Positions 1 through 64,000 of a DNA stretch of 64,000 nt are shown here, in pieces. The position numbers and the translations under genes were made by a program. The stretch lies in the NCBI RefSeq assembly GCF_009831455.1, contig NZ_WOWO01000002.1, positions 434,001 to 498,000 of the forward strand. Direction: 5' to 3'. The notes under the pieces were generated by a model. That model was not told the origin of the DNA. It made no database searches and saw only the letters and a list, made by a program, of their open reading frames with translations. Position 1 is the first letter of the stretch; every line of letters starts with the position of its first letter. The stretch comes from Salinirussus salinus. GTDB lineage: Archaea > Halobacteriota > Halobacteria > Halobacteriales > Haloarculaceae.

Positions 1-1
1 G

Positions 2-1303
2 GCGGCACTCGCGCTCAAGGAGACGGGCGTCGACTCCGGCGTGTTCGCCCCGCTGGCCGACCTGGACGCGGGAACGCTCGAGGACGCGGCCGCGGCCCTC
101 GCCGGGCTCGGCGAGTCGGGCGTCGGCGAGGGGGCCGACGACCGCCTCGACGGACTCCGCAAACAGTTGGGAGCCGTCGAGGACATGGCAGCCACGCCCG
201 GGCAGGTGGTCGAGCGCGTCGGCGAGGGGGTCCGGGGGACCGAGGAACTCCGGGACGCCTTCGCCCGCGAGGTGACCGACGAGACCGGCGTCGACGCCGC
301 CCGGGTCCGCGAGGCGATGGCGACCGACGCCGCCGACGCCCGCGCGTTCGTCGGCGAGACGCTCCGGAGCCTCTCCGACGACCTCCGGACCGCCGTCGAC
401 GAGCGCGAGCGCGAGGTGCGCGAGGAACTGGAGGGGACACTCGAAGAGGCCGAGGAGTCCGTCGAGCAGGCCGTCTCGGCGGTCGACGGGGTCGCCTTCG
501 ACGTCTCGCTGGCCCGCTTCGCGCTGGCCTTCGAGCTGACCCGGCCGACGCTGGTCGACCGCGACGTTACGGCCGTCGCCGACGCCCGGAACCTCTTTCT
601 GGTCGACGCCGGCGAGAAGACACAGCCGGTCACCTACGCCGTCGGCGACCACGACCTGGCGGTCCCGCGGGCGACCGTCCCGCCGCGCCACCGCGTGGCC
701 GTGCTCACCGGCGCGAACAGCGGGGGGAAGACGACGCTGCTGGAGACGCTGTGTCAGGTCCAGCTGCTCGCACAGATGGGACTTCCCGTCCCCGCCAGCG
801 CGGCGGAGGTCGGCCCCGTCGACGCCGTCGTCTTCCACCGCCGGCATGCGAGCTTCAACGCCGGGGTGCTGGAGTCGACGCTGCGGTCGGTGGTGCCACC
901 GCTCAGCGAGGGCGGGCGGACGCTGATGCTCGTCGACGAGTTCGAGGCGATCACCGAGCCGGGCAGCGCCGCGGACCTGTTGCACGGGCTGGTGACGCTG
1001 ACCGTCGACAGCGACGCTCTGGGGGTGTTCGTCACCCACCTCGCGGACGATCTCGAGCCCCTGCCCGAGGAAGCGCGGGTCGACGGCATCTTCGCCGAGG
1101 GGCTGACTCCGGCGCTGGAACTCGACGTCGACTACCAGCCCCGCTTCGGGACGGTCGGCCGGTCGACCCCGGAGTTCATCGTCTCCCGGCTGGTGGCGGA
1201 CGCGACCGACCGTGCCGAGCGGGCCTCCTACGAGACGCTGGCGGAGGCGGTCGGCGAGAGCGCGGTCCAGCGGACGCTGGCCGACGCCCGCTGGCAGTCC
1301 TGA
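2..1303 (+). CDS. MutS-family DNA-binding ATPase, 5' end cut by window edge
   Basis: The frame is open from base 2, so the true start lies outside the window. Visible in order: an acidic, probably coiled-coil stretch (nt 100-480), then a MutS-type ABC ATPase domain. Walker A reads GANSGGKTT (nt 710-736), Walker B reads LMLVDEFE (about nt 922-948), and FVTHL after it is the H-loop. In the family this ATPase works as a dimer at mismatches, recombination intermediates or branched DNA. The missing N-terminus and the lack of a mismatch-recognition domain in the visible part suggest the archaeal MutS2/MutS5-like group rather than canonical MutS, so a role in mismatch repair proper should not be assumed. 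Confidence 0.85.
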   Translation, partial: AALALKETGVDSGVFAPLADLDAGTLEDAAAALAGLGESGVGEGADDRLDGLRKQLGAVEDMAATPGQVVERVGEGVRGTEELRDAFAREVTDETGVDAARVREAMATDAADARAFVGETLRSLSDDLRTAVDEREREVREELEGTLEEAEESVEQAVSAVDGVAFDVSLARFALAFELTRPTLVDRDVTAVADARNLFLVDAGEKTQPVTYAVGDHDLAVPRATVPPRHRVAVLTGANSGGKTTLLETLCQVQLLAQMGLPVPASAAEVGPVDAVVFHRRHASFNAGVLESTLRSVVPPLSEGGRTLMLVDEFEAITEPGSAADLLHGLVTLTVDSDALGVFVTHLADDLEPLPEEARVDGIFAEGLTPALELDVDYQPRFGTVGRSTPEFIVSRLVADATDRAERASYETLAEAVGESAVQRTLADARWQS

Positions 1304-1402
1304 GCGGCCGGCGGCCGCCGGGGCGTTGCGGACGCCGCGCGGCGTTTTCAGCCGCCGGGAGCTCCCGGTGGATTCAGGTGGGCGGGGGCCGAACGGTCAG
1401 TC

Positions 1403-1735
1403 ATGCTTCCCGCACCACTCCGCAAGGCCGGCTACGCGTTCGTCGCCGCCTACGGGCTGTTCGCCGCGCTCGCACCGCGCCTCGCGAGTTCGCTCGGCGT
1501 CCGGATGGGGCTGCTCGGGTTCGATAACACCGCCGAACTCGAGGCCGAGGACTGGTACGTCCGGGCGGTCCGGGCGGCCGGCGTCGGTATGCTCGCCGCC
1601 GGAGGTGTCGGCCTCCTGCTCGAGGACCGCGCCGGCGGTGGCGACGACGAGCCGGAGTTCGACGCGGCCACCGACGACGAGGAGACGGCAGAGCCGGACG
1701 ACGACAGCGCGGTCGACGTCGACATCGACGTCTGA
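1403..1735 (+). CDS. Small membrane protein with acidic tail, unknown function
   Basis: 110 residues. Hydrophobic stretches lie at about residues 8-30 and 58-73, with FDNTAELEAEDWYVR between them; the last 35 residues are almost all Asp, Glu, Ala and Val. It resembles haloarchaeal conserved hypotheticals with two membrane helices and a charged cytosolic tail. The neighbours (a MutS-like gene upstream, a convergent regulator downstream) give no functional hint. The acidic composition and an ATG directly after a 99-nt gap support it as a real gene. Confidence 0.65.
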   Translation: MLPAPLRKAGYAFVAAYGLFAALAPRLASSLGVRMGLLGFDNTAELEAEDWYVRAVRAAGVGMLAAGGVGLLLEDRAGGGDDEPEFDAATDDEETAEPDDDSAVDVDIDV

Positions 1736-1746
1736 CGGCTCACTCC

Positions 1747-2376
1747 TTACGACTCGACGAGTTCACCGAGCAGCTTGCCCTGGGCCGCCGTCAGGTGCTC
1801 GGTGAACGTCGAGGGCCGAATGTCGAGCGCCGCCGCCACCTCGGTCGCGTTCGACTCGCGCGGGTACTCGAAGTAGCCCATCTCGTAGGCCGTCTCGACG
1901 ACCTCGCGCTGTCGGTCGGTGAGCCGTCGGACGTCCACTGGGACGACCTCCGCCTCCTCCTCGTCCTCCCGTCCCTGGACGAGATATTCGATGTGGACCG
2001 CGCCGAACCGCTCGCGGAACTCCTCGAGCCGCTCGCGGAGGTCACTCAGGTCCTGGAGGTGAAGCGTGAGGTGCAGTGACCCGTCCTCGACGTGGACGTC
2101 CGACACCGGCCCGACCTCCTCCTGAACGACCTCGCAGATACAGCCGTCGGACTCGCGCTCGAACTCGTAGACCCGGCGGCTCCCGTAATCGAAGACCGGG
2201 TCGAACGCCCCCGCCTCGTCGATGTCGTCGCTGGCAGTCACCTGTTCGGTGACGGTGCCGCTCTCGTCTCTGTCCCAGGTGATGTCCGTGACCGGTCCGG
2301 GGACCGCGTCCGTCGCCTCGGCCACCGGGCACCCCTCGGCGTCGTCGAAGACCAGCTCGGTTCGGATACCAGGCAT
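1747..2376 (-). CDS. Bat-type (HTH_10) transcriptional regulator
   Basis: 209 residues. The C-terminal ~55 residues, beginning LTDRQREVVETAYEMGYFEYPR and containing ATEVAAALDI and STFTEHLTAAQ, are the HTH_10 (bacterio-opsin activator) DNA-binding domain. The N-terminal ~150 residues match the variable sensory half of this family. Such proteins are haloarchaeal one-component regulators; the ligand and target are not readable from sequence. It diverges from the halocyanin gene across about 100 bp, so that copper protein is the simplest candidate target, but this is inference from position only. Confidence 0.85.
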   Translation of the reverse strand: MPGIRTELVFDDAEGCPVAEATDAVPGPVTDITWDRDESGTVTEQVTASDDIDEAGAFDPVFDYGSRRVYEFERESDGCICEVVQEEVGPVSDVHVEDGSLHLTLHLQDLSDLRERLEEFRERFGAVHIEYLVQGREDEEEAEVVPVDVRRLTDRQREVVETAYEMGYFEYPRESNATEVAAALDIRPSTFTEHLTAAQGKLLGELVES

Positions 2377-2445
2377 GGGTGCAAGTAAGGCGATATTCCC
2401 TCAATAGTTCGGGCCCTGTTCTCAGGCGCTGGGAACGCTTTCGGC

Positions 2446-2454
2446 CACTTTAAC
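2446..2454 (+). promoter_or_regulatory. TATA-like box before the halocyanin gene
   Basis: CACTTTAAC is centred about 27 nt before GTG 2477 and 33 nt before ATG 2483. Haloarchaeal TATA boxes lie about 26-27 nt before the transcription start, so transcription would begin at or next to the start codon (leaderless). Pattern recognition only. Confidence 0.45.
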
Positions 2455-2476
2455 CGTCTCGCTCCCCTACCGATCG

Positions 2477-3049
2477 GTGTCGATGAATGACCAGACCTCA
2501 GGTCGCTCGGTAGAGAGACGGACAGTGCTCGGTGGGCTCGGAAGTCTCGCAGCCGCGGGCCTTCTCGCCGGCTGTACCACCGAGACAGACGGCGGTGACG
2601 AGTCGCCCGAGGACGCCGGTGGCGACGGCGGCAGCGGCGACGGTGGCGGCAGCCAGGATACGCCGACAGCGGACGGGAGTTCGGAGCCGGAGTTCGACCA
2701 GGCGACCGTCGACGAGTACCTCTCGGACGTCGGAAACTACGACGGGACGGTCGTCGACGAGCGAGGCTCCTCGTCGGTGACGGTCGCAGTCGGCACGGAG
2801 GGCAACGGCGGGAACTACGCCTTCTCCCCGCCGGCGGTCGTCGTCGATGCCGGCACGACCGTCCAGTTCGAGTGGACCGGGCAGGGCCAGCAACACAACG
2901 TCGTCCACGAGGGCGGCGACTACGAGAGCGAACTCTACGCCGAAGCCGGCACCCACTTCGAGCGGACCTTCGACTCGACGGGAGTCTCGCGCTACTTCTG
3001 CCGGCCGCACAAGGGCCTCGGTATGAAAGGCGTCGTCGTGGTCGTCTAG
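2477..3049 (+). CDS. Halocyanin-like blue copper lipoprotein
   Basis: 190 residues from GTG 2477; ATG 2483 two codons later is an equally good start. The N-terminus has ERRTVLGG followed by a hydrophobic run and the lipobox LAGC, so it is probably a Tat-exported lipoprotein held on the outer face of the membrane. A Gly/Asp/Ser-rich linker follows (about residues 35-75). The C-terminal half is a plastocyanin-like domain with type-1 copper ligands visible: His in QQHNVVH, then Cys, His and Met in FCRPHKGLGM. The family carries electrons between membrane respiratory complexes. Its stop codon overlaps that of the convergent helicase gene in a shared CTAG. Confidence 0.92.
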   Translation: MSMNDQTSGRSVERRTVLGGLGSLAAAGLLAGCTTETDGGDESPEDAGGDGGSGDGGGSQDTPTADGSSEPEFDQATVDEYLSDVGNYDGTVVDERGSSSVTVAVGTEGNGGNYAFSPPAVVVDAGTTVQFEWTGQGQQHNVVHEGGDYESELYAEAGTHFERTFDSTGVSRYFCRPHKGLGMKGVVVVV

Positions 3050-4920
3050 CGACCGCCGTCGACCGCTCCGTCGGCGTCGGACGCTGACTCGCCGTCGGTC
3101 TCGCTGTCGCGTTCGGTCACTCGCACTCCCTTCTCCGAGAGGTGACGCATCCGCTGGCGGGCGAACTCCTCCTCGCGAGTGCCCCGCGTGGCGAGCACGT
3201 ACATGCGCGCGCTCCCAGTCGGGCGCATCGTCCGGCCCGCCCGCTGTGCGCCCTGCCGCCGGGAGCCGCCCAGCCCCGAGGCCACGACCGCCACCTGTGC
3301 GCTCGGGAGGTCGATCCCCTCGTCGCCGACCCGGGAGACCACGAGCGTCGGCTCCGACCCCTCCCGGAACTGCTCGAACAGCTTCCCCCGGCGGTGGTGT
3401 GGCGTCTCGCCGCTGACGAACGGGGCGTCCAGCGCGGCCGCGAGCGCCCGGCCCTGCTCCAGGTACTCGACGAACACCAGCGCCTTCGCCTCGGGATGTC
3501 TGCCCAGCAGGTGCTCGACCTCCGCTGTTTTCGCGGGGTTCGTGGCGGCGACCTGCCGTCGTTCGTGGCCCTCCGCGGCGGCGTAGGCGTCGCCGGCCTC
3601 GTCGGCGAAGGGGACGTAGCGGATCTCGACCTCTGGCTCGGCGACGAACCCCTCCTCGAACAGCGCGTCCCAGTCGGTCCCGATCGGCGGGCCGACGAGC
3701 GTGTAGATCTCCTCCTCGCGGTCGTCCTCCCGGACCGGCGTCGACGAGAGTCCCAGACGGGCTCGGGACTGGAGGTCCGCGCTCCGCCGGTGGACCGGGC
3801 TCGGGATGTGATGAACCTCGTCGTAGACCACCAGCCCCCACTCCCGGCTGTCGAACAGGTGGCGGTGCTGGTCCATCCCCGCGCTCCGGTAGGTGGCGAC
3901 GGTCACCGGGCGGATATCCTTCGAGCCGCCGTGGTACTCCCCTATCTGTTCGGGCTCCAGAGTGGTGTGGGCCAGGAGTTCGTCGCGCCACTGCCCCGCG
4001 AGCTCGCGCCCGGGAACAAGGATCAGCGTCTCGCCCTCCAGTTCGGCGAGGATACCCATCGCCGCCACGGTCTTGCCGCTGCCCGGCGGCCCGACCAGCA
4101 CGCCCGACTTCGTCTCGAGGAACTGCGAGACCCACTCCCGCTGGTAGGCCCGGAGGTCCAGGTGCAGGTCGACGGGGAGGGGTTCGCCGGTCTCGAGGTC
4201 GCGCTGGTCGCGGACGGGATACCCCGCCTCGTAGAGGAGCCGCTTGACCTCCGCCACCCGATCCTCGGCGACCCAGCTCGTCTCCTCGTCGATGGGCGCC
4301 CGGAGCTGGCCGCCGTCGAGTTCCTCGCGGGCGACGTTGCCCATCAGCTCGGGCGTCTCGGCCTCCAGGACGGTGTAGCCGTCCTCGTGGGTCCGGAGGA
4401 GGAACTGGTTCGCCCGTTTCCACTGGTCGGCGATGAACTCCGCTAGCGCGGGCTCGCGCTCGGGCAGCACGTCCCTGACTGTCTCCATGAGTTCCTCCAG
4501 CGAGTCGTACGGCGCCTGCCAGACGTCCTCGCGCCGTATCTCGTAGAGGTAGGAGCCCGAGCCGGTGGTGTCGACGAGGTGGGCGAACTGGGAGAGCTGT
4601 GCGCGGGTGAACTGCGTGGGCTGGTCGACGACCAGCTGGCGCCGTTCGGGGAAGACGATCACCCGCTCGCGGCTCGCCAGGTCACGCCACTCGCTCGGGT
4701 ACCAGACTACCGGGTCGCTGGAGACGTCCAGGCGCTCGACGTCCCCCTCGGCCGCCAGGGCTGCGAGCCGCTCGCTCGCTTCCTCCTGGCTGGTCTCGCG
4801 CTGCTGGGCGTAGCGCGTCGCGGTGACGAGCGGACGGCCGACGGCCTCCAGCGCGTCGAAGAAGGCGTCGCGCTCGTCCCGGCCCTCCCTGCTCCGGCGC
4901 TCGCTGTCGGATCCGGTCAC
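3046..4920 (-). CDS. XPB/Rad25-type superfamily 2 DNA helicase
   Basis: 624 residues from GTG 4920. The frame stays open far upstream, but that part runs antisense to the next gene and is not protein-like, so I start at VTGSDSERR. Motifs in order: Walker A GPPGSGKT, DEVH box VVYDEVHHI, motif III-like LSSTPVRED (containing the RED triad that marks XPB), and motif VI QRAGRTMRP. An N-terminal damage-recognition-like region of about 250 residues precedes the helicase core. Archaeal XPB homologues are 3'-5' helicases thought to act in nucleotide excision repair and to work with Bax1-type nucleases; no such nuclease is adjacent here. Converges on the halocyanin gene with a 4-bp overlap. Confidence 0.9.
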   Translation of the reverse strand: MTGSDSERRSREGRDERDAFFDALEAVGRPLVTATRYAQQRETSQEEASERLAALAAEGDVERLDVSSDPVVWYPSEWRDLASRERVIVFPERRQLVVDQPTQFTRAQLSQFAHLVDTTGSGSYLYEIRREDVWQAPYDSLEELMETVRDVLPEREPALAEFIADQWKRANQFLLRTHEDGYTVLEAETPELMGNVAREELDGGQLRAPIDEETSWVAEDRVAEVKRLLYEAGYPVRDQRDLETGEPLPVDLHLDLRAYQREWVSQFLETKSGVLVGPPGSGKTVAAMGILAELEGETLILVPGRELAGQWRDELLAHTTLEPEQIGEYHGGSKDIRPVTVATYRSAGMDQHRHLFDSREWGLVVYDEVHHIPSPVHRRSADLQSRARLGLSSTPVREDDREEEIYTLVGPPIGTDWDALFEEGFVAEPEVEIRYVPFADEAGDAYAAAEGHERRQVAATNPAKTAEVEHLLGRHPEAKALVFVEYLEQGRALAAALDAPFVSGETPHHRRGKLFEQFREGSEPTLVVSRVGDEGIDLPSAQVAVVASGLGGSRRQGAQRAGRTMRPTGSARMYVLATRGTREEEFARQRMRHLSEKGVRVTERDSETDGESASDADGAVDGGR

Positions 4921-4973
4921 TACGCCCGGTAGGGCAGCGGCGGTCAAACGGCTTGCGTTCGTCGCTCCGAGGA

Positions 4974-4985
4974 AGTAGCTTTTTC
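4974..4985 (+). promoter_or_regulatory. TATA-like T-rich box before aglJ
   Basis: AGTAGCTTTTTC ends about 26 nt before ATG 5011, the spacing expected for a short-leader or leaderless haloarchaeal transcript. It is shared back to back with the divergent helicase gene, which starts at 4920. Confidence 0.35.
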
Positions 4986-5010
4986 CCGGGAACCGGCATA
5001 GAGGCCGACG

Positions 5011-6012
5011 ATGGACGAGTACGACGATGTCTGCGTGCTGGTGCCGACCTACGAGGAGGCGAGCACCATCGGCGACGTCGTCAGGCGGTTCCGCGAGCAG
5101 GGGTTCGAGCGAGTGCTGGTGGTCGACGGCGGGTCGACCGACGGGACGCGGGAGCTCGCCCGGGAGGCCGGCGCCCGGGTCATCGAACAGTCGGGAAGCG
5201 GCAAGGGCCAGGCGGTCCGGGAGGCGCTGGGCTACGTCGAGGCGCCCTACGTCCTGATGGTCGACGGCGACGCCACCTACCGCCCCGAGGACGCCGACCG
5301 GATGGTCGCGCCGCTGCTCGCCGGCGAGGCCGAGCACGTCATCGGGAACCGCTTTGCGGACATGCAGCCCGGGGCGATGAGCCGGTTCAACAAGGTCGGC
5401 AACGGGGTCATCAACCGCGCGTTCCGGTGGATCCACGGCGAGGACTTCCGGGACATCCTCAGCGGCTACCGTGCCTTTACCCGCCGCTCCGTGGAGGGCT
5501 TCCTGCTGACTGCCGAGGGGTTCGGTATCGAGACCGAACTCGCCGTCGAGTGTGTCAAACACGGCGTCGAGACGACAGTCGTCCCGGTCACCTACGAACC
5601 CCGGCCGGACGACTCGGAAACCAACCTCAGCCCCGTCCGCGACGGGGCGACGATCATCCTCACACTGTACCAGATGGCAAAGACGAACAACCCCCTGTTC
5701 TACTTCGGGAGTGTCGGCGTGGCGAGTACCCTGGTCGGGCTCGTGCTCGCGGCCTACGTGGGCGTCGAGTGGGTCACCCGCGGTATCTCTCACGAGGTGA
5801 TCGCGGTCGTGGCCGGCGTGGCCGTGCTCTTCGGGGTCCAGGTGGCCCTGTTCGGCGTGCTCGCGGACCTCATCGTGGACGTCAACCGCGAGCAGACCCG
5901 TCAGTTCGAGCGGGTCGCCAGACAGGTGACCCGCGAGCGGGGCGGTGGGGAAGGCGACCCGGTCGCCGACGGGAGTGTCGCGGACCCGCCAGCGGGCGAC
6001 GAGGAGGAGTGA
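5011..6012 (+). CDS. aglJ: Dolichol-phosphate glucosyltransferase AglJ-like (GT2)
   Basis: 333 residues. The GT2 domain shows VLVPTYEEASTIGDVV, VVDGGSTDGTR, SGSGKGQAVREA and the metal-binding MVDGDATYRPEDAD; SGYRAFTR and GFGIETE follow. Two membrane helices lie at about residues 230-295. From memory, the layout and several blocks (EQSGSGKGQAVREA, TLYQMAKTNNPLFYFGS) match Haloferax volcanii AglJ, which adds the first hexose to dolichol phosphate in S-layer glycoprotein N-glycosylation. That role is known for the Haloferax protein and inferred here. The C-terminus carries a longer Gly/Asp/Glu-rich tail than I expect. It stands alone, about 14 kb from the large glycan cluster in this window. Confidence 0.88.
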   Translation: MDEYDDVCVLVPTYEEASTIGDVVRRFREQGFERVLVVDGGSTDGTRELAREAGARVIEQSGSGKGQAVREALGYVEAPYVLMVDGDATYRPEDADRMVAPLLAGEAEHVIGNRFADMQPGAMSRFNKVGNGVINRAFRWIHGEDFRDILSGYRAFTRRSVEGFLLTAEGFGIETELAVECVKHGVETTVVPVTYEPRPDDSETNLSPVRDGATIILTLYQMAKTNNPLFYFGSVGVASTLVGLVLAAYVGVEWVTRGISHEVIAVVAGVAVLFGVQVALFGVLADLIVDVNREQTRQFERVARQVTRERGGGEGDPVADGSVADPPAGDEEE

Positions 6013-6013
6013 G

Positions 6014-6343
6014 CTAGAAGGGGACGAGCGCGCGCAGTTGTGCGATGATGCTCCGCGAGGTGGACTCGCGTTTCTCCTCGAAGACGGGGTGGAGTGCGTT
6101 CAGCAGGTCCTGTTCGGAGGAGAACTGGTGGCGGCCGGAGGTCCGGACCGCCTCGGCGACGCTGATTTCGGTCCCGGCGGCGTCGACCGGGACCGCGATG
6201 TCGCCGTACCGGTCGACGAGCGTCTCGGCCTCGACCGGGTACTCGATCTCGAGGTCTTCGACCCGGGCCGCGAGGGCGGCAATGCCGAACTCCACGACGT
6301 CGGGGTCCTCCTCGACATCGTTCGAGGGTGGCTGGACTCCCAT
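6014..6343 (-). CDS. DUF5789-like haloarchaeal protein
   Basis: 109 residues, acidic and without membrane segments. The core contains VEFGIAALAARVEDLEIEYPVEAETL, then DIAVPVDAAGTEISVAEAV, then SEQDLLNALHPVFEEKR. I recognise this pattern from small haloarchaeal proteins annotated DUF5789, with no known function. It converges on aglJ with one base between the stop codons, and diverges from the membrane protein downstream. Confidence 0.7.
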   Translation of the reverse strand: MGVQPPSNDVEEDPDVVEFGIAALAARVEDLEIEYPVEAETLVDRYGDIAVPVDAAGTEISVAEAVRTSGRHQFSSEQDLLNALHPVFEEKRESTSRSIIAQLRALVPF

Positions 6344-6427
6344 TGCCCGGGCGTACGCCCCCGGGCCCGAAAGCTCTGTGGATCAAGAGAAAACTACATA
6401 CGCCAGCGCCGGCCAAAATCAGAGAAG

Positions 6428-7261
6428 ATGGAGGAGCCAGACGGGCCGGGAGCGACGGAGGAGTCAGCCGCGCCCCGGGCAGCGAAGGCAGACGGTGGGA
6501 GCGCACCGGAGGCCGACGTCGCCGGGAGCAGCGACGCGCCGCTCGTCCCATCGCGGTTCGTCGGGACCGCGCTCTTCGTGCTGTTCCTGCAGTTCGTCCT
6601 CATCGTCTACCTGCTGAGCCCGCTGCCGGTCCCCTCGGTGCAGGTCCTCGCGTTCTCGGCGCTGGGCCTCTCGTTCGTCGCGGCGCTTCTGGTCGGCGCC
6701 GACGCGTACCGGACGGACCGGGACGACACGGTCGACTGGTCGCCGAACCCCTTCCTGTGGGCTATCCCGATGTTCTTCCCGCTTTTGGGGTTCGGGCTGG
6801 GCGTCGGACAGGCACTCGGGATCCCGCTCGGGGTGGGGATCGCGTACGCTGTCCGGCGCTTCCAGACACAGCGCCGCGGTCTCGAGAACATCTGGCAGTG
6901 GCCGGCTGTGGGTGCTGGGGTGTTCTCGGGAGCGGGTTTCGGTATCGTCTCGGTGGCCGTGTCGGAGTCGGGGGGCTTGACGCCGAGTCTCGTGGGCGTG
7001 TTACTCGTCGCGAGTGTCCTCTTCGGGTTCACCACGCCGGCGACGTACTACGACACCCGACACGTCAGGAGACGGCTGGCGGCCAACGGCGACGACTGGC
7101 TGTTCCAGGGGTACCACTGGGTCGTCGCGATGTCGCTGCCCCTGCCCCTTCGCTCGCTCGTCGCGCTCGCCTACGCCCTGCGGCGGTGGATGCTCCTGAA
7201 CCCCGGCGGCTTCTTCTGGAGCAGGGCGGACCCGACCGAGGGCGACGACGACAAATCATAA
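6428..7261 (+). CDS. Multispanning membrane protein, unknown function
   Basis: 277 residues. ATG 6428 is chosen because the frame upstream runs antisense to the previous gene. The N-terminal 35 residues are polar (Gly/Ala/Glu/Asp). Six or so hydrophobic segments follow, e.g. FVGTALFVLFLQFVLIVYLL, VLAFSALGLSFVAALLV, a Gly/Leu-rich pair near residue 110-140 and GVLLVASVLFGFTTPATYY. A short basic-aromatic loop (YDTRHVRRRLAANGDDW) precedes a last amphipathic region. It resembles haloarchaeal conserved membrane proteins of unknown role. Only 24 bp separate it from the rhomboid gene, so they may be co-transcribed. Confidence 0.7.
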   Translation: MEEPDGPGATEESAAPRAAKADGGSAPEADVAGSSDAPLVPSRFVGTALFVLFLQFVLIVYLLSPLPVPSVQVLAFSALGLSFVAALLVGADAYRTDRDDTVDWSPNPFLWAIPMFFPLLGFGLGVGQALGIPLGVGIAYAVRRFQTQRRGLENIWQWPAVGAGVFSGAGFGIVSVAVSESGGLTPSLVGVLLVASVLFGFTTPATYYDTRHVRRRLAANGDDWLFQGYHWVVAMSLPLPLRSLVALAYALRRWMLLNPGGFFWSRADPTEGDDDKS

Positions 7262-7285
7262 TTCCCCGCCGTCACACTGTCCGGT

Positions 7286-8938
7286 ATGGCGTTCGACGGA
7301 CCGCTGGTCGGGTGGGGCAGCCTCGTCGCGCTGCTCGTCGGGGTCGGGGTCTCGCTGGTCGCACTGGTCCGCCTGAGTGACTGGCAGCCCCTCGCGACCG
7401 CACGTCGTCGGCTCCTGCTCGGGGTCCCGGTCGGGACGGTCGTGACCTTCCTGTTTCTCAACCTCGTCTTCTGGGTCGTCCAGGGTGCAGCCGACGGGCA
7501 GCCGGTGGTCGTCGGCTTCCGCTCGTGGTCACTGTTCTACCCGGTCGGGATGGTCGCCGCCCCCTTCGCCCACAACGGGCTGGGCCACCTCACCGGGAAC
7601 GTCCTCGCGACGCTCGTCTTCGCACCCGTCGCGGAGTACGCCTGGAGTCACTACCCCACCGAACGCGGGAGCGTCTCCTTCAGCTCGCTCGGGACGAACC
7701 CCTTCGCCAGGGTCGGGGCCTTCCTCCTCGCCGTCTTCGCAGTCGGGCTCGCGACCAGCCTGTTCACCCCCGGCGCGCTGATCGGCTTCTCGGGCGTGGT
7801 CTTCGCCTTCGCGGGCTTCGCGCTGGTGACCCGGCCGCTGCTCGCTGTCGCGGCCATCGTCGGCCAGCAGGCGGTCGGTCTCGTCTACTTCGGGCTCCAG
7901 AACCCCGTCCTGACGGCCACCACACAGACCCGGGTGGTCGCCCCCTCCTGGGCCAACGTCGCGATCCAGGGCCACGCGCTCGGGCTGGTGCTGGGGGTCG
8001 TGCTCGGCCTGCTGGTCGTCCGCCGCCGCGACCGGACACCCGACGTTCGCCACGTCTGGTTCGCGGCGCTGGTGTTCGCGGTCTCGCAGGCGCTGTACGC
8101 CTTCTACGTGCCGCTGAGTACGGAGCGGTTCGTCCTCTTCCGCGGGCTGGGGACCGCGGCGGTGTTCCTGCTCGCGGCGGTCGTCGCCACCGCGGTCGCG
8201 GAGACGGACCGGACCGTCCTCGCCCGGATCGACCTCTCCCGGCGGGAGGTTGCCACGGGGCTCCTGCTGGCGGTGCTGTTCGCGCTCGCGCTCGCGGCGG
8301 TCCCCTACAATCTCGCCGACGTCTCCGGAGACGTGAATCCCGAGGACCCCAACACCGCCGGGAGCGTGGAGGTTCGGGACTACACCGTCGCCTACGTCGA
8401 GGGCGTCCCCAACCAGTACGTCGAGGCGGTCCGGATCCCCTTCATCGACCGCGGGCTGTCAGTCAACGAGAGCGGCGTCGTCGTCACCAGCGACCGCCGC
8501 AACGCCTGGGAGGTGGTCGTCTCCCGGAGTCGGCTCGCCTTCCGCGGGCGGGCGTCGGTCGCCGTCGGCGGGCTCGGCTGGCGCGAGCGGGTCGTCGTCA
8601 ACCGGACGCAGTGGTCGGCCACCGGCGGCGGCACCGCCTACAAAGTGTACCTCAGGCGGCCCGGCCAGCCCCGCCGGCTCGCTTACGGCTCCGACCCCGC
8701 GACCGCCGAGCCGGTCGTCAACGGGACGACCATCCGGGTCGCGCCGGTCCCTCAGCCCGGCGGTTACCGGGTGGAACTCCTCGAGAACGACACCATCGCC
8801 GCCACCACGCCGGTCCCCCTCGAAGGGGCCAACCGGACGCTACGCGGGCTGACGTTCAACCGGACCGGCTCGAAGCTCCGGGTCGTCGAGGGGGACACCG
8901 TCCTGACGATCGCGACCTACCGGAGCGGTCGCCGGTAG
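7286..8938 (+). CDS. Rhomboid-family intramembrane serine protease with C-terminal domain
   Basis: 550 residues. The rhomboid core shows HNGLGHLTGN (first-loop His/Asn), the nucleophile in IGFSG (Ser169) and the second dyad residue in QGHALG (His230). Rhomboids cut single-pass membrane proteins inside the bilayer. Three or four further hydrophobic segments lie at about residues 255-350. They are followed by about 200 polar residues rich in Asn-X-Ser/Thr sequons (NESG, NRTQW, NGTT, NDT, NRT), which suggests an outside-facing, possibly N-glycosylated domain. This tail is much longer than in ordinary rhomboids and I recognise no fold in it. No substrate gene is evident nearby. Confidence 0.85.
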   Translation: MAFDGPLVGWGSLVALLVGVGVSLVALVRLSDWQPLATARRRLLLGVPVGTVVTFLFLNLVFWVVQGAADGQPVVVGFRSWSLFYPVGMVAAPFAHNGLGHLTGNVLATLVFAPVAEYAWSHYPTERGSVSFSSLGTNPFARVGAFLLAVFAVGLATSLFTPGALIGFSGVVFAFAGFALVTRPLLAVAAIVGQQAVGLVYFGLQNPVLTATTQTRVVAPSWANVAIQGHALGLVLGVVLGLLVVRRRDRTPDVRHVWFAALVFAVSQALYAFYVPLSTERFVLFRGLGTAAVFLLAAVVATAVAETDRTVLARIDLSRREVATGLLLAVLFALALAAVPYNLADVSGDVNPEDPNTAGSVEVRDYTVAYVEGVPNQYVEAVRIPFIDRGLSVNESGVVVTSDRRNAWEVVVSRSRLAFRGRASVAVGGLGWRERVVVNRTQWSATGGGTAYKVYLRRPGQPRRLAYGSDPATAEPVVNGTTIRVAPVPQPGGYRVELLENDTIAATTPVPLEGANRTLRGLTFNRTGSKLRVVEGDTVLTIATYRSGRR

Positions 8939-8951
8939 GGCCACCCTCGCA

Positions 8952-9596
8952 TCAGTCCCCGTCCTCACCCCAGTCGACCCGGAACACCTCGACGTCGAGC
9001 TCGCGGCGGTCGTCCTCGTGAAAGTCGAAGGTCCGCGGGAGTTCGAACTCCGCGGCGAAGGCGTGGGTCACCTCGCCCCCGTTATCGGCGGCGAAGGCCT
9101 CCACGAAGTCGGCGCTGTCGGCGTTGTGGACCGAGTAGGAGACGTCGGCAATGCCCGCGGCCGTCGCCAGGAAGTCCCGGTCGGCGTGTCTGTTGGCGTC
9201 CTGGGCCCCGAAGGGCGGGTTCATCACGACCGTCGTCGGCCCGTCCGGGCACAGCGGGACCCGCGTTGCGTCGGCGTGAACCCACGAGACGCCGCTGGTC
9301 GACCCCACCCGCCGGGCGTTGGCGCGGGCGGTCTCCAGCGGGTCCCTGTCGATGTCGACCCCGACCACTTGCCGGGGGCCACGGAGGGTGGCCGCGAGCG
9401 CGAGCATCCCCGTCCCACAGCCCAGGTCGACGACCGTCTTCCCCTCGATATCGCCCTCGAGGTCCGCCCGGTGGACCAGGTGGGCCGCCAGGTCCGGCGG
9501 CGTGCGGTACTGCTCGAGGTCGACACGCGGGTCGTCGAAGCCCGCGACCACCCCCAGCTGCTGGGTGAGCTGGCTCTTCGTGCTCACGGGGACCAC
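8952..9596 (-). CDS. METTL5-like SAM-dependent methyltransferase
   Basis: 214 residues from GTG 9596; a second GTG three codons later is also possible. A Rossmann methyltransferase: VVDLGCGTGMLALAA is the SAM-binding motif I, GVDIDRDPLE motif II, and VVMNPPFGAQ the catalytic NPPF of N6-adenine methyltransferases. The N-terminal LEQYRTPPDLAAHLVHRA fits the METTL5 family, whose eukaryotic member methylates an adenine of 18S rRNA. Small-subunit rRNA is therefore the likely target in this archaeon, by family inference. It is convergent with the rhomboid gene and sits downstream of dph2 on the same strand. Confidence 0.85.
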   Translation of the reverse strand: MVPVSTKSQLTQQLGVVAGFDDPRVDLEQYRTPPDLAAHLVHRADLEGDIEGKTVVDLGCGTGMLALAATLRGPRQVVGVDIDRDPLETARANARRVGSTSGVSWVHADATRVPLCPDGPTTVVMNPPFGAQDANRHADRDFLATAAGIADVSYSVHNADSADFVEAFAADNGGEVTHAFAAEFELPRTFDFHEDDRRELDVEVFRVDWGEDGD

Positions 9597-9628
9597 CCGA
9601 CTGTCATACGCCTGGATACACGGGACGC

Positions 9629-9640
9629 ATACAAAAATCT
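9629..9640 (-). promoter_or_regulatory. T-rich tract between dph2 and the methyltransferase
   Basis: Read on the minus strand, AGATTTTTGTAT lies 33-44 nt before GTG 9596 and about 50 nt past the dph2 stop. It could be the TATA element of the methyltransferase, the T-rich terminator of dph2, or both. Confidence 0.35.
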
Positions 9641-9689
9641 GTCCTGATGCACGGCGCTAATTCACCCGGCGGACGATGCCGGTCCGCGG

Positions 9690-10745
9690 CTACCAGGTGC
9701 CGTGGAACGTGTCGAAGGAGAGCGAGTCGAGTGGCTTCTCGCCGACGGCGATCCGGTACTCCCCCGGGGTGAGCATCGGGCTGTGGAACTGCGGCCCGTC
9801 GTCGGTGGTGATCCGCGGACAGCCGGTGTTGACGTAGGCGTCCAGGCCGAAATTCCGCAGCCGGTCGGGGGTGACCTCGTCCATCGTGATCAGGTAGGCG
9901 TCGTCGTTGTCGTCGACGATCTCCTGGGCCTGGTCCCACCGCCCTTGTCCGATCTTGGTACAGAAGATGACGCCCCACTCCTCGGCGTCCATGGCCTTGT
10001 GGACGGTGGCGTACCGCTGCTTGAGGAACTGGTCGGGGTCGGCGACCGAGAGGCTGTTGTTGACGGGGTCGGCGATGACGACGTGTTTCTCGGGGTGTTC
10101 CATCGCCAGCCCGAGCGGGTGGAACTTCCCGCCGCCGACGTAGAGCACCTGGTCGGCGTCGACGTCCGCGGAGGCGTAGTTACAGCCCAGCACCTGCCCC
10201 TCGTGGGTCAGCCGCTCGTCGCCCCGGCGGGTGTGGACCGTGTAGCCCTCGCGCTCGAGGTGAGCGCGCATCTCCTCGAACTTGTTCATGTGCTGGGCGG
10301 TCGTCACCAGCCCCACGTCCGGGTCCGCCTCGGGGGCGGCGAGTTCCTCGTCGATGGCCCGCTCGACGATCGGCTCGACCTCGACGTTCGAGAACAGCGG
10401 GACGTAGATGATGTTCTCGGACTCCTTCATGGGGGAGTGGCCGAAGTGGACGAAGACGTCGGTCCGGCGCATGAGGTAGGTGTCGAGGTCACAGGCGCCG
10501 TAGCAGGGCTGGCCCGACAGCATCACCGAGACATCCTCGGGCAGCAGTTGTCGGAGGTCGTCCGCGACGGCGGGGCCGCGGCGCTTGAGCCCCTCGGGGA
10601 ACTGCAGACCGACGGTGTCGGCCTCGCGCTCGGCGACGGCCTCGGTGATCCGGTCGAGTTCGTAGTCCCACTCCCGGTCGTGGCGCAGCGACATCCCGGT
10701 GTTCCGGAGGTCACCCTCCGTCCGGTCCGCCGAGTTCTGACTCAT
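9690..10745 (-). CDS. dph2: Diphthamide biosynthesis enzyme Dph2
   Basis: 351 residues from ATG 10745 (MSQNSADRTEG); the frame is open further upstream but not protein-like. Three cysteine sites fit the unusual 4Fe-4S cluster of the family: GQPCYGACDLD (Cys81/Cys85), LGCNYAS (Cys188) and NTGCPRI (Cys309). Other conserved blocks are LQFPEGLKR and FVHFGHSPM. Archaeal Dph2 is a homodimer that uses a noncanonical radical-SAM reaction to attach a 3-amino-3-carboxypropyl group to a histidine of elongation factor 2, the first step of diphthamide synthesis. No other diphthamide gene is adjacent. Confidence 0.95.
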   Translation of the reverse strand: MSQNSADRTEGDLRNTGMSLRHDREWDYELDRITEAVAEREADTVGLQFPEGLKRRGPAVADDLRQLLPEDVSVMLSGQPCYGACDLDTYLMRRTDVFVHFGHSPMKESENIIYVPLFSNVEVEPIVERAIDEELAAPEADPDVGLVTTAQHMNKFEEMRAHLEREGYTVHTRRGDERLTHEGQVLGCNYASADVDADQVLYVGGGKFHPLGLAMEHPEKHVVIADPVNNSLSVADPDQFLKQRYATVHKAMDAEEWGVIFCTKIGQGRWDQAQEIVDDNDDAYLITMDEVTPDRLRNFGLDAYVNTGCPRITTDDGPQFHSPMLTPGEYRIAVGEKPLDSLSFDTFHGTW

Positions 10746-10894
10746 TGACCCCGTTACTCCCCGAACGCCCATAACGCCGACGCTTCCGGGAAGCAGTGCG
10801 ACCGCCCGTCCCTCCGGGCCACGCGTCGCCGGCTTCCCAGCGTCCCCGACGCTCGGTCGGCACATTCAAGCGTCTCTTGTCCGTAGGGCCGCTG

Positions 10895-11302
10895 ATGAGT
10901 CTCGAACCCGAAGCGGAGCCGGTCGAGTCCGAGCGCGACGGCGACGACGTCGAAACCCTCGCCAGGGAACTCGGCGAGGCGATCGCCGAGACGCCGGCTT
11001 ACCAGGAGTTCCGCGAGAAGAAGGAGGCCGTCGAGGCCGACGAACAGGCCCAGGAGCAGATCCAGGAGTTCGAGCAGATCCGCGAGGAGTACATGATGGC
11101 CAGAGAGACCGGGCAGGCCACCAAGGAGGACCTGCGAACGCTCCAGAACGCCCAGGAGGAGCTGCACTCGATCCCCGTCATGCGGGAGTTCCTCCAGGCC
11201 CAGAACGACCTCGAACTCCGGTTGCAGGCGCTCAACGAGCACATCAGCGAGCCCCTGGCCGTCGACTTCGGCGAGAAGGCAGGCGGCTGCTGTCAGGACT
11301 GA
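10895..11302 (+). CDS. YlbF/YmcA-family protein
   Basis: 135 residues. ATG 10895 is chosen because a TATA-like ATTCAAGC lies about 28 nt upstream and the earlier frame is not acidic. Nearly all of residues 20-115 is predicted helix with long charged repeats (AYQEFREKKEAVEADEQAQ, FEQIREEYMMARETGQA), matching the YlbF/YmcA family. In Bacillus these proteins form a complex that assists RNase Y and carries FeS clusters through Cys residues; the archaeal role is not known. The C-terminus ends GGCCQD, a Cys pair that could bind metal. Divergent from dph2. Confidence 0.8.
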   Translation: MSLEPEAEPVESERDGDDVETLARELGEAIAETPAYQEFREKKEAVEADEQAQEQIQEFEQIREEYMMARETGQATKEDLRTLQNAQEELHSIPVMREFLQAQNDLELRLQALNEHISEPLAVDFGEKAGGCCQD

Positions 11303-11352
11303 CGACCACCGGCCGTCGCGTTCTGTCTTCTCACCCCGTCTTGCTGACCCGA

Positions 11353-11361
11353 AACCCTTAG
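11353..11361 (+). promoter_or_regulatory. TATA-like box, leaderless spacing
   Basis: AACCCTTAG is centred about 29 nt before ATG 11386 of the metallo-hydrolase gene, the usual spacing for a leaderless haloarchaeal transcript. Confidence 0.4.
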
Positions 11362-11385
11362 CCGCGCCCGCGCGCAGGGCGGCGT

Positions 11386-12213
11386 ATGGTTCACTCCGAC
11401 TGGGGCGACTGGCTCCCGCGGGCGGTCGAGGCGGCCGACCCCGACGGGCTGGCGCTGTGGTATCTCGGCTGCAACGGCTTCGTCCTGAAGAGTTCCAGCG
11501 GGACCACCCTCTTCATCGACCCCTACCTGGGAACCGGCGACCCGCCCCGGACCGTCCGGATGATCCCGATCCCCTTCGACCCCGCCGACGTGGCGGAGGC
11601 CGACGCCGTGCTCGCGACCCACGAGCACTCCGACCACGTCCACGGCCCCAGCCAGGCCCCGATCCTCGCGGGGACGGGCGCGGACTTCTACGCGCCCGCG
11701 GCGAGCATCGAGACCGCCCGCGAGAGCGGCTGGCTCGAGGAGTACGACCTCTCGCCCGGCCAGTTCGAGCGGGTCGACGAGGGCGACGCGGTCCGGATCG
11801 GCGACCTCACGATACGGGTCACCCCAGCCGACGACCCGGACGCCGAGGAGCCGGTCTCCTATCTGGTCCGACACCAGTCGGGCACCTTCTTCCACGCCGG
11901 CGACGCGAGGCCCGGCGGCTTCGGCGGCGTCGGCCGCCACTACGACATCGACCTCGGTGCGGTCGCCTTCGGCTCTGTCGGCATGATCCCGGACAAGGAG
12001 ACCCGCGAGCCCGAGCGGACGCGGTGGTACAACGACGAGAACGGCGTCGTCGAGGTGGCGAACGAACTCCGGCTGGACCGGCTGGTCCCGACCCACTGGG
12101 ACATGTGGAAGGGGATGAGCGGGGACCCGACGGCGCTGCACCACCACGCCCGGAGCTTCGAGTATCCCGACCGGCTGGACGTGGTCGAGGTCGGGGACCG
12201 GCTGGACCTGTGA
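11386..12213 (+). CDS. Metallo-beta-lactamase-fold hydrolase (UlaG-like)
   Basis: 275 residues. The metal-binding signature THEHSDHVHG (HxHxDH) is at about residue 79, with later ligands in FFHAGDARPGGFG and the terminal PTHWDMWKGM. The order and length fit the UlaG/L-ascorbate-6-phosphate lactonase-like branch rather than RNase or glyoxalase branches. Substrate is not readable; haloarchaea carry several such genes. It follows the YlbF-family gene by 83 nt but has its own promoter-like box. Confidence 0.8.
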   Translation: MVHSDWGDWLPRAVEAADPDGLALWYLGCNGFVLKSSSGTTLFIDPYLGTGDPPRTVRMIPIPFDPADVAEADAVLATHEHSDHVHGPSQAPILAGTGADFYAPAASIETARESGWLEEYDLSPGQFERVDEGDAVRIGDLTIRVTPADDPDAEEPVSYLVRHQSGTFFHAGDARPGGFGGVGRHYDIDLGAVAFGSVGMIPDKETREPERTRWYNDENGVVEVANELRLDRLVPTHWDMWKGMSGDPTALHHHARSFEYPDRLDVVEVGDRLDL

Positions 12214-12310
12214 GGGAGCGCCGGGCCCGGCCGCTCCCGCTGCTACCGGAGGCCGAGCGCCGCTCCCACCACAGCCGAAGAACGTCGAGACGGCGCCCGC
12301 AAAGCAGTAA

Positions 12311-12320
12311 TTAAGTTTAA
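12311..12320 (+). promoter_or_regulatory. TATA-like box, leaderless spacing
   Basis: TTAAGTTTAA, preceded by an A-rich stretch, lies 27-36 nt before ATG 12347 and is the clearest TATA-like element in this part of the window. Confidence 0.5.
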
Positions 12321-12346
12321 GAGTATCGGTGTCCCGACTGTGGGAC

Positions 12347-13756
12347 ATGGGTAACTCTCAGCCGTCCGAGGGGGTGACGGTGTCCGCCGACGGGATCACC
12401 GTCATCAAGCGGTTCGAGGAAGACGAGTTCCCGGTGCCGGCGATCGCCTTCGAGTTCCGCTCGGAGCGAGCGGAGCCGGTGACGGTTCGGCTGCACGACG
12501 CGGTACCGGAGGGTGTGGCCGTCGAGGACCTGGGGTTCCATCCCGAGTACGGCAGCGAGTACTGGACCGTCGAGGATGGCGGGATCTCCTTCGAGCGCGA
12601 GTTCGACCCCGACACCGAGTACACGACCGTCTACGGGATCCGCGCGACCGGGACCGAGGATATCGAGCAGTTCCTCACGGAGCCGACCATCGCCGAGGTC
12701 GACCCGCCCCTGTCCGACGGCGCCGGCGCCGCGAACGAGGACGACGTCGCGGAGGTCGACGTCGTGCCGGGGGACGACGAGGCTCTCAAGGACGCCATCG
12801 CGGGAGACGGAACGGTTCCGGGACTCGGAGACGAGGACGCGGAGGAGGAAGCGGCCGACACCCTCGACCTCGACGACCCGACAGGTAACGAAGGAGTCGA
12901 CGCCACCGAGGGGACCGACCCGTCCGAGACCGCCGAGGCCGACGGGGCGGAAGAGCCGGAAGAGACCGAGGCGGAGGAGGCGGAGGGCACCGAGTCGGAA
13001 GAGCCGGAAGACACCGGAGCAGACGAGCCGGATGAAACGGAGACGGCAGCCGACGCCGACGAACCGCCCGTGGACGCGGAGACGGTCGTCGAGACCGAAG
13101 CGGAGACCGAGGAGTCGGCAGCCGACGACCGGCTCGAGGACGGCGCGGAGCCTGACGAGGACGAGCAGCAGGCCGACGGGACGGTATCCGCCGCCTCCGC
13201 CGTCGACGGGAGCCTGCTCGCGGCGCTCGCCCGGGAGGTCCGCGAGAACGACCTCCCGGAGGAGGACGTGGCGGCCCTCCGGCAGGCACTCGGAGTTTCC
13301 GACGAACCGGACGGGAGCGTCGAGGCGCGGGTCCAGCGCATCCAGCGCGACGTCGCCGACCTCCGGGCGTACACCGACGCGCTCGAGGAGTTCCTCGACG
13401 AGAACGGAACCGGACGGCAGATACTCGAGGAGGCCCGCGAGGGGATCGACCAGTTCGAGGACCGGCTCGACGAGTTCGAACGGACGGTCGAGCGCGTCGA
13501 GGCGAACGTCGACGAGACCGACGCGGCCACCCGGGAGCTCCGGAGCGACGTCGGGGAGGTCCGCGACGAGGTCGAGGAGACTGCCGCGTCGGTGGAGGAC
13601 CTCGAAGCGGAGGTAGCCACCGTCGGAGAGGACCTCGACGAGGTGAGAGAGCAGGTACCCGACGGGGACCTGACGGAGCGCGTCGAGGAGATGGAGTCCG
13701 ACCTCCAGGAGCTGCGGGAGTGGCAGACCCAGATCAAGGAGACCTTCGGCGGCTGA
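12347..13756 (+). CDS. Acidic coiled-coil protein of unknown function
   Basis: 469 residues; ATG 12347 chosen from the TATA-like box just upstream. Three parts are visible. Residues 1-105 form a compact, likely beta-rich domain (VIKRFEEDEFPVPAIAFEF, GFHPEYGSEYW, TTVYGIRATG). Residues 105-285 are a low-complexity linker made almost only of Glu, Asp, Ala, Thr and Pro. Residues 285-469 are a long coiled coil (VQRIQRDVADLRAYTDALEEF, LDEFERTVERVEANVDETD) ending in Phe-Gly-Gly. There is no signal peptide or membrane segment. The N-terminal domain recurs in haloarchaeal hypotheticals I have seen; the function is unknown. A structural or scaffold role is a guess. Confidence 0.75.
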   Translation: MGNSQPSEGVTVSADGITVIKRFEEDEFPVPAIAFEFRSERAEPVTVRLHDAVPEGVAVEDLGFHPEYGSEYWTVEDGGISFEREFDPDTEYTTVYGIRATGTEDIEQFLTEPTIAEVDPPLSDGAGAANEDDVAEVDVVPGDDEALKDAIAGDGTVPGLGDEDAEEEAADTLDLDDPTGNEGVDATEGTDPSETAEADGAEEPEETEAEEAEGTESEEPEDTGADEPDETETAADADEPPVDAETVVETEAETEESAADDRLEDGAEPDEDEQQADGTVSAASAVDGSLLAALAREVRENDLPEEDVAALRQALGVSDEPDGSVEARVQRIQRDVADLRAYTDALEEFLDENGTGRQILEEAREGIDQFEDRLDEFERTVERVEANVDETDAATRELRSDVGEVRDEVEETAASVEDLEAEVATVGEDLDEVREQVPDGDLTERVEEMESDLQELREWQTQIKETFGG

Positions 13757-13866
13757 GCGGTCGGGCCCTCCCGCCCGGGCCCGTACAACGCTGGCAGTGG
13801 TCGGGACCACAGACAGGCGGGAGTCGATGAGAACGCTTTTGCGGACCGGTATCCTCGCCTCCCACG

Positions 13867-14751
13867 ATGACGCCGATACGGGTGGCCGTCCCGCGCAAGG
13901 GGCGCCCGCTCGAAGCCGTACTGGAGCGGCTCGCGGACGAGAGCTGGCAGCCGACCGCCGACCGGATCATCTCGACGCTGCGCTACGAGAAGGCGGTCAC
14001 CAAGGGCGACCAGGAGCCCGACAGCGACATCTACGACCGGCTGGCCGAGTACAGCGACCTCGACGACCCGACGGAGCCGGAGTACACCCTGCTGCGCGAC
14101 GAGCGCGGCGGGATGCCCCGGCGGGTAGTCTTCGACAGCGTCACCGTCCCCGGTGATGTCGACATCCAGCTCGTGGGCCGGGAGGAACCGTTTAGAGCGC
14201 TCCGGAAACACGAGTTCGCGCTGGGGTTCGATAGCGCCGACCTCGTCCTCGAAGAGGTCGTCGAACTCCGGGAGGAGCCGCTGACCGGGCTCGCGGAGGT
14301 CAACGACCGGATCGACCCGCTCGACACCGACGTCCGGTTGCGGGCCGGGCTGGAGGACACCGTTCACCACACGCTGCTCGCCACGCCCGATGTCGCGGAG
14401 GGCGACCTCGACCGCGGGTTCGTCCGGACCTACGAGGGTAAACTCTGCATCTCGCCGCGCTACGAGCGGCTCGTCGAGGCAGTCCTGGGCTCGGCTGCCC
14501 TCGAAGGGGTCGACTTCGTCTACCCCGAGCCGGGTATCGAGGAGGAGGCCTCTATCGCTGAGACGGGGCTGGGCGTCTACCTGACGGTCACCGGCTCGAC
14601 GGCCCGCGAGCACGGGCTCGTCCTCGGCGAGCAGCTGTTCCCCAGCGAGACCGTGCTGCTGGAGAATCGGGCCGAGATGAGCGAGCGTGCCGAGCGGGCA
14701 GCCGGGCTGTTCGAGGCGCGCGCGACTGCGGCGCCGACAGCGCCCGAGTAA
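13867..14751 (+). CDS. HisG-like (ATP phosphoribosyltransferase-fold) protein, function uncertain
   Basis: 294 residues. The opening IRVAVPRKGRPLEAVLERLAD resembles the start of HisG (usually AVPNKGRL), and VDIQLVGREEPFRALRKHEFALGFDSADLVLEE resembles the HisG stretch for the phosphoribosyl-binding lobe. The rest diverges: a long insert with DKGDQEPDSDIYDRLAEYSD-type sequence near residue 45-60 is not in HisG, and I cannot find a clear PRPP-binding loop. It could be a HisG paralogue with another role or a general periplasmic-binding-like fold. No other histidine biosynthesis gene is near. A T-rich AACGCTTTTGC about 30 nt upstream may be its promoter. Confidence 0.55.
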   Translation: MTPIRVAVPRKGRPLEAVLERLADESWQPTADRIISTLRYEKAVTKGDQEPDSDIYDRLAEYSDLDDPTEPEYTLLRDERGGMPRRVVFDSVTVPGDVDIQLVGREEPFRALRKHEFALGFDSADLVLEEVVELREEPLTGLAEVNDRIDPLDTDVRLRAGLEDTVHHTLLATPDVAEGDLDRGFVRTYEGKLCISPRYERLVEAVLGSAALEGVDFVYPEPGIEEEASIAETGLGVYLTVTGSTAREHGLVLGEQLFPSETVLLENRAEMSERAERAAGLFEARATAAPTAPE

Positions 14752-14790
14752 CCTCCCGCTGTCTGTGGAGTGCGGCTGGACGGCGGCGTG

Positions 14791-14800
14791 TACTTAAGTC
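14791..14800 (+). promoter_or_regulatory. TATA-like box before the NSS transporter
   Basis: TACTTAAGTC is centred about 28 nt before ATG 14823, consistent with a leaderless transcript. Confidence 0.45.
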
Positions 14801-14822
14801 GTGTGCGCGAGCAGGGCCGCGC

Positions 14823-16226
14823 ATGGCGGCGCCGCGCTGGTCGTCACGGGCCGGCTTCCTGCTCGCGACTGTCGGGGCGGCCGTCGGCCTCGGCAACATC
14901 TGGCGGTTCTCTGCCGTGGTCGGCCAGAACGGTGGCGGCGCGTACCTGGTTCCCTACCTGGTCGCGGCCGCGGTCTGTGCGGTGCCGATGCTCGTTCTGG
15001 AACTCGCGGTCGGCCGTCGACTCCGGACGGACGTGGTCTCGGCGTTCCGGGCTGTCAGCCCCGCGTACACGGCGCTCGGCTGGCTCGTTCTCGGCGGCGT
15101 GTTGCTGATCCTGAGCTACTACCTCGTGCTCACCGGGTGGGTGCTCGGGTTCTTCCTGTCGTGGCTCGCCGGCTCGGGACCGACCTTCGCGGCGTTCACT
15201 GCCGGCTGGCAGCCAGTGGGGTACTTCGTGGCCGCGACGGCCGTGACCGCGGGGGTTGTCTCGCTGGGCGTGCGCGGCGGCATCGAGCGGATGGCGAAAG
15301 TGGTGATGCCGACCGTGTTCGTCCTGCTGGTCGCGCTGGCACTGTACGCGACAACTCTATCCGGCTGGGACCGGGCCGCAGCGTTCCTGTTCACGCCCGA
15401 GTTCAGTGTGCTCGGGGACCCCGGTGTCTGGAGTGCCGCCTTCGGACAGGTCTTCTTCTCGATGAGCGTCGGCCAGGGGATCATGCTTACCTACGGCAGC
15501 TACGTCGACGAGGGGGCGGACCTGGTCGGCTCGGCACTGCTCGTTACGGTCGCAGACATCGGGGCTGCGGTCGTCGCCGGGCTCGTGATCTTTCCTGTCG
15601 TGTTCAGCTTCGGCCTCCAGCCTACGCTCGGGACGGAGCTGGCCTTTACCACCCTGCCGGCGGCCTTCAGGGCGATGCCGCTCGGCGGCGTCGTCGCCGT
15701 CGCGTTCTTCGGGTTGCTCTTTTTCGCCGCGCTCTCCTCCTCCGTGGCGCTGCTGGAGGTCGGCGTCGCCGCCGCGGAACACACGACCCGCCTCTCCCGG
15801 CCCCGGGGGACCCTGCTCCTGGCTGCGGGGGTGTTCGCCGCCGGCGTCCCCTCCGCGCTGAGTTACAGCCCGGTCGGGCTCGCGGTCGCGGGCCGGCCGG
15901 TGCTCGACCTGGTCGACGAGTCCGTCGGGACGTTCGCCCTGCCCGTCTCGGCGCTGCTCCTGGTCTGGGTGTTCGTCTGGCGGGCCGACCTGGGGCGCCC
16001 GGACCTCCGCGGGCTGTACCCGCTCGTCCGGTATCTCGTCCCGGCCGTGCTCACTGTCGTCACGGCCGCGCGGGTCGCCGGGGTCGCCCGGCCCGCCTGG
16101 CGGCTCGTCGTCGACCACGCACGCGGCGGGCTCCTGGGGCCGACAGTCGCCGCCGTCGCGCTGCTCGCCGCCGCGGCCCTCGGCTGGCGGTTCCGCGACC
16201 GGCTGCCCGCTTCCCGCCGCCGGTAG
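14823..16226 (+). CDS. Sodium-dependent transporter, NSS/SNF family
   Basis: 467 residues with about 11 hydrophobic segments. The family signature is at the start: LLATVGAAVGLGNIWRF followed by GGGAYLVPYL, which forms the first sodium site and substrate pocket in LeuT-type transporters. FFSMSVGQGIMLTYGSY in segment 6-7 is also characteristic. It imports an amino acid or a similar solute with sodium across the cytoplasmic membrane; the substrate is not readable. It is followed after 112 bp by a convergent recombinase gene. Confidence 0.9.
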   Translation: MAAPRWSSRAGFLLATVGAAVGLGNIWRFSAVVGQNGGGAYLVPYLVAAAVCAVPMLVLELAVGRRLRTDVVSAFRAVSPAYTALGWLVLGGVLLILSYYLVLTGWVLGFFLSWLAGSGPTFAAFTAGWQPVGYFVAATAVTAGVVSLGVRGGIERMAKVVMPTVFVLLVALALYATTLSGWDRAAAFLFTPEFSVLGDPGVWSAAFGQVFFSMSVGQGIMLTYGSYVDEGADLVGSALLVTVADIGAAVVAGLVIFPVVFSFGLQPTLGTELAFTTLPAAFRAMPLGGVVAVAFFGLLFFAALSSSVALLEVGVAAAEHTTRLSRPRGTLLLAAGVFAAGVPSALSYSPVGLAVAGRPVLDLVDESVGTFALPVSALLLVWVFVWRADLGRPDLRGLYPLVRYLVPAVLTVVTAARVAGVARPAWRLVVDHARGGLLGPTVAAVALLAAAALGWRFRDRLPASRRR

Positions 16227-16338
16227 TGCCCGTCCCTCCTCCCTTCGTGGTGCCGCTCACGGACTCGATTCGATATAGCGACATAGGGTTTACGCGCGAA
16301 CTTCAGAACGTCGTTTCCAGGCAGAAAAGACAGATAAC

Positions 16339-17364
16339 TCACAACAGCGAGTAGATGTTCGCCTCGTAGACGGTGCGAACCCGGTCGCCCCAGTCGTGGG
16401 TGTAGGTGTCGATGACGTCCTGTGCGACGTCACCCCGGAGATACTTGACGACGCCGCGGTCACCGGTCCGGTCGCGGAGATGTGTCGTGAAGAAGTGCCG
16501 GAAGTAGTGGGGGGTGACGTTCTCCTCGGGGCCGCCACCCTCCCGGTACCAGCCGGCCTCGCGGGCGTACTCCGCGACGGTGTGGTGGACCATGTCCGGC
16601 GTGAGTCGCCGTCCCCACTCGCTGGTGCTGACGAACAGCGGGCCGGCCTCGCTCACGGGGTCCGGCCTGACCGCCAGCCAGCGCCGGAGCACCCGGGCGA
16701 GCTCGTCGTCGACGGGGATCGTCGTCGCTCGCTTGCGCTTGTTGGCGGCGTCGCGGCGCTCGCCGTTGTAGACGGCTCCCCGGGCGGGCGCGCTGTCGAC
16801 GTACAGCGACCGGGGTCGTCCTTGTAGTCGGGCTCGCGGCGTCGTCTCGACCGGTGACTCCGGCAGGTGCAGGTCCCGGGTGTCCAGATTGCACAGCTCC
16901 CCGGCCCGCATCCCCGTCTTGAGAAGCGTGAGGATCACCGCGCACGCGAGCGGGTGCGCGACCCCGTCGACGAATCCGCGCATCTCCGGGACCGAGATGT
17001 CCCTGCGTGCGGGGTCGGTGTTGATCGACTCGTCGATCTCCTCGAGCACCAGCGCCATGGGGTTGTCCTCGAACCGGCCGGCCCGGGTCATGTAGTCGTA
17101 GAAGCGGTGCAGGTAGGAGGCGTAGGTGGCGACGGTGCTCTCGGCGACGTTCCCCCGGAGGTCGTGGACGTAGGCCATGCAGTCCCGGTGGTTCGCGGCT
17201 GCGGGGTCGAGCCCGCGGCCCTCGAGGTACTCCTCGAAGTCCCTGAGGACGCGCTCGTAGGCGTCCCTGGTCCGGTCGGTCTTGCCCTGGTAGGTGATGT
17301 CCTCCAGGAAATAGGCGACCGGGTCCCCGTCGCCGTCGGTGTCGGCCGCGCTGTCGCTGCTCAT
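16339..17364 (-). CDS. Tyrosine recombinase/integrase (XerC/D-like)
   Basis: 341 residues. Residues 15-110 are a SAM-like core-binding domain (QGKTDRTRDAYERVLRDFEEYL, NPMALVLEEIDE). The catalytic domain shows Arg153 in TGMRAGEL, a basic NKRKRATTIPV for the catalytic Lys, His286 and Arg289 in HYFRHFFTTHL, His323 in YTHDW and the nucleophile Tyr333 in TVYEANI, so it appears intact. Such haloarchaeal proteins either resolve chromosomes or integrate mobile elements; the sequence alone does not decide. Its ATG overlaps the stop codon of the upstream DUF5805 gene (ATGA), so the two are translationally coupled. Confidence 0.88.
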   Translation of the reverse strand: MSSDSAADTDGDGDPVAYFLEDITYQGKTDRTRDAYERVLRDFEEYLEGRGLDPAAANHRDCMAYVHDLRGNVAESTVATYASYLHRFYDYMTRAGRFEDNPMALVLEEIDESINTDPARRDISVPEMRGFVDGVAHPLACAVILTLLKTGMRAGELCNLDTRDLHLPESPVETTPRARLQGRPRSLYVDSAPARGAVYNGERRDAANKRKRATTIPVDDELARVLRRWLAVRPDPVSEAGPLFVSTSEWGRRLTPDMVHHTVAEYAREAGWYREGGGPEENVTPHYFRHFFTTHLRDRTGDRGVVKYLRGDVAQDVIDTYTHDWGDRVRTVYEANIYSLL

Positions 17365-17762
17365 TCGAGCACGTACCCCCCGTCACGGCCGCTGTAGCGG
17401 ACCTCTCCAGCCTCCTGGAGGCTCTGAAGGGTCTCGTCCAGGTCATCCTCTATCTCCGCAGTCAGCTCTGCGAGCAACTCCTCCCAGTCCCGGGGCCCCT
17501 CCGAGAGCATCTCGAGCACCTCCGCCTCGAGGTTTTCACTGGTGCCCGAGTCCGATCCGTCCTCCCGGTCCGGGTCGGATTCCGTCTCCGTCTCGGTCGC
17601 TGTCTCTTCGGCCCCGAAGCCGCGCCGGCCGGCCTGGACCATCGTCTTGACGAACTCGCTGCGGCTCATGTCGAGTTCGTCGGCGTGGTCGTCCCACTCC
17701 TGGCGCTGATAGGCCGGGACGTAGGTCTTCACCACTGTCCGCTCGGTGTCGGCCTCGCTCAT
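17361..17762 (-). CDS. DUF5805-like protein, putative DNA-binding partner of the recombinase
   Basis: 133 residues from ATG 17762. The N-terminus TVVKTYVPAYQRQEWDDHADELDMSRSEFVKTMVQAGRR reads like a ribbon-helix-helix strand and helix pair. An acidic Glu/Thr/Asp linker follows, and the C-terminus LEAEVLEMLSEGPRDWEELLAELTA... reads like a winged-helix domain. I know the pattern as DUF5805 from haloarchaea. Its stop codon overlaps the start of the recombinase, so a role as regulator or DNA-binding accessory of that enzyme is a reasonable inference. Confidence 0.75.
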   Translation of the reverse strand: MSEADTERTVVKTYVPAYQRQEWDDHADELDMSRSEFVKTMVQAGRRGFGAEETATETETESDPDREDGSDSGTSENLEAEVLEMLSEGPRDWEELLAELTAEIEDDLDETLQSLQEAGEVRYSGRDGGYVLE

Positions 17763-18738
17763 ACTCCCCCGTCTCACCCCGTCCACATCAATTTATCCCC
17801 ATATTGGCGGCTAAAGACCCTTATTTGTGTAGATGGCACTCTATTTCGGAACCAATCGAGGCCGGTACGGGGCCATGATTGTTTATAGCACCAGTATTAC
17901 ACATAATAAAATCGCTCGCTCACCCACTGTCCCGGAAATCCGTCTCGACCTGCCGGCCCCGTCGAGTCCCGGTTCTGGTGTGCGACCCCCTGATCCAGTG
18001 TTCGCAAACCGGCCTCGACGGTGGTTTTATAAGTGGCTCCGAGCGCCGGGGTGCCCGGCATTCCGGCAGTCGCTCTCGCCGCACAGGTGGGGGTGGCGCC
18101 GGGAGTGGACAGTTCACCACCTCGCAAACCAGAGTTCGGGTTCACACGCCGCTCGGACTGCCGGACCCCCTCCCGCCCGTCTGACGCGCAGCTGGCGTGT
18201 CGCGAGCCCCGGAGTTACCTCGACCGCCAGCGACACCCGTTTTGACTCTGGGCGGCCGTCGGCGCGGGGCACAGTCACCCGGCGTACCCGTTTCGCACGA
18301 ACCGTCCACCCGGTTCGTCCCGAGACGCCACCGTAGCGGCCGCGACCGGTTGGCTCCACTCCCGGACAGACAAAGTTCTATCTCGCTGATATGATGGGCT
18401 CGCGACTGGAACTCCCCTCTCCGCCGTCGACTGGCCGCATGGCCCGACAGCTTGTCATCCCGTGACCCGGAGCGTGGGGTCGCCGGTGCGAAGGCCACCT
18501 CCCGGTGACCCGCACAGATGCCGAGGTGCCCGGGCGAAATTCCGACGGGCTTTGAGCTGTCGGCCGGAGGCCGCGGCGGACAGACGGAACTGCTGACTCC
18601 GGCACTGCGGCGGCCACTCGTCGCCCTCAATATAAAAAATTAATATATTCAATCTGTCTGTTTGGGGCAGGCGCTCCGCTAATAAATCATATGCTGCTAT
18701 ATCGATCCGGCAAGCTGGCGGTCGCATTCCGCACGGAG
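17763..18738 (+). other. Gene-free spacer of about 976 bp with AT-rich islands
   Basis: Frames here are open by GC bias but basic and Arg/Pro/Ser-rich, unlike the acidic proteins around, so I call no gene. AT-rich patches lie at 17790-17920 and 18628-18705. A strong TATA-like TTTTATAAG sits at 18025-18033 with no start codon at a suitable distance. No tRNA, att repeat or insertion sequence was recognised. Confidence 0.5.
18024..18035 (+). promoter_or_regulatory. Orphan TATA-like box
   Basis: GTTTTATAAGTG is close to the haloarchaeal TATA consensus. A transcript would start near 18057, where no start codon or recognisable RNA gene is present. It may drive a small RNA or be a remnant. Confidence 0.35.
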
Positions 18739-19170
18739 TCAGTCGGCCCGTTCGAGCAGACGCCGGACCTGTGGGAGCGTCGCAGCCGGCGGGTCGGCGG
18801 GTCGGACCCAGCGGACGTCGAGTAGACCTTCGTGTCGGTTCGCCGTTATTCCGTCAAGGAGCCGGCAGCCGTAGACGACGTACCGCGACAGCGCGACGTC
18901 CGGCCGGGTGTGGGCGTACCAGAACTCATCGACGGGTTCGTCGACGGCGACGCGACAGCGAAGCTCCTCAACGATCTCCCGCCTGAGTCCGGCGGCCGGT
19001 GACTCCCCCGGCTCGAGGCCCCCGCCGGGCAAGGTCCAGAACGGGCGCCCATCCGCGTGCCGTTCTTTCACAAGCAAGCACCGCCCGTTGACAGAGACCA
19101 GTGCCTTCGCGCCGTCGCGGACCCCCGGGGCGCGGTCACCACTTCCCGCGCGCATGAGGTCTCCAGCCAT
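18739..19170 (-). CDS. NUDIX hydrolase
   Basis: 143 residues; a second ATG five codons in (19155) is an alternative start. The Nudix box is complete: GGGLEPGESPAAGLRREIVEEL holds the G-x5-E-x7-R-E-x2-E-E pattern that binds Mg and the diphosphate. LLVKERHADGRPFWTLPGG is the typical strand before it. Nudix enzymes cleave nucleoside diphosphates linked to another group; which one cannot be told here. The gene faces back toward the spacer and is followed upstream by a zinc-ribbon gene on the same strand. Confidence 0.88.
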   Translation of the reverse strand: MAGDLMRAGSGDRAPGVRDGAKALVSVNGRCLLVKERHADGRPFWTLPGGGLEPGESPAAGLRREIVEELRCRVAVDEPVDEFWYAHTRPDVALSRYVVYGCRLLDGITANRHEGLLDVRWVRPADPPAATLPQVRRLLERAD

Positions 19171-19230
19171 GGCGACTCCAGCCCGCGGACGGTCATTAGT
19201 AAACGCCAGGTACGGGCAATCTGTCGGCTA

Positions 19231-19413
19231 CTACTGCGGTGGGTGGCCGATCGGGTGGACGACAGCTTCACAGGACGGGCACGCGGCGAACATCCGGGAT
19301 CTTCCTTCGGTGGTCTCGTAGGAGATAAGCAGTCGCTGCCCCGGGATCGGCGTCTCGCACTCGGGGCAGGAGCCAAGCGACCGACCGGGCTCGCCGGGGT
19401 CGGCACCGGACAT
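19231..19413 (-). CDS. Small zinc-ribbon protein
   Basis: 60 residues from ATG 19413. Two CPxC-type knuckles, CPECETPIPG and CPSCEAVVHP, separated by LLISYETTEGRSRMFAA, form a likely zinc ribbon. Similar tiny zinc-finger proteins are common in haloarchaea and mostly uncharacterised. It is 60 bp upstream of the Nudix gene on the same strand and may share its transcript. Confidence 0.72.
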   Translation of the reverse strand: MSGADPGEPGRSLGSCPECETPIPGQRLLISYETTEGRSRMFAACPSCEAVVHPIGHPPQ

Positions 19414-19645
19414 GGCCGACGATTGTTCCGACCCCGTCTTGGTTATGAACCCTCTACCGGGCTCTCGGGGACTCTTCAGGCGTCTGTCGCCACCGCGGAG
19501 CCAGGAACTTGTCGCTCCCAAAACCCCACGAAGGGTAAGCGGAGAGTACAACGACATGGCCCGGACCCAGTCCCCGCGATCCGGTGGCGCACGGTTCCCG
19601 GCACGACCGACTTACCGAGCGTCCCCGTGCTGAACGGTCGGGCGC

Positions 19646-19654
19646 TATTTAGTA
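19646..19654 (+). promoter_or_regulatory. TATA-like box before the 19685 gene
   Basis: TATTTAGTA lies 31-39 nt before ATG 19685. Confidence 0.35.
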
Positions 19655-19671
19655 TGGATCCGACCTGAACT

Positions 19672-19677
19672 AGGAGG
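19672..19677 (+). promoter_or_regulatory. Perfect Shine-Dalgarno AGGAGG
   Basis: AGGAGG ends 7 nt before ATG 19685. Most genes in this window lack such a site, so this decides the start and suggests a leadered transcript. Confidence 0.6.
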
Positions 19678-19684
19678 ATCCAGA

Positions 19685-20221
19685 ATGGCTGAGAAGTCCG
19701 ACGGACGCGGTGAGCGGGGTAGTGAGGGGACGGACGTGGGGATGACGGGCCCGGTCGACAGTCCCTCCGTCGACGTCTACCTGCGGTCTCTCTCGCCGCC
19801 GGCTGGCACGCACGACCGGCAGGCCGAGATCATCGACCGCCTCTCGGAACTCTCCTCCAGCGACCGCCTCGATAGCCTCAGCGTTTCGGTCTGGGGCGAA
19901 CGGGTCTGCCTCTGTGAGGTGTGTGCCGGCACCGGGAGCGGCCGGGCTGCACTCGACCGGCTGGGGGAGTTCCGGAACTGGGTCGAGACAGTCGAGGGGG
20001 GCGAGCTCCCGTTCGAGCGCAGGACCATCCGGTCGGAGTACACCCACACGGAACAGGGGGTCATCGTACCGCCGTGCGTGACGATGGCCGTCTACAGCGG
20101 GGACACGCTCGTCGGGGTGTTCCCACACTCCGTATCCGACGAGACCCGGACCGTCACCGACGCGCTCGAAGCACTCGAAGCGGCACTCGAGTCGGGCCGC
20201 TCGTTACCCGCGAACCGCTGA
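19685..20221 (+). CDS. Haloarchaeal conserved protein of unknown function ('HTH domain protein' type)
   Basis: 178 residues, soluble and acidic. After a polar leader come VDVYLRSLSPPAGTHDRQAEIIDRL, LDSLSVSVWGERVCL, LDRLGEFRNWVE and VIVPPCVTMAVYSGDTLVGVFP. From memory this order is found in a haloarchaeal family that annotation pipelines often call 'HTH domain-containing protein', though I see no clear helix-turn-helix. A Cys-rich bit (CLCEVCAG) is specific to this copy or subgroup. It is the first gene before the glycan island and has its own ribosome binding site. Confidence 0.65.
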   Translation: MAEKSDGRGERGSEGTDVGMTGPVDSPSVDVYLRSLSPPAGTHDRQAEIIDRLSELSSSDRLDSLSVSVWGERVCLCEVCAGTGSGRAALDRLGEFRNWVETVEGGELPFERRTIRSEYTHTEQGVIVPPCVTMAVYSGDTLVGVFPHSVSDETRTVTDALEALEAALESGRSLPANR

Positions 20222-20273
20222 GCGTGTCCGGCCAGCCGTGTTGGTCGGGCGAGGAGTACCGGAGTATGCGGGG

Positions 20274-20283
20274 CATAATTAGG
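20274..20283 (+). promoter_or_regulatory. TATA-like box before the 20310 gene
   Basis: GCATAATTAG is centred about 31 nt before ATG 20310, leaderless spacing. Confidence 0.4.
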
Positions 20284-20309
20284 GTCGCCGGCGGCGTGGT
20301 GGAACCCGA

Positions 20310-21242
20310 ATGCTCGACCGCCTCATGCAGGGGTTTGACCGTGCGGTCAACTACTACCGCACGGAGGACCCGGCGACTGCGACGCGACGCCTGTCCTACG
20401 ATGTCCACGCCGAGACAGTCAGGCTCCTCTTCGAGCGGTTCGGAGAGGACTTCGGAACGCCGGTCTACGAACGGGACTGGGAGGTGCTGGTCATCCTCGA
20501 CGCCTGTCGGGCCGACCTGATGAACGAGGTGGCGGAGGAGTACCCCTTTCTGGAGCCGTACCGGATCCACAACTCGGCCGGTAGCAACTCCGGGCAGTGG
20601 ATGGACCGGAACTTCACCGAGGAGTACGCCGAGGAGATGGCGAAGACGGCCGTCGTCACCGGGAACCCCCACTCGAAGACCTATCTCGACGAGGACGATT
20701 TCCTGCTGCTCGACGAGGTCTGGCGCTACGCCTGGGAGGACGAGGACGACCTGTTCCGGCCGAACTTCATCACCGACCGTGCGGTCTCCGTGAAGCGGTC
20801 CCGGGACCCGGAACGGATGATCGTCCACTACATGCAACCACACCACCCGTTCATCCCACATTTCGACGGGTTCGAAACCGACCTCCACGAGAAGTGGCTC
20901 AACCAGTGGCGGGACGTGCGGGTCGGACACATCTCGAAGGAAGAGAAGTGGTCCCAGTACCGCGACAACCTCCACTACGTACTCGAGTACGTCGAGTTAC
21001 TGCTGCGAAGCATCGACGCCGACCCTGTCGTGATCAGCTCCGACCACGGTGAGGCGGTCGGGGAGTGGGGCATCTACGGTCACTACGGCATCCCGCTCCC
21101 GGTGTTGCGAGAGGTCCCCTGGATCGAGACGGTCGCTCGCGACACCGGGGAGTACGACCCGGAGTTCGTCCCCGAGGGCCACGACGCGTCCGGGTCTAGG
21201 CGGGACGTACAAGACCAGCTACAGAAGCTCGGATACGTGTAG
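20310..21242 (+). CDS. Alkaline-phosphatase-superfamily (sulfatase-like) protein
   Basis: 310 residues, shorter than usual sulfatases (400-550). First metal site VLVILDACRADL (about residue 60-70); second block VVISSDHGEAVGEWG followed by YGHYGIPLPVL. The expected nucleophile region reads NSAGSNSGQWMDRNF (residues 88-102), so a Ser (92 or 94) would act; there is no Cys-x-Pro-x-Arg sulfatase signature. No signal peptide or membrane segment, so it is probably cytosolic. The protein ends LQKLGYV, a tail shared with four other superfamily members in this window. Likely a phosphate or sulfate ester hydrolase or transferase acting on glycan intermediates; substrate unknown. Confidence 0.78.
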   Translation: MLDRLMQGFDRAVNYYRTEDPATATRRLSYDVHAETVRLLFERFGEDFGTPVYERDWEVLVILDACRADLMNEVAEEYPFLEPYRIHNSAGSNSGQWMDRNFTEEYAEEMAKTAVVTGNPHSKTYLDEDDFLLLDEVWRYAWEDEDDLFRPNFITDRAVSVKRSRDPERMIVHYMQPHHPFIPHFDGFETDLHEKWLNQWRDVRVGHISKEEKWSQYRDNLHYVLEYVELLLRSIDADPVVISSDHGEAVGEWGIYGHYGIPLPVLREVPWIETVARDTGEYDPEFVPEGHDASGSRRDVQDQLQKLGYV

Positions 21243-21262
21243 CTCCCCTGTCGGTGCCGGGA

Positions 21263-22291
21263 CTACCTCTCCGAGGGGGTGACCTCTACCCAGAGGTGTG
21301 TCGCCCGGTACGCGCTCTCAAGGGTCGGGTTCTGTGGGGCTTCGCCCCGGTAGAGAAGGACCGCCAGCCGCACGTCCTCGCCCGTCATCGTCGGGGTGAC
21401 CCCGTAGGTCGTGGTCCAGGTTCCTCCGTCCTCGACCGTCGGGACGAACCGCCTGAGCTCCCGCTCCTCGACGACCGTCGCCGAGTCCCCGGCAGTCTGC
21501 ATCCGCTGGAGTTTGACGACCACCGTGTACGGGACCGACTCCCCCTCGTGGTTGTCGACCCCGAGAGTGAGCGGCTCTGTCCGGCCCTGTTCGAGCACCC
21601 CGGGGTACGACCCCGCCTCGAGCTCGCCCGACTCGTTTTGCGTGAGGAGATAGAGCTCCGTGTCGCCTTCTGCGGACCCGAAGGCCACCACGTACCCCGC
21701 GCTCGCGGCGGCGACGACGAGGCTGACGGCGACGAAGACGTTGAGTACCGTATCCAGCGCCGCGTCGTCGGTGAAACCCGCGCCCGGGAGCAGGGAAGCA
21801 ACGTCGACACTGTACCGTCGATTCGCCGGGAGTTTAGCCCGCCGGACAGCGGCTGCCCCGACCGCCAGAAGCGACACGACGCTCACGGCTACGACCACGG
21901 GCGCCAGCGTGGGACCGACCCCCACGATGTCCAGTCCGATGGCGGTGAGCGGGACGATGGCGATGCTCAGGCCGACAGAGAGCACCGCCCGCTCGACGCC
22001 GTCGATGCCAGCCGTCCGCGTCGAACCGAGCGCAGAGCTTCCGCCGCTGCCCACAGCTGAATGCCGCGTACCGCGGCCGTCGGGTCCTCCTCGCTCGGGA
22101 AAGAGCGCCGCCGTACAGGCGTACCCCGGAACGAATACGACGAACAGCACGCCGACCACCCACAGTACGGAGGTCTGGACCAGCGACGTCACGACGAGTA
22201 CGTCGGTCAGTACGACGACTCCGACGACGGCCCAGAGGTCGGGCGGGAGGCTCGGGAAGGAACTCGAGGATGACCGTCTGGAGCCTGTCAC
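21263..22291 (-). CDS. DUF1616-like membrane protein
   Basis: 342 residues from GTG 22291. Two hydrophobic segments near the N-terminus (AVVGVVVLTDVLVVTSL, VLWVVGVLFVVFVPGYACTAALF), two in the middle (ERAVLSVGLSIAIVPLTAIG, VVVAVSVVSLLAVGAAA) and a fifth at VLNVFVAVSLVVAAASAGYVV. A C-terminal beta-rich extracellular domain of about 120 residues follows (LYLLTQNESGELEAGSYP, PYTVVVKLQRM, WTTTYGVTP). This is the architecture of DUF1616 proteins, which are often found in archaeal surface-glycan clusters. Function unknown; perhaps a surface anchoring or sensing protein. Confidence 0.75.
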   Translation of the reverse strand: MTGSRRSSSSSFPSLPPDLWAVVGVVVLTDVLVVTSLVQTSVLWVVGVLFVVFVPGYACTAALFPERGGPDGRGTRHSAVGSGGSSALGSTRTAGIDGVERAVLSVGLSIAIVPLTAIGLDIVGVGPTLAPVVVAVSVVSLLAVGAAAVRRAKLPANRRYSVDVASLLPGAGFTDDAALDTVLNVFVAVSLVVAAASAGYVVAFGSAEGDTELYLLTQNESGELEAGSYPGVLEQGRTEPLTLGVDNHEGESVPYTVVVKLQRMQTAGDSATVVEERELRRFVPTVEDGGTWTTTYGVTPTMTGEDVRLAVLLYRGEAPQNPTLESAYRATHLWVEVTPSER

Positions 22292-22385
22292 GTCATCGAT
22301 ATCGAGGCACGCAGTTGGTTGTTATGCAGTTCCTACGCTCGTCGAGCGACGGGCCAGCGGTACCGCGTTCCCGGACGCGCCGGGC

Positions 22386-23540
22386 TCAGCCCGTCGGCTC
22401 GGTCCGGTTGTACCAGACGTCGACGTGGGAGCCAGCGTACCCCTTCCCGACGATGTCGGGGAGCCCGTCTCCGGTCAGGTCGACCGCTTTCGCCTCGTGT
22501 GTCGGCGTTCCGCGGTCGACCACGACGTCCTCGAAACTCAGCGACCCGTCCCCGGGATTGTGGAAGATCCGGTGTGTCGGGTCGTCGTAGCCGTCAAGTC
22601 CCATCTCGGCGACGTAGATGTCCACGTGCCCGTCGCCGTCGAAATCCGCAAGCTGGAGGGTGTGCGGGTTGTAGAGGTCGTCGCGGAGGACCTTCACCTC
22701 CCAGTCCGGCGGGTCGAACACCGCCAGTCGGGCAGGCCGGTCGGCCTTGTACGGGATGTCCCCCTCGGTCACGACCAGCTCCTGCAGCCCGTCGCCGTCG
22801 AGGTCTGCGGCGGCGATCCTGGTCCACCCCCACCCCTCGGCGAGAGTCTCCCGTTCCCAGCCGCCACCCTCCGACCGGCGAAACAGTTCCGTGCCGGCGA
22901 CCAGTTCGTTTCTCCCGTCACCGTCGAGGTCGGTCACGAGGAGCCCTTCGACGGAGATGTTCTCGGCGACGAGCTGTCGCAGGTCTCGGGGCCAGGGTTC
23001 CTGGCGCGGGTTCTCGGGGATCTCGTAATACCCGAGAACGGCACTCTCCTGGGAGAGAAAGACGACCTCGCGGTCCCCGTCGCTGTCAACGTCCGCCACA
23101 GCCACGTCGTGGTACTTTTCGAAGTCCTCGGTGATGAGTCGGCGGCTCCAGGTATCCCGGGGGTCCTCGGGCTGTTCGTACCAGTAGAGGCCGGGGACCA
23201 GGTTCTGTCCGGCGACGAGGTCGGCACGCCCGTCCCCCGTCAGATCGCCGAGGGCACCGCCGACCGCCAGATGCGGTGTCACTGCTATCTCGTGTCTCTC
23301 CCAGCCCGGGTTCTCGTACCAGAAGACGTTGGTTTCGAGAGCAGCGAGCGCCGACTGGATGCCGGGGACCTGCCGCAGGTCGACGGATGCCTGTACGACC
23401 GGAACCTCTATCCACCGGTTCGCCCCGTTCGCACCGATGAGAACGTCCGGACGCCCGTTTCCGGTGAGGTCTTCGACGAGACAGAAGCTCATCCGCTCTG
23501 CGGGCGGATCCGCGTCGATCCGCTCGTGGTCGAACTCCAT
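22386..23540 (-). CDS. FG-GAP/VCBS-repeat beta-propeller protein
   Basis: 384 residues. At least seven repeats carry calcium-binding loops of the form D-x-[DT]-G-[DN]-G: DLTGNGRPD, DLTGDGRAD, DVDSDGDRE, DLDGDGRNE, DLDGDGLQE, DFDGDGHVD and DLTGDGLPD. This is enough for a closed seven-bladed propeller like integrin alpha or VCBS proteins. No signal peptide, Tat motif or membrane segment is visible and no alternative start helps, so export is unclear. It shares a strand with the DUF1616 gene 95 bp downstream. A carbohydrate-binding or lyase-like propeller role is possible but not shown. Confidence 0.85.
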   Translation of the reverse strand: MEFDHERIDADPPAERMSFCLVEDLTGNGRPDVLIGANGANRWIEVPVVQASVDLRQVPGIQSALAALETNVFWYENPGWERHEIAVTPHLAVGGALGDLTGDGRADLVAGQNLVPGLYWYEQPEDPRDTWSRRLITEDFEKYHDVAVADVDSDGDREVVFLSQESAVLGYYEIPENPRQEPWPRDLRQLVAENISVEGLLVTDLDGDGRNELVAGTELFRRSEGGGWERETLAEGWGWTRIAAADLDGDGLQELVVTEGDIPYKADRPARLAVFDPPDWEVKVLRDDLYNPHTLQLADFDGDGHVDIYVAEMGLDGYDDPTHRIFHNPGDGSLSFEDVVVDRGTPTHEAKAVDLTGDGLPDIVGKGYAGSHVDVWYNRTEPTG

Positions 23541-23961
23541 AAGTGGCGAGCCCCCTGTCCGGAGAAAAGTATGGAGTTCATAATCCCGCTCGGGGAGACC
23601 ACGAGACGCTGATGTCGCGGTCGAGGCCAGTGACTCCCCGACTGCTGGGCCAGTTCGGGCCCACCAGTTCCGGGTGGCAACCGCGCGGGAAAACGGTTAC
23701 GGGAAGTAGACGGTGTCCTGTTACGGGAAGTAGACGGTGTCCTGCCAAGCGATGCCACCCGGTCGGGTCCGGTGCAGGGGCGCCCTCCTGTCCGTCACTC
23801 TACCGGCTTTAGGAGGGTCCTGTGGCGGTATGTGCTGGCTGTTCCGCGTGACAGGACGGCCGAAGCGTCTCGGTACTGTTGACGCCGGGACGGGTAACTG
23901 ACGTCCTTCAGAGCCGGTAATACGTTCATACTATTGTCCGATACGTCCCCTCGAAAACCTG
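23541..23961 (+). other. Gene-free divergent spacer with tandem repeat
   Basis: Lies between the minus-strand FG-GAP gene and the plus-strand glycan operon. It contains a perfect 24-bp duplication at 23697-23744 and AT-richer sequence at 23905-23945 just before the operon. No protein-like frame was seen. Confidence 0.5.
23697..23744 (+). repeat. Perfect 24-bp tandem duplication
   Basis: The unit beginning TTACGGGAAGTAGACGG occurs twice with no mismatch, at 23697-23720 and 23721-23744. The exact copy implies recent replication slippage. It lies about 220 bp before the operon start. Confidence 0.9.
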
Positions 23962-24987
23962 ATGACCGACTTGCAGAAAGATACCGTGCTAGTGACGGGT
24001 GGTGGGGGGTTCATCGGCTCCCACCTGACCGAGCATCTGGTCGACCGGGGCGCCGACGTGGTCGTGGCCGACGACTTCTCGCGCGGCCGCCTGGCCAACC
24101 TCGACCACCTGCTGGAAGAGGTCGCGCTTGAACCGGTCGACCTGACCACGAGGGAGGGCTGTGTCCGGGCAGTGGAAGGCGTCGACCACGTGTTCCACCT
24201 GGCGGCGAGCGTCGGCGGGATCCACTACATCACCTCGGAGAACGTGGGCGGGCTCACCCCGAGCGTGCTGATGAACCACCACCTCCTGGAGGCGGCGCGT
24301 CGAGAGGGGGTCGACACGTTCCTGTTCGCCTCGAGCGCCTGCATCTACCGACAGCAACACGACGGGCTCAACGAGTTCTCGGAGGACCAGGCGGTTCCGG
24401 CCGACCCTCACTCGACGTACGGGTGGGCGAAGATACTGGGCGAGGTTGCCTGCGAGGCCTACCACACCGACTGCGATATCGAGACCGGCAGCGTCCGCAT
24501 CTTCAACGCGTACGGGCCACGGGAGAGCCTCGACCCGGAGAGCAGCCACGTCATCCCGTCGCTGTGCCGGAAGGCGGTTGAGACGCCCGACGGCGGTTCC
24601 ATCGAGCTGTTCGGGGACGGGACGCAGGAACGTGGTTTCATCTACGTCACCGACCTCGTCGAAGGACTGGTCCAGGCGACGGAGGTGGGGCTCGGCGGCG
24701 AGGCCATCAACCTCGGCAATGCCCAGGAAGTGGTGACGATCAACGAGCTGGCCTCGCGGATCATCGACCTCAGCGGGAAAAACATCGCGATAGAGCACGA
24801 CCGGTCGAAACCCACGGGGACGGACAGGTACTGCGCGGACACCGAGCGGATGCGGGACAGGCTCAACTGGAAGCCGCGGGTCCCGCTTGAGGAGGGGCTG
24901 CGTCGCACCTACCAGTGGGTCGAACGGGAGCTCACGGCAGCGGGTGAGGTCGCGGCCGGCCGCGAGGAGTGGGTGACCCATGACTGA
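23962..24987 (+). CDS. NAD-dependent sugar-nucleotide epimerase/dehydratase (extended SDR)
   Basis: 341 residues. NAD-binding VTGGGGFIGSHL near the N-terminus, FASSACIY with the catalytic Ser/Thr region, and the YxxxK pair in STYGWAK. FNAYGPRE and GDGTQERGFIYVTDL are typical of UDP- or GDP-sugar epimerases and dehydratases. The exact product is not readable; the sequence is closest in feel to GDP-mannose or dTDP-sugar epimerase groups. First gene of a tight operon through 32444; its last 8 bases overlap the next gene, a second enzyme of the same family. Confidence 0.88.
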   Translation: MTDLQKDTVLVTGGGGFIGSHLTEHLVDRGADVVVADDFSRGRLANLDHLLEEVALEPVDLTTREGCVRAVEGVDHVFHLAASVGGIHYITSENVGGLTPSVLMNHHLLEAARREGVDTFLFASSACIYRQQHDGLNEFSEDQAVPADPHSTYGWAKILGEVACEAYHTDCDIETGSVRIFNAYGPRESLDPESSHVIPSLCRKAVETPDGGSIELFGDGTQERGFIYVTDLVEGLVQATEVGLGGEAINLGNAQEVVTINELASRIIDLSGKNIAIEHDRSKPTGTDRYCADTERMRDRLNWKPRVPLEEGLRRTYQWVERELTAAGEVAAGREEWVTHD

Positions 24988-25999
24988 GTGGGGCGGCGAG
25001 CGCGTGCTCGTGACTGGGGGGGCGTCGTTCATCGGGTCACACCTGGTCGAGGACCTGGTCTCGGCGGGAGCGCGGGTCCGCGTCGCGGACGACCTCTCGA
25101 GCGGCGAGCGGGAGAACCTCGCCACCGTCGAGGACGATATCGAACTCCGGGTGGGGAACCTCAAGCGGATGGGGTTTGCCGAAGACGCCACCGCTGGCGT
25201 CGACACCGTGTTCCACCTCGCGGCCGACCACGGCGGCCGGGGATACATCGCGAACTACCCGGCGAACTGTGCCACGAACATGGCGCTGGACAACGTCGTC
25301 TACGAGGCCGCCGTGGCCAACGACGTCGACCGGATCTGCTTCGCCTCCAGCGCCTGTACCTACCCCACTGACATCCAGCAGGAGCGCCAGCGGTTGCGCG
25401 AGGAGATGGTCAGTTTCGACGAGCGCGGGGGCGCGTACGCCGACGAGGTGTACGGGTGGGCGAAGCTCATGGGCGAACGCTCCCTGCAGGCCTACGAGGA
25501 GCAGTACGACATCGACGCCTCGATCGTCCGGATATTCACGGCCTACGGCCCCCGGGAGAACGAGACCCACGCCATCATCGCTCTGATCGCCAAGGCCTAC
25601 GCCGGTCAGGACCCCTACCGGGTCTGGGGGGACGGCGAACAGACCCGCAACTTCACTTACGTCGAGGACATCACGAGAGCGCTGCGCCTCGCCGCCGAGA
25701 ACGTCACCGACGCTACTCCCGTCAACGCCGGGATCAGCGACTACATCAGTATCAACCAGGTCGCGGGGGCGGTCTTCGACCGGCTCGGCTGGGAACCCGA
25801 CGAGGTGGAGTACCTGACGGACAAGCCGGTCGGGGTCCGACACCGGGCGGCCGACACGACCCGCGCCGAAGAGCTGCTCGGCTGGGAACCACGGCACACG
25901 CTCCAGGACGGGATCGACCGGACTGTCGACTGGTATCTGGAGCACCGCGACGAGGACCACGTCAGGGACAACCTCGAGACGCTGTTGCACGAGCGGTGA
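24980..25999 (+). CDS. Second NAD-dependent sugar-nucleotide epimerase/dehydratase
   Basis: 339 residues; ATG 24980 lies inside the end of the previous gene (ATGACTGA overlap). VTGGASFIGSHL, LAADHGGRGYI, FASSACTYP and VYGWAKLMGE are the SDR landmarks. HGGRGYI with the SSACTYP block recalls GDP-mannose 3,5-epimerase-like enzymes, but this is a weak inference. It is clearly a paralogue of its neighbour (same landmarks and spacing), so the two may do successive steps on one sugar nucleotide or form a heteromer. Confidence 0.87.
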   Translation: MTEWGGERVLVTGGASFIGSHLVEDLVSAGARVRVADDLSSGERENLATVEDDIELRVGNLKRMGFAEDATAGVDTVFHLAADHGGRGYIANYPANCATNMALDNVVYEAAVANDVDRICFASSACTYPTDIQQERQRLREEMVSFDERGGAYADEVYGWAKLMGERSLQAYEEQYDIDASIVRIFTAYGPRENETHAIIALIAKAYAGQDPYRVWGDGEQTRNFTYVEDITRALRLAAENVTDATPVNAGISDYISINQVAGAVFDRLGWEPDEVEYLTDKPVGVRHRAADTTRAEELLGWEPRHTLQDGIDRTVDWYLEHRDEDHVRDNLETLLHER

Positions 26000-26008
26000 G
26001 CCAGACCC

Positions 26009-27286
26009 ATGAGCGACGCCCCAAAGGAGTACGTGCTCGTAACGGAGTACTTCCACCCCGACACCGCCTCGACGGGACAGCTGATGACCGACCTCGCGGT
26101 CGGCCTCGTCGAGCGCGGGCTCGACCTGTCGGTGTACACCGGGCAACCGAACTACCACGCGAGCGATACGGGTCGCCAGCCACACCAGGAGACTCACGAA
26201 GGTGTTCCGGTCACGCGGATCCGTGCCCCGCAGGTCAGCCAGTCCTCGCTCCCGAGACGGCTGTTCAACTGGGGCGTGTTCACCGTCTGGATGGTGCTCG
26301 TGCTCGCCCGCGACCGGACGGCGGACCGCGAGCTCGTCTTCGTCTCGAACCCGCCGGTTCTCCCGCCGGCCATGTGGCTGCTGTGCAAGCTCAAGGGCTG
26401 GGAGTACACCTACATCGTCTACGACCTGTACCCGGACGTCGTGGCCGCCTCGGGGCACATCCGTGAGGGGGGCGTCGTCTACCGGGCCTGGGCAGCCGTC
26501 AACGAACACGTCTTCGCGGACGCCAGCAACGTCGTCGCCCTGGGGCCGGTGATGCGCGACCACATCGTCGAGGCTGCGGGCGAGGACTTCGACCCGGAGA
26601 CCGTCGAGGTCATCCACAACTGGGCGGACGGGGAGTCGATCCGGCCGATGGAGAAATCGGAGAACTGGTTCAGCGAGGAACACGACCTCGTCGAGCCGTT
26701 CACGCTGGTTTACTCCGGCAACATCGGCGCGAACCACGACCTGGAGACGGTCGTCGAGGCCGCCCGCTCCTTCCAGGACGACCCGGTCCGGGTGCTGGTC
26801 ATCGGCGAGGGTGACAGGAAAGACGAGGTCGTCGCGCTGGCCGAGCGGTATGGCCTCCGGGGAGACACCGTGCGCTTCCTCCCGTACCAGGACCTCGGGG
26901 TCCTCCCGTACACACTGACCAGCGGGGACGTCTCGGTCGTCTCCGTCGACGCCGGGATGAAGGGGCTGTGTGTCTCGTGTAAGCTCTACACCTCACTGGC
27001 CGCCGGCCAGCCGGTCCTGGCCATCTCACACCCCGACGACGACGAGGCGCGGCTGGTGGAACGCCACGACGCGGGACAGGTCGTGAGACAGCACGACGTC
27101 GAGGGGGTCGTCGAGGCGGTCCAGCGGTGGCGGGGAGACCCCGACCTCGTCGAGCGGCAGGGGCGAAACGCCCGCGAGGCGTTCGAGTCGAACTACACGA
27201 AAGAACAGTCGGTCGACGAGTACTACCGGCTGCTCTCGGACGCACCCCGGGTCCGGGTGGAGCCGCCACAGGGAGGAAGCCGGTAG
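26009..27286 (+). CDS. Glycosyltransferase family 4 (WbuB-like)
   Basis: 425 residues. The N-terminal Rossmann lobe holds YFHPDTASTGQLMTDLA and VYTGQPNYHA; the C-terminal lobe holds LVYSGNIGANHDLETVVEAA, LPYQDLGVLPYTL and KLYTSLAAGQPVLAI. This is the pattern of GT4 enzymes such as WbuB that transfer a sugar (often an N-acetylated hexosamine) to a growing lipid-linked oligosaccharide on the cytosolic membrane face. One hydrophobic stretch (FTVWMVLVLA, VLPPAMWLLCKL) may dip into the membrane. Nine bases after the previous stop; the following start codon is directly adjacent. Confidence 0.88.
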   Translation: MSDAPKEYVLVTEYFHPDTASTGQLMTDLAVGLVERGLDLSVYTGQPNYHASDTGRQPHQETHEGVPVTRIRAPQVSQSSLPRRLFNWGVFTVWMVLVLARDRTADRELVFVSNPPVLPPAMWLLCKLKGWEYTYIVYDLYPDVVAASGHIREGGVVYRAWAAVNEHVFADASNVVALGPVMRDHIVEAAGEDFDPETVEVIHNWADGESIRPMEKSENWFSEEHDLVEPFTLVYSGNIGANHDLETVVEAARSFQDDPVRVLVIGEGDRKDEVVALAERYGLRGDTVRFLPYQDLGVLPYTLTSGDVSVVSVDAGMKGLCVSCKLYTSLAAGQPVLAISHPDDDEARLVERHDAGQVVRQHDVEGVVEAVQRWRGDPDLVERQGRNAREAFESNYTKEQSVDEYYRLLSDAPRVRVEPPQGGSR

Positions 27287-28900
27287 ATGGAGGTGATCCT
27301 CGTCGGGCTGGACGGATTAGAGCCGACCCTGGTCGAGGAGTGGGAGCAGGACCTCCCCACGCTCCGGTCGCTGCGCGAGCGCGGCTCTTCTGGGGGGGTC
27401 CGGTCCTCCGACCCGCCGCTGTCGGCGCCTGCGTGGCCGTGGATCTTCACCGGGAAACAGGGTGGCAAGCACGGCTGCTTCGGGTTCACGAAGCGCGAGT
27501 CGGGCGGGTACGGCCGGACGCCCGTCAACTACGGCGACATCCACGCCGAGTCGCTGTGGGAGGCGCTCGACGCCGCCGGAGTGTCCTGTGGGGTCGCCAA
27601 CGTCCCGCTGAGCTACCCGCCGAGCGACCTCGACCACGGGTACGTCGTCGCGGGCTGGCCGGTCCCGAACCGGGTCACGGTGAGCGAGCCGCCGGGAGTC
27701 GTCGAGACCGTGGAACGACACCTCGACGAGCGGTACCGGGTCCACCCGTTCAGCATGGGGCCGGAGCTCCAGCGGGCGAGCGACGAGGAGGTGCTCGCGG
27801 ACCTCACCGACGGGCTCTGGCACCACCAGCGGGCCTTCGAGACACTCGTCCGCGAGACGGACGTGGACGTGTTCTTCTGTGTGTTCATGGCTTCCGACGT
27901 CGGCGGCCACTACCTCGGACGCAACCGCGAGCTGCTCCACGACCTCTACGTGGAGGTCGACAGTGCACTCGGGGAGCTGCTCGAGGCGTGTCCGTCGGGC
28001 GTTGACGTGGTCGTGATGAGCGACCACGGCCACGCGGCACTCAGCGACTGGAACTTCTACATCAACGAGTGGCTCCGGCAGGAGGGGTACCTCGCCGTCG
28101 ACGACGCGACGGGGACGGATTTCCGGTCGCTGTTGCGCCGGGCCGGGCTGACCCGGGACCGGCTGGTCGGTGTGAAATCCGCGCTCGGACTGGATGACGT
28201 CCGGAGCCGTCTCCCGCAGCCGGTGTTCGATGCGCTCCGGCGCGTGGTCCCGCCGGCCGACCCCGGTAGCGAGGGGTTCGATCCCGACCGCGTCGAGTGG
28301 GAGCGGACGGAAGCGTACAGCCCCGACCAGAACGTGGTGTACCTCAACGCGGAGGAGACACACCCACAGGGGACAGTCGCGGCCGCGGACGCGGAGCGGA
28401 CGGCCGACGAGATCGAGGCAAAGCTCCGGGAGCTTGACCACCCGGAACCCGGACGCGACGACCGACTGGTCACCAGCGTCGGCCGCAAGGAAGCGGTCTT
28501 CCGGGGCCCCTTTACCCCGGACGCGCCCGCCCTCGTCCCGATAGCCGACGACATGCGGGTGACGGTCCAGACGGGGTTCAACGACGGCGAGGTCTTCGCC
28601 CGCGACGAGTGGAGCGAGCACCGCCAGGTCGGAACGCTCGTCACCGCGGGACCGTCGTTCGGCCAGACGGCGGACGTCGACGAACGGAGCATCCTCGACG
28701 TCTACCCGCTCGTGCTGGAGCTGGTCGACACGGCCGTTCCCGAGAACGCCGACGGCGAGGTCCCGGGAGACCGGCTCAGTTACGACCCGGACCCGGCGAC
28801 CCGCGAGAGCAACGACGGCCACTCCGAGGCCCGCGAGTACACGGACGACGAGCGCGAGGAGGTCAGAGACCAGCTGAACAGCCTCGGGTACCTCGAGTGA
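27287..28900 (+). CDS. AP-superfamily phosphohydrolase/phosphodiesterase (COG3379-like)
   Basis: 537 residues. First metal site ILVGLDGLEP at the very N-terminus; PPLSAPAWPWIFTG gives the nucleophile position (Ser46, where nucleotide pyrophosphatase-like enzymes have Thr); the second metal block is VVVMSDHGHAALSDW followed by FYINEWLRQEGYL. This order fits the predicted AP-superfamily phosphohydrolase/phosphomutase group. No signal peptide, so cytosolic. The protein ends LNSLGYLE, the tail seen in the cluster's other AP-superfamily proteins. It probably cleaves or transfers a phosphate-linked group on a sugar or lipid-linked intermediate. Confidence 0.82.
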   Translation: MEVILVGLDGLEPTLVEEWEQDLPTLRSLRERGSSGGVRSSDPPLSAPAWPWIFTGKQGGKHGCFGFTKRESGGYGRTPVNYGDIHAESLWEALDAAGVSCGVANVPLSYPPSDLDHGYVVAGWPVPNRVTVSEPPGVVETVERHLDERYRVHPFSMGPELQRASDEEVLADLTDGLWHHQRAFETLVRETDVDVFFCVFMASDVGGHYLGRNRELLHDLYVEVDSALGELLEACPSGVDVVVMSDHGHAALSDWNFYINEWLRQEGYLAVDDATGTDFRSLLRRAGLTRDRLVGVKSALGLDDVRSRLPQPVFDALRRVVPPADPGSEGFDPDRVEWERTEAYSPDQNVVYLNAEETHPQGTVAAADAERTADEIEAKLRELDHPEPGRDDRLVTSVGRKEAVFRGPFTPDAPALVPIADDMRVTVQTGFNDGEVFARDEWSEHRQVGTLVTAGPSFGQTADVDERSILDVYPLVLELVDTAVPENADGEVPGDRLSYDPDPATRESNDGHSEAREYTDDEREEVRDQLNSLGYLE

Positions 28901-28902
28901 CC

Positions 28903-30204
28903 ATGAACGGGGATTCCACACAGCGTCGACGGACGGGTACCGGGCCGGACACCACGGGCGACTCCGCCACGCGGCCCGACGTGGTGCTGGTCACCATCGA
29001 CGCGTGGCGGGCGGACGCCGTCGAACGGATGCCCGCCCTCCGACGGCTCGCTGCGGAGAACGGGTACGACAGGTCCCGGGCGGTCAGCGGCTCGGCGGCC
29101 ACTCACGGGGCCTTCCCCCCGATCCTGGCGAGCGACCACATCGTGCGGACCTACGACACGGAGGGGGGGCTCAGACCCGGCACCAGCCCGTTGCCCGAGG
29201 TCCTCGCCGACCACGGGTACCGGACGGGCGCGGTCGTCGGCTCGAACCCCTTCCTCGCGCGGTGGAGCCGGTGTTTCGACTACTTCTGGAACGACGGCAT
29301 GCGGGACGACGTCGAGTTCGGCGGGCCGAACTACTCGACGGTCGACAGAGTACAGCGGTTCCTCCGGTTGCAAAAGCGCGTGACGGCCACCGAGGTCGCC
29401 GAACGGGCGAGCGAGTGGTACCGGGAGCAGGACCCACCGCGGTTCCTCTGGATGCACCTGATGGACGCTCATGGGCCGTATTTCCCCGGGTTGCGCGGCG
29501 CACGGCGGACCGGAGTCTACAGGACCTACCGGACGCTGTTCGACTACCACGTTCGCGACCGACAGTCACCGGAGACGCTGGCCCGCCTCCGGGAGCTGTA
29601 CCACAGGTGTCTCGAACGCCTCGACGACCGGCTTGCAGCCGTTCTCGATTTCGTCGACTCGGACGCTGTGGTGGTCCTGACCGGCGACCACGGCGAGGAG
29701 TTCGACCACGGCTTCCACGGCCACGCACAGCTGTACGACGAGTGTGTCACGACGCCGCTCCTGACCGCGAACCTGTCGCACCCGACGGCGGAGTGTGACG
29801 TCCGCCACCTCGACGTCGGGCCGACGATTCTGGACGAGGTCGGACTCCCGTCCCCCGCGACCTGGGCCGGTACGCCGGTCGACGGGACGACCCGGCACGC
29901 GCTGCTGTTCAACCACTCCCCCGACCACGAGCGGACCTACGTCGGCGTCAGGACCGGCCGGTACAAGTTCATCAAGAGCTTCGACCACGAGCGGTGGACC
30001 GTCGAGGGACGGACCCTCTACGACCTAGCGGCCGACCCCGAGGAGCGGACGCCCGTCGAAAACCCCGACGTGGCCCGGGAGCTCGAGCGGACGGTCGATT
30101 CGTTCCTGGCGCGGGAGGACGTCGAACTGGAGACGATCAGACAGACGACGACCGGCATCGACGCCGATGTCGAACGGCGCCTCGAGGAGTTGGGATACGT
30201 ATGA
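28903..30204 (+). CDS. Sulfatase-like AP-superfamily enzyme with Thr nucleophile
   Basis: 433 residues from ATG 28903, two bases after the previous stop. Metal site VVLVTIDAWRADA; nucleophile region SGSAATHGAFPPILAS with Thr67 where sulfatases have Cys or Ser and no Arg two residues later; metal block VVVLTGDHGEEFDHGFHGHAQLYDE. Automatic annotation would call it a sulfatase, but formylglycine cannot form from Thr. Thr is used by phosphoethanolamine and phosphoglycerol transferases of the same superfamily, although those are membrane proteins and this one has no membrane segment. It ends LEELGYV. Its stop overlaps the next start (ATGA). Confidence 0.82.
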   Translation: MNGDSTQRRRTGTGPDTTGDSATRPDVVLVTIDAWRADAVERMPALRRLAAENGYDRSRAVSGSAATHGAFPPILASDHIVRTYDTEGGLRPGTSPLPEVLADHGYRTGAVVGSNPFLARWSRCFDYFWNDGMRDDVEFGGPNYSTVDRVQRFLRLQKRVTATEVAERASEWYREQDPPRFLWMHLMDAHGPYFPGLRGARRTGVYRTYRTLFDYHVRDRQSPETLARLRELYHRCLERLDDRLAAVLDFVDSDAVVVLTGDHGEEFDHGFHGHAQLYDECVTTPLLTANLSHPTAECDVRHLDVGPTILDEVGLPSPATWAGTPVDGTTRHALLFNHSPDHERTYVGVRTGRYKFIKSFDHERWTVEGRTLYDLAADPEERTPVENPDVARELERTVDSFLAREDVELETIRQTTTGIDADVERRLEELGYV

Positions 30205-32444
30205 CGGGAGCGGCCGCGTGGCTTCTCGCGACGGCTGGCGGCTCCGGCGTCCCGGGTCCGAACGCCGCGGCGGCAGCCCTGTTGGCCGTCCCCGGTTTCG
30301 TCGGGGAGGTCCCGCTCGTGCCCGGAGCCTCGCTGCTCGGTGGCTCACTCGTGGGGTATCTCGTCTACCGAGTGGTGTCGGGCTCGGGCGACGGGGCCGG
30401 TGGAGACTCGGCCCCGCTGACGGGGGTGCGCTCGAGTTCGACCAGGCAGGCAGCCGGACGGGCGGGCGCGACCGGGTCCGGGTCCCGGGCCGGCCGGCTG
30501 CTACTGCTCGGCGTGCTCGTCGCGTTGCACGCCGCGGTCCTCGTCGGCCTGGTGCTGGCCGTCGACAGCGGCCGCTCGCGGTTCTTCGGGATGACGGTCA
30601 TCGGTCTCGCCTCGGCGCTCCTGCTCGATTTCCTGCTGTTTGCCCCCTACGACCGGGTCGCGACGGCGGTCTTCGAGCGGACCCGGCCGGTCTGGGTTGT
30701 CTACCAGGACCCGCGGTTCGCCACCGGGACGCTCGCGCTCGCGGCGAGCGCGCTTCTCGTCGTCGGCCGCGGGGTCGTCTTCTTTCTGATGGTCGCCCTG
30801 CTGTTCGGTTCGCTGGTGCTCCGTGCCGTGCTGGCAGACGACGAGTCCGTCGCCACCCCGGGCACACTCGCGCTGCTCGGGGGTGGGGCAGGGCTGTTGC
30901 TCGCCGCACAGGCGCTGACCGTCCCCTACTACGTCCGGACCCTCGATACCGTCTACCACGCGACGCTGGCCGAACGGATCACCTCCGCGGGGAGCCTCGC
31001 GGCGGTCGCGGGGACGAGGTACGCCGACCTCCCGCTGTTTCACACGCTGTCGAGCGTGCTGGCCCAGATGACCGGGATGGACGCCAGGACGCTGATGGGC
31101 GTGTTGTTCGTCGTGCTGTTCCCGGTCGTCGTGGTCGCCGGGTTCGCGCTCGTCCGGAACCTCACCGGGTCCCGCAGGCTCGGTGTCCTGGCGGGGGCGC
31201 TGGCGGCGTTCAGCCCGGAGTTCGTCGCGTGGGGGACCCAGGCACACGTCCAGTCACTGAGCTTCGTGTTCCTCGCGGTGTTCGGCCTCCTGTTCACCAA
31301 GTGGCGGACGGACCACCGGTTCACCGCGGCCGCGGCCGTCGTGACCCTCGCCTGGATACTGACCCACCACCTCAGCGTCTTCATGGCTGTCGTCCTCCTC
31401 GGCGTCTGGGCGGTCTGGCTGCTCTGGGCGGCAGTCGGCCGTTCGGATATCGGCCCGGTCCGGCGACCGCTTTACCAGTACGTCGTCCTGACTATCTCCG
31501 TCGCCGTCTACTGGGTGGTCTCGGGCGTCGTCTGGGTGCCGATCAACTGGGTCACCGAGTTCAGCCCCGCGGCCAGCTCGGGCGCGCCGACGACGCAGTT
31601 CCTGATCGAGTTCTACTCCGGGCCGCTCGAGCTGTTCGGCGCAGCCGCGCCCTTCCTGTTCACCCAGCTCCACTACGTTCCGTTCCTCGCTCTCGCCGGC
31701 TACGGGCTCTGGACCGTCCTCCGGTCGGGTGGGGAGGTGCCGAGCCGCGTCTACCCCATGGTACTCCTGGGGTTTTTCGCGGCCATCCTGGTCTTCGTTC
31801 CGAACCCGGCCTGGCTCGTCGCCCGGGGGATCGGCGCGCTGAACCGGTGGGGCATCATGGCGCTTCTGTTCGTCGTCCCCGTCGCCGCACTGGGGCTCGA
31901 GCGCCTCACCGCCGATTCGAGCCGCGGCGGCGCCGTCCCCATCGTCGCGCTGTTGGTCGTGACGATGGCCGTCCTCTCGGTCGGTGCGGGGTTCACCGAC
32001 CCGTCGATAGCAGACGAGGCGGGATACGACAAGGGCGCCCGGAAGCACCTCTCGACGGGGGACATCGACGCGGCCGCGCACGTCCTCCAGTACTCCGACG
32101 ACGGTCCCGTCGGAAGCTCGCACGTGATGAGCGGCTACATGGCACACGCTGTCTGGGCCGACCTGGCCCCGGAGCGCCCGTCGCGGTTCACCACCCTGTC
32201 CGTCAGGGAAGGACAGCTCCTCACGGAGCCGGGGCTGACGCTCATCGAGGAACAGTCCCTCCGCACGGACGGCGTGAAGATGACGCTCCAGCCCCCCGAG
32301 TCCGAGGTGTACGACGGGAGCGTGAGCGTTCTCGCGCCGGTGTCGCTGGACGCCGAGGCGCTGGCACTCGACCGGCGGAGCGTCGTCTACGACAACAGCG
32401 ACACGGTAGTCACCTTCCAGACCGACGACGCAGACGGGGGCTGA
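30201..32444 (+). CDS. Large multispanning membrane protein, GT-C-like or polymerase candidate
   Basis: 747 residues from ATG 30201 (ATGA overlap with the previous stop). About 14-16 hydrophobic segments fill residues 1-610, e.g. LLLLGVLVALHAAVLVGLVLA, LLFVVLFPVVVVAGFALV and ISVAVYWVVSGVVWVPI. The last ~120 residues form a soluble, probably extracellular domain with HVMSGYMAHAVW. The loop after the first C-terminal-half helices holds TVYHATLAERITSAG and YADLPLFHTLSS. This layout suits a GT-C glycosyltransferase or glycan polymerase, as expected at the end of such an operon. No WWDYG oligosaccharyltransferase motif was seen, so it is not AglB. Confidence 0.75.
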   Translation: MTGAAAWLLATAGGSGVPGPNAAAAALLAVPGFVGEVPLVPGASLLGGSLVGYLVYRVVSGSGDGAGGDSAPLTGVRSSSTRQAAGRAGATGSGSRAGRLLLLGVLVALHAAVLVGLVLAVDSGRSRFFGMTVIGLASALLLDFLLFAPYDRVATAVFERTRPVWVVYQDPRFATGTLALAASALLVVGRGVVFFLMVALLFGSLVLRAVLADDESVATPGTLALLGGGAGLLLAAQALTVPYYVRTLDTVYHATLAERITSAGSLAAVAGTRYADLPLFHTLSSVLAQMTGMDARTLMGVLFVVLFPVVVVAGFALVRNLTGSRRLGVLAGALAAFSPEFVAWGTQAHVQSLSFVFLAVFGLLFTKWRTDHRFTAAAAVVTLAWILTHHLSVFMAVVLLGVWAVWLLWAAVGRSDIGPVRRPLYQYVVLTISVAVYWVVSGVVWVPINWVTEFSPAASSGAPTTQFLIEFYSGPLELFGAAAPFLFTQLHYVPFLALAGYGLWTVLRSGGEVPSRVYPMVLLGFFAAILVFVPNPAWLVARGIGALNRWGIMALLFVVPVAALGLERLTADSSRGGAVPIVALLVVTMAVLSVGAGFTDPSIADEAGYDKGARKHLSTGDIDAAAHVLQYSDDGPVGSSHVMSGYMAHAVWADLAPERPSRFTTLSVREGQLLTEPGLTLIEEQSLRTDGVKMTLQPPESEVYDGSVSVLAPVSLDAEALALDRRSVVYDNSDTVVTFQTDDADGG

Positions 32445-32480
32445 CCGGGTCGGTGTCGTCGGCCGGTCAGGCACGGCCCT

Positions 32481-32540
32481 GACCGGACGCGATCCAACCG
32501 GGCGCGACGCGACCGGACACGACCCGACCGAATGCGGCCG
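32481..32540 (+). repeat. Four imperfect 15-bp tandem repeats
   Basis: Units start at 32481, 32496, 32511 and 32526: GACCGGACGCGATCC, AACCGGGCGCGACGC, GACCGGACACGACCC, GACCGAATGCGGCCG. They lie in the 202-bp gap between the operon end and the next gene. Confidence 0.65.
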
Positions 32541-32646
32541 GTCTCCACCGGATGCTAGTCGTGCCGCCGGAGAGCGGCGTTGGAGCCGGCCTACCGGGTG
32601 CTATGCCGTCGTTTACTAAGTGTGCTGCGGGGCCTTCGAACAGGTC

Positions 32647-33936
32647 GTGAGGGACATCATTCAGGTGACGGCAGACAGCCTCCGCGCGGACCACTGTGGC
32701 TGGCAGTCCGGGGCCGCCACGACGCCGAACTTGGACCGGCTGGCCCGGGACTCTCTGGTGTTCGAGACGGCGGTCGCACCGGGGCCGCGGACGCTCTCGT
32801 CCGTCCCGGTTTCCCAGACCGGAACCCCGTTCGCGCCCAACAGGCACGGAACCGACAGCTACGAGGACCGGGCCTCGCGCATCCGGAGCCACCTCGAGCG
32901 GTTCCGGACCGTCAGTCAGCGGCTTCGCGAGGAGGGATACACCACGGTCGCGTTCACCGCCAACCCCTGGACGTCGACCAACACCGACTTCGACGCCGGG
33001 TTCGACCGGTTCCACGAGGTGGGGCGGACCGGCGGCCGGCTGATCTCGCTGTTCGACGGCACGCCGGTCGAGAAACCGGCCATCCTGGCCGACCGCTGGC
33101 TGTCCAACGACACCTGGTTCTCGCAGTGGCGGACCTTCTACGACGACATCCGGGCGACACTCGAGGAGGTCGACGGGCCGGTGTACGTCTGGGTCTTCCT
33201 CATGGACACGCACAACCCCTACATCGTCCCGAGGCAGGACCGCCAGGAGTCCTCGGCGTTCGGAATGTGGGCGGCCTCGCTGAGAGCGAACCGGGTCCTC
33301 GGCACGAAGGGCGACCGGACCGCCTACGGGTCGAACATCGACGACACCACCCTCCGGCGGCTCGGGCAGGCCTACCGCGACGGAGTCCGCTCGGTCGACG
33401 CGTTCGTCGACCGGCTGATGGGCGACCTCGCGGAGGACGCCGTTCTCCTCTTTCACTCGGACCACGGCGAGGGGTTCGGGGAACACGGGACGTACGGCCA
33501 CACCCCGGTGCTCTACGAGGAGAACCTCCACGTCCCGCTTCTGGTCCACGGCACCGACACCGACGGGACCGTGGAGGCGCCGGTCTCGACGGCTCGCATC
33601 CCGGAGATACTGCTCTCGTGTGCACGCGAGGAGCCACTCGAGGCCGGGGACCTGACCTCCGGGCACGCCGTCGCGCGAACCGAATCCGACGACGCCATCG
33701 CCCTCCGGGGCGAGCGCTGGAAGTACGTCCGCCGCGAGGACGAGGAACGGCTGTACGACCTGCAGGCTGACTCGGGCGAGACGTCCGACGTCGGCGGCGA
33801 GAACCCCGCGGTCCGCTCGGAGATGCGCGGAGCCTGCGACGAGTATCTCGACGCGCTGCCCGAGCCCTCGGTGTCGGCGACGGTCGAGGAGGACGAGGAC
33901 GTCAAGCGTCACCTCCGTTCGCTCGGGTACCTCTGA
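32647..33936 (+). CDS. Sulfatase-like AP-superfamily enzyme with Thr nucleophile
   Basis: 429 residues. GTG 32647 is chosen because MRDIIQVTADSLRADHCGW is the usual start of this family; GTG 32620 would add nine residues (MCCGAFEQV). Nucleophile region APGPRTLSSVPVSQTG has Thr49 in place of the sulfatase Cys and no downstream Arg. Metal block LLFHSDHGEGFGEHGTYGHTPVLYEE, then substrate-side ALRGERWKYVRRE. No signal peptide. It ends LRSLGYL. It stands after a 202-bp gap, so it may be a separate unit from the 23962-32444 operon. Activity on sulfate or phosphate groups cannot be decided. Confidence 0.82.
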   Translation: MRDIIQVTADSLRADHCGWQSGAATTPNLDRLARDSLVFETAVAPGPRTLSSVPVSQTGTPFAPNRHGTDSYEDRASRIRSHLERFRTVSQRLREEGYTTVAFTANPWTSTNTDFDAGFDRFHEVGRTGGRLISLFDGTPVEKPAILADRWLSNDTWFSQWRTFYDDIRATLEEVDGPVYVWVFLMDTHNPYIVPRQDRQESSAFGMWAASLRANRVLGTKGDRTAYGSNIDDTTLRRLGQAYRDGVRSVDAFVDRLMGDLAEDAVLLFHSDHGEGFGEHGTYGHTPVLYEENLHVPLLVHGTDTDGTVEAPVSTARIPEILLSCAREEPLEAGDLTSGHAVARTESDDAIALRGERWKYVRREDEERLYDLQADSGETSDVGGENPAVRSEMRGACDEYLDALPEPSVSATVEEDEDVKRHLRSLGYL

Positions 33937-33972
33937 GGGTGCCGGTCCCCGGCGTGTCGTGTCCCGAACCGC

Positions 33973-35166
33973 TCACTCCGGGCAGACTCTGCGGTAGATG
34001 TCGACGTAGGACTCAGCAGTATTTCGTATGCTGAAGTGCTCGCGCACCCGCTGGTGACCGTTCCGACCCATCCGTTCCCGACGGTCCGCCGGGGCCACCC
34101 GCACCATCGCATCCGCCAGCGCCTCCGGCGAGTCCGGCGGAACCACGACCCCGGTGGACCCGTCGTCGACGGCCTCGGCGGTCCCCGGGACGTCGGTCCC
34201 GACGACTGGGAGGCCGGCCGCCATCGCCTCGAGGAGGACGACGCTCAACCCCTCGGTCAGGGAGGGCAGCACGAACACGTCGGCCAGCGAGTAGTACTCC
34301 TGGACCGACTCCACCCGCCCCGTGACGGTCACGCTCTCCTCGATGCCGTGACGGACGGTCGCCTCCCTGAGGTCGGCCTCGAGGGGTCCCCACCCGACGA
34401 GAAACAGATGTGACGAGGGGAGCGCCTCGACGACGTCGGCCATCGCCGCCACGAGGCTCAGCTGGTTTTTCTCCTCGACGTACCGTCCCACACTGAGGAA
34501 GACAACTCCCTCGCCGTCATCCGGGCGCTCATGGCGGTTCTCGGGGGTCGCGCTGTCGACCTGACTGGCGAACTCGTCGACGTCGATCCCGTTGTGGATC
34601 GTGTAGGTCTCCCGACCGAAACTACCGCCGGCGCCGGGGTTGTACAAGTCGGCCGACCCGGCGTAGGAGCGCTCGACGTCCTTCGAGACGGCGATGTCCA
34701 CGGCGCTGAGTGGCCGGGTCGCGCGCTCGAGTACCCGCGTCCCCGGGTGGTAGGTCTCCCTGGTGTTGTGGTAGGTCCCGACCACCGGCGTCCCCGACAG
34801 CCGTCCACAGACCCGGCCGACCACCGGGACGTACAGCGAGACGTGGGTGTGGAGCACGTCGAACGACCCCTCTCGGAGAAACTGCCACAGGCGCAGCAGG
34901 CTCCGGGGGTCGAACTGGTCCGCCGCCGTCGGCCCGGTCGTCTCGAGCCGCCGCACGTCGGCCCCCGCCCGCTCCATCTCCTCGAGCAGACTGTCGTCGT
35001 CCCCGAAGTAGCAGACGGTGTGGGAGACCGGATACCCCTCCATCGCCTCCACGAGCCGGAGAAGCTGGTTCTCGACCCCGCCCAGCGCCAGGTGGTGGAG
35101 CAGGTGACACACCCGTATCCCGCTCGGTGCGCCCGCGTCTCCGCTCCGGCGGTCGGGTCCGGACAT
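33973..35166 (-). CDS. Glycosyltransferase family 4
   Basis: 397 residues. CHLLHHLALGGVENQLLRLVEAM is the N-terminal acceptor lobe; NGIDVDEF, FLSVGRYVEEKNQ and PSLTEGLSVVLLEAMAAGLPVVGT with the EGxxxxxLEA motif are the GT4 donor-binding lobe. It transfers a nucleotide-sugar to a growing glycan in the cytosol. Last gene of a minus-strand trio: three bases separate its ATG from the stop of the AP-superfamily gene upstream. Confidence 0.9.
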   Translation of the reverse strand: MSGPDRRSGDAGAPSGIRVCHLLHHLALGGVENQLLRLVEAMEGYPVSHTVCYFGDDDSLLEEMERAGADVRRLETTGPTAADQFDPRSLLRLWQFLREGSFDVLHTHVSLYVPVVGRVCGRLSGTPVVGTYHNTRETYHPGTRVLERATRPLSAVDIAVSKDVERSYAGSADLYNPGAGGSFGRETYTIHNGIDVDEFASQVDSATPENRHERPDDGEGVVFLSVGRYVEEKNQLSLVAAMADVVEALPSSHLFLVGWGPLEADLREATVRHGIEESVTVTGRVESVQEYYSLADVFVLPSLTEGLSVVLLEAMAAGLPVVGTDVPGTAEAVDDGSTGVVVPPDSPEALADAMVRVAPADRRERMGRNGHQRVREHFSIRNTAESYVDIYRRVCPE

Positions 35167-35169
35167 CGC

Positions 35170-36573
35170 TCAGAGATACCCGAGGTCCTCGAGCCTCGAC
35201 TCGACGTCGCCCTCGACTGCCTCGTTCCATTCCCCGGCGTCGAGGTCGAGCCGGTCGAACCGGTCGGCGACCGCTCGCCTGACCGGGCTGCTCTCCGTCG
35301 CGTGGTCGGTGACGGCGACCCGCTGTTCGCCCCCGCCGCGCAGGTCGTACAGGCGCGCCTCGTCTCTGATCTCGTCGCGCTCGTACAGCCAGTCATCCGA
35401 CCGGGCGCCGACGACAACCTCGCCCTCGACCTCGTGTTCCGCGAGCACGTGCTCCCGCGGGTCGTCGATCCCGGGCCGTCGGCCCCGATAGGTCGCCGGG
35501 ACGTCGAGCCCTGCGGCCTCGTGGACGAGCGGCGGGACGTCGAGGAGGCTGACGAGGTCCCCGGTCGCGTCGTCCAGGTGCCCCGGGCCGTTGAGGACGA
35601 CGAGGGGGACCCTGATGAGCTCGTCGTACATCCGCTCGGGCTTCCCGTAGCTCCCCCGCTCCCCGAACAGTTCGCCGTGGTCGGAAGTCAACACAACCAG
35701 CGTGTCCTCGAGCCGCCCGCTCTCCGCGAGGTGACGGAGCACCCGACCGACCTGGTCCTCGGTGTACCGTATCGACGCCCTGTAGAGCCGGTAGAGCGCG
35801 TCCGCCTGCTCTTCGGTGAGCGCGTCCGGGTCGCCCAGCGACATCGAGTACCACTCGCCCACTTCCGACTGCGTGACCTCCGCCACGCCGAACTCCGAGC
35901 GGTACTCCGCCGGGGGAAAGCAGGGGTGGTGGACGTCCATGAAGTGCGTCCAGCAAAAAAACGGGTCGCCCGCCGTCTCCAGCCAGTCGACCGTGTCGTC
36001 GACGATCACATCCGCACTCACGTACGGGCGTGGCTTGCCCCGCAGCAACTGGTAGGCCTTCCGTACGGCGTCGGTCAGGTGGAGATACCGGTCGATCCGC
36101 CGGAGCCTGGGGTTGTTGATCTCGATCCCGCGGGGGAAGACCCGCGTCGCCAGCCCCATCAGCGGGTTCTGGTAGTCTTCGAACGTGTTGAACCCGACGT
36201 GGTACTCGAAGTGCTCGGAGAGAAACGGGTTACACTGGAAGCCGGCGGTGTCGTACCCCTCCTCGCGCAGGTGCGTCGCGACCCGCGGTCTGTCGGGGGA
36301 CAGCGGGCCGAGGCCGCCGTAGGACAGCGGCATCGTCCCGGTGAGCAGGGCCGGAAACGAGGGGGAGGTCCCCGGCCCGGTCGCAAAGGCCCTCTCGAAC
36401 CGGGTCTGTCGGACGTGCTCGCCGGCGGTCGACCGGAAAAAATCCGGACCGAACCCGTCGCGCGGGACGGCGTCCCAGCGGAGCGAGTCGACGGTCAGCA
36501 GCAGGACGTTCGGCCGGTCGGACGTCTCACGGGTCCTCTCTCGACGGTCCGCCGTAGGTGGCGTGTCAGGCAC
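35170..36573 (-). CDS. Sulfatase-like AP-superfamily enzyme with Thr nucleophile
   Basis: 467 residues from GTG 36573; an ATG at 36597 would add eight residues. I prefer the GTG because GGAGG ends 8 nt before it, whereas nothing precedes the ATG. Metal site NVLLLTVDSLRWDAV; nucleophile region FATGPGTSPSFPALLTG has Thr69 where CxPxR sulfatases have Cys, and Phe in place of Arg; metal block VVLTSDHGELFGERGSYGKPERMYDELIRVPL, where the Lys matches ordinary sulfatases. CWTHFMDVHHP adds a His pair. No signal peptide; ends LEDLGYL. Overlaps the preceding GT4 gene by 8 bases and lies 3 bases before the next. Confidence 0.83.
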   Translation of the reverse strand: MPDTPPTADRRERTRETSDRPNVLLLTVDSLRWDAVPRDGFGPDFFRSTAGEHVRQTRFERAFATGPGTSPSFPALLTGTMPLSYGGLGPLSPDRPRVATHLREEGYDTAGFQCNPFLSEHFEYHVGFNTFEDYQNPLMGLATRVFPRGIEINNPRLRRIDRYLHLTDAVRKAYQLLRGKPRPYVSADVIVDDTVDWLETAGDPFFCWTHFMDVHHPCFPPAEYRSEFGVAEVTQSEVGEWYSMSLGDPDALTEEQADALYRLYRASIRYTEDQVGRVLRHLAESGRLEDTLVVLTSDHGELFGERGSYGKPERMYDELIRVPLVVLNGPGHLDDATGDLVSLLDVPPLVHEAAGLDVPATYRGRRPGIDDPREHVLAEHEVEGEVVVGARSDDWLYERDEIRDEARLYDLRGGGEQRVAVTDHATESSPVRRAVADRFDRLDLDAGEWNEAVEGDVESRLEDLGYL

Positions 36574-37738
36574 GGGTCTGCCCTCCGATGGCCGCATCGT
36601 AGCTCGCGAGCGTGGCTCCCCAGCTGAACTCAGAGACGGCGAGGTCGCGGCCGTTCTCGCTCAGCCGTTCCCGCAGGTCCGCTTCCCGCAGGGTCCGGAC
36701 GGTCTCCGCCGCGGCATCGCCCGGCGGCGAAACCAGCGCCGTCTCCCCGTCGACGAGCGGCAGTCCCTCCGCGCCGACCGGGGTCGTCACGACCGGCACC
36801 CCGCTGGCGAGGTACTCCAGGATCTTGAGGTTCGTGCCCGACCCCGAGAGCATCGGGGCGACGGCGACGTCCGCGGCGGCGACGTGACCCGGCAGGTCGT
36901 CGATGATCCCCGTGCAGACCACGCCGGGCGGCGTCGAGTCGGGCGCTCCCGCCCCGACGAGCATGAGCGTCGCGGACTCGAACTCGCGTCTGACCGCCGG
37001 GAAGACCTCCTCGACCAGAAGCTCCACCACCTCCGCGTTCTGCGCGCTCCCGAGGTTACCGTGGAAGACGAGCACCGGCTCGGTGAGGTCGTGCCGGTCC
37101 CGGACCGCGTCGGCCCGGGAGGCGTTCGACGGCGCGAACCGGTCGACGTCGACACCGTTCGGCGCGACCGCGAGGCTGACGTCGTCGTCGAGGTGTGGGG
37201 CCAGCGTGTCCCGGTCGGTCTCCGAAACCGTGAGAACGGCGTCTGCGCGGTTACAGGCGGCGAACTCGTAGCGCCGGAGCAGGCGCCAGAGCGGAATGTC
37301 GAGACGCTGAGCGAACTTGTACTCGATGTTGTGCTCGCTGAGAACGAGCCGGCAGTCCAGCCCGCGGGAGGCCGCAACTGCCAGCGGGACGAGATACGGG
37401 AGTTCGACGACGACCACGTCCGGGTCGTACTCCCGGAAGTGCGACCGGAGCTGTGGGTAGAGCCAGGGGTGCAGGTGGTACACCCCTTTCAGCGGCGAGT
37501 AGCTCGGCACCAGCCGTTCGAGGGTATCGACGACGCGGGACTGGAGTCCCACCCTGTCGAACGGCTGCGCGTCGGGCACTCGACCGGACTCGGCCTTCTG
37601 TTGCTGTCGTTTCTCGTGTGGGTAGTAGACCGTTACGCGGTGACGCTCGCCGAGATACCGACAGGTCTGGTACGTCCGCTCGAGGAGGCCAGTGTAGACC
37701 GGGACCGGGCTACGGAGCGAGACCACTGCGATACGCAT
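36566..37738 (-). CDS. Glycosyltransferase family 4
   Basis: 390 residues from ATG 37738 (MRIAVVSLRSPVPVYTG); the frame upstream is open but not protein-like. VVVVELPYLVPLAV and LSEHNIEYKFAQ belong to the N-lobe; NGVDVDRF, LVFHGNLGSAQNAEVV and MLSGSGTNLKILEYLASGVPVVTTPVGAEGL to the C-lobe. First gene of the minus-strand operon GT4, AP-superfamily, GT4. A TATA-like CACTAATG (minus strand, about 37765-37772) lies about 30 nt upstream. Confidence 0.88.
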   Translation of the reverse strand: MRIAVVSLRSPVPVYTGLLERTYQTCRYLGERHRVTVYYPHEKRQQQKAESGRVPDAQPFDRVGLQSRVVDTLERLVPSYSPLKGVYHLHPWLYPQLRSHFREYDPDVVVVELPYLVPLAVAASRGLDCRLVLSEHNIEYKFAQRLDIPLWRLLRRYEFAACNRADAVLTVSETDRDTLAPHLDDDVSLAVAPNGVDVDRFAPSNASRADAVRDRHDLTEPVLVFHGNLGSAQNAEVVELLVEEVFPAVRREFESATLMLVGAGAPDSTPPGVVCTGIIDDLPGHVAAADVAVAPMLSGSGTNLKILEYLASGVPVVTTPVGAEGLPLVDGETALVSPPGDAAAETVRTLREADLRERLSENGRDLAVSEFSWGATLASYDAAIGGQTRA

Positions 37739-38030
37739 CGGTCGACGTTGCCGTGTTGCCGGCATTAGTGTACGGTGCATACCGGCCCGGTAGGCTCTGA
37801 CTTCGGTCGCTCGGTAGCCACTCTTTTCGGCAGTCGTCGCCGGCGGCTCTGCGGGGCCGAACGACGGCACACGTTCGGGGGTCCGCCGTCGTGGCACGTG
37901 CCCGGAAACCGGACGCGGGCCGGTTTCGGGCGGCTTACCCGCGCCCGGCCGTTCCGTGACGGCGCCTCGAGCGAGCGACCGACCGCGTAGGGAGCGTAAA
38001 CTCAAGACGGTCTCCCCCCAATGGGAGGCC

Positions 38031-39392
38031 GTGTCAGAGCCCAACGAGTCCTCCAACACCCGGCGGAGCCGCCGGGCTCTGCTGAAATCCGCCGGAGTCG
38101 CGGCGGTCCTCCTCGCGGGATGTGGTGAGCGTTCTCCTCCGGACCCTGAACAGCCGACACCACAGCCCACGACGGACCCCGCCGACCGGCCCACCGGGAG
38201 CCCGGACGACGGCACTCGGACCACCACGGAGCCGGGGACGGAGCGGACGACGGACGACGACGGGGCGGGAGCGATGGGTGCCGAGTACGTCTACGCCGGG
38301 TCCGACCAGCTCGAGTCGGTCTCCCGGAGGGTCAGGGACGGGGAAGACCCGTGGGATTCGGCGTACTCCCGGCTGATGACGGACGCGGAACGGGCGCTGA
38401 ACATGGCGCCGCGGAGCGTGGTCGACGACGGCGCCCCGGGGTGGGAGAACCCCAACCGGTTCGGGGCCGACGAGGACAGACACGACTTCCAGGTCGCCAT
38501 GGACATGACGACCGTCGTCAGGGACGCGGCACTCGCCTACCGGTTCACGGGCGAGGACAGGTACGCGGAGGCGGCCATCGACCACCTCGACCACTGGTGT
38601 CTCGACCCGGAGACGCGGATGGTCCCGAACGCGAACATCGCAGACAACGGCACGTCCATCGAGCTGCTGGTCACGGTCCCGAAGCTGTGGTACGGGGCGT
38701 CACTCGTGGGGGGACACCCCTACTGGACCGATGGGGGCGACCGGGACCGCGAAGCGGCCTTCCGCGAGTGGGTCCGGACGTTCGTCGCTTCGCTGCCCGA
38801 CCCGGGGTACTACCAGTCGAACAACCAGTGGGCGTGGCGGATCGCGACCATCGCCAGCGCCGGGAGCTACCTCGGGGACGGAGCGATGCTCGACCGCGCG
38901 TTCTGTATGTGGCGCGGGGAGTGTGAAACGGCGGCACACGGGAAGGACAAGCCGCGCCCGTGGGTCCAGTACCGCAAGCGTGGGGAGGGACGTGGCTGTC
39001 TGAAGCAGGAGCTGAAACGCGAGGACGGCCTCTCCTATCACACGTACGGCGTCAAAGCGCTGACGATGACAGCAGAGATCGCCCGCCATCACGGTGTCGA
39101 CCTCTACGGGTACAACGCCCCGACAGACCCGGGAGACGGGTCGACCCTCAAGAAGCTGTTCGACTTCATGGCCCCGTACCTGCAGTCGCCGTCGGAGTGG
39201 GAGTGGGGAACCGGCTCGAACGGGATAGACAGCACCCAGAAGGAGAACTACGCCTCCCTCTTCGAGCTGGCCTACTCCCGCTGGGAGGAAGAGGCCTACC
39301 GGGAGGTGGTCGGGACGGTCGGCCGCCCCGCCTACGACCTCTGGATTCTGGGGTGGACGACACTCACGCACGGCAACCTCTTCGAGCTGTGA
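38031..39392 (+). CDS. Tat-exported lipoprotein with alginate-lyase-like domain
   Basis: 453 residues from GTG 38031, chosen because it gives a clean Tat signal (TRRSRRALLKSAG) and lipobox LLAGC with Cys31. A Pro/Thr/Asp linker spans residues 33-85. The rest matches the alginate lyase fold (PF05426-like alpha/alpha toroid): AALAYRFTGEDRYAEAAIDHLDHWCLD, then SNNQWAWRIA, then YHTYGVKALTMTAEIARHHGVDLYGY. Alginate lyases of this group normally have Asn-Asn-His at the first catalytic block; here it is Asn-Asn-Gln (264-266). The Arg and Tyr region looks kept. It would act outside the cell on a polyuronate-like glycan, if active at all. Paralogue of the C-terminal part of the 45865-49020 protein. 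Confidence 0.8.
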   Translation: MSEPNESSNTRRSRRALLKSAGVAAVLLAGCGERSPPDPEQPTPQPTTDPADRPTGSPDDGTRTTTEPGTERTTDDDGAGAMGAEYVYAGSDQLESVSRRVRDGEDPWDSAYSRLMTDAERALNMAPRSVVDDGAPGWENPNRFGADEDRHDFQVAMDMTTVVRDAALAYRFTGEDRYAEAAIDHLDHWCLDPETRMVPNANIADNGTSIELLVTVPKLWYGASLVGGHPYWTDGGDRDREAAFREWVRTFVASLPDPGYYQSNNQWAWRIATIASAGSYLGDGAMLDRAFCMWRGECETAAHGKDKPRPWVQYRKRGEGRGCLKQELKREDGLSYHTYGVKALTMTAEIARHHGVDLYGYNAPTDPGDGSTLKKLFDFMAPYLQSPSEWEWGTGSNGIDSTQKENYASLFELAYSRWEEEAYREVVGTVGRPAYDLWILGWTTLTHGNLFEL

Positions 39393-39434
39393 GAGCGGGC
39401 TCGTGGACCTCCCGGCCGTCCCCTCGCGGCCGGG

Positions 39435-40364
39435 TCACCGCCCTGTCGACGGGAGCTGTCGGTTCACCCAGTTGGCCGCTTTCCATCCGGGCTTTCCGAA
39501 ACAGGCCGCGAGCACCTTGCTGGACGACCGAAGCTTCCCGTCGGGAGTGTGGTAGAGGTGTCGCAGCAGGGCCCGGATCGCGGCGACCGACCACCCCTCT
39601 TTCCGCAGGAGGAGCGCACCCTCGGTCTCGTAGGTGTGGGCGAGTGCCGATGCCCGGACCCGGTCCGGGTGGGCGTCGTAGAGGTGGTCGTACTCCGCGA
39701 TGATCTCCTTCCGACACGCCACGGCCGCCGAGGAGGAACCGAGCCCGTCGGTGTCGATACGCTTGTAGAGCAGCGGCGCGTCGACGAACTCGAAGGCCGT
39801 CTCGCGGGCGAGCTGTATCATGACCTCGAGGTCGTTCGCCGCCGCCCGGTCGGGGAGCGGGAGGATGGTCTCGAGCACGTCCCGCCGGAGGAGCATCGTC
39901 GACGTCATACACGGCCACATCTCGAACGCCAGCGCGGTCTCGAGGACTTCTCCTCGGACCTCCGGGGAGGGACAGTCCACGCGGTCCCCTTTCTTCTCCA
40001 GACCGGTGTAGACGACACCGACCCCCTCGGTACGCTCCATCACCTCGACCTGGCGTTCGACCTTCGGTTCGTACATCAGGTCGTCGTCGTCGAGGAAGTG
40101 GACGAACTCGCCGCGCGCGGCCTCCGCGCCGACGGTCCTGGCCCGGTTCGCCCCGCGGTTGGCGTCGAGTTCGATGTACCGGACGTCCTCGAAGGAATCG
40201 ACGACGGGCGCGGCGTGTCCCTCGCCCGAGTCGTCGACGACGACCGTCTCGACGGGGTCGTACGACTGTCCGCGCACGCTCTCGAGGGTATCGGCCAGCA
40301 GGTCGTTGCGGTAGTAGGTCGGGACGACCACCGAGACCATGGGGGAGCCGGTCGTCGCGGTCAT
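39435..40364 (-). CDS. Glycosyltransferase family 2
   Basis: 309 residues. VSVVVPTYYRNDLLADTLESV opens the GT-A fold; VVVDDSGEG, NRGANRARTVGAEAARGEFVHFLDDDDLM with the metal-binding DDD, and MTSTMLLRRDVLE (acceptor loop) follow. No membrane helices, so a soluble or peripheral transferase. The C-terminal ~80 residues are basic and helical. Last gene of the minus-strand run 43715-39435. Confidence 0.88.
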   Translation of the reverse strand: MTATTGSPMVSVVVPTYYRNDLLADTLESVRGQSYDPVETVVVDDSGEGHAAPVVDSFEDVRYIELDANRGANRARTVGAEAARGEFVHFLDDDDLMYEPKVERQVEVMERTEGVGVVYTGLEKKGDRVDCPSPEVRGEVLETALAFEMWPCMTSTMLLRRDVLETILPLPDRAAANDLEVMIQLARETAFEFVDAPLLYKRIDTDGLGSSSAAVACRKEIIAEYDHLYDAHPDRVRASALAHTYETEGALLLRKEGWSVAAIRALLRHLYHTPDGKLRSSSKVLAACFGKPGWKAANWVNRQLPSTGR

Positions 40365-40436
40365 CGGGTCACACTCCCCGTCGGCGCGTCGCTGGTCGGT
40401 GTACGGGCCGGTCCGGCGCCCGGCGCTCGGTGTCGG

Positions 40437-41579
40437 TCATGGCGAGGGGGACTCGGCTGGCTCTGGGTGCAAGTCGCCGGACTCGACCATTGCCTCGAGC
40501 GGATTGTCGTCGACCTCGAGGGGGAACTCGACGCGGCCGCGCCGGCGTGCGGACTCCCAGGTCGCGAAGATGAGTTCGGCGGCGTCCAGCGCCTTCTCCG
40601 CGGCCAGTTCCGGCGTGGTCCCCTCGCGGAGTGACGTGACGACGTCCTCGACCGCGCGTTCAGTGTACGCCGGCGTGTGGAGGCGGTCGGCGAGCCGGTC
40701 GGATACCTTCCTCGTCAGCGCCTCGGTCACCCGCTTCGGGGTGCTCGGGTCCGGGAAATACCGTCCGTCCGGACCGGTCTCGACTTTCTCCCACCCCCGG
40801 CCGTCCCTCCGATAACGGAGTGTCCCGTCGTCCCCGACCTCGAGTGTCCCGTCCGTTCCCTCCACTCGCAGGTAGGCGTCGACGAAGGATTCGCCGCGGC
40901 CGGTCGACGCGATCCCGTAGACGCCGTTCTCGTAGCGCCACTGGGCGAGACCCTGGTTCTCGTTGTGCGTCCCGAACAGGACGTTCTCCGTGGAGTAGTC
41001 GATCTGCCCCAGCGCCCACTCGACCGGCGTCTGGTCCACGTAGAAGTTCGCGAGGTCGAAGGCGTGTGTCCCGGAGTCGTAGAGGTTCTGCTCGTGGAAC
41101 TCGATCCGGACCGGGTCGCCGACTGCACCCGAATCGAGCAGCCGCTTCGTCTCCCTGTACGGCCTCCCGAACCGGAGCTGGTGGTTGACCGTCAGCTGGA
41201 CCCCCGCTCTCTCACAGACCTCGGCCATCCGTCTGGCTCCCGCCCAGGTCAGCGCCATCGGCTTCTCGCAGTGGACCGCATCCGTGACCCCGCTCCGGGC
41301 GATGTCGACGACAACGTCGGCGTGGACCGGAGGCGGAACGGCGACACTCACGATGTCGGGTTCGGCAGACTTCACCATCGTCTCGTGGTCCCCGTAGACG
41401 TGGGTCTCCGGGATCCCGTGCTCCGCCGCGAATCGCCGTGCGTTGTCGGCGTCGAGGTCGGCGCAGGCGACGACCTCGCACCCGTCGAGTCGCTGGTAGC
41501 CCGCCGCGTGCCGGTACGCCATGGCGAACCCGTCCCCGTCGGGGTTCCCCGTACCGACGAACCCGATTCTGTACGTCAC
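40437..41579 (-). CDS. Gfo/Idh/MocA-family sugar oxidoreductase
   Basis: 380 residues from GTG 41579. RIGFVGTGNPDGDGFAMAYRHAAGY is the Rossmann NAD(P) site; HCEKPMALTWAGARRMAEV carries the EKP catalytic Lys; NHQLRFGRPYRETKRLL and the C-terminal alpha/beta domain with FDLANFYV complete the family pattern. Such enzymes oxidise or reduce hydroxyls of free or nucleotide-linked sugars, e.g. in uronic or keto-sugar formation. It sits between GT2 genes, which supports a role in making an unusual sugar for this glycan. Confidence 0.9.
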   Translation of the reverse strand: MTYRIGFVGTGNPDGDGFAMAYRHAAGYQRLDGCEVVACADLDADNARRFAAEHGIPETHVYGDHETMVKSAEPDIVSVAVPPPVHADVVVDIARSGVTDAVHCEKPMALTWAGARRMAEVCERAGVQLTVNHQLRFGRPYRETKRLLDSGAVGDPVRIEFHEQNLYDSGTHAFDLANFYVDQTPVEWALGQIDYSTENVLFGTHNENQGLAQWRYENGVYGIASTGRGESFVDAYLRVEGTDGTLEVGDDGTLRYRRDGRGWEKVETGPDGRYFPDPSTPKRVTEALTRKVSDRLADRLHTPAYTERAVEDVVTSLREGTTPELAAEKALDAAELIFATWESARRRGRVEFPLEVDDNPLEAMVESGDLHPEPAESPSP

Positions 41580-41741
41580 TGTCGAAGCTGACCGGTCGGG
41601 GCTATTCAGTATGGGTCGCCTACCTCCCGACCGGTGACGGACGCCGCCGCTCTCCGACGGCGGTGTCGTCCGTCGGTCGGCCCGGCGGCTCCGGAAGCGG
41701 GCATCCCGGTTCCGTCGGGGCACTGCGTCCAGCCGGCCGGG

Positions 41742-42704
41742 TCACTCGGTCGCCCTGTTGCCAAGCGGCAGGCGCATGAACACACCCCGTTTCAGCATTA
41801 TCAGTCGACAGCCGAGCCGGCTCAGGCCCCGGAAGGCCATGGCCAGAAGCCTGTCCCGGTAGCTCTCGACGGCCAGGTCCGCCTCCGGGTCGTCGTACGA
41901 CCGTGCGAACTCCGCGAGCCCGGGACGACGGTCGAGGAGCCGCTGTCTGTGGTACCGTCTCGTCGTCCGCTTTTTCAGGTACGACACCGGGTCCGAGTCC
42001 ATGTCGTGGTAGACGACCGGGTCCGGGTGGTACATGAACTGGTCGCGGTCGTAGCCGCCGGAGTCGACGAGCCGGTAGGTGAGGTCGGTCCCCTCGTGGC
42101 CCGCCCGGCTCGCGAGTCCCTCGTCGAAGCCGCCGACCGAGAGAAAGGCCTCGCGGTCGTACGACGAGTTCCCCTCTGTGTTGAGGTGGTACGGTTTGGG
42201 TTCGTCCCCGAGGTCGTACCACCACTGGTACCGGTTGTAGAAGGTGTCCTCGGTCGTCGCCACTCGCCCCCGAACGCCGACGATGTCCCCGTCCTGGAGC
42301 CTGAGGTGTGCGTCGACGAAATCGCGGCCGGGTACCGCGTCGTCGTCCAGAAACACCACGACGTCGGACGCAGCTATCCGGGCGCCGATGTTGCGCGCTA
42401 CCGTGACGCCGCAATTCCGGCGCAGCTTGACGTACGCCGAGAGGCTGTCGAGGTCACGAACGAGCCGGTCGACGGGCCAGCCGTTCCCGTTGTCGACGAC
42501 GATCGTCTCGAACTCGTCGGTGGACTGTCCCGCGAGCCCGTCGACGAGGGCCTCGAGTTCCTCCCGGGCGGTCCGGTAGGTGACTATCACTACCGAGGCC
42601 GCGACCGGGCGGGCCGGGGGGTCGTCGAAGGACGAGTCGACCTCGCGACGGTGGCGGTCTGACAGCCCGGAGACTCTCCTGTCCCATCCACTGTCTTCGG
42701 TCAC
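41742..42704 (-). CDS. Glycosyltransferase family 2
   Basis: 320 residues from GTG 42704. ASVVIVTYRTAREELEALVDGL, VVDNGNGWPVDRLV, NCGVTVARNIGARIAASDVVVFLDDDAVP (metal-binding DDD) and GGFDEGLASRAGHEGTDLTYRL (the ED-like acid pair) give the GT2 pattern. The C-terminal segment SRLGCRLIMLKRGVFMRLPLG is hydrophobic and basic and may touch the membrane. A TATA-like GTATAACG lies about 30 nt upstream on the minus strand. Confidence 0.87.
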   Translation of the reverse strand: MTEDSGWDRRVSGLSDRHRREVDSSFDDPPARPVAASVVIVTYRTAREELEALVDGLAGQSTDEFETIVVDNGNGWPVDRLVRDLDSLSAYVKLRRNCGVTVARNIGARIAASDVVVFLDDDAVPGRDFVDAHLRLQDGDIVGVRGRVATTEDTFYNRYQWWYDLGDEPKPYHLNTEGNSSYDREAFLSVGGFDEGLASRAGHEGTDLTYRLVDSGGYDRDQFMYHPDPVVYHDMDSDPVSYLKKRTTRRYHRQRLLDRRPGLAEFARSYDDPEADLAVESYRDRLLAMAFRGLSRLGCRLIMLKRGVFMRLPLGNRATE

Positions 42705-42776
42705 TAGTGGCGGATTGCCGGCTATCCGATATCGTTATACTGTCCATAGAGCCCCGACACCCGTCCGGTAGGAGCG

Positions 42777-43715
42777 TCAATCGGTCCCGGCGAGACCACC
42801 CACGGCGACGGCCGCTCCGATGAGACTGCCCCCTGCGAGAACGAGAGCCGTGGCGACCACTCCGGGGATCAGCCCGGTCACGGGGGTGTTCAGCCCCAGG
42901 ATGCCGCCGAGCGCCACCCCGACGAGCAGACAGAGCGTTCCCGTGACGCCGAGGGACCGCCCCGGCCGGTCGAGGACGATCCGCGAGACGGCGTTCCGGA
43001 CGAGAACGGCGCCGTGGAGGATCGGGTTGTGGGTGTTTGCCTCCTCCACGTCGTATGTCACCTCGACTGGCACCTCGGCAAACTCGAAGGATTCATCGGC
43101 AGCCTGAAACAGGATGTCGATGCTGGCGTCCATGCCGTCGCTCAGCTCCCGTTCGGCGAGTGTCCGGACCGCCGTCGCGTCGTAGGCCCGGAACCCGCTC
43201 TGTGTGTCCCGGATCCGCGAGACGGAGTAGCCGAACTTGAGCCCGGCACCCACGATGGAGTTGATGACCACGAGGCCGAACCGGCGGTACAGCGGGGCGT
43301 CCGTCTCCGAATCGCCGAGAAAGCGGCTGCCGATGACGACCTCCGCGCCCGACGCCCGCTGTGTTTCGACCAGGTCCGGGATGTCCGCGGGGTCGTGCTG
43401 CCCGTCGGCGTCGACCACGACGAGGTGGTCCGCGTCGAGTTCCGCGGCAGTGCGGAACAGCGTCCCCAGTGCCGCGCCGTATCCCCTGTTCTCCTCGTGT
43501 CTGACGACCTCGGCGCCGGCTGCTGCCGCCCGCGACACCGTCCGGTCGCTGCTCCCGTCGTCAGCCACCACGACTATCGAGGCGTGCTCCCGCGCTTGCC
43601 GGACGACGTCTCCGACCGCTCCCTCCTCGTTGTATGCAGGGATACCGACCACGACGGTCGCGTCTGTCGAGTCGGCCATCCGAACCGGCTCCGGGTCTGT
43701 ACGGTGGAAACTCAT
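42777..43715 (-). CDS. Dolichol-phosphate hexosyltransferase-like GT2
   Basis: 312 residues; ATG 12 codons later (43679) is an alternative start. VVVGIPAYNEEGAVGDVV, VVADDGSSDRT, HEENRGYGAALGTLFRTA and VVVDADGQHDPADIP are the DPM1-like GT2 core. SGFRAYDA and SDGMDASIDILFQAA follow, then two membrane helices at the C-terminus (SLGVTGTLCLLVGVALGGILGL, GLIPGVVATALVLAGG). It probably charges a polyprenyl phosphate with a sugar for transfer outside, or starts the lipid-linked chain. First gene of the minus-strand run. Confidence 0.88.
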   Translation of the reverse strand: MSFHRTDPEPVRMADSTDATVVVGIPAYNEEGAVGDVVRQAREHASIVVVADDGSSDRTVSRAAAAGAEVVRHEENRGYGAALGTLFRTAAELDADHLVVVDADGQHDPADIPDLVETQRASGAEVVIGSRFLGDSETDAPLYRRFGLVVINSIVGAGLKFGYSVSRIRDTQSGFRAYDATAVRTLAERELSDGMDASIDILFQAADESFEFAEVPVEVTYDVEEANTHNPILHGAVLVRNAVSRIVLDRPGRSLGVTGTLCLLVGVALGGILGLNTPVTGLIPGVVATALVLAGGSLIGAAVAVGGLAGTD

Positions 43716-44256
43716 GGCGGGTCCGCGGCCGCCGTCCGGGACCGCGTACGCCTGACTCTCGATGAAACGAGGATAGTTATTCGCGTACTAGGCGTGTGGC
43801 AGCCACTACCTGGAGACGAAACCCGCAAGAAGTCGCGGTTTCGGGGGTCCATCGCGCTCCCCGGCCATCGGTCGCGGATGACGGCGACCCGCCCTCCAGC
43901 CACCCGGGGCTGGTGTTCTGACGACCCCCCGTTCGCCACGTCGGCTGCGACACGTGAGCGGTCCGCGGCCGCCGGATGTCGCCGGTGCTGGCCCCGGCAG
44001 CGGTTAAGTGGTTGTTTACAATGCGGGCCGTCACTCTACCGGCGAGCGGACCTGTGGAAGAGACGTTCAGCGGGGTGGCCACCGGACGCCGGACCAGCGC
44101 GTCGTGCGCACGCGGTCGTGGTACGCGCCGGGAGTGGCGTGACTCGGCGGAAAGACGCCGGGGTACGGACGTGTCCCTGCCGACAGACGGCACGGCCCTC
44201 GGCCCGTGGCTGTGCGTGGCGAAGCGGCCGAGAGGCGCCTCCGGAGACTGGCTGAC
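43716..44256 (+). other. Divergent spacer, no gene seen
   Basis: 541 bp between the GT2 run and the flippase gene. Frames here are short and basic. AT-rich GTGGTTGTTTACAATG is at about 44010-44025 and could be a promoter element, though far from the flippase start. Confidence 0.45.
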
Positions 44257-45756
44257 ATGAGAGAAAAGATCAAAGCGCTGTTGAGCCGGGTGATACCGAC
44301 CGGGAGCGTCATCCAGCAGTCCGTCAAGAGCGGGGCGTGGCTGGGAGCGACCAACGTCCTCTCGCGCGGGCTGCAGATCGCCATGATCGTGGTCCTCGCG
44401 AACCTGCTCGACCCTGCAGATTTCGGGTTGATGGGGATCGGCCTCCTCGTCCTGAGTGGGCTGCAGAAATTCTCGGAGCTCGGCCTGGATGCGGCAGTGA
44501 TCCAGAGAAAGGAGCAAAACGCCGACGAGTACCTGAACACAATGTGGTCGCTGCAGCTGGCACGCGGAGCTGTCCTGGCCGGCATTATCCTGCTGCTCGC
44601 GCCGGTGGTGGGGTCGGTCTTCGGCGAGCCCAGAGCCACCGACGTCGTTCGGGTGTTCGCGCTATCGCCGGTGCTGATCGCCCTCCGGAACCCGGCGATC
44701 GTCTACTTCGAAAAGAACCTGGACTTTCACCTGGAGTTTCTCTACCAGGTGAGCGGGGCGGTCACGCGCTTTGTCGTCTCAGTCGGGTGGGCACTCGTCT
44801 CCCCGACGGTGTGGGCACTGGTCGTCGGCTTGGTCGCGTCGGAGTTCGTGATGTTCGTCTTCTCCTACGTCGCCTCCGACTACCGCCCGTGGCCGGAGTT
44901 CGAGTGGGAGCGTGCCCGGGAACTGGTCAACTACGGGAAGTGGATCACGGCCAACTCGGTGCTGTACTTCCTGTACGGCGAGGGTGACGACATCGTCGTC
45001 GGCTGGCTCCTCTCCTCGACGGCGCTCGGCTTCTACCAGACGGCGTACCGCCTCTCCAACGCACCGGCGACCGAGGTCTCGCAGGTGGTCTCGAGAGTCA
45101 TGTTTCCGACGTTCTCGACGATCCAGGACGATACCAGTGCGCTCCGGAAGGCGTACTACCGGGTCCTCCAGGTCACCATGTTCGTCGCCTGTCCGCTCGC
45201 GTTCGGCATCGCCGCCGTCGCGGACGTCTTCGTCGCAACGTTCATGGGCAGCGAGTGGCTGCCGATGGTGACGGTCATGCAGGTACTCGCCGTCTACGGG
45301 CTGCTCCGGGCGTTCGGGAAGACGTACGGCCCCCTCTGGAAGGCGACCGGGCGTCCCGACTTCATCACGAAATTCTCCGCCCTGCGGGTCGGGCTCATCG
45401 CCGTGCTGATCGTTCCCGGAACGCTCGCGTTCGGCATCGAAGGGGCCGCACTGGTGATCGTGGGCGTCGGGGTCGTCATACTGCCACTCAGCATTTACGT
45501 ACTTGTCGGCTCCATCGACGGGTCCTACCGGCGGATGCTCGAGGAGATCGGCTACCCGGTGCTCGCGAGTAGCCTCATGTACGCGGCAGTCGTCCTCCTC
45601 CAGCAGCAGTTGGCAATCGAATCCGGGATGCTCGGCTTCCTGTTCCTGGCCGCTGTGGGCGCCGCCGTCTACGCCGCGCTGATCGGCGTCTTCGCGTTCG
45701 GGCTCGGGTGGGGTATCGACAAGAACCTGCGCTCGCTGCTGAACGCTGCGACGTGA
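44257..45756 (+). CDS. Oligosaccharide flippase, Wzx/AglR-like (MOP superfamily)
   Basis: 499 residues from ATG 44257 with 12-14 hydrophobic segments. The start VKSGAWLGATNVLSRGLQIAMIVVLANLLDPADFGLMGIGLLV and later EFEWERARELVNYGKWITANSVLYFLY, DDIVVGWLLSSTALGFYQTAYRLSNAPA and FMGSEWLPMVTVMQVLAVYGLLR are the Wzx polysaccharide flippase pattern. It would flip a lipid-linked glycan across the membrane, as Haloferax AglR is proposed to do. It stands alone between the biosynthetic genes and the secreted hydrolases. GGAG sits 14 nt before the ATG. Confidence 0.9.
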   Translation: MREKIKALLSRVIPTGSVIQQSVKSGAWLGATNVLSRGLQIAMIVVLANLLDPADFGLMGIGLLVLSGLQKFSELGLDAAVIQRKEQNADEYLNTMWSLQLARGAVLAGIILLLAPVVGSVFGEPRATDVVRVFALSPVLIALRNPAIVYFEKNLDFHLEFLYQVSGAVTRFVVSVGWALVSPTVWALVVGLVASEFVMFVFSYVASDYRPWPEFEWERARELVNYGKWITANSVLYFLYGEGDDIVVGWLLSSTALGFYQTAYRLSNAPATEVSQVVSRVMFPTFSTIQDDTSALRKAYYRVLQVTMFVACPLAFGIAAVADVFVATFMGSEWLPMVTVMQVLAVYGLLRAFGKTYGPLWKATGRPDFITKFSALRVGLIAVLIVPGTLAFGIEGAALVIVGVGVVILPLSIYVLVGSIDGSYRRMLEEIGYPVLASSLMYAAVVLLQQQLAIESGMLGFLFLAAVGAAVYAALIGVFAFGLGWGIDKNLRSLLNAAT

Positions 45757-45864
45757 CGGACCGGTCGTGCCGAGACCCGCCCCTACCGTCAGAGGTTCCG
45801 GACTGTCAGGGTCAGCCGGGGCGTGCCGCCCCGAGCGACCTCAGTCCAGGTCCCTGGCGGCAGC

Positions 45865-48800
45865 TCAGTCCTGGCCGTGGGTCAGGGTGACGTGCCCGAG
45901 CAGCTGCGAATCGTAATGGGGCCGGCTCCCGGTCTTGTCCGGGTTGTTGATCGCGCCGGCGAAGTCGCCCCAGTGGGCGTAGGCGTGCTCGAACGTAGAC
46001 GTCGCCTCCTCGACGGACCTGGCATTGAGGTTCCCGCTGTTCCACTTCCACGCCGAGGTGTCCTGGACGTAGTCCTCGAACCAGTTGTAGGCCTTCCACA
46101 GGCTCGAGCCGTCTTTGTTGTCCGTCGGCGCGTTGAACCCGTACAGCGAGGTGCTGTCGTACCGCTCGAAGACGAGCAGCGGCATCGTCAGCGCCTTCAG
46201 GTTGAACGCGGTGTAGATGAAGGCGGTCGAGCGGCTCAACTCCTGTTTGAACAGCGCGTTCTCGTTCGGGTCGGACGACCCGCTGTACGAGCGGCTGTTC
46301 TTGTAGTTGTTGACGAAGTCAGACCACGGGCGGGGCTTCCCGTCGTCACAGGTCAGACACTCCGCGCGCCACATACACTTCGCGCGTTCCATCTTTTCGT
46401 CGTCCTGCAGGTACGCCGCCGAGGCGGCCCTGTCCGTGATCCGCCAGGCCCACTTGTTGTTGAACTCGCAGTAACTGGGCTGGGAGGGGACGAACGTGTC
46501 GTGACGGTCCCGGACCCACTGCGCGAAGGCAGCCTCGGCGTCGCCGGCGTCGGCCCCCTTCCAGGGGCAGGTCCCGTCGTAGTCGTCCCAGGCGGAGTGT
46601 CCGCGGACCAGCGCCGCGGCGTAGATGAACCCGGGGATAGTGATGTGTTGCTCGATCGTGACCGCGTTCTTCTCGATGTCGACGGTCGGTGTCATGTAGG
46701 TGCCGTCGTTCAGACACCAGTGGTGGATGACTTCGACGGCGCGCTCGGCGAACCGCTCCTCGCCCGTGAACCGGTAGGCGAGCGCACAGTCCCGCGCACG
46801 CTCGGACATCTCGATGGCCGCTCTGTAGTCGTGGCGGCCGTTCTCCGAGGCGAGACTGTGGTCCCCGTCGTCGTCGGTGACGGAACTCAGTGAGCCACCG
46901 AGTGCACTCTCCGCGTCGGAGATGAGGTTGTCGTAGGCGCTCGCCCAGGGTTCCCTGCCGGCCTCGGCGCGCTCTTTCTGTGTCTCAAGTTCGCTGTCGG
47001 TGACGAACACGTAGTTCGTCGATGTCACCGGCTCGCTGTCGTCGTCCTCGGGGGGAGACACCGACTGTCCCCCGAACGTTGCCCTGTACTCGGTCGTCGC
47101 CGCCGCGAAGTCGAACTCGTTGTCCCCGAACAGCTCGTGGTTCACACCCGAGGTGTCGTGTTCGAAGTAGGCGTGGAACGGGACGTCGTGCTCGGTCATC
47201 CACTCGTACATGTTCCTGACGAACGTCGGGTTCACGTCCCCTCCCCACTCGTAGCCGTCGTGAGACAGGCCCCACTCCGGAACGACGACCGGGCGGTCAA
47301 CCTCGGCGGCGAGACTGGCGACGTCCGACAGGCCGACGCCGTCGGCTCCCCACTTGTTGCCCTTGAGATGGGTTTCCTCCCAGACGTACTCCTGGACGGT
47401 CGCGCGGTCCGCCGGGCCGGCGGAGTCGTAGTCGATCCCGTCGGGAGCCTGGCCGACCCTCCCGTAGGCCGGTGCGCTGTCGTAAATATCAGCGCCCACC
47501 ATCGCGTAGTCCGCCCCGGGGTAGTGTGCCAGCGCCTGCTCCGTGGACAGCTGTGTGGAGTGGATCAGCGGAGCCCAGACGGTACGGAGGTCCTCTCCGA
47601 GCACGTCACGACAGGTATCGACTATCTGTCGGTACCCCTCGGCCCAGGTCTCCGGTGTGACGCCCGTCCCGACCGGCGAGTACGGCTGTGCCTTGATGTT
47701 GAACTCGTTGCCGATGCGGAGCACGAGTGTTTCGGGCGTGAAGCCGTCCGATTTGAACCCCTCGGCCATCGACCGGAACTTGTCGTTGTACTCGCCGGCA
47801 GCGAGGTTGCGGAGAGCGGTCGCCCGTCCGACGGCGTCGTTTTCCTCCCGGGGGAGCATCGGGATGTGTGGCAGGAACAGGCGGCCGTCGCCGCCGTCGA
47901 TCCACTCCGGGAAGTCCCGGGTGTCGAAGGTGACGAAGTTCGCCCACCTGTTTTTGCCGTGGCCGGTCGCGGCGACCGTGACTTCGTCCCCGAACTCGGA
48001 TTCGTAGCCGTCTATTCTGTCGGCGTACCACTGCCAGGCGCCGTTGGACAGCGTGTCGGTCCCGGTCTCCTCGTCAGTCCCATCGTCGGCCTCCTCGTCG
48101 GTCCCGTCGCCGGTCTCGTCACCGGCCCCGCCGCCGGCGCCACACTCCGGCCCCTGCGGGTCGACCGTATCACTGGCCGTCCCGGAGGGTGGGGACTGAG
48201 CCAGCCAGCCCACGAAGTACCAGTTCCCGTCGGCGCCGCCGGCGTAGAAGCCCCGGCCGTGTTCGTGTGAGGCGTCCTCGATGAAGGCGAGGTGGTAGTC
48301 GGTCGGGTCGTGTTTCCGGAGGCGGTTCGGCGTCCGCACTTGGATCATGCGGTTGCCCGGCTCCGAGGCAGTTTGTTTCGTCTCGACCTTTCCGCCGGCG
48401 GCCGACGACGGTTCGCTCTGGGCCAGCCAGCCCACGAAGTACCACTTGCCTTTGGCGCTGCCGGTGTAGAAGCCCCGACTGTGTTCGTGTGAGGCGTCCT
48501 CGATGAACGCGAACTGCTGGTCGGTCGGCTTGTACGATTTCAGTTCTGCCGGGCGCCTGACCTGCAGAAGCCGTCGCGACGGTTCGGACGCGTCCGAATC
48601 CGGCGTCACTGACCCGCGCGCGACGGTCGTCGGTTCCGTCTGCTGGAGCCATCCGGTGAACGCCCACGTCGAGCCACTCGTCCCGGTGTAGAAGCCACGG
48701 CCACGGAGGGCGGACAGGTCCTCGATCAGTGCGAGGTGGTGGTCGCCCGGACGAGTGCCACAGAGGTCCTCCGGTCGCGGGACCTGCAGGTGCTGTGGGC

Positions 48801-49020
48801 CCGCGCTCGCCGAGGCGACCTGCGTTCCGACGGCAGCAGCACCGACCGAGGCCCCGAGCAACCGGAGTACGCTCCGCCGGGACGTGGACAGACCGTCCGG
48901 TGACTGCTCCCCTCCGGTCCCCGGACTACCATCGCTGCCCCCGTCGCTGAAAAGCCGTGTTATTCTACGCTTACCGTCGCCGACGGCATCGGTAATAGAC
49001 TCCTTACTGCTGTTTCCCAT
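45865..49020 (-). CDS. Tat-exported chimera: three 74-residue repeats, glycosidase-like domain, alginate-lyase-like domain
   Basis: 1051 residues. Residues 47-73 are a Tat signal (TSRRSVLRLLGASVG). Three repeats with exact 74-residue spacing start with LQV/IQV at residues 78, 152 and 226; each has IED, RGFYTG and FVGWLAQSEPS-type blocks. An Asp/Glu/Thr/Gly linker follows (about 288-322). Residues 325-650 look like a clan GH-A TIM barrel: RIGNEFN (likely acid/base Glu) and VVVPEWGLS (likely nucleophile Glu). Residues 671-1051 are an alginate-lyase-like domain with FNNKWAW (854-856) in place of the usual Asn-Asn-His. It would act outside the cell on a polysaccharide. Domain functions are family inference; I know no protein with this layout. 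Confidence 0.82.
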   Translation of the reverse strand: MGNSSKESITDAVGDGKRRITRLFSDGGSDGSPGTGGEQSPDGLSTSRRSVLRLLGASVGAAAVGTQVASASAGPQHLQVPRPEDLCGTRPGDHHLALIEDLSALRGRGFYTGTSGSTWAFTGWLQQTEPTTVARGSVTPDSDASEPSRRLLQVRRPAELKSYKPTDQQFAFIEDASHEHSRGFYTGSAKGKWYFVGWLAQSEPSSAAGGKVETKQTASEPGNRMIQVRTPNRLRKHDPTDYHLAFIEDASHEHGRGFYAGGADGNWYFVGWLAQSPPSGTASDTVDPQGPECGAGGGAGDETGDGTDEEADDGTDEETGTDTLSNGAWQWYADRIDGYESEFGDEVTVAATGHGKNRWANFVTFDTRDFPEWIDGGDGRLFLPHIPMLPREENDAVGRATALRNLAAGEYNDKFRSMAEGFKSDGFTPETLVLRIGNEFNIKAQPYSPVGTGVTPETWAEGYRQIVDTCRDVLGEDLRTVWAPLIHSTQLSTEQALAHYPGADYAMVGADIYDSAPAYGRVGQAPDGIDYDSAGPADRATVQEYVWEETHLKGNKWGADGVGLSDVASLAAEVDRPVVVPEWGLSHDGYEWGGDVNPTFVRNMYEWMTEHDVPFHAYFEHDTSGVNHELFGDNEFDFAAATTEYRATFGGQSVSPPEDDDSEPVTSTNYVFVTDSELETQKERAEAGREPWASAYDNLISDAESALGGSLSSVTDDDGDHSLASENGRHDYRAAIEMSERARDCALAYRFTGEERFAERAVEVIHHWCLNDGTYMTPTVDIEKNAVTIEQHITIPGFIYAAALVRGHSAWDDYDGTCPWKGADAGDAEAAFAQWVRDRHDTFVPSQPSYCEFNNKWAWRITDRAASAAYLQDDEKMERAKCMWRAECLTCDDGKPRPWSDFVNNYKNSRSYSGSSDPNENALFKQELSRSTAFIYTAFNLKALTMPLLVFERYDSTSLYGFNAPTDNKDGSSLWKAYNWFEDYVQDTSAWKWNSGNLNARSVEEATSTFEHAYAHWGDFAGAINNPDKTGSRPHYDSQLLGHVTLTHGQD
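48170..48790 (-). repeat. Triple 222-bp coding repeat inside the chimera gene
   Basis: The three 74-codon repeats are also alike as DNA: the stretches around 48202-48300 and 48424-48522 share long identical blocks such as CCAGCCCACGAAGTACCA and TGTTCGTGTGAGGCGTCCTC. The copy nearest the N-terminus is more diverged. This points to a fairly recent duplication of the second or third unit. Confidence 0.7.
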
Positions 49021-49428
49021 GCGCCTCGAAACATCAGAAGCTCCTTAACTAGCGTTTCGACCACATTGCAATCGGGTAGTAGAAGCTTACTGCTGATTGC
49101 TCCCTGCTTTATTTTATTCCGACAAACGCGACACAATATTAAGTACAGATTTCGGAAAATAATATAACCCTAACTAATCACCGGCTGTTCGGGCCCGGGG
49201 CGTTTTCCGCCCGAGATGCCTATCCGAGGGTACCCCTCCGAATGTGGGGTACGCGTTCGAACAGGTCCGGTCTCGTGGCGGTAAGGGGTTCTTTATGGCC
49301 TCGAAAGGGCGTCCGCTCGGGCCGCTATCACGGGAGTCGGTCGGAGGGCGGCCAGAAGGCACTGGAGAGCAGGTGTCGAACGAAGTCGATCCGTGGTACT
49401 CGGCCGGCAGACGGGCCGGCCGCCGCCC
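49021..49428 (+). other. AT-rich spacer, no gene called
   Basis: 408 bp between two minus-strand secreted-protein genes. 49075-49185 is AT-rich with AATATTAAG, AATAATATAACC and TTATTTTATTCC, probably promoter elements of the chimera gene and/or terminator tracts. A plus-strand frame at 49294-49699 is basic and runs antisense into the next gene, so it is not called. Confidence 0.5.
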
Positions 49429-50832
49429 TTACAGCCGGTCAGCGTCCCAGGCGTGGAGGGTACCGTCTTCGTCTTTGAACAGGAGTGCGACAGTCCCGTC
49501 CCCTCCTCTCCCGGTGTCGACGGCGAGTTCGCCAGCCGAAACCTCCGCCGCGGAAGCGTTACTGTACTGCGGGACCGAAGCGGCGGACATCCTCCGGTCG
49601 GTCCCGCCCTGCCCGGTCAGCTGGCCCGAACCGCCGAACGCCTGCAAATCGGCAGAAACGTTCGAGGCGGAGACGACGTCCGACGGCGGGCCGAAGTAGT
49701 ATGAGGGGCGGGAGGAGTCCCGGCGGACCTCGATTTTCCCCACCTGGAGGGTTCCGTTGTCGCGGAGGGGACCGATGATCTTGTTGCCGTTGTCGGAGTT
49801 CAGCTGTACCATCGAGCGGGCCTCGGTGTTCGTGTTCTGGACGTAATCGATCCTCGCAGGCGCGCGCCCCTGGAGGGAGACGATGGGTCTGTCGGTCGTG
49901 ATAACCGGCTCGAAGTTGATCCCGCCGATGTGGACGTAGCCGTTCTTCGAGGACTTGATCCGCGCCGCCTGCCCGGCCGTTCCCCCGATGTTGATGAACC
50001 CGACGTCGAGTTTCGCCCCCGCGAAATTCGTGTACAACACCGGGTCCCGGGTGGCGTTCCCGGCGCCGATGTACCCGATCTGCGTCCCGAGGAGGGACTG
50101 TTCGCGCTCGAGGACGATCTCGCGGCCGTCGTTGGCGTCGTAGCCGAAGTCGAGGTGGTGCCACGTGGAGTCGAACGGGGACCCTTTCTCGCAGTGGACG
50201 ACCGGGTCGATCCAGTCGCGGAAGGCGAGGTCGCCGATATTGAACTGCTTCGGTGACCGGCCGCTGTCGTTGACGAAGTGGATCGCCGAGCCGTCGGTCC
50301 GCTCTTCGCTGTTAGCCCCGCTAATCGTGAAGCCGTCGAGGGCGACGAACTTCCCTTCCTCGGGACGGGTTACCCTGAACCCGTCCCGTTCGAGGTCCGT
50401 GAACTCGATACCGCTCGTGTTCACGCCGTAGCCGATGAACTGGACGTAGTGGCTGGGGACGACCGGCTCGGCCTCGGTGATCGTCGTCGGGGGGAGGATA
50501 ACGGCACCGAACCCCTCGTTTTCGCCGCTCTCGTCGATCCGTGCCACCGCGTCCCCGACGGGCGTCGACGTCTCCGCCGGGTCGATCGTCGCGACCGAGT
50601 CCATCCCCGTGGCGACCGGGACGACTGCCCCGTCGAGTAACGGTCCGAGAACCGCGGTCGGATCCGGGAGCGACCCGTCCGGTCGCTGTCCGGGCGGGTC
50701 GCCCCCGTTCTGTTCCGTGCCGGGTTCGCCGTCAGTACCGGTCTGCCCTCGCTCGCCACATCCGGCTAACCCGGCCAGCAGCCCGGTCATCCCGCCGATG
50801 AACGACCGGCGACCGACTCGTGGAGGCCTCAT
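49429..50832 (-). CDS. Tat lipoprotein with likely right-handed beta-helix
   Basis: 467 residues from ATG 50832 (MRPPRVGRRSFIGGM); the longer frame adds 45 residues before the Tat motif. Lipobox LAGC at Cys26. After a Gly/Asp/Pro linker, residues 85-400 are short strands with recurring small-residue turns (HYVQFIGYGVNTSGIEF, FVALDGFTISGAN, PKQFNIGDLAFRDW, VGFINIGGTAGQAARI, YVHIGGINFEP), the texture of a pectin-lyase-type beta-helix. I see no definite catalytic motif. The last 60 residues are Ser/Ala/Gly-rich with WDAD near the end. Likely a surface polysaccharide-binding or -degrading protein. Confidence 0.75.
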   Translation of the reverse strand: MRPPRVGRRSFIGGMTGLLAGLAGCGERGQTGTDGEPGTEQNGGDPPGQRPDGSLPDPTAVLGPLLDGAVVPVATGMDSVATIDPAETSTPVGDAVARIDESGENEGFGAVILPPTTITEAEPVVPSHYVQFIGYGVNTSGIEFTDLERDGFRVTRPEEGKFVALDGFTISGANSEERTDGSAIHFVNDSGRSPKQFNIGDLAFRDWIDPVVHCEKGSPFDSTWHHLDFGYDANDGREIVLEREQSLLGTQIGYIGAGNATRDPVLYTNFAGAKLDVGFINIGGTAGQAARIKSSKNGYVHIGGINFEPVITTDRPIVSLQGRAPARIDYVQNTNTEARSMVQLNSDNGNKIIGPLRDNGTLQVGKIEVRRDSSRPSYYFGPPSDVVSASNVSADLQAFGGSGQLTGQGGTDRRMSAASVPQYSNASAAEVSAGELAVDTGRGGDGTVALLFKDEDGTLHAWDADRL

Positions 50833-50942
50833 TATCTCCCCTCGGGATGACGCGCATAAAATTATGTGACGGCTACTGCCGACCGGATGGCCCGGGTCTC
50901 GTTCCGGGTTGAGAAGCACGTAACCCGGGGGAGGACGGTCGG

Positions 50943-51215
50943 TCACAGTCGCTCCCTGAGGTCGCAAACTGCGTCCTCCTCCGCGATGATGAAGGCGTCC
51001 TCCGCCAGGGCCTCCTGCTCTTCGGGGAGGAGAATGAGGTTGTCGGAGTGGTCCGGACTGGTGATGACGTCCCAGTCTACGAGCTCGTACCCGAGTGACC
51101 GGCTGAGGTCGGGGTCACACGGGAGTGACTCCCAGGCCTCGCGCGAACTCCAGTCCTCCTCCGGGTCCACCGGCGGACTCCGCGTTTCTGTGTCGGAATC
51201 GTTGTTGTCTCCCAT
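50943..51215 (-). CDS. Small acidic protein of unknown function
   Basis: 90 residues with an acidic, Ser-rich first third and LGYELVDWDVITSPDHSDNLILLPEEQEALAEDAFIIAEED in the rest. No membrane segment or known motif beyond two Cys (PCDPDL, VCDLRERL). The composition is haloarchaeal and the stop is clean. Nothing about the function can be said from the neighbours. Confidence 0.6.
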   Translation of the reverse strand: MGDNNDSDTETRSPPVDPEEDWSSREAWESLPCDPDLSRSLGYELVDWDVITSPDHSDNLILLPEEQEALAEDAFIIAEEDAVCDLRERL

Positions 51216-51601
51216 GTGTGCCCTTTAGGTCGACCCTTCCACGGTCGATACGGGAGTAGTAATACCTTACTCGGAAAACGCTTTTTGCCGCGTCTTCGCT
51301 GGGTTGTGGCAAGATGATAATGTTTACTGACCGGTTGAAAGCGGGATGAATGCGTCTCTGATACAGCCCAGTCTATCACCCGCTCCGACACGGCCGGCAC
51401 AGAAAAGTCACGGTCACGTGACGTCTCGGGCCGATAAGCAACTCTTACTACCGGGCGAGGGCGGCCCCGGGGACGGTCCTCCGCCTCCTGTGGCGACGGA
51501 TACGGCTGTCGTTCCGGAGAGGGTAGTACACAGGTCGTTCGCGGGCGAGCGGGGGGCGTAATCACACTCGTAACAATGTGTGGAGACTTTCCCGTATCGG
51601 T
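51216..51601 (+). other. Spacer, no gene seen
   Basis: 386 bp between a small minus-strand gene and the CARDB gene. AT-rich bits: AGTAGTAATACCTTAC (51255-51270), likely promoter of the minus-strand gene, and GATGATAATGTTTACTG (51313-51330). Confidence 0.45.
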
Positions 51602-53470
51602 ATGGTCAGTAACCGAACCGTATTCGCGGTCGCGGTCGCGGCTGCCGCGGTCGTCGGGGTCCTGCTCGCGGGTGGGCTCGCTCCGATAGCGGGCGGACCG
51701 GGGGCCGGAGACGAGGCAGGGAACCAGACGGCGGGGAGCACCGGGAACGCGAGCCAGGACCCGCTCAGGGAGACGACAGTCGTCGAGGCCGAGGGGCCGG
51801 ACGCAGTTCCGGAGGACGAATCGCTGCGGCTGTCGGTCGAGCTCGGGGCACGAGCGACCGAGCCGGTCACGCGTCAGGTCGAACTCGTCGTCGACACGGA
51901 CGACAACGGGGAGCTAGATACGGTCGTCGCGGAAACCGAACGGTGGTTCTCCGACGACGGGACCACTCGCGTGTCGTTCACCGTCCCGGGCGGGACTCTC
52001 GCGCCCGGCGAGCGTCGCTACGGCATCACGGTTGGCGGGGAGACGGTGATGACCGGGTCGACGACCGTCAGGCAGACACCGACCTTCCTCCCCCGGGTGC
52101 GGTCGGCGAGTGGGGTGGCCGGCTCCACGGCGACGGTGAATCTAACGGTGACAAACGAGGGTGACCTCGCCGGCGAGCGGGCCGTCACTGTGACGCTGGA
52201 CCGGACCGGGAACGGCTCCTTCGAGCGCGCCGCGAACGCGTCCCTCTCGCTCGAGGGTGGGGAGTCCCGGGCGCTCTCGCTTGGCTTCCCCGCCGGCGCG
52301 CTCGACGCGGGTAACTACACGTACCGCGTTCGAACCGAGTCGGGGACCGAGACGGGGACGCTGAGAGTCCTCGAACCGCCCCGGTTCACTGTCGCTGGTG
52401 TCGGCGGGCAGACGAACGTCTCCACCGGGACGCCAGCGAACGTGTCGGTGGCTGTGAACAATACCGGCGACGTCGCGGGCTCCGGGTCGGTCGTGCTCTC
52501 TGCCCCGGATAACCGGACCTACAACCGAACGGTGGGGCTCGACAGCGGGGCCAACACCACCGTCTCGTTCGGGGTCCCGACGACCAACCTCTCGCGGGGT
52601 TCGTACACCTACACCGCTTCGACGGCTGACGACAGGCGCGAGGTGTCGGTGCGCGTCCGCGACGGCGTGTTCGCCGTGGACGACCTCGGCGGGAACGAGA
52701 CCGTGCGGGTCGGCGACCCGATGGTCTTCGACGCCGAGGTGACCAACGTCGGGGACGCGACCGACCGGGCGACCGTCGAGTTCAGGATCGACCTCGACGA
52801 CGACGACCGGCCCGAATCCTACGGGGTCACGGAGAACGTCACGCTGTCGCCGGGGGAGAGCGAGCGGGTCCGCATCCGGGTTCCGTACATGGAGGACCCG
52901 GACCCGCTCCACCCCGTCGAACACCTGCCCCACGGGCCGTACATCTACGGCATCTACACGGCCAGCGACAACGAGACGGCCGTCTTCGACGCCCGCGGAC
53001 AGCCGACGTCGACGGTGAGTCTCGGCGGCGGCAGTGGTTCGGACGACGATAGCGACTCGAACGACGACCCCGTCTCCCGGGCGTCCCTCGACGAGATCAG
53101 CCAGGAGAAGTACGGGTACTACTTCGAGGAGCTGAGCGGGGAGACCAAAACCCAGGTCGAGGAACTCCGCGAGCGCCAGCCCTTCGCTGACGGTCGGGGG
53201 ATCACCGACGTGTTGACCCGCGAAGAGATCGCACGCCAGAAGTACGGGCTCGACGTCCGGCGGGGAGACAGGTTCGAGTTCCAGCGCATCGACGTCGAAC
53301 TCCAGCAACAGATCGAGGCGGACTTCGACGAGCAGTTCACAAGCCAGGTCGGGGACAGAATAGAGTCCTGGGAAGAGCTGGCTCAGCAGCGGTACGACAC
53401 GTCGTTCGAGGAACTCTCCGACGACCGCAAGCAGGAGATCAGAGCGGCTTACCGGACTCAGTTCGAGTGA
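51602..53470 (+). CDS. Exported CARDB-repeat protein with C-terminal helical repeats
   Basis: 622 residues from ATG 51602 (an ATG eight codons earlier is possible). A Sec-type signal (VFAVAVAAAAVVGVLLAGGLAPIAGG) is followed by about four CARDB-like beta-sandwich units with recurring VTNEGDLAGERAVTV, VNNTGDVAGSGSVVL and VTNVGDATDRATVEF. Asn-X-Ser/Thr sequons are dense (NQT, NAS, NLT, NGS, NAS, NYT, NVS, NRT, NTT, NLS, NET), so it may be heavily N-glycosylated. The last ~150 residues hold three repeats of the form Q-x-KYG...FEELS (KYGYYFEELSGETKTQVEEL, KYGLDVRRGDRFEFQ, RYDTSFEELSDDRKQEI). No PGF-CTERM anchor is seen. Confidence 0.8.
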   Translation: MVSNRTVFAVAVAAAAVVGVLLAGGLAPIAGGPGAGDEAGNQTAGSTGNASQDPLRETTVVEAEGPDAVPEDESLRLSVELGARATEPVTRQVELVVDTDDNGELDTVVAETERWFSDDGTTRVSFTVPGGTLAPGERRYGITVGGETVMTGSTTVRQTPTFLPRVRSASGVAGSTATVNLTVTNEGDLAGERAVTVTLDRTGNGSFERAANASLSLEGGESRALSLGFPAGALDAGNYTYRVRTESGTETGTLRVLEPPRFTVAGVGGQTNVSTGTPANVSVAVNNTGDVAGSGSVVLSAPDNRTYNRTVGLDSGANTTVSFGVPTTNLSRGSYTYTASTADDRREVSVRVRDGVFAVDDLGGNETVRVGDPMVFDAEVTNVGDATDRATVEFRIDLDDDDRPESYGVTENVTLSPGESERVRIRVPYMEDPDPLHPVEHLPHGPYIYGIYTASDNETAVFDARGQPTSTVSLGGGSGSDDDSDSNDDPVSRASLDEISQEKYGYYFEELSGETKTQVEELRERQPFADGRGITDVLTREEIARQKYGLDVRRGDRFEFQRIDVELQQQIEADFDEQFTSQVGDRIESWEELAQQRYDTSFEELSDDRKQEIRAAYRTQFE

Positions 53471-53505
53471 CGGGACTCCCGACTCCCGCCCTCCGGTGAC
53501 CCCGC

Positions 53506-54513
53506 CTATCCGTCGGTGACTGGCTCGGGGGCAGCCTGTCGGGTGACGAGTCGCTCCAGTCCGGAGCGCAGCTGCACCCTCGGCTCGTACCCGAGCTGCT
53601 CCCGGGCGCGGGAGATGTCCGCACAGCTGTGTTCGATGTCGCCGTCCCGGGCTCCAGTGTGGACGACCTCGACGTCCCCGACGACGGCCCTGACGGTACC
53701 GGCCAGGTCGTTGATGCTGTGGGCGGTTCCGGTGCCGACGTTGAAGGCCGTTCCGGCCCTGTCCGTCACCCCCGCCCGGAGGTTGGCGCGAACGACGTCG
53801 CTCACGTGGACGAAGTCCCGCGTCTGTGTACCGTCCCCGTGGACGGTCAGCGGCCCGCCCGCACGGGCCTGCCGGAGAAACGAGTCGACGACCCCGGCGG
53901 TGTCGCCCCCGCGAGTGGGGCCGTACACGTTGAAGTACCGGAGCACGACCGTCGGGAGCCCGTAGAGGTCGTTGTACGTCCGGGCGTGGTGGTCCGCCGA
54001 GAGCTTCGAGACGCCGTAGGGGGAACGGGGACGTTTCGGTGCCGACTCCGGGACGGGGACCTCCCCGGGCCGACCGTAGATGGCCGCACTCGAAGCCAGT
54101 ACGACACGGGCGTCCTCGCGCCGCGCGCCCTCGAGTACCTGCAGCGTGCCCGTGGCGTTCGCGGTGTGAGCCTCGCGGGGGTTCTCGACGGACTCGGACA
54201 CGCTGACCAGCCCCGCCTGGTGGAAGACGACGTCGACGCCGTCGACCGCGTCGAGTATCGCCTCCTCGTCGCGGACGTCGCCCCGGCAGAGCCGTGCGTC
54301 CGACGGAACGGCACCCGCCGTTCCCGTCGAGAGGTCGTCGAGGACCCGAACGGAGCACTCGTCGACCAGGCGCTCGGCGAGGTGGCTGCCGATGAACCCC
54401 GCACCGCCCGTCACGAGCACCGTCTTCCCGGCCAGACCGTCCGGGATGTCGGTCGCCGGCGTGTCCCCCTCACCTGAGGCCCCGTGCTTCGGGGAGTCCG
54501 TGCTTGAGGTCAT
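53506..54513 (-). CDS. UDP-sugar 4-epimerase-like SDR (GalE family)
   Basis: 335 residues. VLVTGGAGFIGSHLAERL, LASSAAIYGRPGEVPVPE, SPYGVSKLSADHHARTY and LRYFNVYGPTRGGDTAGVVDSF are the marks of UDP-glucose or UDP-GlcNAc 4-epimerases; HGDGTQTRDFVHVSDVV and NVGTGTAHSINDLA follow. A leader of about 25 polar residues is longer than usual, so a later start is possible. Third epimerase/dehydratase of the island, here isolated from the biosynthetic operons; could supply UDP-galactose or UDP-GalNAc to them. Confidence 0.87.
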   Translation of the reverse strand: MTSSTDSPKHGASGEGDTPATDIPDGLAGKTVLVTGGAGFIGSHLAERLVDECSVRVLDDLSTGTAGAVPSDARLCRGDVRDEEAILDAVDGVDVVFHQAGLVSVSESVENPREAHTANATGTLQVLEGARREDARVVLASSAAIYGRPGEVPVPESAPKRPRSPYGVSKLSADHHARTYNDLYGLPTVVLRYFNVYGPTRGGDTAGVVDSFLRQARAGGPLTVHGDGTQTRDFVHVSDVVRANLRAGVTDRAGTAFNVGTGTAHSINDLAGTVRAVVGDVEVVHTGARDGDIEHSCADISRAREQLGYEPRVQLRSGLERLVTRQAAPEPVTDG

Positions 54514-54779
54514 CTTTCGGTCGCCTCCAAGGTGCCGGGCTGGCCCGCGGCGTCCTGCGGTCTGACCCTCGGTCGGCTTCCGCCGGCCGGTCCGGAGACG
54601 GACGCGAATCGCTTCCGGGCCTCTCCAGTCTCGGTCGTCACATGTCTGGCCATCTTGATCCCTCGGCTCCCAGGCTCGGTCCGGCGGAGTTTGTTATCGT
54701 TCCCCTGCCGGAGTGTAACGGCAGGCTACGAGCGGCCCGGCCGCTGTTGGTGAAATAACGTCCTGGCGGGCGAAGCAGC

Positions 54780-55214
54780 TCACTTCGCGGGGAGTTCCTT
54801 GACGGCGAGCCGGAGATACAGTTCGGCGACACCAGTCCGTTCGGACGGGCGGACGGTGTAGGTCCGCTCGTCGTAGGTGAGAAAACCAAGTGACTCTAGA
54901 TGCGCGAGCGAGCGAGTGACTTCCGACCGGACTGCTCCCCGCAGCTCCCCTTCTGTCTCCCCCTCATCGGGCTCGACGACGGTGACCACGTACTCGACAA
55001 GCTCGTCGAGAGACACCTCCCGGTCGCGCTGGATCAGGTAGTGGAGCACGTACCGGTTACACGACCGCGCGAGGGCCTCGAAGAGTTCGTCGGCGGTCGG
55101 CTTCTCCGGGGAGTCCGGAGTTTCCGAGCCACTTCGCGTGTCGGCGCCGGCAGTCCGACCCGTGTTTTTCTCGGCGTCTTCCGGTGTGGCATCCGCCGGA
55201 CGGTTCTCGTCCAT
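54780..55214 (-). CDS. Winged-helix protein, DUF7344-like
   Basis: 144 residues. The first 40 are a Glu/Asp/Thr/Gly-rich leader; then ADELFEALARSCNRYVLHYLIQRDREVSLDELVEYVV and SEVTRSLAHLESLGFLTYDERTYTV form a winged helix, with ELYLRLAVKEL at the end. This is the DUF7344-like type abundant in haloarchaea, but without the membrane helices that two relatives at 57.6 and 58.8 kb have. Probably a transcription regulator; target unknown. It lies just beyond the epimerase at the end of the island. Confidence 0.72.
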   Translation of the reverse strand: MDENRPADATPEDAEKNTGRTAGADTRSGSETPDSPEKPTADELFEALARSCNRYVLHYLIQRDREVSLDELVEYVVTVVEPDEGETEGELRGAVRSEVTRSLAHLESLGFLTYDERTYTVRPSERTGVAELYLRLAVKELPAK

Positions 55215-55543
55215 GGGGGAGCCCGGTCACTGCGGCCTATAAGTATAGTCCGGATACCGAGGCTGTGTTGGTCCGGCCCTGGCAAAGGCCGGCCAGCAGG
55301 GAGATTCAGAAACCACCAGACAATGGGCGGATCGTCGCGATATGGCCAGCTCACGCGGCGAAACAGCATGAACAGACACAACCCGTTCCCCGGTGGCAGG
55401 TCACAACGACGTTCGTTCGGCGTGTTCGCCTCCGTCGCATTCCGGTCCATCCCCGTCGCCTCGCGCTGACTCTCACCGTTCGGTACGTGTTCGCCCCGGC
55501 CGCCGAGTCAGCTCTCGAATCGGTTCGCGTTCGGTGACGCGGG
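55215..55543 (+). other. Spacer, no gene seen
   Basis: 329 bp between the winged-helix gene and the GT2 remnant. CTATAAGTATAG at 55239-55250, an imperfect dyad, lies about 30 nt before the winged-helix gene on the minus strand and is likely its TATA box. Confidence 0.5.
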
Positions 55544-56335
55544 TCACGGTCCCTGCAGGTCCGTGTGCGCGTCCGAGCGGTAGGCGAGCCCCCTGTTCTG
55601 CTGGATGTCGAGTGCGACACCGAGCAGGAGCAAAAGCGGCGCAGCGACCAGGACGATGAGTGTCGGGAGCGATGCCACGAGCGCCACACCGCCAGTCAAA
55701 AACCCGGAGACTCCGTTGAGGACACCCACTCCGAACGCGACGATGCCGGCGGCGTAGCAGACGACGGTCGCGTGGACACCCTCCGAGACGTACTGCCGGT
55801 TCATGCGGCGGAGGAAGTTCGCCAGCAACAGCCCGGAGAGTCGGGGGACGAAGCTTGTGTACTCGATGCCGCTCTCCTCCTCGTCGTAGACCGCCGGGTG
55901 CGGGACCTCCGCGATCCGGAAGCCGTGCATGTTCAGCGCCGCGAGAATGTCGTTCAGGAATCCGTATCCGTCGTAGAGCTCCTCGACGGGGATGGTTCCG
56001 AGCGCCCCCCGGGAGATCACTGTGTACCCGTTCTGGGAATCGGCCATCCCCCAGTAACCACTCGAGAGGTTGGTGAGAAAGGACAGCAACAGGTTCCCGA
56101 ACAGCCGCCACCGGGACATCCCGGCGGCGTGGGCGCGGTGTTGTAGCCGGGTTCCCTTCGCGTAGTCGGCCTTCCCGCTGACGACGGGGTCGAGGATGCT
56201 GTCGAGGATGCCCGGGTCCATCTGTCCGTCACCGTCCATGACGACGACGACATCGAACCCGGCCTCGTAGGCCATCTGGTACCCGTCCTTGACACACCGC
56301 CCGCGGCCGGCGTTGGTTTGGTGGCGGACTGGGAC
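55544..56335 (-). pseudogene. GT2 (dolichol-phosphate-type) glycosyltransferase lacking its N-terminus
   Basis: From ATG 56275 243 residues are open; recognisable GT2 sequence goes about 20 codons further up (VRHQTNAGRGRCVKDGYQ). Present: VVVVMDGDGQMDP metal site, MSRWRLFGNLLLSFLTNL, DSQNGYTVISR, YGFLNDILAALNMHGFRIAEVP and two C-terminal membrane helices ending LDIQQNRGL. Missing: the first ~60 residues with the nucleotide-binding VPAYNE and DDGS blocks. Upstream of about 56335 the frame turns into unrelated Arg/Gly-rich sequence without a start codon. So this is a 5'-truncated, probably inactive gene. Confidence 0.75.
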
Positions 56336-56572
56336 GGCGAACCGACCGGCGGCGCCGTTCCCTGGAGTGCCGTCCTGTGGCCGCTCGTCCCGGCGGCCAC
56401 GGCTGGCCCGCCGGCCGGGCTGTTGACGGAGACTGCCTACTACCTCTCGGAGTACCTGGGGTATCTCTCGGACCCGCGCGCAGTCCCTTACCTGCTCTTC
56501 GAGGCAGCGTTGCTCTCGACCGCCGCGGGGCTGTGGGTCGCGGACGGCTATCCCGGGCTACGTGCCCCGTAG
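56318..56572 (+). pseudogene. C-terminal remnant of a membrane protein
   Basis: 84 codons to TAG at 56570. The reading has good haloarchaeal character (TETAYYLSEYLGYLSDPRAVPYLLFEAALLSTAAGLWVADGYPG), with two hydrophobic parts, but there is no plausible start: the frame runs back antisense into the GT2 remnant, and only a TTG is available. I read it as the 3' end of a gene whose front is gone, placed head to head with the truncated GT2. Family not recognised. Confidence 0.5.
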
Positions 56573-56947
56573 GTGTGATACCTGCAGGGCAGGATACGTC
56601 CCTCGAACCCCGTCCCGGACTCGGTCTGGGGGAGTACCGGAGAACCCTCCAGGCGAGGAGCTCTGATTCGTGGCCGAGCGCGAGCGCCGGCCCGGGTAAT
56701 AGCTTGCTACCGGGAGCGAGGAAACCGGAGGGGCGGAAGACCGCGAGTCAGGTTCCGGGGCGAACGCGTACGGTACGCTTACCGGCGTGAACTCTCCTGA
56801 ACCGACGAAACCCGTTTACCCGGCCCGGAAGTCAAGAGTAGGATAGGAGCAAACGGAGCAATCCATGACGAGAACGGAACACACGGCACCACAACTGGAA
56901 ACAAGCCGGCAAACACGGGGTAGGCGGACCGACCGGTCGGGGGAACG
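56573..56947 (+). other. Spacer with a possible leader ORF
   Basis: 375 bp. No firm gene. A 28-codon frame (56865-56951) ends by overlapping the start of the next gene and is listed separately. TACGGTACGC at 56769-56778 is GC-rich palindromic sequence without clear meaning. Confidence 0.4.
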
Positions 56948-56951
56948 ATGA
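56865..56951 (+). CDS. Possible 28-residue leader peptide
   Basis: ATG 56865 to TGA 56951, with the stop overlapping the ATG of the winged-helix gene (ATGA at 56948-56951). GGAG is found 8-11 nt before it. The product is basic and Thr/Arg-rich, unlike haloarchaeal proteins, so it could be chance; if translated it could couple translation of the regulator. Confidence 0.25.
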   Translation: MTRTEHTAPQLETSRQTRGRRTDRSGER

Positions 56952-57223
56952 GCCCCGACTGGGACGACGTCAGCTTCGTCATCAGCTCGCGGTACCGGAC
57001 GGCGGTGCTCAAGCGGCTCGCGGTCGGTCCGGCGACGCCCTCGCAGATCGCGACCGACGCCGACGTGGGGATCTCCCACGTCTCGCGGGCGCTCCAGCGC
57101 CTGCGCGACCGCGAACTGGTCGAGCTGCTCGTCTCCGACGACCGAAAGAAAGGGCGCGTCTACGGGCTGACGGAGTACGGCAACAGCGTCTGGGAGAAGA
57201 TCGAGGCCGAGAACATGGTCTGA
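56948..57223 (+). CDS. Winged-helix transcriptional regulator
   Basis: 91 residues. VSFVISSRYRTAVLKRLAVGPATPSQIATDADVGISHVSRALQRLRDRELVELLV holds the helix-turn-helix (ATDADVGISHVSRAL), followed by the wing KKGRVYGLTEYGNSVWE. This is a minimal ArsR/MarR-like domain common in haloarchaea; it has no ligand domain. Target unknown. A 28-codon frame overlaps its start. Confidence 0.85.
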   Translation: MSPDWDDVSFVISSRYRTAVLKRLAVGPATPSQIATDADVGISHVSRALQRLRDRELVELLVSDDRKKGRVYGLTEYGNSVWEKIEAENMV

Positions 57224-57246
57224 CCGGCGACGGACCGCCCTCGGGG

Positions 57247-57265
57247 GCGCGGCTGCGAACCGCGC
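57247..57265 (+). terminator. GC-rich hairpin after the winged-helix gene
   Basis: GCGCGG and CCGCGC form a 6-bp stem around a 7-nt loop, 24 nt after the stop. No T tract follows, so a terminator role is doubtful. Confidence 0.25.
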
Positions 57266-57429
57266 GCTCCCAACTGCTGGCACGACAGTCCGGTCCGAGA
57301 GCTGTCGCGGGCTGAGTCGCCCCGACACGACGCGGCGAGACCGCGACGGTCTTGTACGCGACACCTACCACCGCGGCTCACGCAGTATGTGAGTAATAAC
57401 AATGCCTGCCCAGTTCTCCTGGTGGGTTG

Positions 57430-57543
57430 ATGCCGGAGTTCATTTCCGAGCAAGAGAGGGAGCGGATGGCAGAGTTCGCACGGACGCCGGGGTACAAACG
57501 CGACCCCGAACAACTGATCCCGGAGGAGGAGCGCGAGGAGTAA
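57430..57543 (+). CDS. 37-residue acidic protein
   Basis: ATG 57430 to TAA 57543. It starts MPEFISEQERERMAEF and ends QLIPEEEREE; the pattern of a small Glu/Arg-rich helix plus PGYKRDPEQLIP is familiar from short haloarchaeal proteins of unknown function. TAA is rare in this GC-rich DNA and the codon use is protein-like. Convergent with the DUF7344 gene 29 bp away. Confidence 0.6.
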   Translation: MPEFISEQERERMAEFARTPGYKRDPEQLIPEEEREE

Positions 57544-57572
57544 GTCCGGGATATCGGGGTACGGTCACGTTA

Positions 57573-58106
57573 TCACCGGATCTCGGGCGGGGAGTCGCTG
57601 TACCTCGTCTCGGTAACGTACTGGATCCCGGCCAGAGCGAGAAAGGCCAGGATGGTGGCGCCAGCGACCAGCACGTCCGGGAGAGCGGCGAAGGCGGCGA
57701 CGTCCAGCACAGTCAGCAGGAGGAGTCCGCCCGCGACCAGGCTCACCCCGAGATAGTATCTGTGCCAGGGATAGGTCTCCTCGGGTTCGGTGAGGAACTC
57801 GTCGACCGCGTCGACCCCGTCGGCGAGTGCGACGGTTCCCTCGTCGGCGTCGTAGGCGACGATGCCGACCTCCTCCATCTTTGGGACGTGGGTCTGGTAC
57901 AGCGAGACGTAGACCCGCTTGCGCTGCTGTTTGGTGAGGTCGTCGACGGAGGTCTCCATCTCGAGTGCAGCGATCTCCTCGGCCAGCTCCGTCAGCTGCA
58001 TCGGTTCGTCGCGGCGGTTGAGGATGGAGATAGCGTAGCGTCTCCGCGCGCTGCTGAGGATATCGAAGACGACATCTTGGTCGAGTTGTGTGTCCGAGGC
58101 GAGCAT
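57573..58106 (-). CDS. DUF7344-like winged helix with two membrane helices
   Basis: 177 residues. VVFDILSSARRRYAISILNRRDEPMQLTELAEEIAALE and KQQRKRVYVSLYQTHVPKMEEVGIVAYD form the winged helix; two membrane helices close the protein (YLGVSLVAGGLLLLTVLDVAA, VLVAGATILAFLALAGIQYV). A membrane-tethered DNA-binding protein is therefore expected. Paralogue of the 58832 gene, from which it diverges across 725 bp. A TATA-like GATATAATTC (58147-58156, minus strand) is about 45 nt upstream, leaving a short leader with GGAG. Confidence 0.8.
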   Translation of the reverse strand: MLASDTQLDQDVVFDILSSARRRYAISILNRRDEPMQLTELAEEIAALEMETSVDDLTKQQRKRVYVSLYQTHVPKMEEVGIVAYDADEGTVALADGVDAVDEFLTEPEETYPWHRYYLGVSLVAGGLLLLTVLDVAAFAALPDVLVAGATILAFLALAGIQYVTETRYSDSPPEIR

Positions 58107-58831
58107 CCGAGGTCTCCAGTGTGGTCGGTGGTAGTCCGGCTCTCTGAATTATATCACATTCTACACTTTGTTACGACACGGTTACCTGCCGGCGGGCGAC
58201 ACAGCGGCGTGACAGGGAGTTCCTGCGGGGACAAACCGCGCTGGACGGGCGAGCGGCAGTCCCGAAGCGAACTGGACCGCCAGTGTCTGAGAGGCCTGAA
58301 GGAGGGCCTTAGCGGCCACAAGAAGCGAGTAACTCCCGGACGTCCACCAGGGACGGTTGACAGGTCCCGACACCCGGACTCTCGGTACCACCCACGACGC
58401 CCGGCCGCACCCGCTGACACCCGGCGGGACGGCAGGTACCCCACTTCCGGGCGGCGTACGACGGCAACTACTACCCCCAGTCGCGCAGGTAGCAGGTCCC
58501 CCCTCGAATCGCGAAGATTGCGAACAACGCAATCGTTTAGTCCGAAGGACCATCCTAAGAGCTCCTTACCTGATGTAGCACTGTCCTACCCGGCGTTCAT
58601 GTCAGTAAATATTGACAATAATTAAGTAATAGTCTGACAGTACAATTCAGGGCGGCGATCCGTTCCAGCCGTGCCCGACGAGGGACGAAGGAAGGGGGGA
58701 AATACCGTGATACAAGCAACGATAACCCGACGCGGGACTGTCTGTAAGCAGTCTCCAACGGCGAACCGAGTGGTGAACGAGGCGCGTCCGGAAGGGGCGA
58801 GTCAGACACGCGACAGACCCGGTGGTCCGGC
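58107..58831 (+). other. Divergent spacer of 725 bp
   Basis: Lies between two divergent paralogous winged-helix genes. No protein-like frame. AT-rich 58590-58640 contains an imperfect 18-bp dyad at 58600-58617. Confidence 0.5.
58600..58617 (+). promoter_or_regulatory. Imperfect 18-bp palindrome, possible operator
   Basis: TGTCAGTAAATATTGACA: outer TGTCA/TGACA arms pair exactly, with most of the AT-rich centre also symmetric. It lies 215 bp before the 58832 gene; a winged-helix dimer could bind such a site. Not proven. Confidence 0.35.
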
Positions 58832-59449
58832 ATGAAGGTCGACGACAGGGTGTCTACGGGAGGGCCGTCGGCGACCCCGGCCGGAGCGACCGGCGAGGTG
58901 TCGGACACTGACGGGGAGGCAAGCGAACAGCCGGGGGAAGCTTCGGACCGTGAGGAAGAGGAACCGCCGGCGCTCCCGCTGGACCAGGTGTTCGAGATCG
59001 CGAAGAACGAACGTCGCCGTCACGCCCTCCAGTTCCTCCGGGACCGCGAGGGTCCCGTCGAGCTGGGGACGCTGGCCGAACACATCGCGGCCGTCGAGAA
59101 CGACACGACGGTCGAGGCGATCTCCTCACAGGAGCGCAAGCGGGTCTACGTCGGCCTCTACCAGTGTCACCTCCCGAAGATGGACGACATGAACATCGTC
59201 GAGTTCAACCAGAACAGGGGCCTGATCGAACTCGGCCCGAACGCCGACCAGATCTACCCCTACATCGAAGCCGAGGACCAGCCGGCGGTCGAGTGGCCAC
59301 ACGTCTACCTCGGACTGTCTACCGCCGGGGCCGTTCTCCTGCTGGTCAGCCTCACGGTCGGGGCGGGCGTGGGTCTGAGTCCCGGCCTCGTGTCGGCGCT
59401 CTGCATCGCGGCGGTCGGGACGGTGTCCGTGTTACACGCGCGGTCCTGA
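58832..59449 (+). CDS. DUF7344-like winged helix with two membrane helices
   Basis: 205 residues from ATG 58832. A 45-residue Thr/Glu/Gly leader; then LPLDQVFEIAKNERRRHALQFLRDREGPVELGTLAEHIAAVEN and SSQERKRVYVGLYQCHLPKMDDMNIVEFNQ, closely like the 57573 protein; then two membrane helices (VYLGLSTAGAVLLLVSLTVGAGV, LVSALCIAAVGTVSVLH). Probably a membrane-attached regulator. Target unknown. Confidence 0.8.
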   Translation: MKVDDRVSTGGPSATPAGATGEVSDTDGEASEQPGEASDREEEEPPALPLDQVFEIAKNERRRHALQFLRDREGPVELGTLAEHIAAVENDTTVEAISSQERKRVYVGLYQCHLPKMDDMNIVEFNQNRGLIELGPNADQIYPYIEAEDQPAVEWPHVYLGLSTAGAVLLLVSLTVGAGVGLSPGLVSALCIAAVGTVSVLHARS

Positions 59450-59593
59450 CCCCGGAGACCAGCGGCGGTCCACGCCGCGACGGCCCGGTTTTCGGCCCGG
59501 AGGGGCCCCGGGTCAGCATCGTATCCCGCCCGGAGCTCGGGGTCGACGACCCGGTCCAGAGGTTCTAAATACCACCCCACCAACACCCAGGGT

Positions 59594-59866
59594 GTGAGGG
59601 AGAGCACTCGAAACCAGTCGGTCACGTTCGAGTGGGACGAGGTGGATTCGGTGACCCGCGAGGTGGTCGAGGCTGTCGCGATGGTCACCGAGACGGACCC
59701 GACGGAGTTCGACCCCGTCGCGACGGCGATCGACCCCGACGCGCTCGACGCCCTGTTCGCGCCCCGCGACGGCGGGGAGCGACGCGACAGGGGCTACGTC
59801 CAGTTCCCGGTTGCCGGACACGACGTCACCGTCTACGCTCACGGCGAGGTCGTCGTTCACCAGTGA
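59594..59866 (+). CDS. HalOD1-domain protein
   Basis: 90 residues from GTG 59594. SVTFEWDEVDSVTREVVEAVAMVTETDPTEFDPVATAIDPDALDALF and YVQFPVAGHDVTVYAHGEVVV match the HalOD1 output domain, a small haloarchaeal domain often at the end of signalling proteins. Here it is free-standing. A T-poor CTAAATACC about 26 nt upstream (59567-59575) is TATA-like. Confidence 0.82.
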   Translation: MRESTRNQSVTFEWDEVDSVTREVVEAVAMVTETDPTEFDPVATAIDPDALDALFAPRDGGERRDRGYVQFPVAGHDVTVYAHGEVVVHQ

Positions 59867-59981
59867 CGGCAAGGCCGGTCGAGCTCTCCCGGCCCCGGAG
59901 CGGCGTCTCCAGGACGCTGGCGCCGCCAGCTCCGCTCTGTCGGCGACGTCCTCCCGCCCCTCCGGTAGCTCCTTTCCGGCC

Positions 59982-61175
59982 TCACTGGCGGGCACGCTGG
60001 ACGAACAGCCCGACCACGAGGTACGCGTAGACGGCCGAGCCCGCGACGCCGAGCCCGCGCCCTCCGAGAACTGCAGCCGGGCTCGCGGCGAGTACTCCAG
60101 TGACTTCCACGAGTAGCCCCACGAGGAGGGCACCGAGCGCGGCGGCCCCGAGCCGGTCCCCGGCCAGCGGGAACCGGGCCACTGAGGGCGGGTAGAACTG
60201 GTAGGTGACCCCGACGATACTCAGCCCCAGGAAGCCGAGCAGACCCAGTCGGTAGTGTGCGACCACCAGGTCCGGCTGCAGCCCGGCGAACGCGAAGTAC
60301 AGCCCCGCGGCGACGGCGAACACACCGCACCCGACGCCGGCGAGGACGCCGTAGAAGCCGAGCCGGTCGCGGTCGGAGCGGACGAACAGCAGCCCGTAGG
60401 CCACGGCGAAGCCGAGGACGGCCAGCGCTTCGAGCGCGGCCCCGGCCTGCAAGAGCCGGCCGGAGGGGAGCCCGACCGCGAGCAGGGCCGGGCCGGCGGC
60501 CCCGGCGACCAGGACTGAGGCCGCGAGCCGGCCGGGGACCGCGGAGACGAGAAACCGGGGGAGCAACCGGAAGCCGACGGCAAACAGCAGCAGAACCGCT
60601 GCCCCGAGCGCCAGCAGGTGGGAGACCCGCGGCGGGTAGCCGTCGAGCGGGGTCGGCAGCCCGGCCACTCCCGCGACGGTGAGGTACGCCCCGGCAGCGA
60701 GATAGGCGAAGACCACCGGGACGGCGGCGTTGGCCATCCGGTCGAGCGGCAGGCGGTGGGCGTTGTGCTCGCCCGTCCCGGTCTCCCGGCCGGCGAGGTT
60801 CCCGCGGAGCGTCAGGAGCATCGCCCCGAGGAAGACGGCCACCCCCGCGGCCCAGGCGACGGCGCCGGCCTGTCGGACGGCCCGGGAGGCGCCCGGAACC
60901 CACCCCGCGGCCAGTCCCGCAGTCCCGAACACCGACAGCGGGAGCTGGACAGTGGGGGCGCGGGCGGGCCGGAGGTCGCGGTCGAAGTAGGAGGGCACGA
61001 GCGAGTAGGCCTTGCCGAAGACGACGTGGAAGACGAAGCCGTACAGCGCGAGAGGAACCGCGACCCGCCGGGGGGCTCCGAGGAGGACCGCGACCTGCCA
61101 GCAGACTAGCCAGCCGACGCCTGCGGCCACGAACCCGCGCGCCCACCGGGAGACTGTCGCGTTTGCCGTCGACAC
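59982..61175 (-). CDS. Twelve-helix membrane protein resembling NnrS/heme-copper oxidase subunit I
   Basis: 397 residues, about 12 hydrophobic segments. Conserved-looking His residues sit in membrane context: GFVFHVVFGKAYSLVPSYFDRDL, RVSHLLALGAAVLLLFAVGF and VVAHYRLGLLGFLGLSIVGVTYQFYPP. NnrS and cytochrome oxidase subunit I bind heme or copper through such residues. NnrS-like proteins are linked to nitric-oxide handling, but no denitrification gene is near, so the function stays open. Divergent from the 61377 gene. Confidence 0.7.
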   Translation of the reverse strand: MSTANATVSRWARGFVAAGVGWLVCWQVAVLLGAPRRVAVPLALYGFVFHVVFGKAYSLVPSYFDRDLRPARAPTVQLPLSVFGTAGLAAGWVPGASRAVRQAGAVAWAAGVAVFLGAMLLTLRGNLAGRETGTGEHNAHRLPLDRMANAAVPVVFAYLAAGAYLTVAGVAGLPTPLDGYPPRVSHLLALGAAVLLLFAVGFRLLPRFLVSAVPGRLAASVLVAGAAGPALLAVGLPSGRLLQAGAALEALAVLGFAVAYGLLFVRSDRDRLGFYGVLAGVGCGVFAVAAGLYFAFAGLQPDLVVAHYRLGLLGFLGLSIVGVTYQFYPPSVARFPLAGDRLGAAALGALLVGLLVEVTGVLAASPAAVLGGRGLGVAGSAVYAYLVVGLFVQRARQ

Positions 61176-61376
61176 GGGTTCTCACTCGCGGCCCGGCTCG
61201 AAGTGGTCGTCCCCGAATACGTTCGCCCGCCCGGGACGGACGGCCGGCCGTCCGGCTGTCGCTTGTTTCATGCCCTGTGACAGCACACTCCTCGGGCAGA
61301 AGTACGCGTCGGTCGTCGGGGTCCGGTGTGACCCCGGGAGCCATCTATTTACCGGGGGCGGTCGAAGCGGGCCGCC

Positions 61377-61850
61377 ATGCCATACTTGCGGCCCGAAACG
61401 GTGCTGGAGGAGTTCTCCGGATTCACCCTCTCGACGGTCCGGCCGGCCATCGCCGAGGACGAGGAGTTCGTCCGCGGACAGACCGGGTCGATGGCGAGCA
61501 CGCTCCGGTTTCTCGCCGACGAACTCGAGGCCCGGGAGGCGATGGTCGACGAGCAGGAGCGGGCGCTGCGCGAGGCGCTCGACGTCGTGACGGAGCGGAC
61601 AGCCGACACGCCCGCCGCGGAGGCTGTCGAGGCGGCGGTCGCCGACGTCGACGACGCACCGGGCGGCGTTCGCGAGCGCGAGGAGGTGCTGCTCGAGGCG
61701 GCCGACGACGTCCTCGCGGCGGTCGACACCCACCTCGAAGGGGATGCCGCCCGGCGGGCACGGCGGCCGGTGTACGACTTCCTCGACACCCGGACCGAGG
61801 GCCAGCTCCGGATGCTCGGCCGCGAGCCGGAGAGTGAGGAGGGGGAGTGA
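61377..61850 (+). CDS. Acidic helical protein of unknown function
   Basis: 157 residues, mostly predicted helix (SMASTLRFLADELEAREAMVDEQERALREALDVV, VREREEVLLEAADDVLAAVDTHL) with no membrane segment. Starts MPYLRPETVLEEFSGF. It sits 3 bases before the aminoglycoside-phosphotransferase-like gene, so the two are surely co-transcribed; it might assist that enzyme. Family not recognised. Confidence 0.7.
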   Translation: MPYLRPETVLEEFSGFTLSTVRPAIAEDEEFVRGQTGSMASTLRFLADELEAREAMVDEQERALREALDVVTERTADTPAAEAVEAAVADVDDAPGGVREREEVLLEAADDVLAAVDTHLEGDAARRARRPVYDFLDTRTEGQLRMLGREPESEEGE

Positions 61851-61853
61851 ACA

Positions 61854-62912
61854 GTGAGCGACGTCACCGGCGACGCGCTGTCGTCCTTTCTCGGCGAGCA
61901 ACTCGGCGCGGACGTGACTGTGGCCGACCTCGAGGAACACGTCGAGGGGTGGTCCCGCGACACCGTCTCCTTCACCGCTCGCTGGCAGGGCGACGAGGGG
62001 GAGCACGAGCAGCGTTTCGTCGTCCGTGCGGAGAGCGACGCCCAGGTCGAGAGCGGACGGCGCAGCGAGGGCAACGACATCGAGACGGAGTACCGGACGA
62101 TGGACGCCGCACAGGACGCCCCCGTTCCGGTCCCGACGACGCGGTGGTTCGAGGGCGACCGGTCGGTGATGGGCGGGAAGTTCTTCGTCGTCGACCACCG
62201 CCCCGGCGACGCGCCGGTGGTCTGGGACCGCGACCAGCGGGCACACCTCCAGGAGGCCTGGGACGGCGACAGCGACCTCCCCGACCAGTTCGTCGACGCC
62301 GCCGTCGGCGTCCACGAGGTCGCTCCCGAAGACGTGCCGGCCCTGGAGAACGTCCCGGCCGAGGCGGTCGTCGACCGGGAGATAGACCGGTGGGTGGAGG
62401 TGTACCGGGAATCGACGGTCAGGCCGGAGCCGGCCGTCGAGGAGTGCATCCGGTGGTTCCGGGCCAACAAGCCCGAGGTGCCGGAGACGACGCTGGTCCA
62501 CGGCGACTTCCGGATCGGCAACATGCTCGTCGACGGCGACGACCTGACTGCGGTACTCGACTGGGAGCTGGCCCGGGTCGGTGACCCGCTGTACGACCTG
62601 GGCTACGCGAGCCTGCAGTACTTCGCCGGCAAGCTCATCGAGCCCACCGAACGCCCAGAACTCGCCTGCTCGCTGCTCGAGCGGGAGTACCTCTACGACG
62701 AGTACGAGCGCCGGTCCGGCCGGACCGTCAACCGCGAGCGGGTCCGCTACTGGCGCGCTTTCTCCGCGTTCGTGATGATGACCATCGGGCTCTCGGGCGT
62801 CCACCAGTTCCGGCAGGGGGACACCGACGACGTCCGCAGCGCGTGGTTCCAGTACATCGTCCCCGGGCTGGTCGAGGATATGCTCGCCATCGTCCGCGAG
62901 GACCGGACCTGA
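61854..62912 (+). CDS. APH-like phosphotransferase (ACAD10 N-terminal type)
   Basis: 352 residues from GTG 61854. VHGDFRIGNMLVDG is the catalytic Brenner motif (HGDxxxxN) and VLDWELARVGDPLYDLGYASLQYF the following metal-binding Asp-Trp-Glu. RFVVRAESD and the N-terminal SFLGEQLGADVTVADLEEHVEGWSRD fit the group that, in bacteria and mitochondria, phosphorylates hydroxy-acyl-CoA-type substrates next to acyl-CoA dehydrogenases. No dehydrogenase is adjacent, so the substrate is open. Confidence 0.87.
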   Translation: MSDVTGDALSSFLGEQLGADVTVADLEEHVEGWSRDTVSFTARWQGDEGEHEQRFVVRAESDAQVESGRRSEGNDIETEYRTMDAAQDAPVPVPTTRWFEGDRSVMGGKFFVVDHRPGDAPVVWDRDQRAHLQEAWDGDSDLPDQFVDAAVGVHEVAPEDVPALENVPAEAVVDREIDRWVEVYRESTVRPEPAVEECIRWFRANKPEVPETTLVHGDFRIGNMLVDGDDLTAVLDWELARVGDPLYDLGYASLQYFAGKLIEPTERPELACSLLEREYLYDEYERRSGRTVNRERVRYWRAFSAFVMMTIGLSGVHQFRQGDTDDVRSAWFQYIVPGLVEDMLAIVREDRT

Positions 62913-62965
62913 GCCGTGCGCGGGAAGCAGGGGCGACCGGGCCGGGAGAAGCCGGGTGACCGGCG

Positions 62966-63913
62966 GTGACCGGCAGACTCGTCGGCGGGGTCGACCTCGG
63001 GGCGACGAACCTCCGGGCGGTCGTCGCCGACGGCGGGGGTGAGGTCCGCGGCCGCGCGCGGACGGAGACACCCGCCGGCGACGGCGACGTGGTCGGGCGC
63101 GCCGTCGTCCGCACGCTCGAAGACGCCTGCGGCGCCGCGGGCGTCGCGCCCGACGACCTCGCGGCGGTCGGCGTCGGCTCCATCGGCCCACTAGACCGGG
63201 CGGCCGGCGCGGCCGACGACCCACCGAACGTCGCGGCCGAACGGATCCCGCTCGTCGCGCCCCTGGAGGACCGCTGTGGCTGCGAGGTCCTGCTCGTCAA
63301 CGACTGCGTGGCGGGAGCGGTCGGCGAGCGCTACTTGGCCGACGGCGGGCCGGATCTCACCTACGTCACCCTCTCGACGGGCGTGGGCGCCGGCGCCATC
63401 GTCGACGGCCGGCCGCTCCGGGGCCACCGGGGCAACGCTGCCGAGATGGGCCACGTCGTCGTCGAGCCCGGCGGCCGCGAGTGTGGCTGTGGCGGTCCCG
63501 GCCACTGGGAGGCCTACGCGGGCGGGCAGTCTGTCCCGGGCTTCGCGCGCGAGGTCGCACGGGCCGAGGGCGTCGAGACGGGTCTCGACCTGGCGGACCT
63601 GGACGCCAGAACGGTCTTCGAGGCCGACGACCCGCTGGCCGCGCGCGTTCGCGACCGGCTCGGAGCCTACAACGCGCTCGGCGTCGCGGCCACGGTCCAC
63701 GCCTTCGACCCGGCGGTGGTCGTGTTCGGCGGCGCCATCGCAGTCAACAACCCCGACGCGGTGCTGGGCCCGGTCCGCGAGCGGTTGCCCGACCTGCTGG
63801 CTGTCGACGCGCCGACGGTCCGGCTTGCCAGCCTGGGCGAGGACGCGGTCCTGAAGGGGGCGGTCGCCGCCGCGCTGACCGGCGGGACCGGCGACCCCGA
63901 CGGCGGACCGTAA
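62966..63913 (+). CDS. ROK-family sugar kinase
   Basis: 315 residues from GTG 62966. GGVDLGATNLRAVVAD is the phosphate-binding loop; VLLVNDCVAGAVGERYL holds the catalytic Asp; STGVGAGAIVDGRPLRGHRGNAAEMGHVVVEPGGRECGCGGPGHWEAYAGG has the ROK zinc motif (H plus CxCGxxGH). Such kinases phosphorylate glucose, N-acetylmannosamine or other sugars in the cytosol using ATP or ADP. Same strand, 53 bp after the APH-like gene. Confidence 0.93.
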   Translation: MTGRLVGGVDLGATNLRAVVADGGGEVRGRARTETPAGDGDVVGRAVVRTLEDACGAAGVAPDDLAAVGVGSIGPLDRAAGAADDPPNVAAERIPLVAPLEDRCGCEVLLVNDCVAGAVGERYLADGGPDLTYVTLSTGVGAGAIVDGRPLRGHRGNAAEMGHVVVEPGGRECGCGGPGHWEAYAGGQSVPGFAREVARAEGVETGLDLADLDARTVFEADDPLAARVRDRLGAYNALGVAATVHAFDPAVVVFGGAIAVNNPDAVLGPVRERLPDLLAVDAPTVRLASLGEDAVLKGAVAAALTGGTGDPDGGP

Positions 63914-63943
63914 CCCTCCGACGCGTCACGTACCCGGCGGCCG

Positions 63944-64000
63944 TCACGCGATCCCGATGGCCTTCGTACTGCCGTCGGCGAACTCGAGAACGACGATGAC
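63944..64000 (-). CDS. 3' end of a minus-strand gene cut by the window edge
   Basis: The minus strand reads VIVVLEFADGSTKAIGIA followed by TGA at 63946-63944, protein-like to the edge of the window. Only 18 residues are visible, so the family cannot be named. Convergent with the ROK gene. Confidence 0.5.
   Translation of the reverse strand, partial: VIVVLEFADGSTKAIGIA

Follow-up and report, generated by a model that had tools for sequence, protein, structure and literature searches.

Alkaline-phosphatase (AlkP)-superfamily proteins have recently been recognised as glycan sulfotransferases in a haloarchaeon. Zaretsky et al., 2025 deleted three AlkP genes in the aglB cluster of Halobacterium salinarum and, combining deletion with heterologous expression, assigned two of them, VNG1056C (Agl30) and VNG1057C (Agl31), as sulfotransferases acting on the lipid-linked tetrasaccharide of this organism (PMC11980604). 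Agl31 is soluble and cytosolic and Agl30 is linked to the membrane; deletion of the third gene, VNG1063H, brought no detectable change in the sulfation of the tetrasaccharide (PMC11980604). The same study names BT1596 and FA22070 as structures for Agl30/31 and makes no mention of donor, active site or nucleophile. Its masses are given to 0.01 m/z, a precision at which, by calculation, sulfate is not separable from phosphate, and the identity of sulfate in Hbt. salinarum rests on earlier NMR cited there (PMC11980604). In Haloferax volcanii, Agl7 contributes to the sulfation of a dolichol-linked hexose (PMC3871713).

Five AlkP genes cluster in a haloarchaeal glycan island

The stretch of DNA analysed here (the window, 64,000 nucleotides) corresponds to C2:434001-498000 of a 3.37 Mb haloarchaeal genome (the host, G000). 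Within 16 kb of a glycan island it encodes five soluble AlkP proteins, designated A (20310..21242, + strand), B (27287..28900, +), C (28903..30204, +), D (32647..33936, +) and E (35170..36597, -). A first-pass annotation had placed five 'sulfatase-like' genes here; all five ORFs are real, with the coordinates it gave, and we rejected chance clustering as the reason for their proximity. The label itself fits C, D and E, which score above the cut-off of the Pfam Sulfatase family (PF00884), and does not fit B, a member of PF01663 (phosphodiesterase/NPP; 123.5 bits, cut-off 23). For A it fits in part: the PF00884 profile covers only the C-terminal half, with a score below the cut-off. Genome-wide there are 11 PF00884 matches in the host, and the 16 kb holds three above the cut-off together with the sub-cut-off A.

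The neighbours are three GT4 and three GT2 glycosyltransferases, two adjacent SDR sugar-nucleotide enzymes, a flippase, an oxidoreductase, two alginate-lyase-domain proteins and, inside the island, a multi-pass membrane protein with a weak DUF6541 match (30249..32444, +). More specifically, SDR1 (23962..24987, +), whose nearest solved relative is GDP-mannose 3,5-epimerase, SDR2 (24980..25999, +) and a WcaI-like GT4 glycosyltransferase (26009..27286, +) belong to a conserved module with E, and a further GT4 glycosyltransferase (33973..35166, -) adjoins E. No aglB was found within the window. The AlkP proteins are encoded among genes for glycan assembly (glycosyltransferases, SDR enzymes and flippase), as is the case for the Agl30/Agl31 type, and this supports the earlier suggestion of a glycan-assembly locus whose enzymes probably act on glycan precursors.

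The scale of the phenomenon had been understated in the first-pass annotation, correct as its local observation was, since homologues occur throughout the order: E-type homologues (E<=1e-20) are present in 277 of 293 genomes and A-type homologues (E<=1e-10) in 252 of 293, with up to eleven per genome. Nine genomes have close orthologues of E (51-62%), and in four of the nine (loci L036, L037, L039 and L042) the orthologue has the SDR1-SDR2-GT4 set nearby, a combination that behaves like a shared glycan module. G287 also encodes A (73%) and B (53%).

A conserved Thr/Ser position and no formylglycine site

The nucleophile of AlkP enzymes usually stands at the start of a helix. Structure prediction, proposed with the original observation, was carried out for A and E, and in both models a helix begins exactly at the predicted nucleophile: helix 94-101 of A (310 aa; pLDDT 89.6, pTM 0.90) at Ser94 (codon 20589..20591, +) and helix 77-86 of E (475 aa; pLDDT 87.5, pTM 0.86) at Thr77 (codon 36367..36369, -). 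Together with the motif-1 Asp and the Asp-His pair (D64 and D245/H246 in A, D37 and D306/H307 in E), these features place the proteins in the AlkP superfamily, the helix start being seen for A and E only; the metal-ligand geometry is one we infer. Position 94 is Ser or Thr in 123 of 124 genome-encoded homologues of A (Ser 90, Thr 33) and in 29 of 30 homologues from viral contigs (Thr in 28 of 30). Ser89 of A, invariant in 41 sequences, was dropped in favour of Ser94, since Ala occurs at 89 in the larger set whereas 94 is occupied by Ser/Thr. At position 77 of the E type, 111 non-redundant sequences have Thr 98 times, Ser 9 times and Cys never (4 gaps). In a profile comparison of the subfamily alignments A1 and A2, only the C-terminal halves align, and the nucleophile region falls outside.

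Among the other proteins, D (429 aa, with a GTG start; 32620 is a possible start) has Thr49 (codon 32791-32793, +) as its predicted nucleophile and C (433 aa) has Thr67 (codon 29101-29103, +), within the unusual motif ATHGAF that marks C as divergent. B (537 aa; D246/H247) has the motif PPLSAPAW...TGK and a DHG block, with Ser46 at the nucleophile position, where four of five aligned homologues have Thr. The first-pass reading of Thr in three proteins and Ser in the others is thus correct. So is its observation that the Cys/Ser-x-Pro-x-Arg signature is missing from all five, and we found the signature in none of the 111 E-type homologues either. Formylglycine-generating enzyme (FGE, PF03781) gave no match in the host or in G064, which we take to be an Hbt. 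salinarum-like genome (100% bacteriorhodopsin identity). With the formylglycine site absent and no FGE in the host, we rejected the reading of the five as true sulfatases. Likewise, a Kyte-Doolittle scan detected no membrane helix in any of the five (maximal 19-residue mean <=1.3 in each), in agreement with the solubility proposed earlier, and exported enzymes were rejected.

By profile, C, D and E are closest to sulfatases, choline sulfatase and phosphonate monoester hydrolases, a proximity that would suit hydrolases of sulfatase, phosphodiesterase or phosphonate type that edit or salvage glycan intermediates. We consider this very unlikely given the missing formylglycine site and FGE, the presence of five paralogues among biosynthetic genes, and the outcome of deleting the relatives, which removes sulfate and does not cause it to accumulate. 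A different role for some members, as nucleotide-sugar pyrophosphatases or binding proteins that are here by shared island ancestry, would apply most plausibly to B, as a PF01663 protein, or to C, with its unusual motif. In both, however, the catalytic Asp/His and Thr/Ser positions are intact, as is the C-terminal tail described below, and we regard such a role as rather improbable. B, for which no close solved structure was found, is the least certain of the five for a glycan sulfotransferase reading.

Phospho-transfer or sulfotransfer

The first-pass annotation had proposed a phospho-modification of a kind not yet described. Soluble Thr/Ser enzymes in a glycan locus are indeed what we find, but enzymes of this kind have already been described, as the sulfotransferases Agl30 and Agl31 (PMC11980604). 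In the form considered here, cytosolic transferases of phosphoethanolamine, phosphoglycerol or similar groups would modify glycan precursors through a phospho-enzyme at Thr/Ser, as in LtaS and EptA. The Thr/Ser at the nucleophile position with its DH metal ligands, the PF01663 membership of B and the nearest solved folds of the A model, which are the phosphoethanolamine transferases EptA, MCR-1 and ICR-Mc, followed by sulfatases, all agree with phospho-transfer. The model of E, in contrast, finds its likeness in glycan and choline sulfatases, BT1596 and FA22070 among them, and not in LtaS/EptA. Donors of phospholipid head groups face the membrane, whereas A-E are soluble and have no membrane segment of the kind that accompanies the extracytoplasmic catalytic domain of LtaS/EptA; the only haloarchaeal relatives studied by experiment are sulfotransferases, and the C-terminal tail is common to a CysD-like protein. 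The phospho part of the proposal is therefore not supported, and we judge phospho-transfer unlikely for the set, though possible for any single protein, B especially, because the closest solved folds of A are phosphoethanolamine transferases.

The studied relatives, Agl30 (Q9HQQ3), Agl31 (Q9HQQ2) and VNG1063H (Q9HQP7), were compared with A-E by way of their published primers (PMC11980604), which we translated, the InterPro and DALI statements made there, and the tails. The subfamily links rest on these elements. The VNG1063H primer peptide VHYFQPH is a hallmark of the A type (median normalised score 0.87 in A-type versus 0.24 in other proteins), placing VNG1063H firmly in the A subfamily by sequence. 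The Agl30 peptides DFGHLDM and ITDRTV find their best A-type counterparts 24 residues apart and in the same order, a weaker but consistent match from which Agl30 probably belongs to the same subfamily. Agl31 peptides were uninformative on subfamily. All three proteins end in LGY, judged by the primers. In the first loci examined, nothing matched the NRC-1 Agl30/31 primers exactly, with scattered matches at 3-4 mismatches only, and one exact Agl30/31 primer searched in the genome contigs gave no match. In G064 the aglB contig stops just past aglB, and the rest of the aglB cluster was not located.

A C-terminal tail shared with a CysD-like protein

All five AlkP proteins end in LxxLGY: LQKLGY in A (21219..21236, +), LNSLGY in B (28874..28891, +), LEELGY in C (30181-30198, +), LRSLGY in D (33913-33930, +) and LEDLGY in E (35176..35193, -). 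The tail is near-invariant across three AlkP subfamilies, with invariant residues L304, L307, G308 and Y309 in the A alignment and L469, L472, G473 and Y474 in the E alignment. It is present in 121 of 124 genome-encoded A-type members, a set found with patterns that exclude the tail, and in only 9 of 30 viral A-type members by a strict pattern, suggesting that the catalytic core is able to exist without it. In both AlphaFold models the tail is a low-confidence segment that is not confidently docked.

A six-frame scan for L..LGY with restricted codons in the host and G064 gave 59 sites, of which 14 distinct ones lie within four codons of a stop: 8 in AlkP genes, one in a CysD-like gene of each genome and 4 in small proteins, one of these with a sub-cut-off RHH match. 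The list is incomplete owing to the codon restriction, which missed, for example, the tail of A. Over all loci examined there are 283 unique tailed ORFs, of which 262 encode AlkP proteins and 13 CysD-like proteins, the latter from loci chosen for that protein, with few others. In two Halegenticoccus loci (L109 and L110) a small tailed protein is encoded directly 5' of a tail-less AlkP gene, and one gene run of the host (L057:14262-18020) has both a small tailed protein and a tail-less AlkP gene. A literature search on the LxxLGY tail and on the haloarchaeal sulfate donor returned nothing relevant.

The CysD-like protein (sulfate adenylyltransferase type), encoded outside the window at C1:610032-611006 of G000, is the host's only candidate sulfate-activating enzyme. 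Its best families are CysD models (72.5 bits, against a curated cut-off of 396.6) and its sole solved relative is the CysD 1ZUN_A. It was found in 10 of 10 genomes examined (12 copies), and each copy ends in LM.RLRDLGYM. Because three bacterial CysD proteins end in ME.[KR]KR[EQ]GYF, the haloarchaeal end looks to have drifted towards the LxxLGY of the AlkP type. Profiles for PF01747 and PF00685 found no member in ten haloarchaeal genomes, the host included, a result that is no proof of absence. Also by profile, a real APS kinase (PF01583) occurs only in G194 among the ten; 'hits' of about 25 bits were rejected, as the one scanned is FtsY-like (PF00448, 231.6 bits) and the one in G064 reads alike. 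With no PF01747, no real APS kinase and CysD matches below the curated cut-off, PAPS supply is not evident in the host. As far as profiles can tell, nine of the ten haloarchaea tested, including the Hbt. salinarum-like genome, lack the usual PAPS machinery or carry it in unrecognised form. The shared tail, a correlation at the level of sequence, may link the activation of sulfate with the sulfation of glycans. We tentatively raise a non-canonical sulfation, which we hold to be possible but doubtful: the CysD-like protein would make adenylyl sulfate, from which Thr/Ser AlkP proteins, kept close to it by LxxLGY docking, would transfer the sulfuryl group to glycan precursors without APS kinase or classical PAPS sulfotransferases, with a small protein sometimes contributing the docking motif in trans.

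Proposed function

Family membership, residue conservation, predicted fold, locus context and the shared C-terminal tail are directly supported for A-E. Sulfotransfer by these proteins we infer from experiments on relatives, and the safest statement is that A-E are AlkP-type haloarchaeal glycan-modifying enzymes, probably sulfotransferases. Our preferred reading is that they are cytosolic AlkP transferases of the Agl30/Agl31 kind, most likely sulfating glycan precursors. In such a scheme, the motif-1 Asp, the Thr/Ser nucleophile and the Asp-His of DHG would bind one divalent metal. The sulfuryl group of an activated sulfate donor would move first to the Thr/Ser and from there to a hydroxyl group on a sugar of glycan precursors, lipid-linked or nucleotide-linked, that the glycosyltransferases and SDR enzymes encoded nearby would build. 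The five may each act on a different sugar or position.

Sulfotransfer is favoured by the Agl30/Agl31 deletions and heterologous expression (PMC11980604) and by Agl7 (PMC3871713), by the fit of primer peptides to the A type and the LGY ends of all three Hbt. proteins, and by the likeness of the E model to glycan and choline sulfatases. The conservation of Thr/Ser with absence of Cys, the lack of FGE in the host and of PF00685 in ten genomes, and the co-occurrence of E with SDR1-SDR2-GT4 in four other genomes point the same way, and the tail common to AlkP and CysD-like proteins favours sulfate in particular. Counted against it are the Thr nucleophiles, which are typical of phosphotransferases, the proximity of A to EptA/MCR, the PAPS supply that is not evident, and VNG1063H, the firmest A-type protein and one without detectable effect on tetrasaccharide sulfation.

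Comparison with known systems

AlkP-type sulfotransferases were discovered only recently, and without a mechanism. The sulfotransferase role of this kind of AlkP protein is already known from the 2025 work; the LxxLGY tail on AlkP proteins and on a CysD-like protein is new. This locus and its 280-odd relatives supply a conserved Thr/Ser nucleophile and two subfamily alignments with confident models, and the near-invariant tail with its partner candidate makes the donor question testable. How an archaeon can sulfate its glycans when no PAPS route is recognisable becomes a question that a few mutants could address. Haloarchaeal genes annotated as 'sulfatase' may in many cases encode a transferase.

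A-E resemble Agl30, Agl31 and VNG1063H as sulfatase-annotated AlkP-superfamily proteins in a glycan-assembly cluster, with LGY C-termini (by primers), BT1596 and FA22070 as common structural neighbours, and a soluble counterpart in Agl31; they differ in that the host island is another one, with five genes versus three and no aglB in the window. Likeness to Agl7 of Hfx. volcanii is by function alone, namely its contribution to dolichol-linked sugar sulfation (PMC3871713). Formylglycine sulfatases, choline sulfatase and phosphonate monoester hydrolases (PF00884) share the fold and, with C, D and E, the motif-1 Asp, an Arg and the DHG block, but C, D and E have Thr for Cys, lack C-x-P-x-R, are intracellular and come from a host without FGE. 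EptA/MCR and LtaS have in common with A-E a Thr/Ser nucleophile and an Asp/His metal site, and EptA/MCR are the top fold matches of A, whereas A-E are soluble, with neither membrane domain nor evident phospholipid donor. Finally, type I phosphodiesterase/NPP (PF01663) is the family of B by its PPLSAPAW...TGK motif and DHG, from which B, with no close solved structure, is set apart by its LGY tail.

The LxxLGY tail and its carriers

All five soluble alkaline-phosphatase-superfamily (AlkP) proteins of the glycan island, A-E (20310-36597), end in the LxxLGY motif (the tail), which is near-invariant in three AlkP subfamilies and lies in low-confidence segments of the AlphaFold models of both A and E. 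Homologues of A (A-type) are encoded in 29 viral contig stretches (L173-L201); most are Thr-type and most lack the tail, which in L187 is found instead on a methyltransferase-like gene adjacent to and overlapping the A-type gene. The tail was also detected in small proteins (L218:1492-1704; L224:1135-1530; L236:1530-1901; L227:1492-1716; L109:4095-4304), some of ribbon-helix-helix-like character. The gene of one adjoins that of a CysD-like (sulfate adenylyltransferase-type) protein, and others are encoded upstream of tail-less AlkP genes.

Other genes in and next to the island

A phage-type integrase (16339-17364) immediately upstream of the island might explain its patchy distribution. Two alginate-lyase-domain (PF05426) proteins encoded within the island (37956-39392 and 45865-49020) are possible uronate-modifying or glycan-cleaving enzymes. 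A DUF1616 membrane protein and an FG-GAP protein (21263-23540) also adjoin a homologue of A in another haloarchaeal MAG (L095).

Sulfate activation

The CysD-like protein, present in 10 of 10 genomes, is 77% identical between the host (L204:532-1506, i.e., C1:610032-611006) and G064, used as Hbt. salinarum (L205:428-1399), and both copies terminate in MERLRDLGYM, which contains the tail common to A-E. Neither ATP sulfurylase (PF01747) nor PF00685 sulfotransferase was detected in the host, G064 and eight other genomes, and among these ten a real APS kinase was found in G194 only. Although none of the three was detected in G064, the glycans of Hbt. salinarum are sulfated (PMC11980604).
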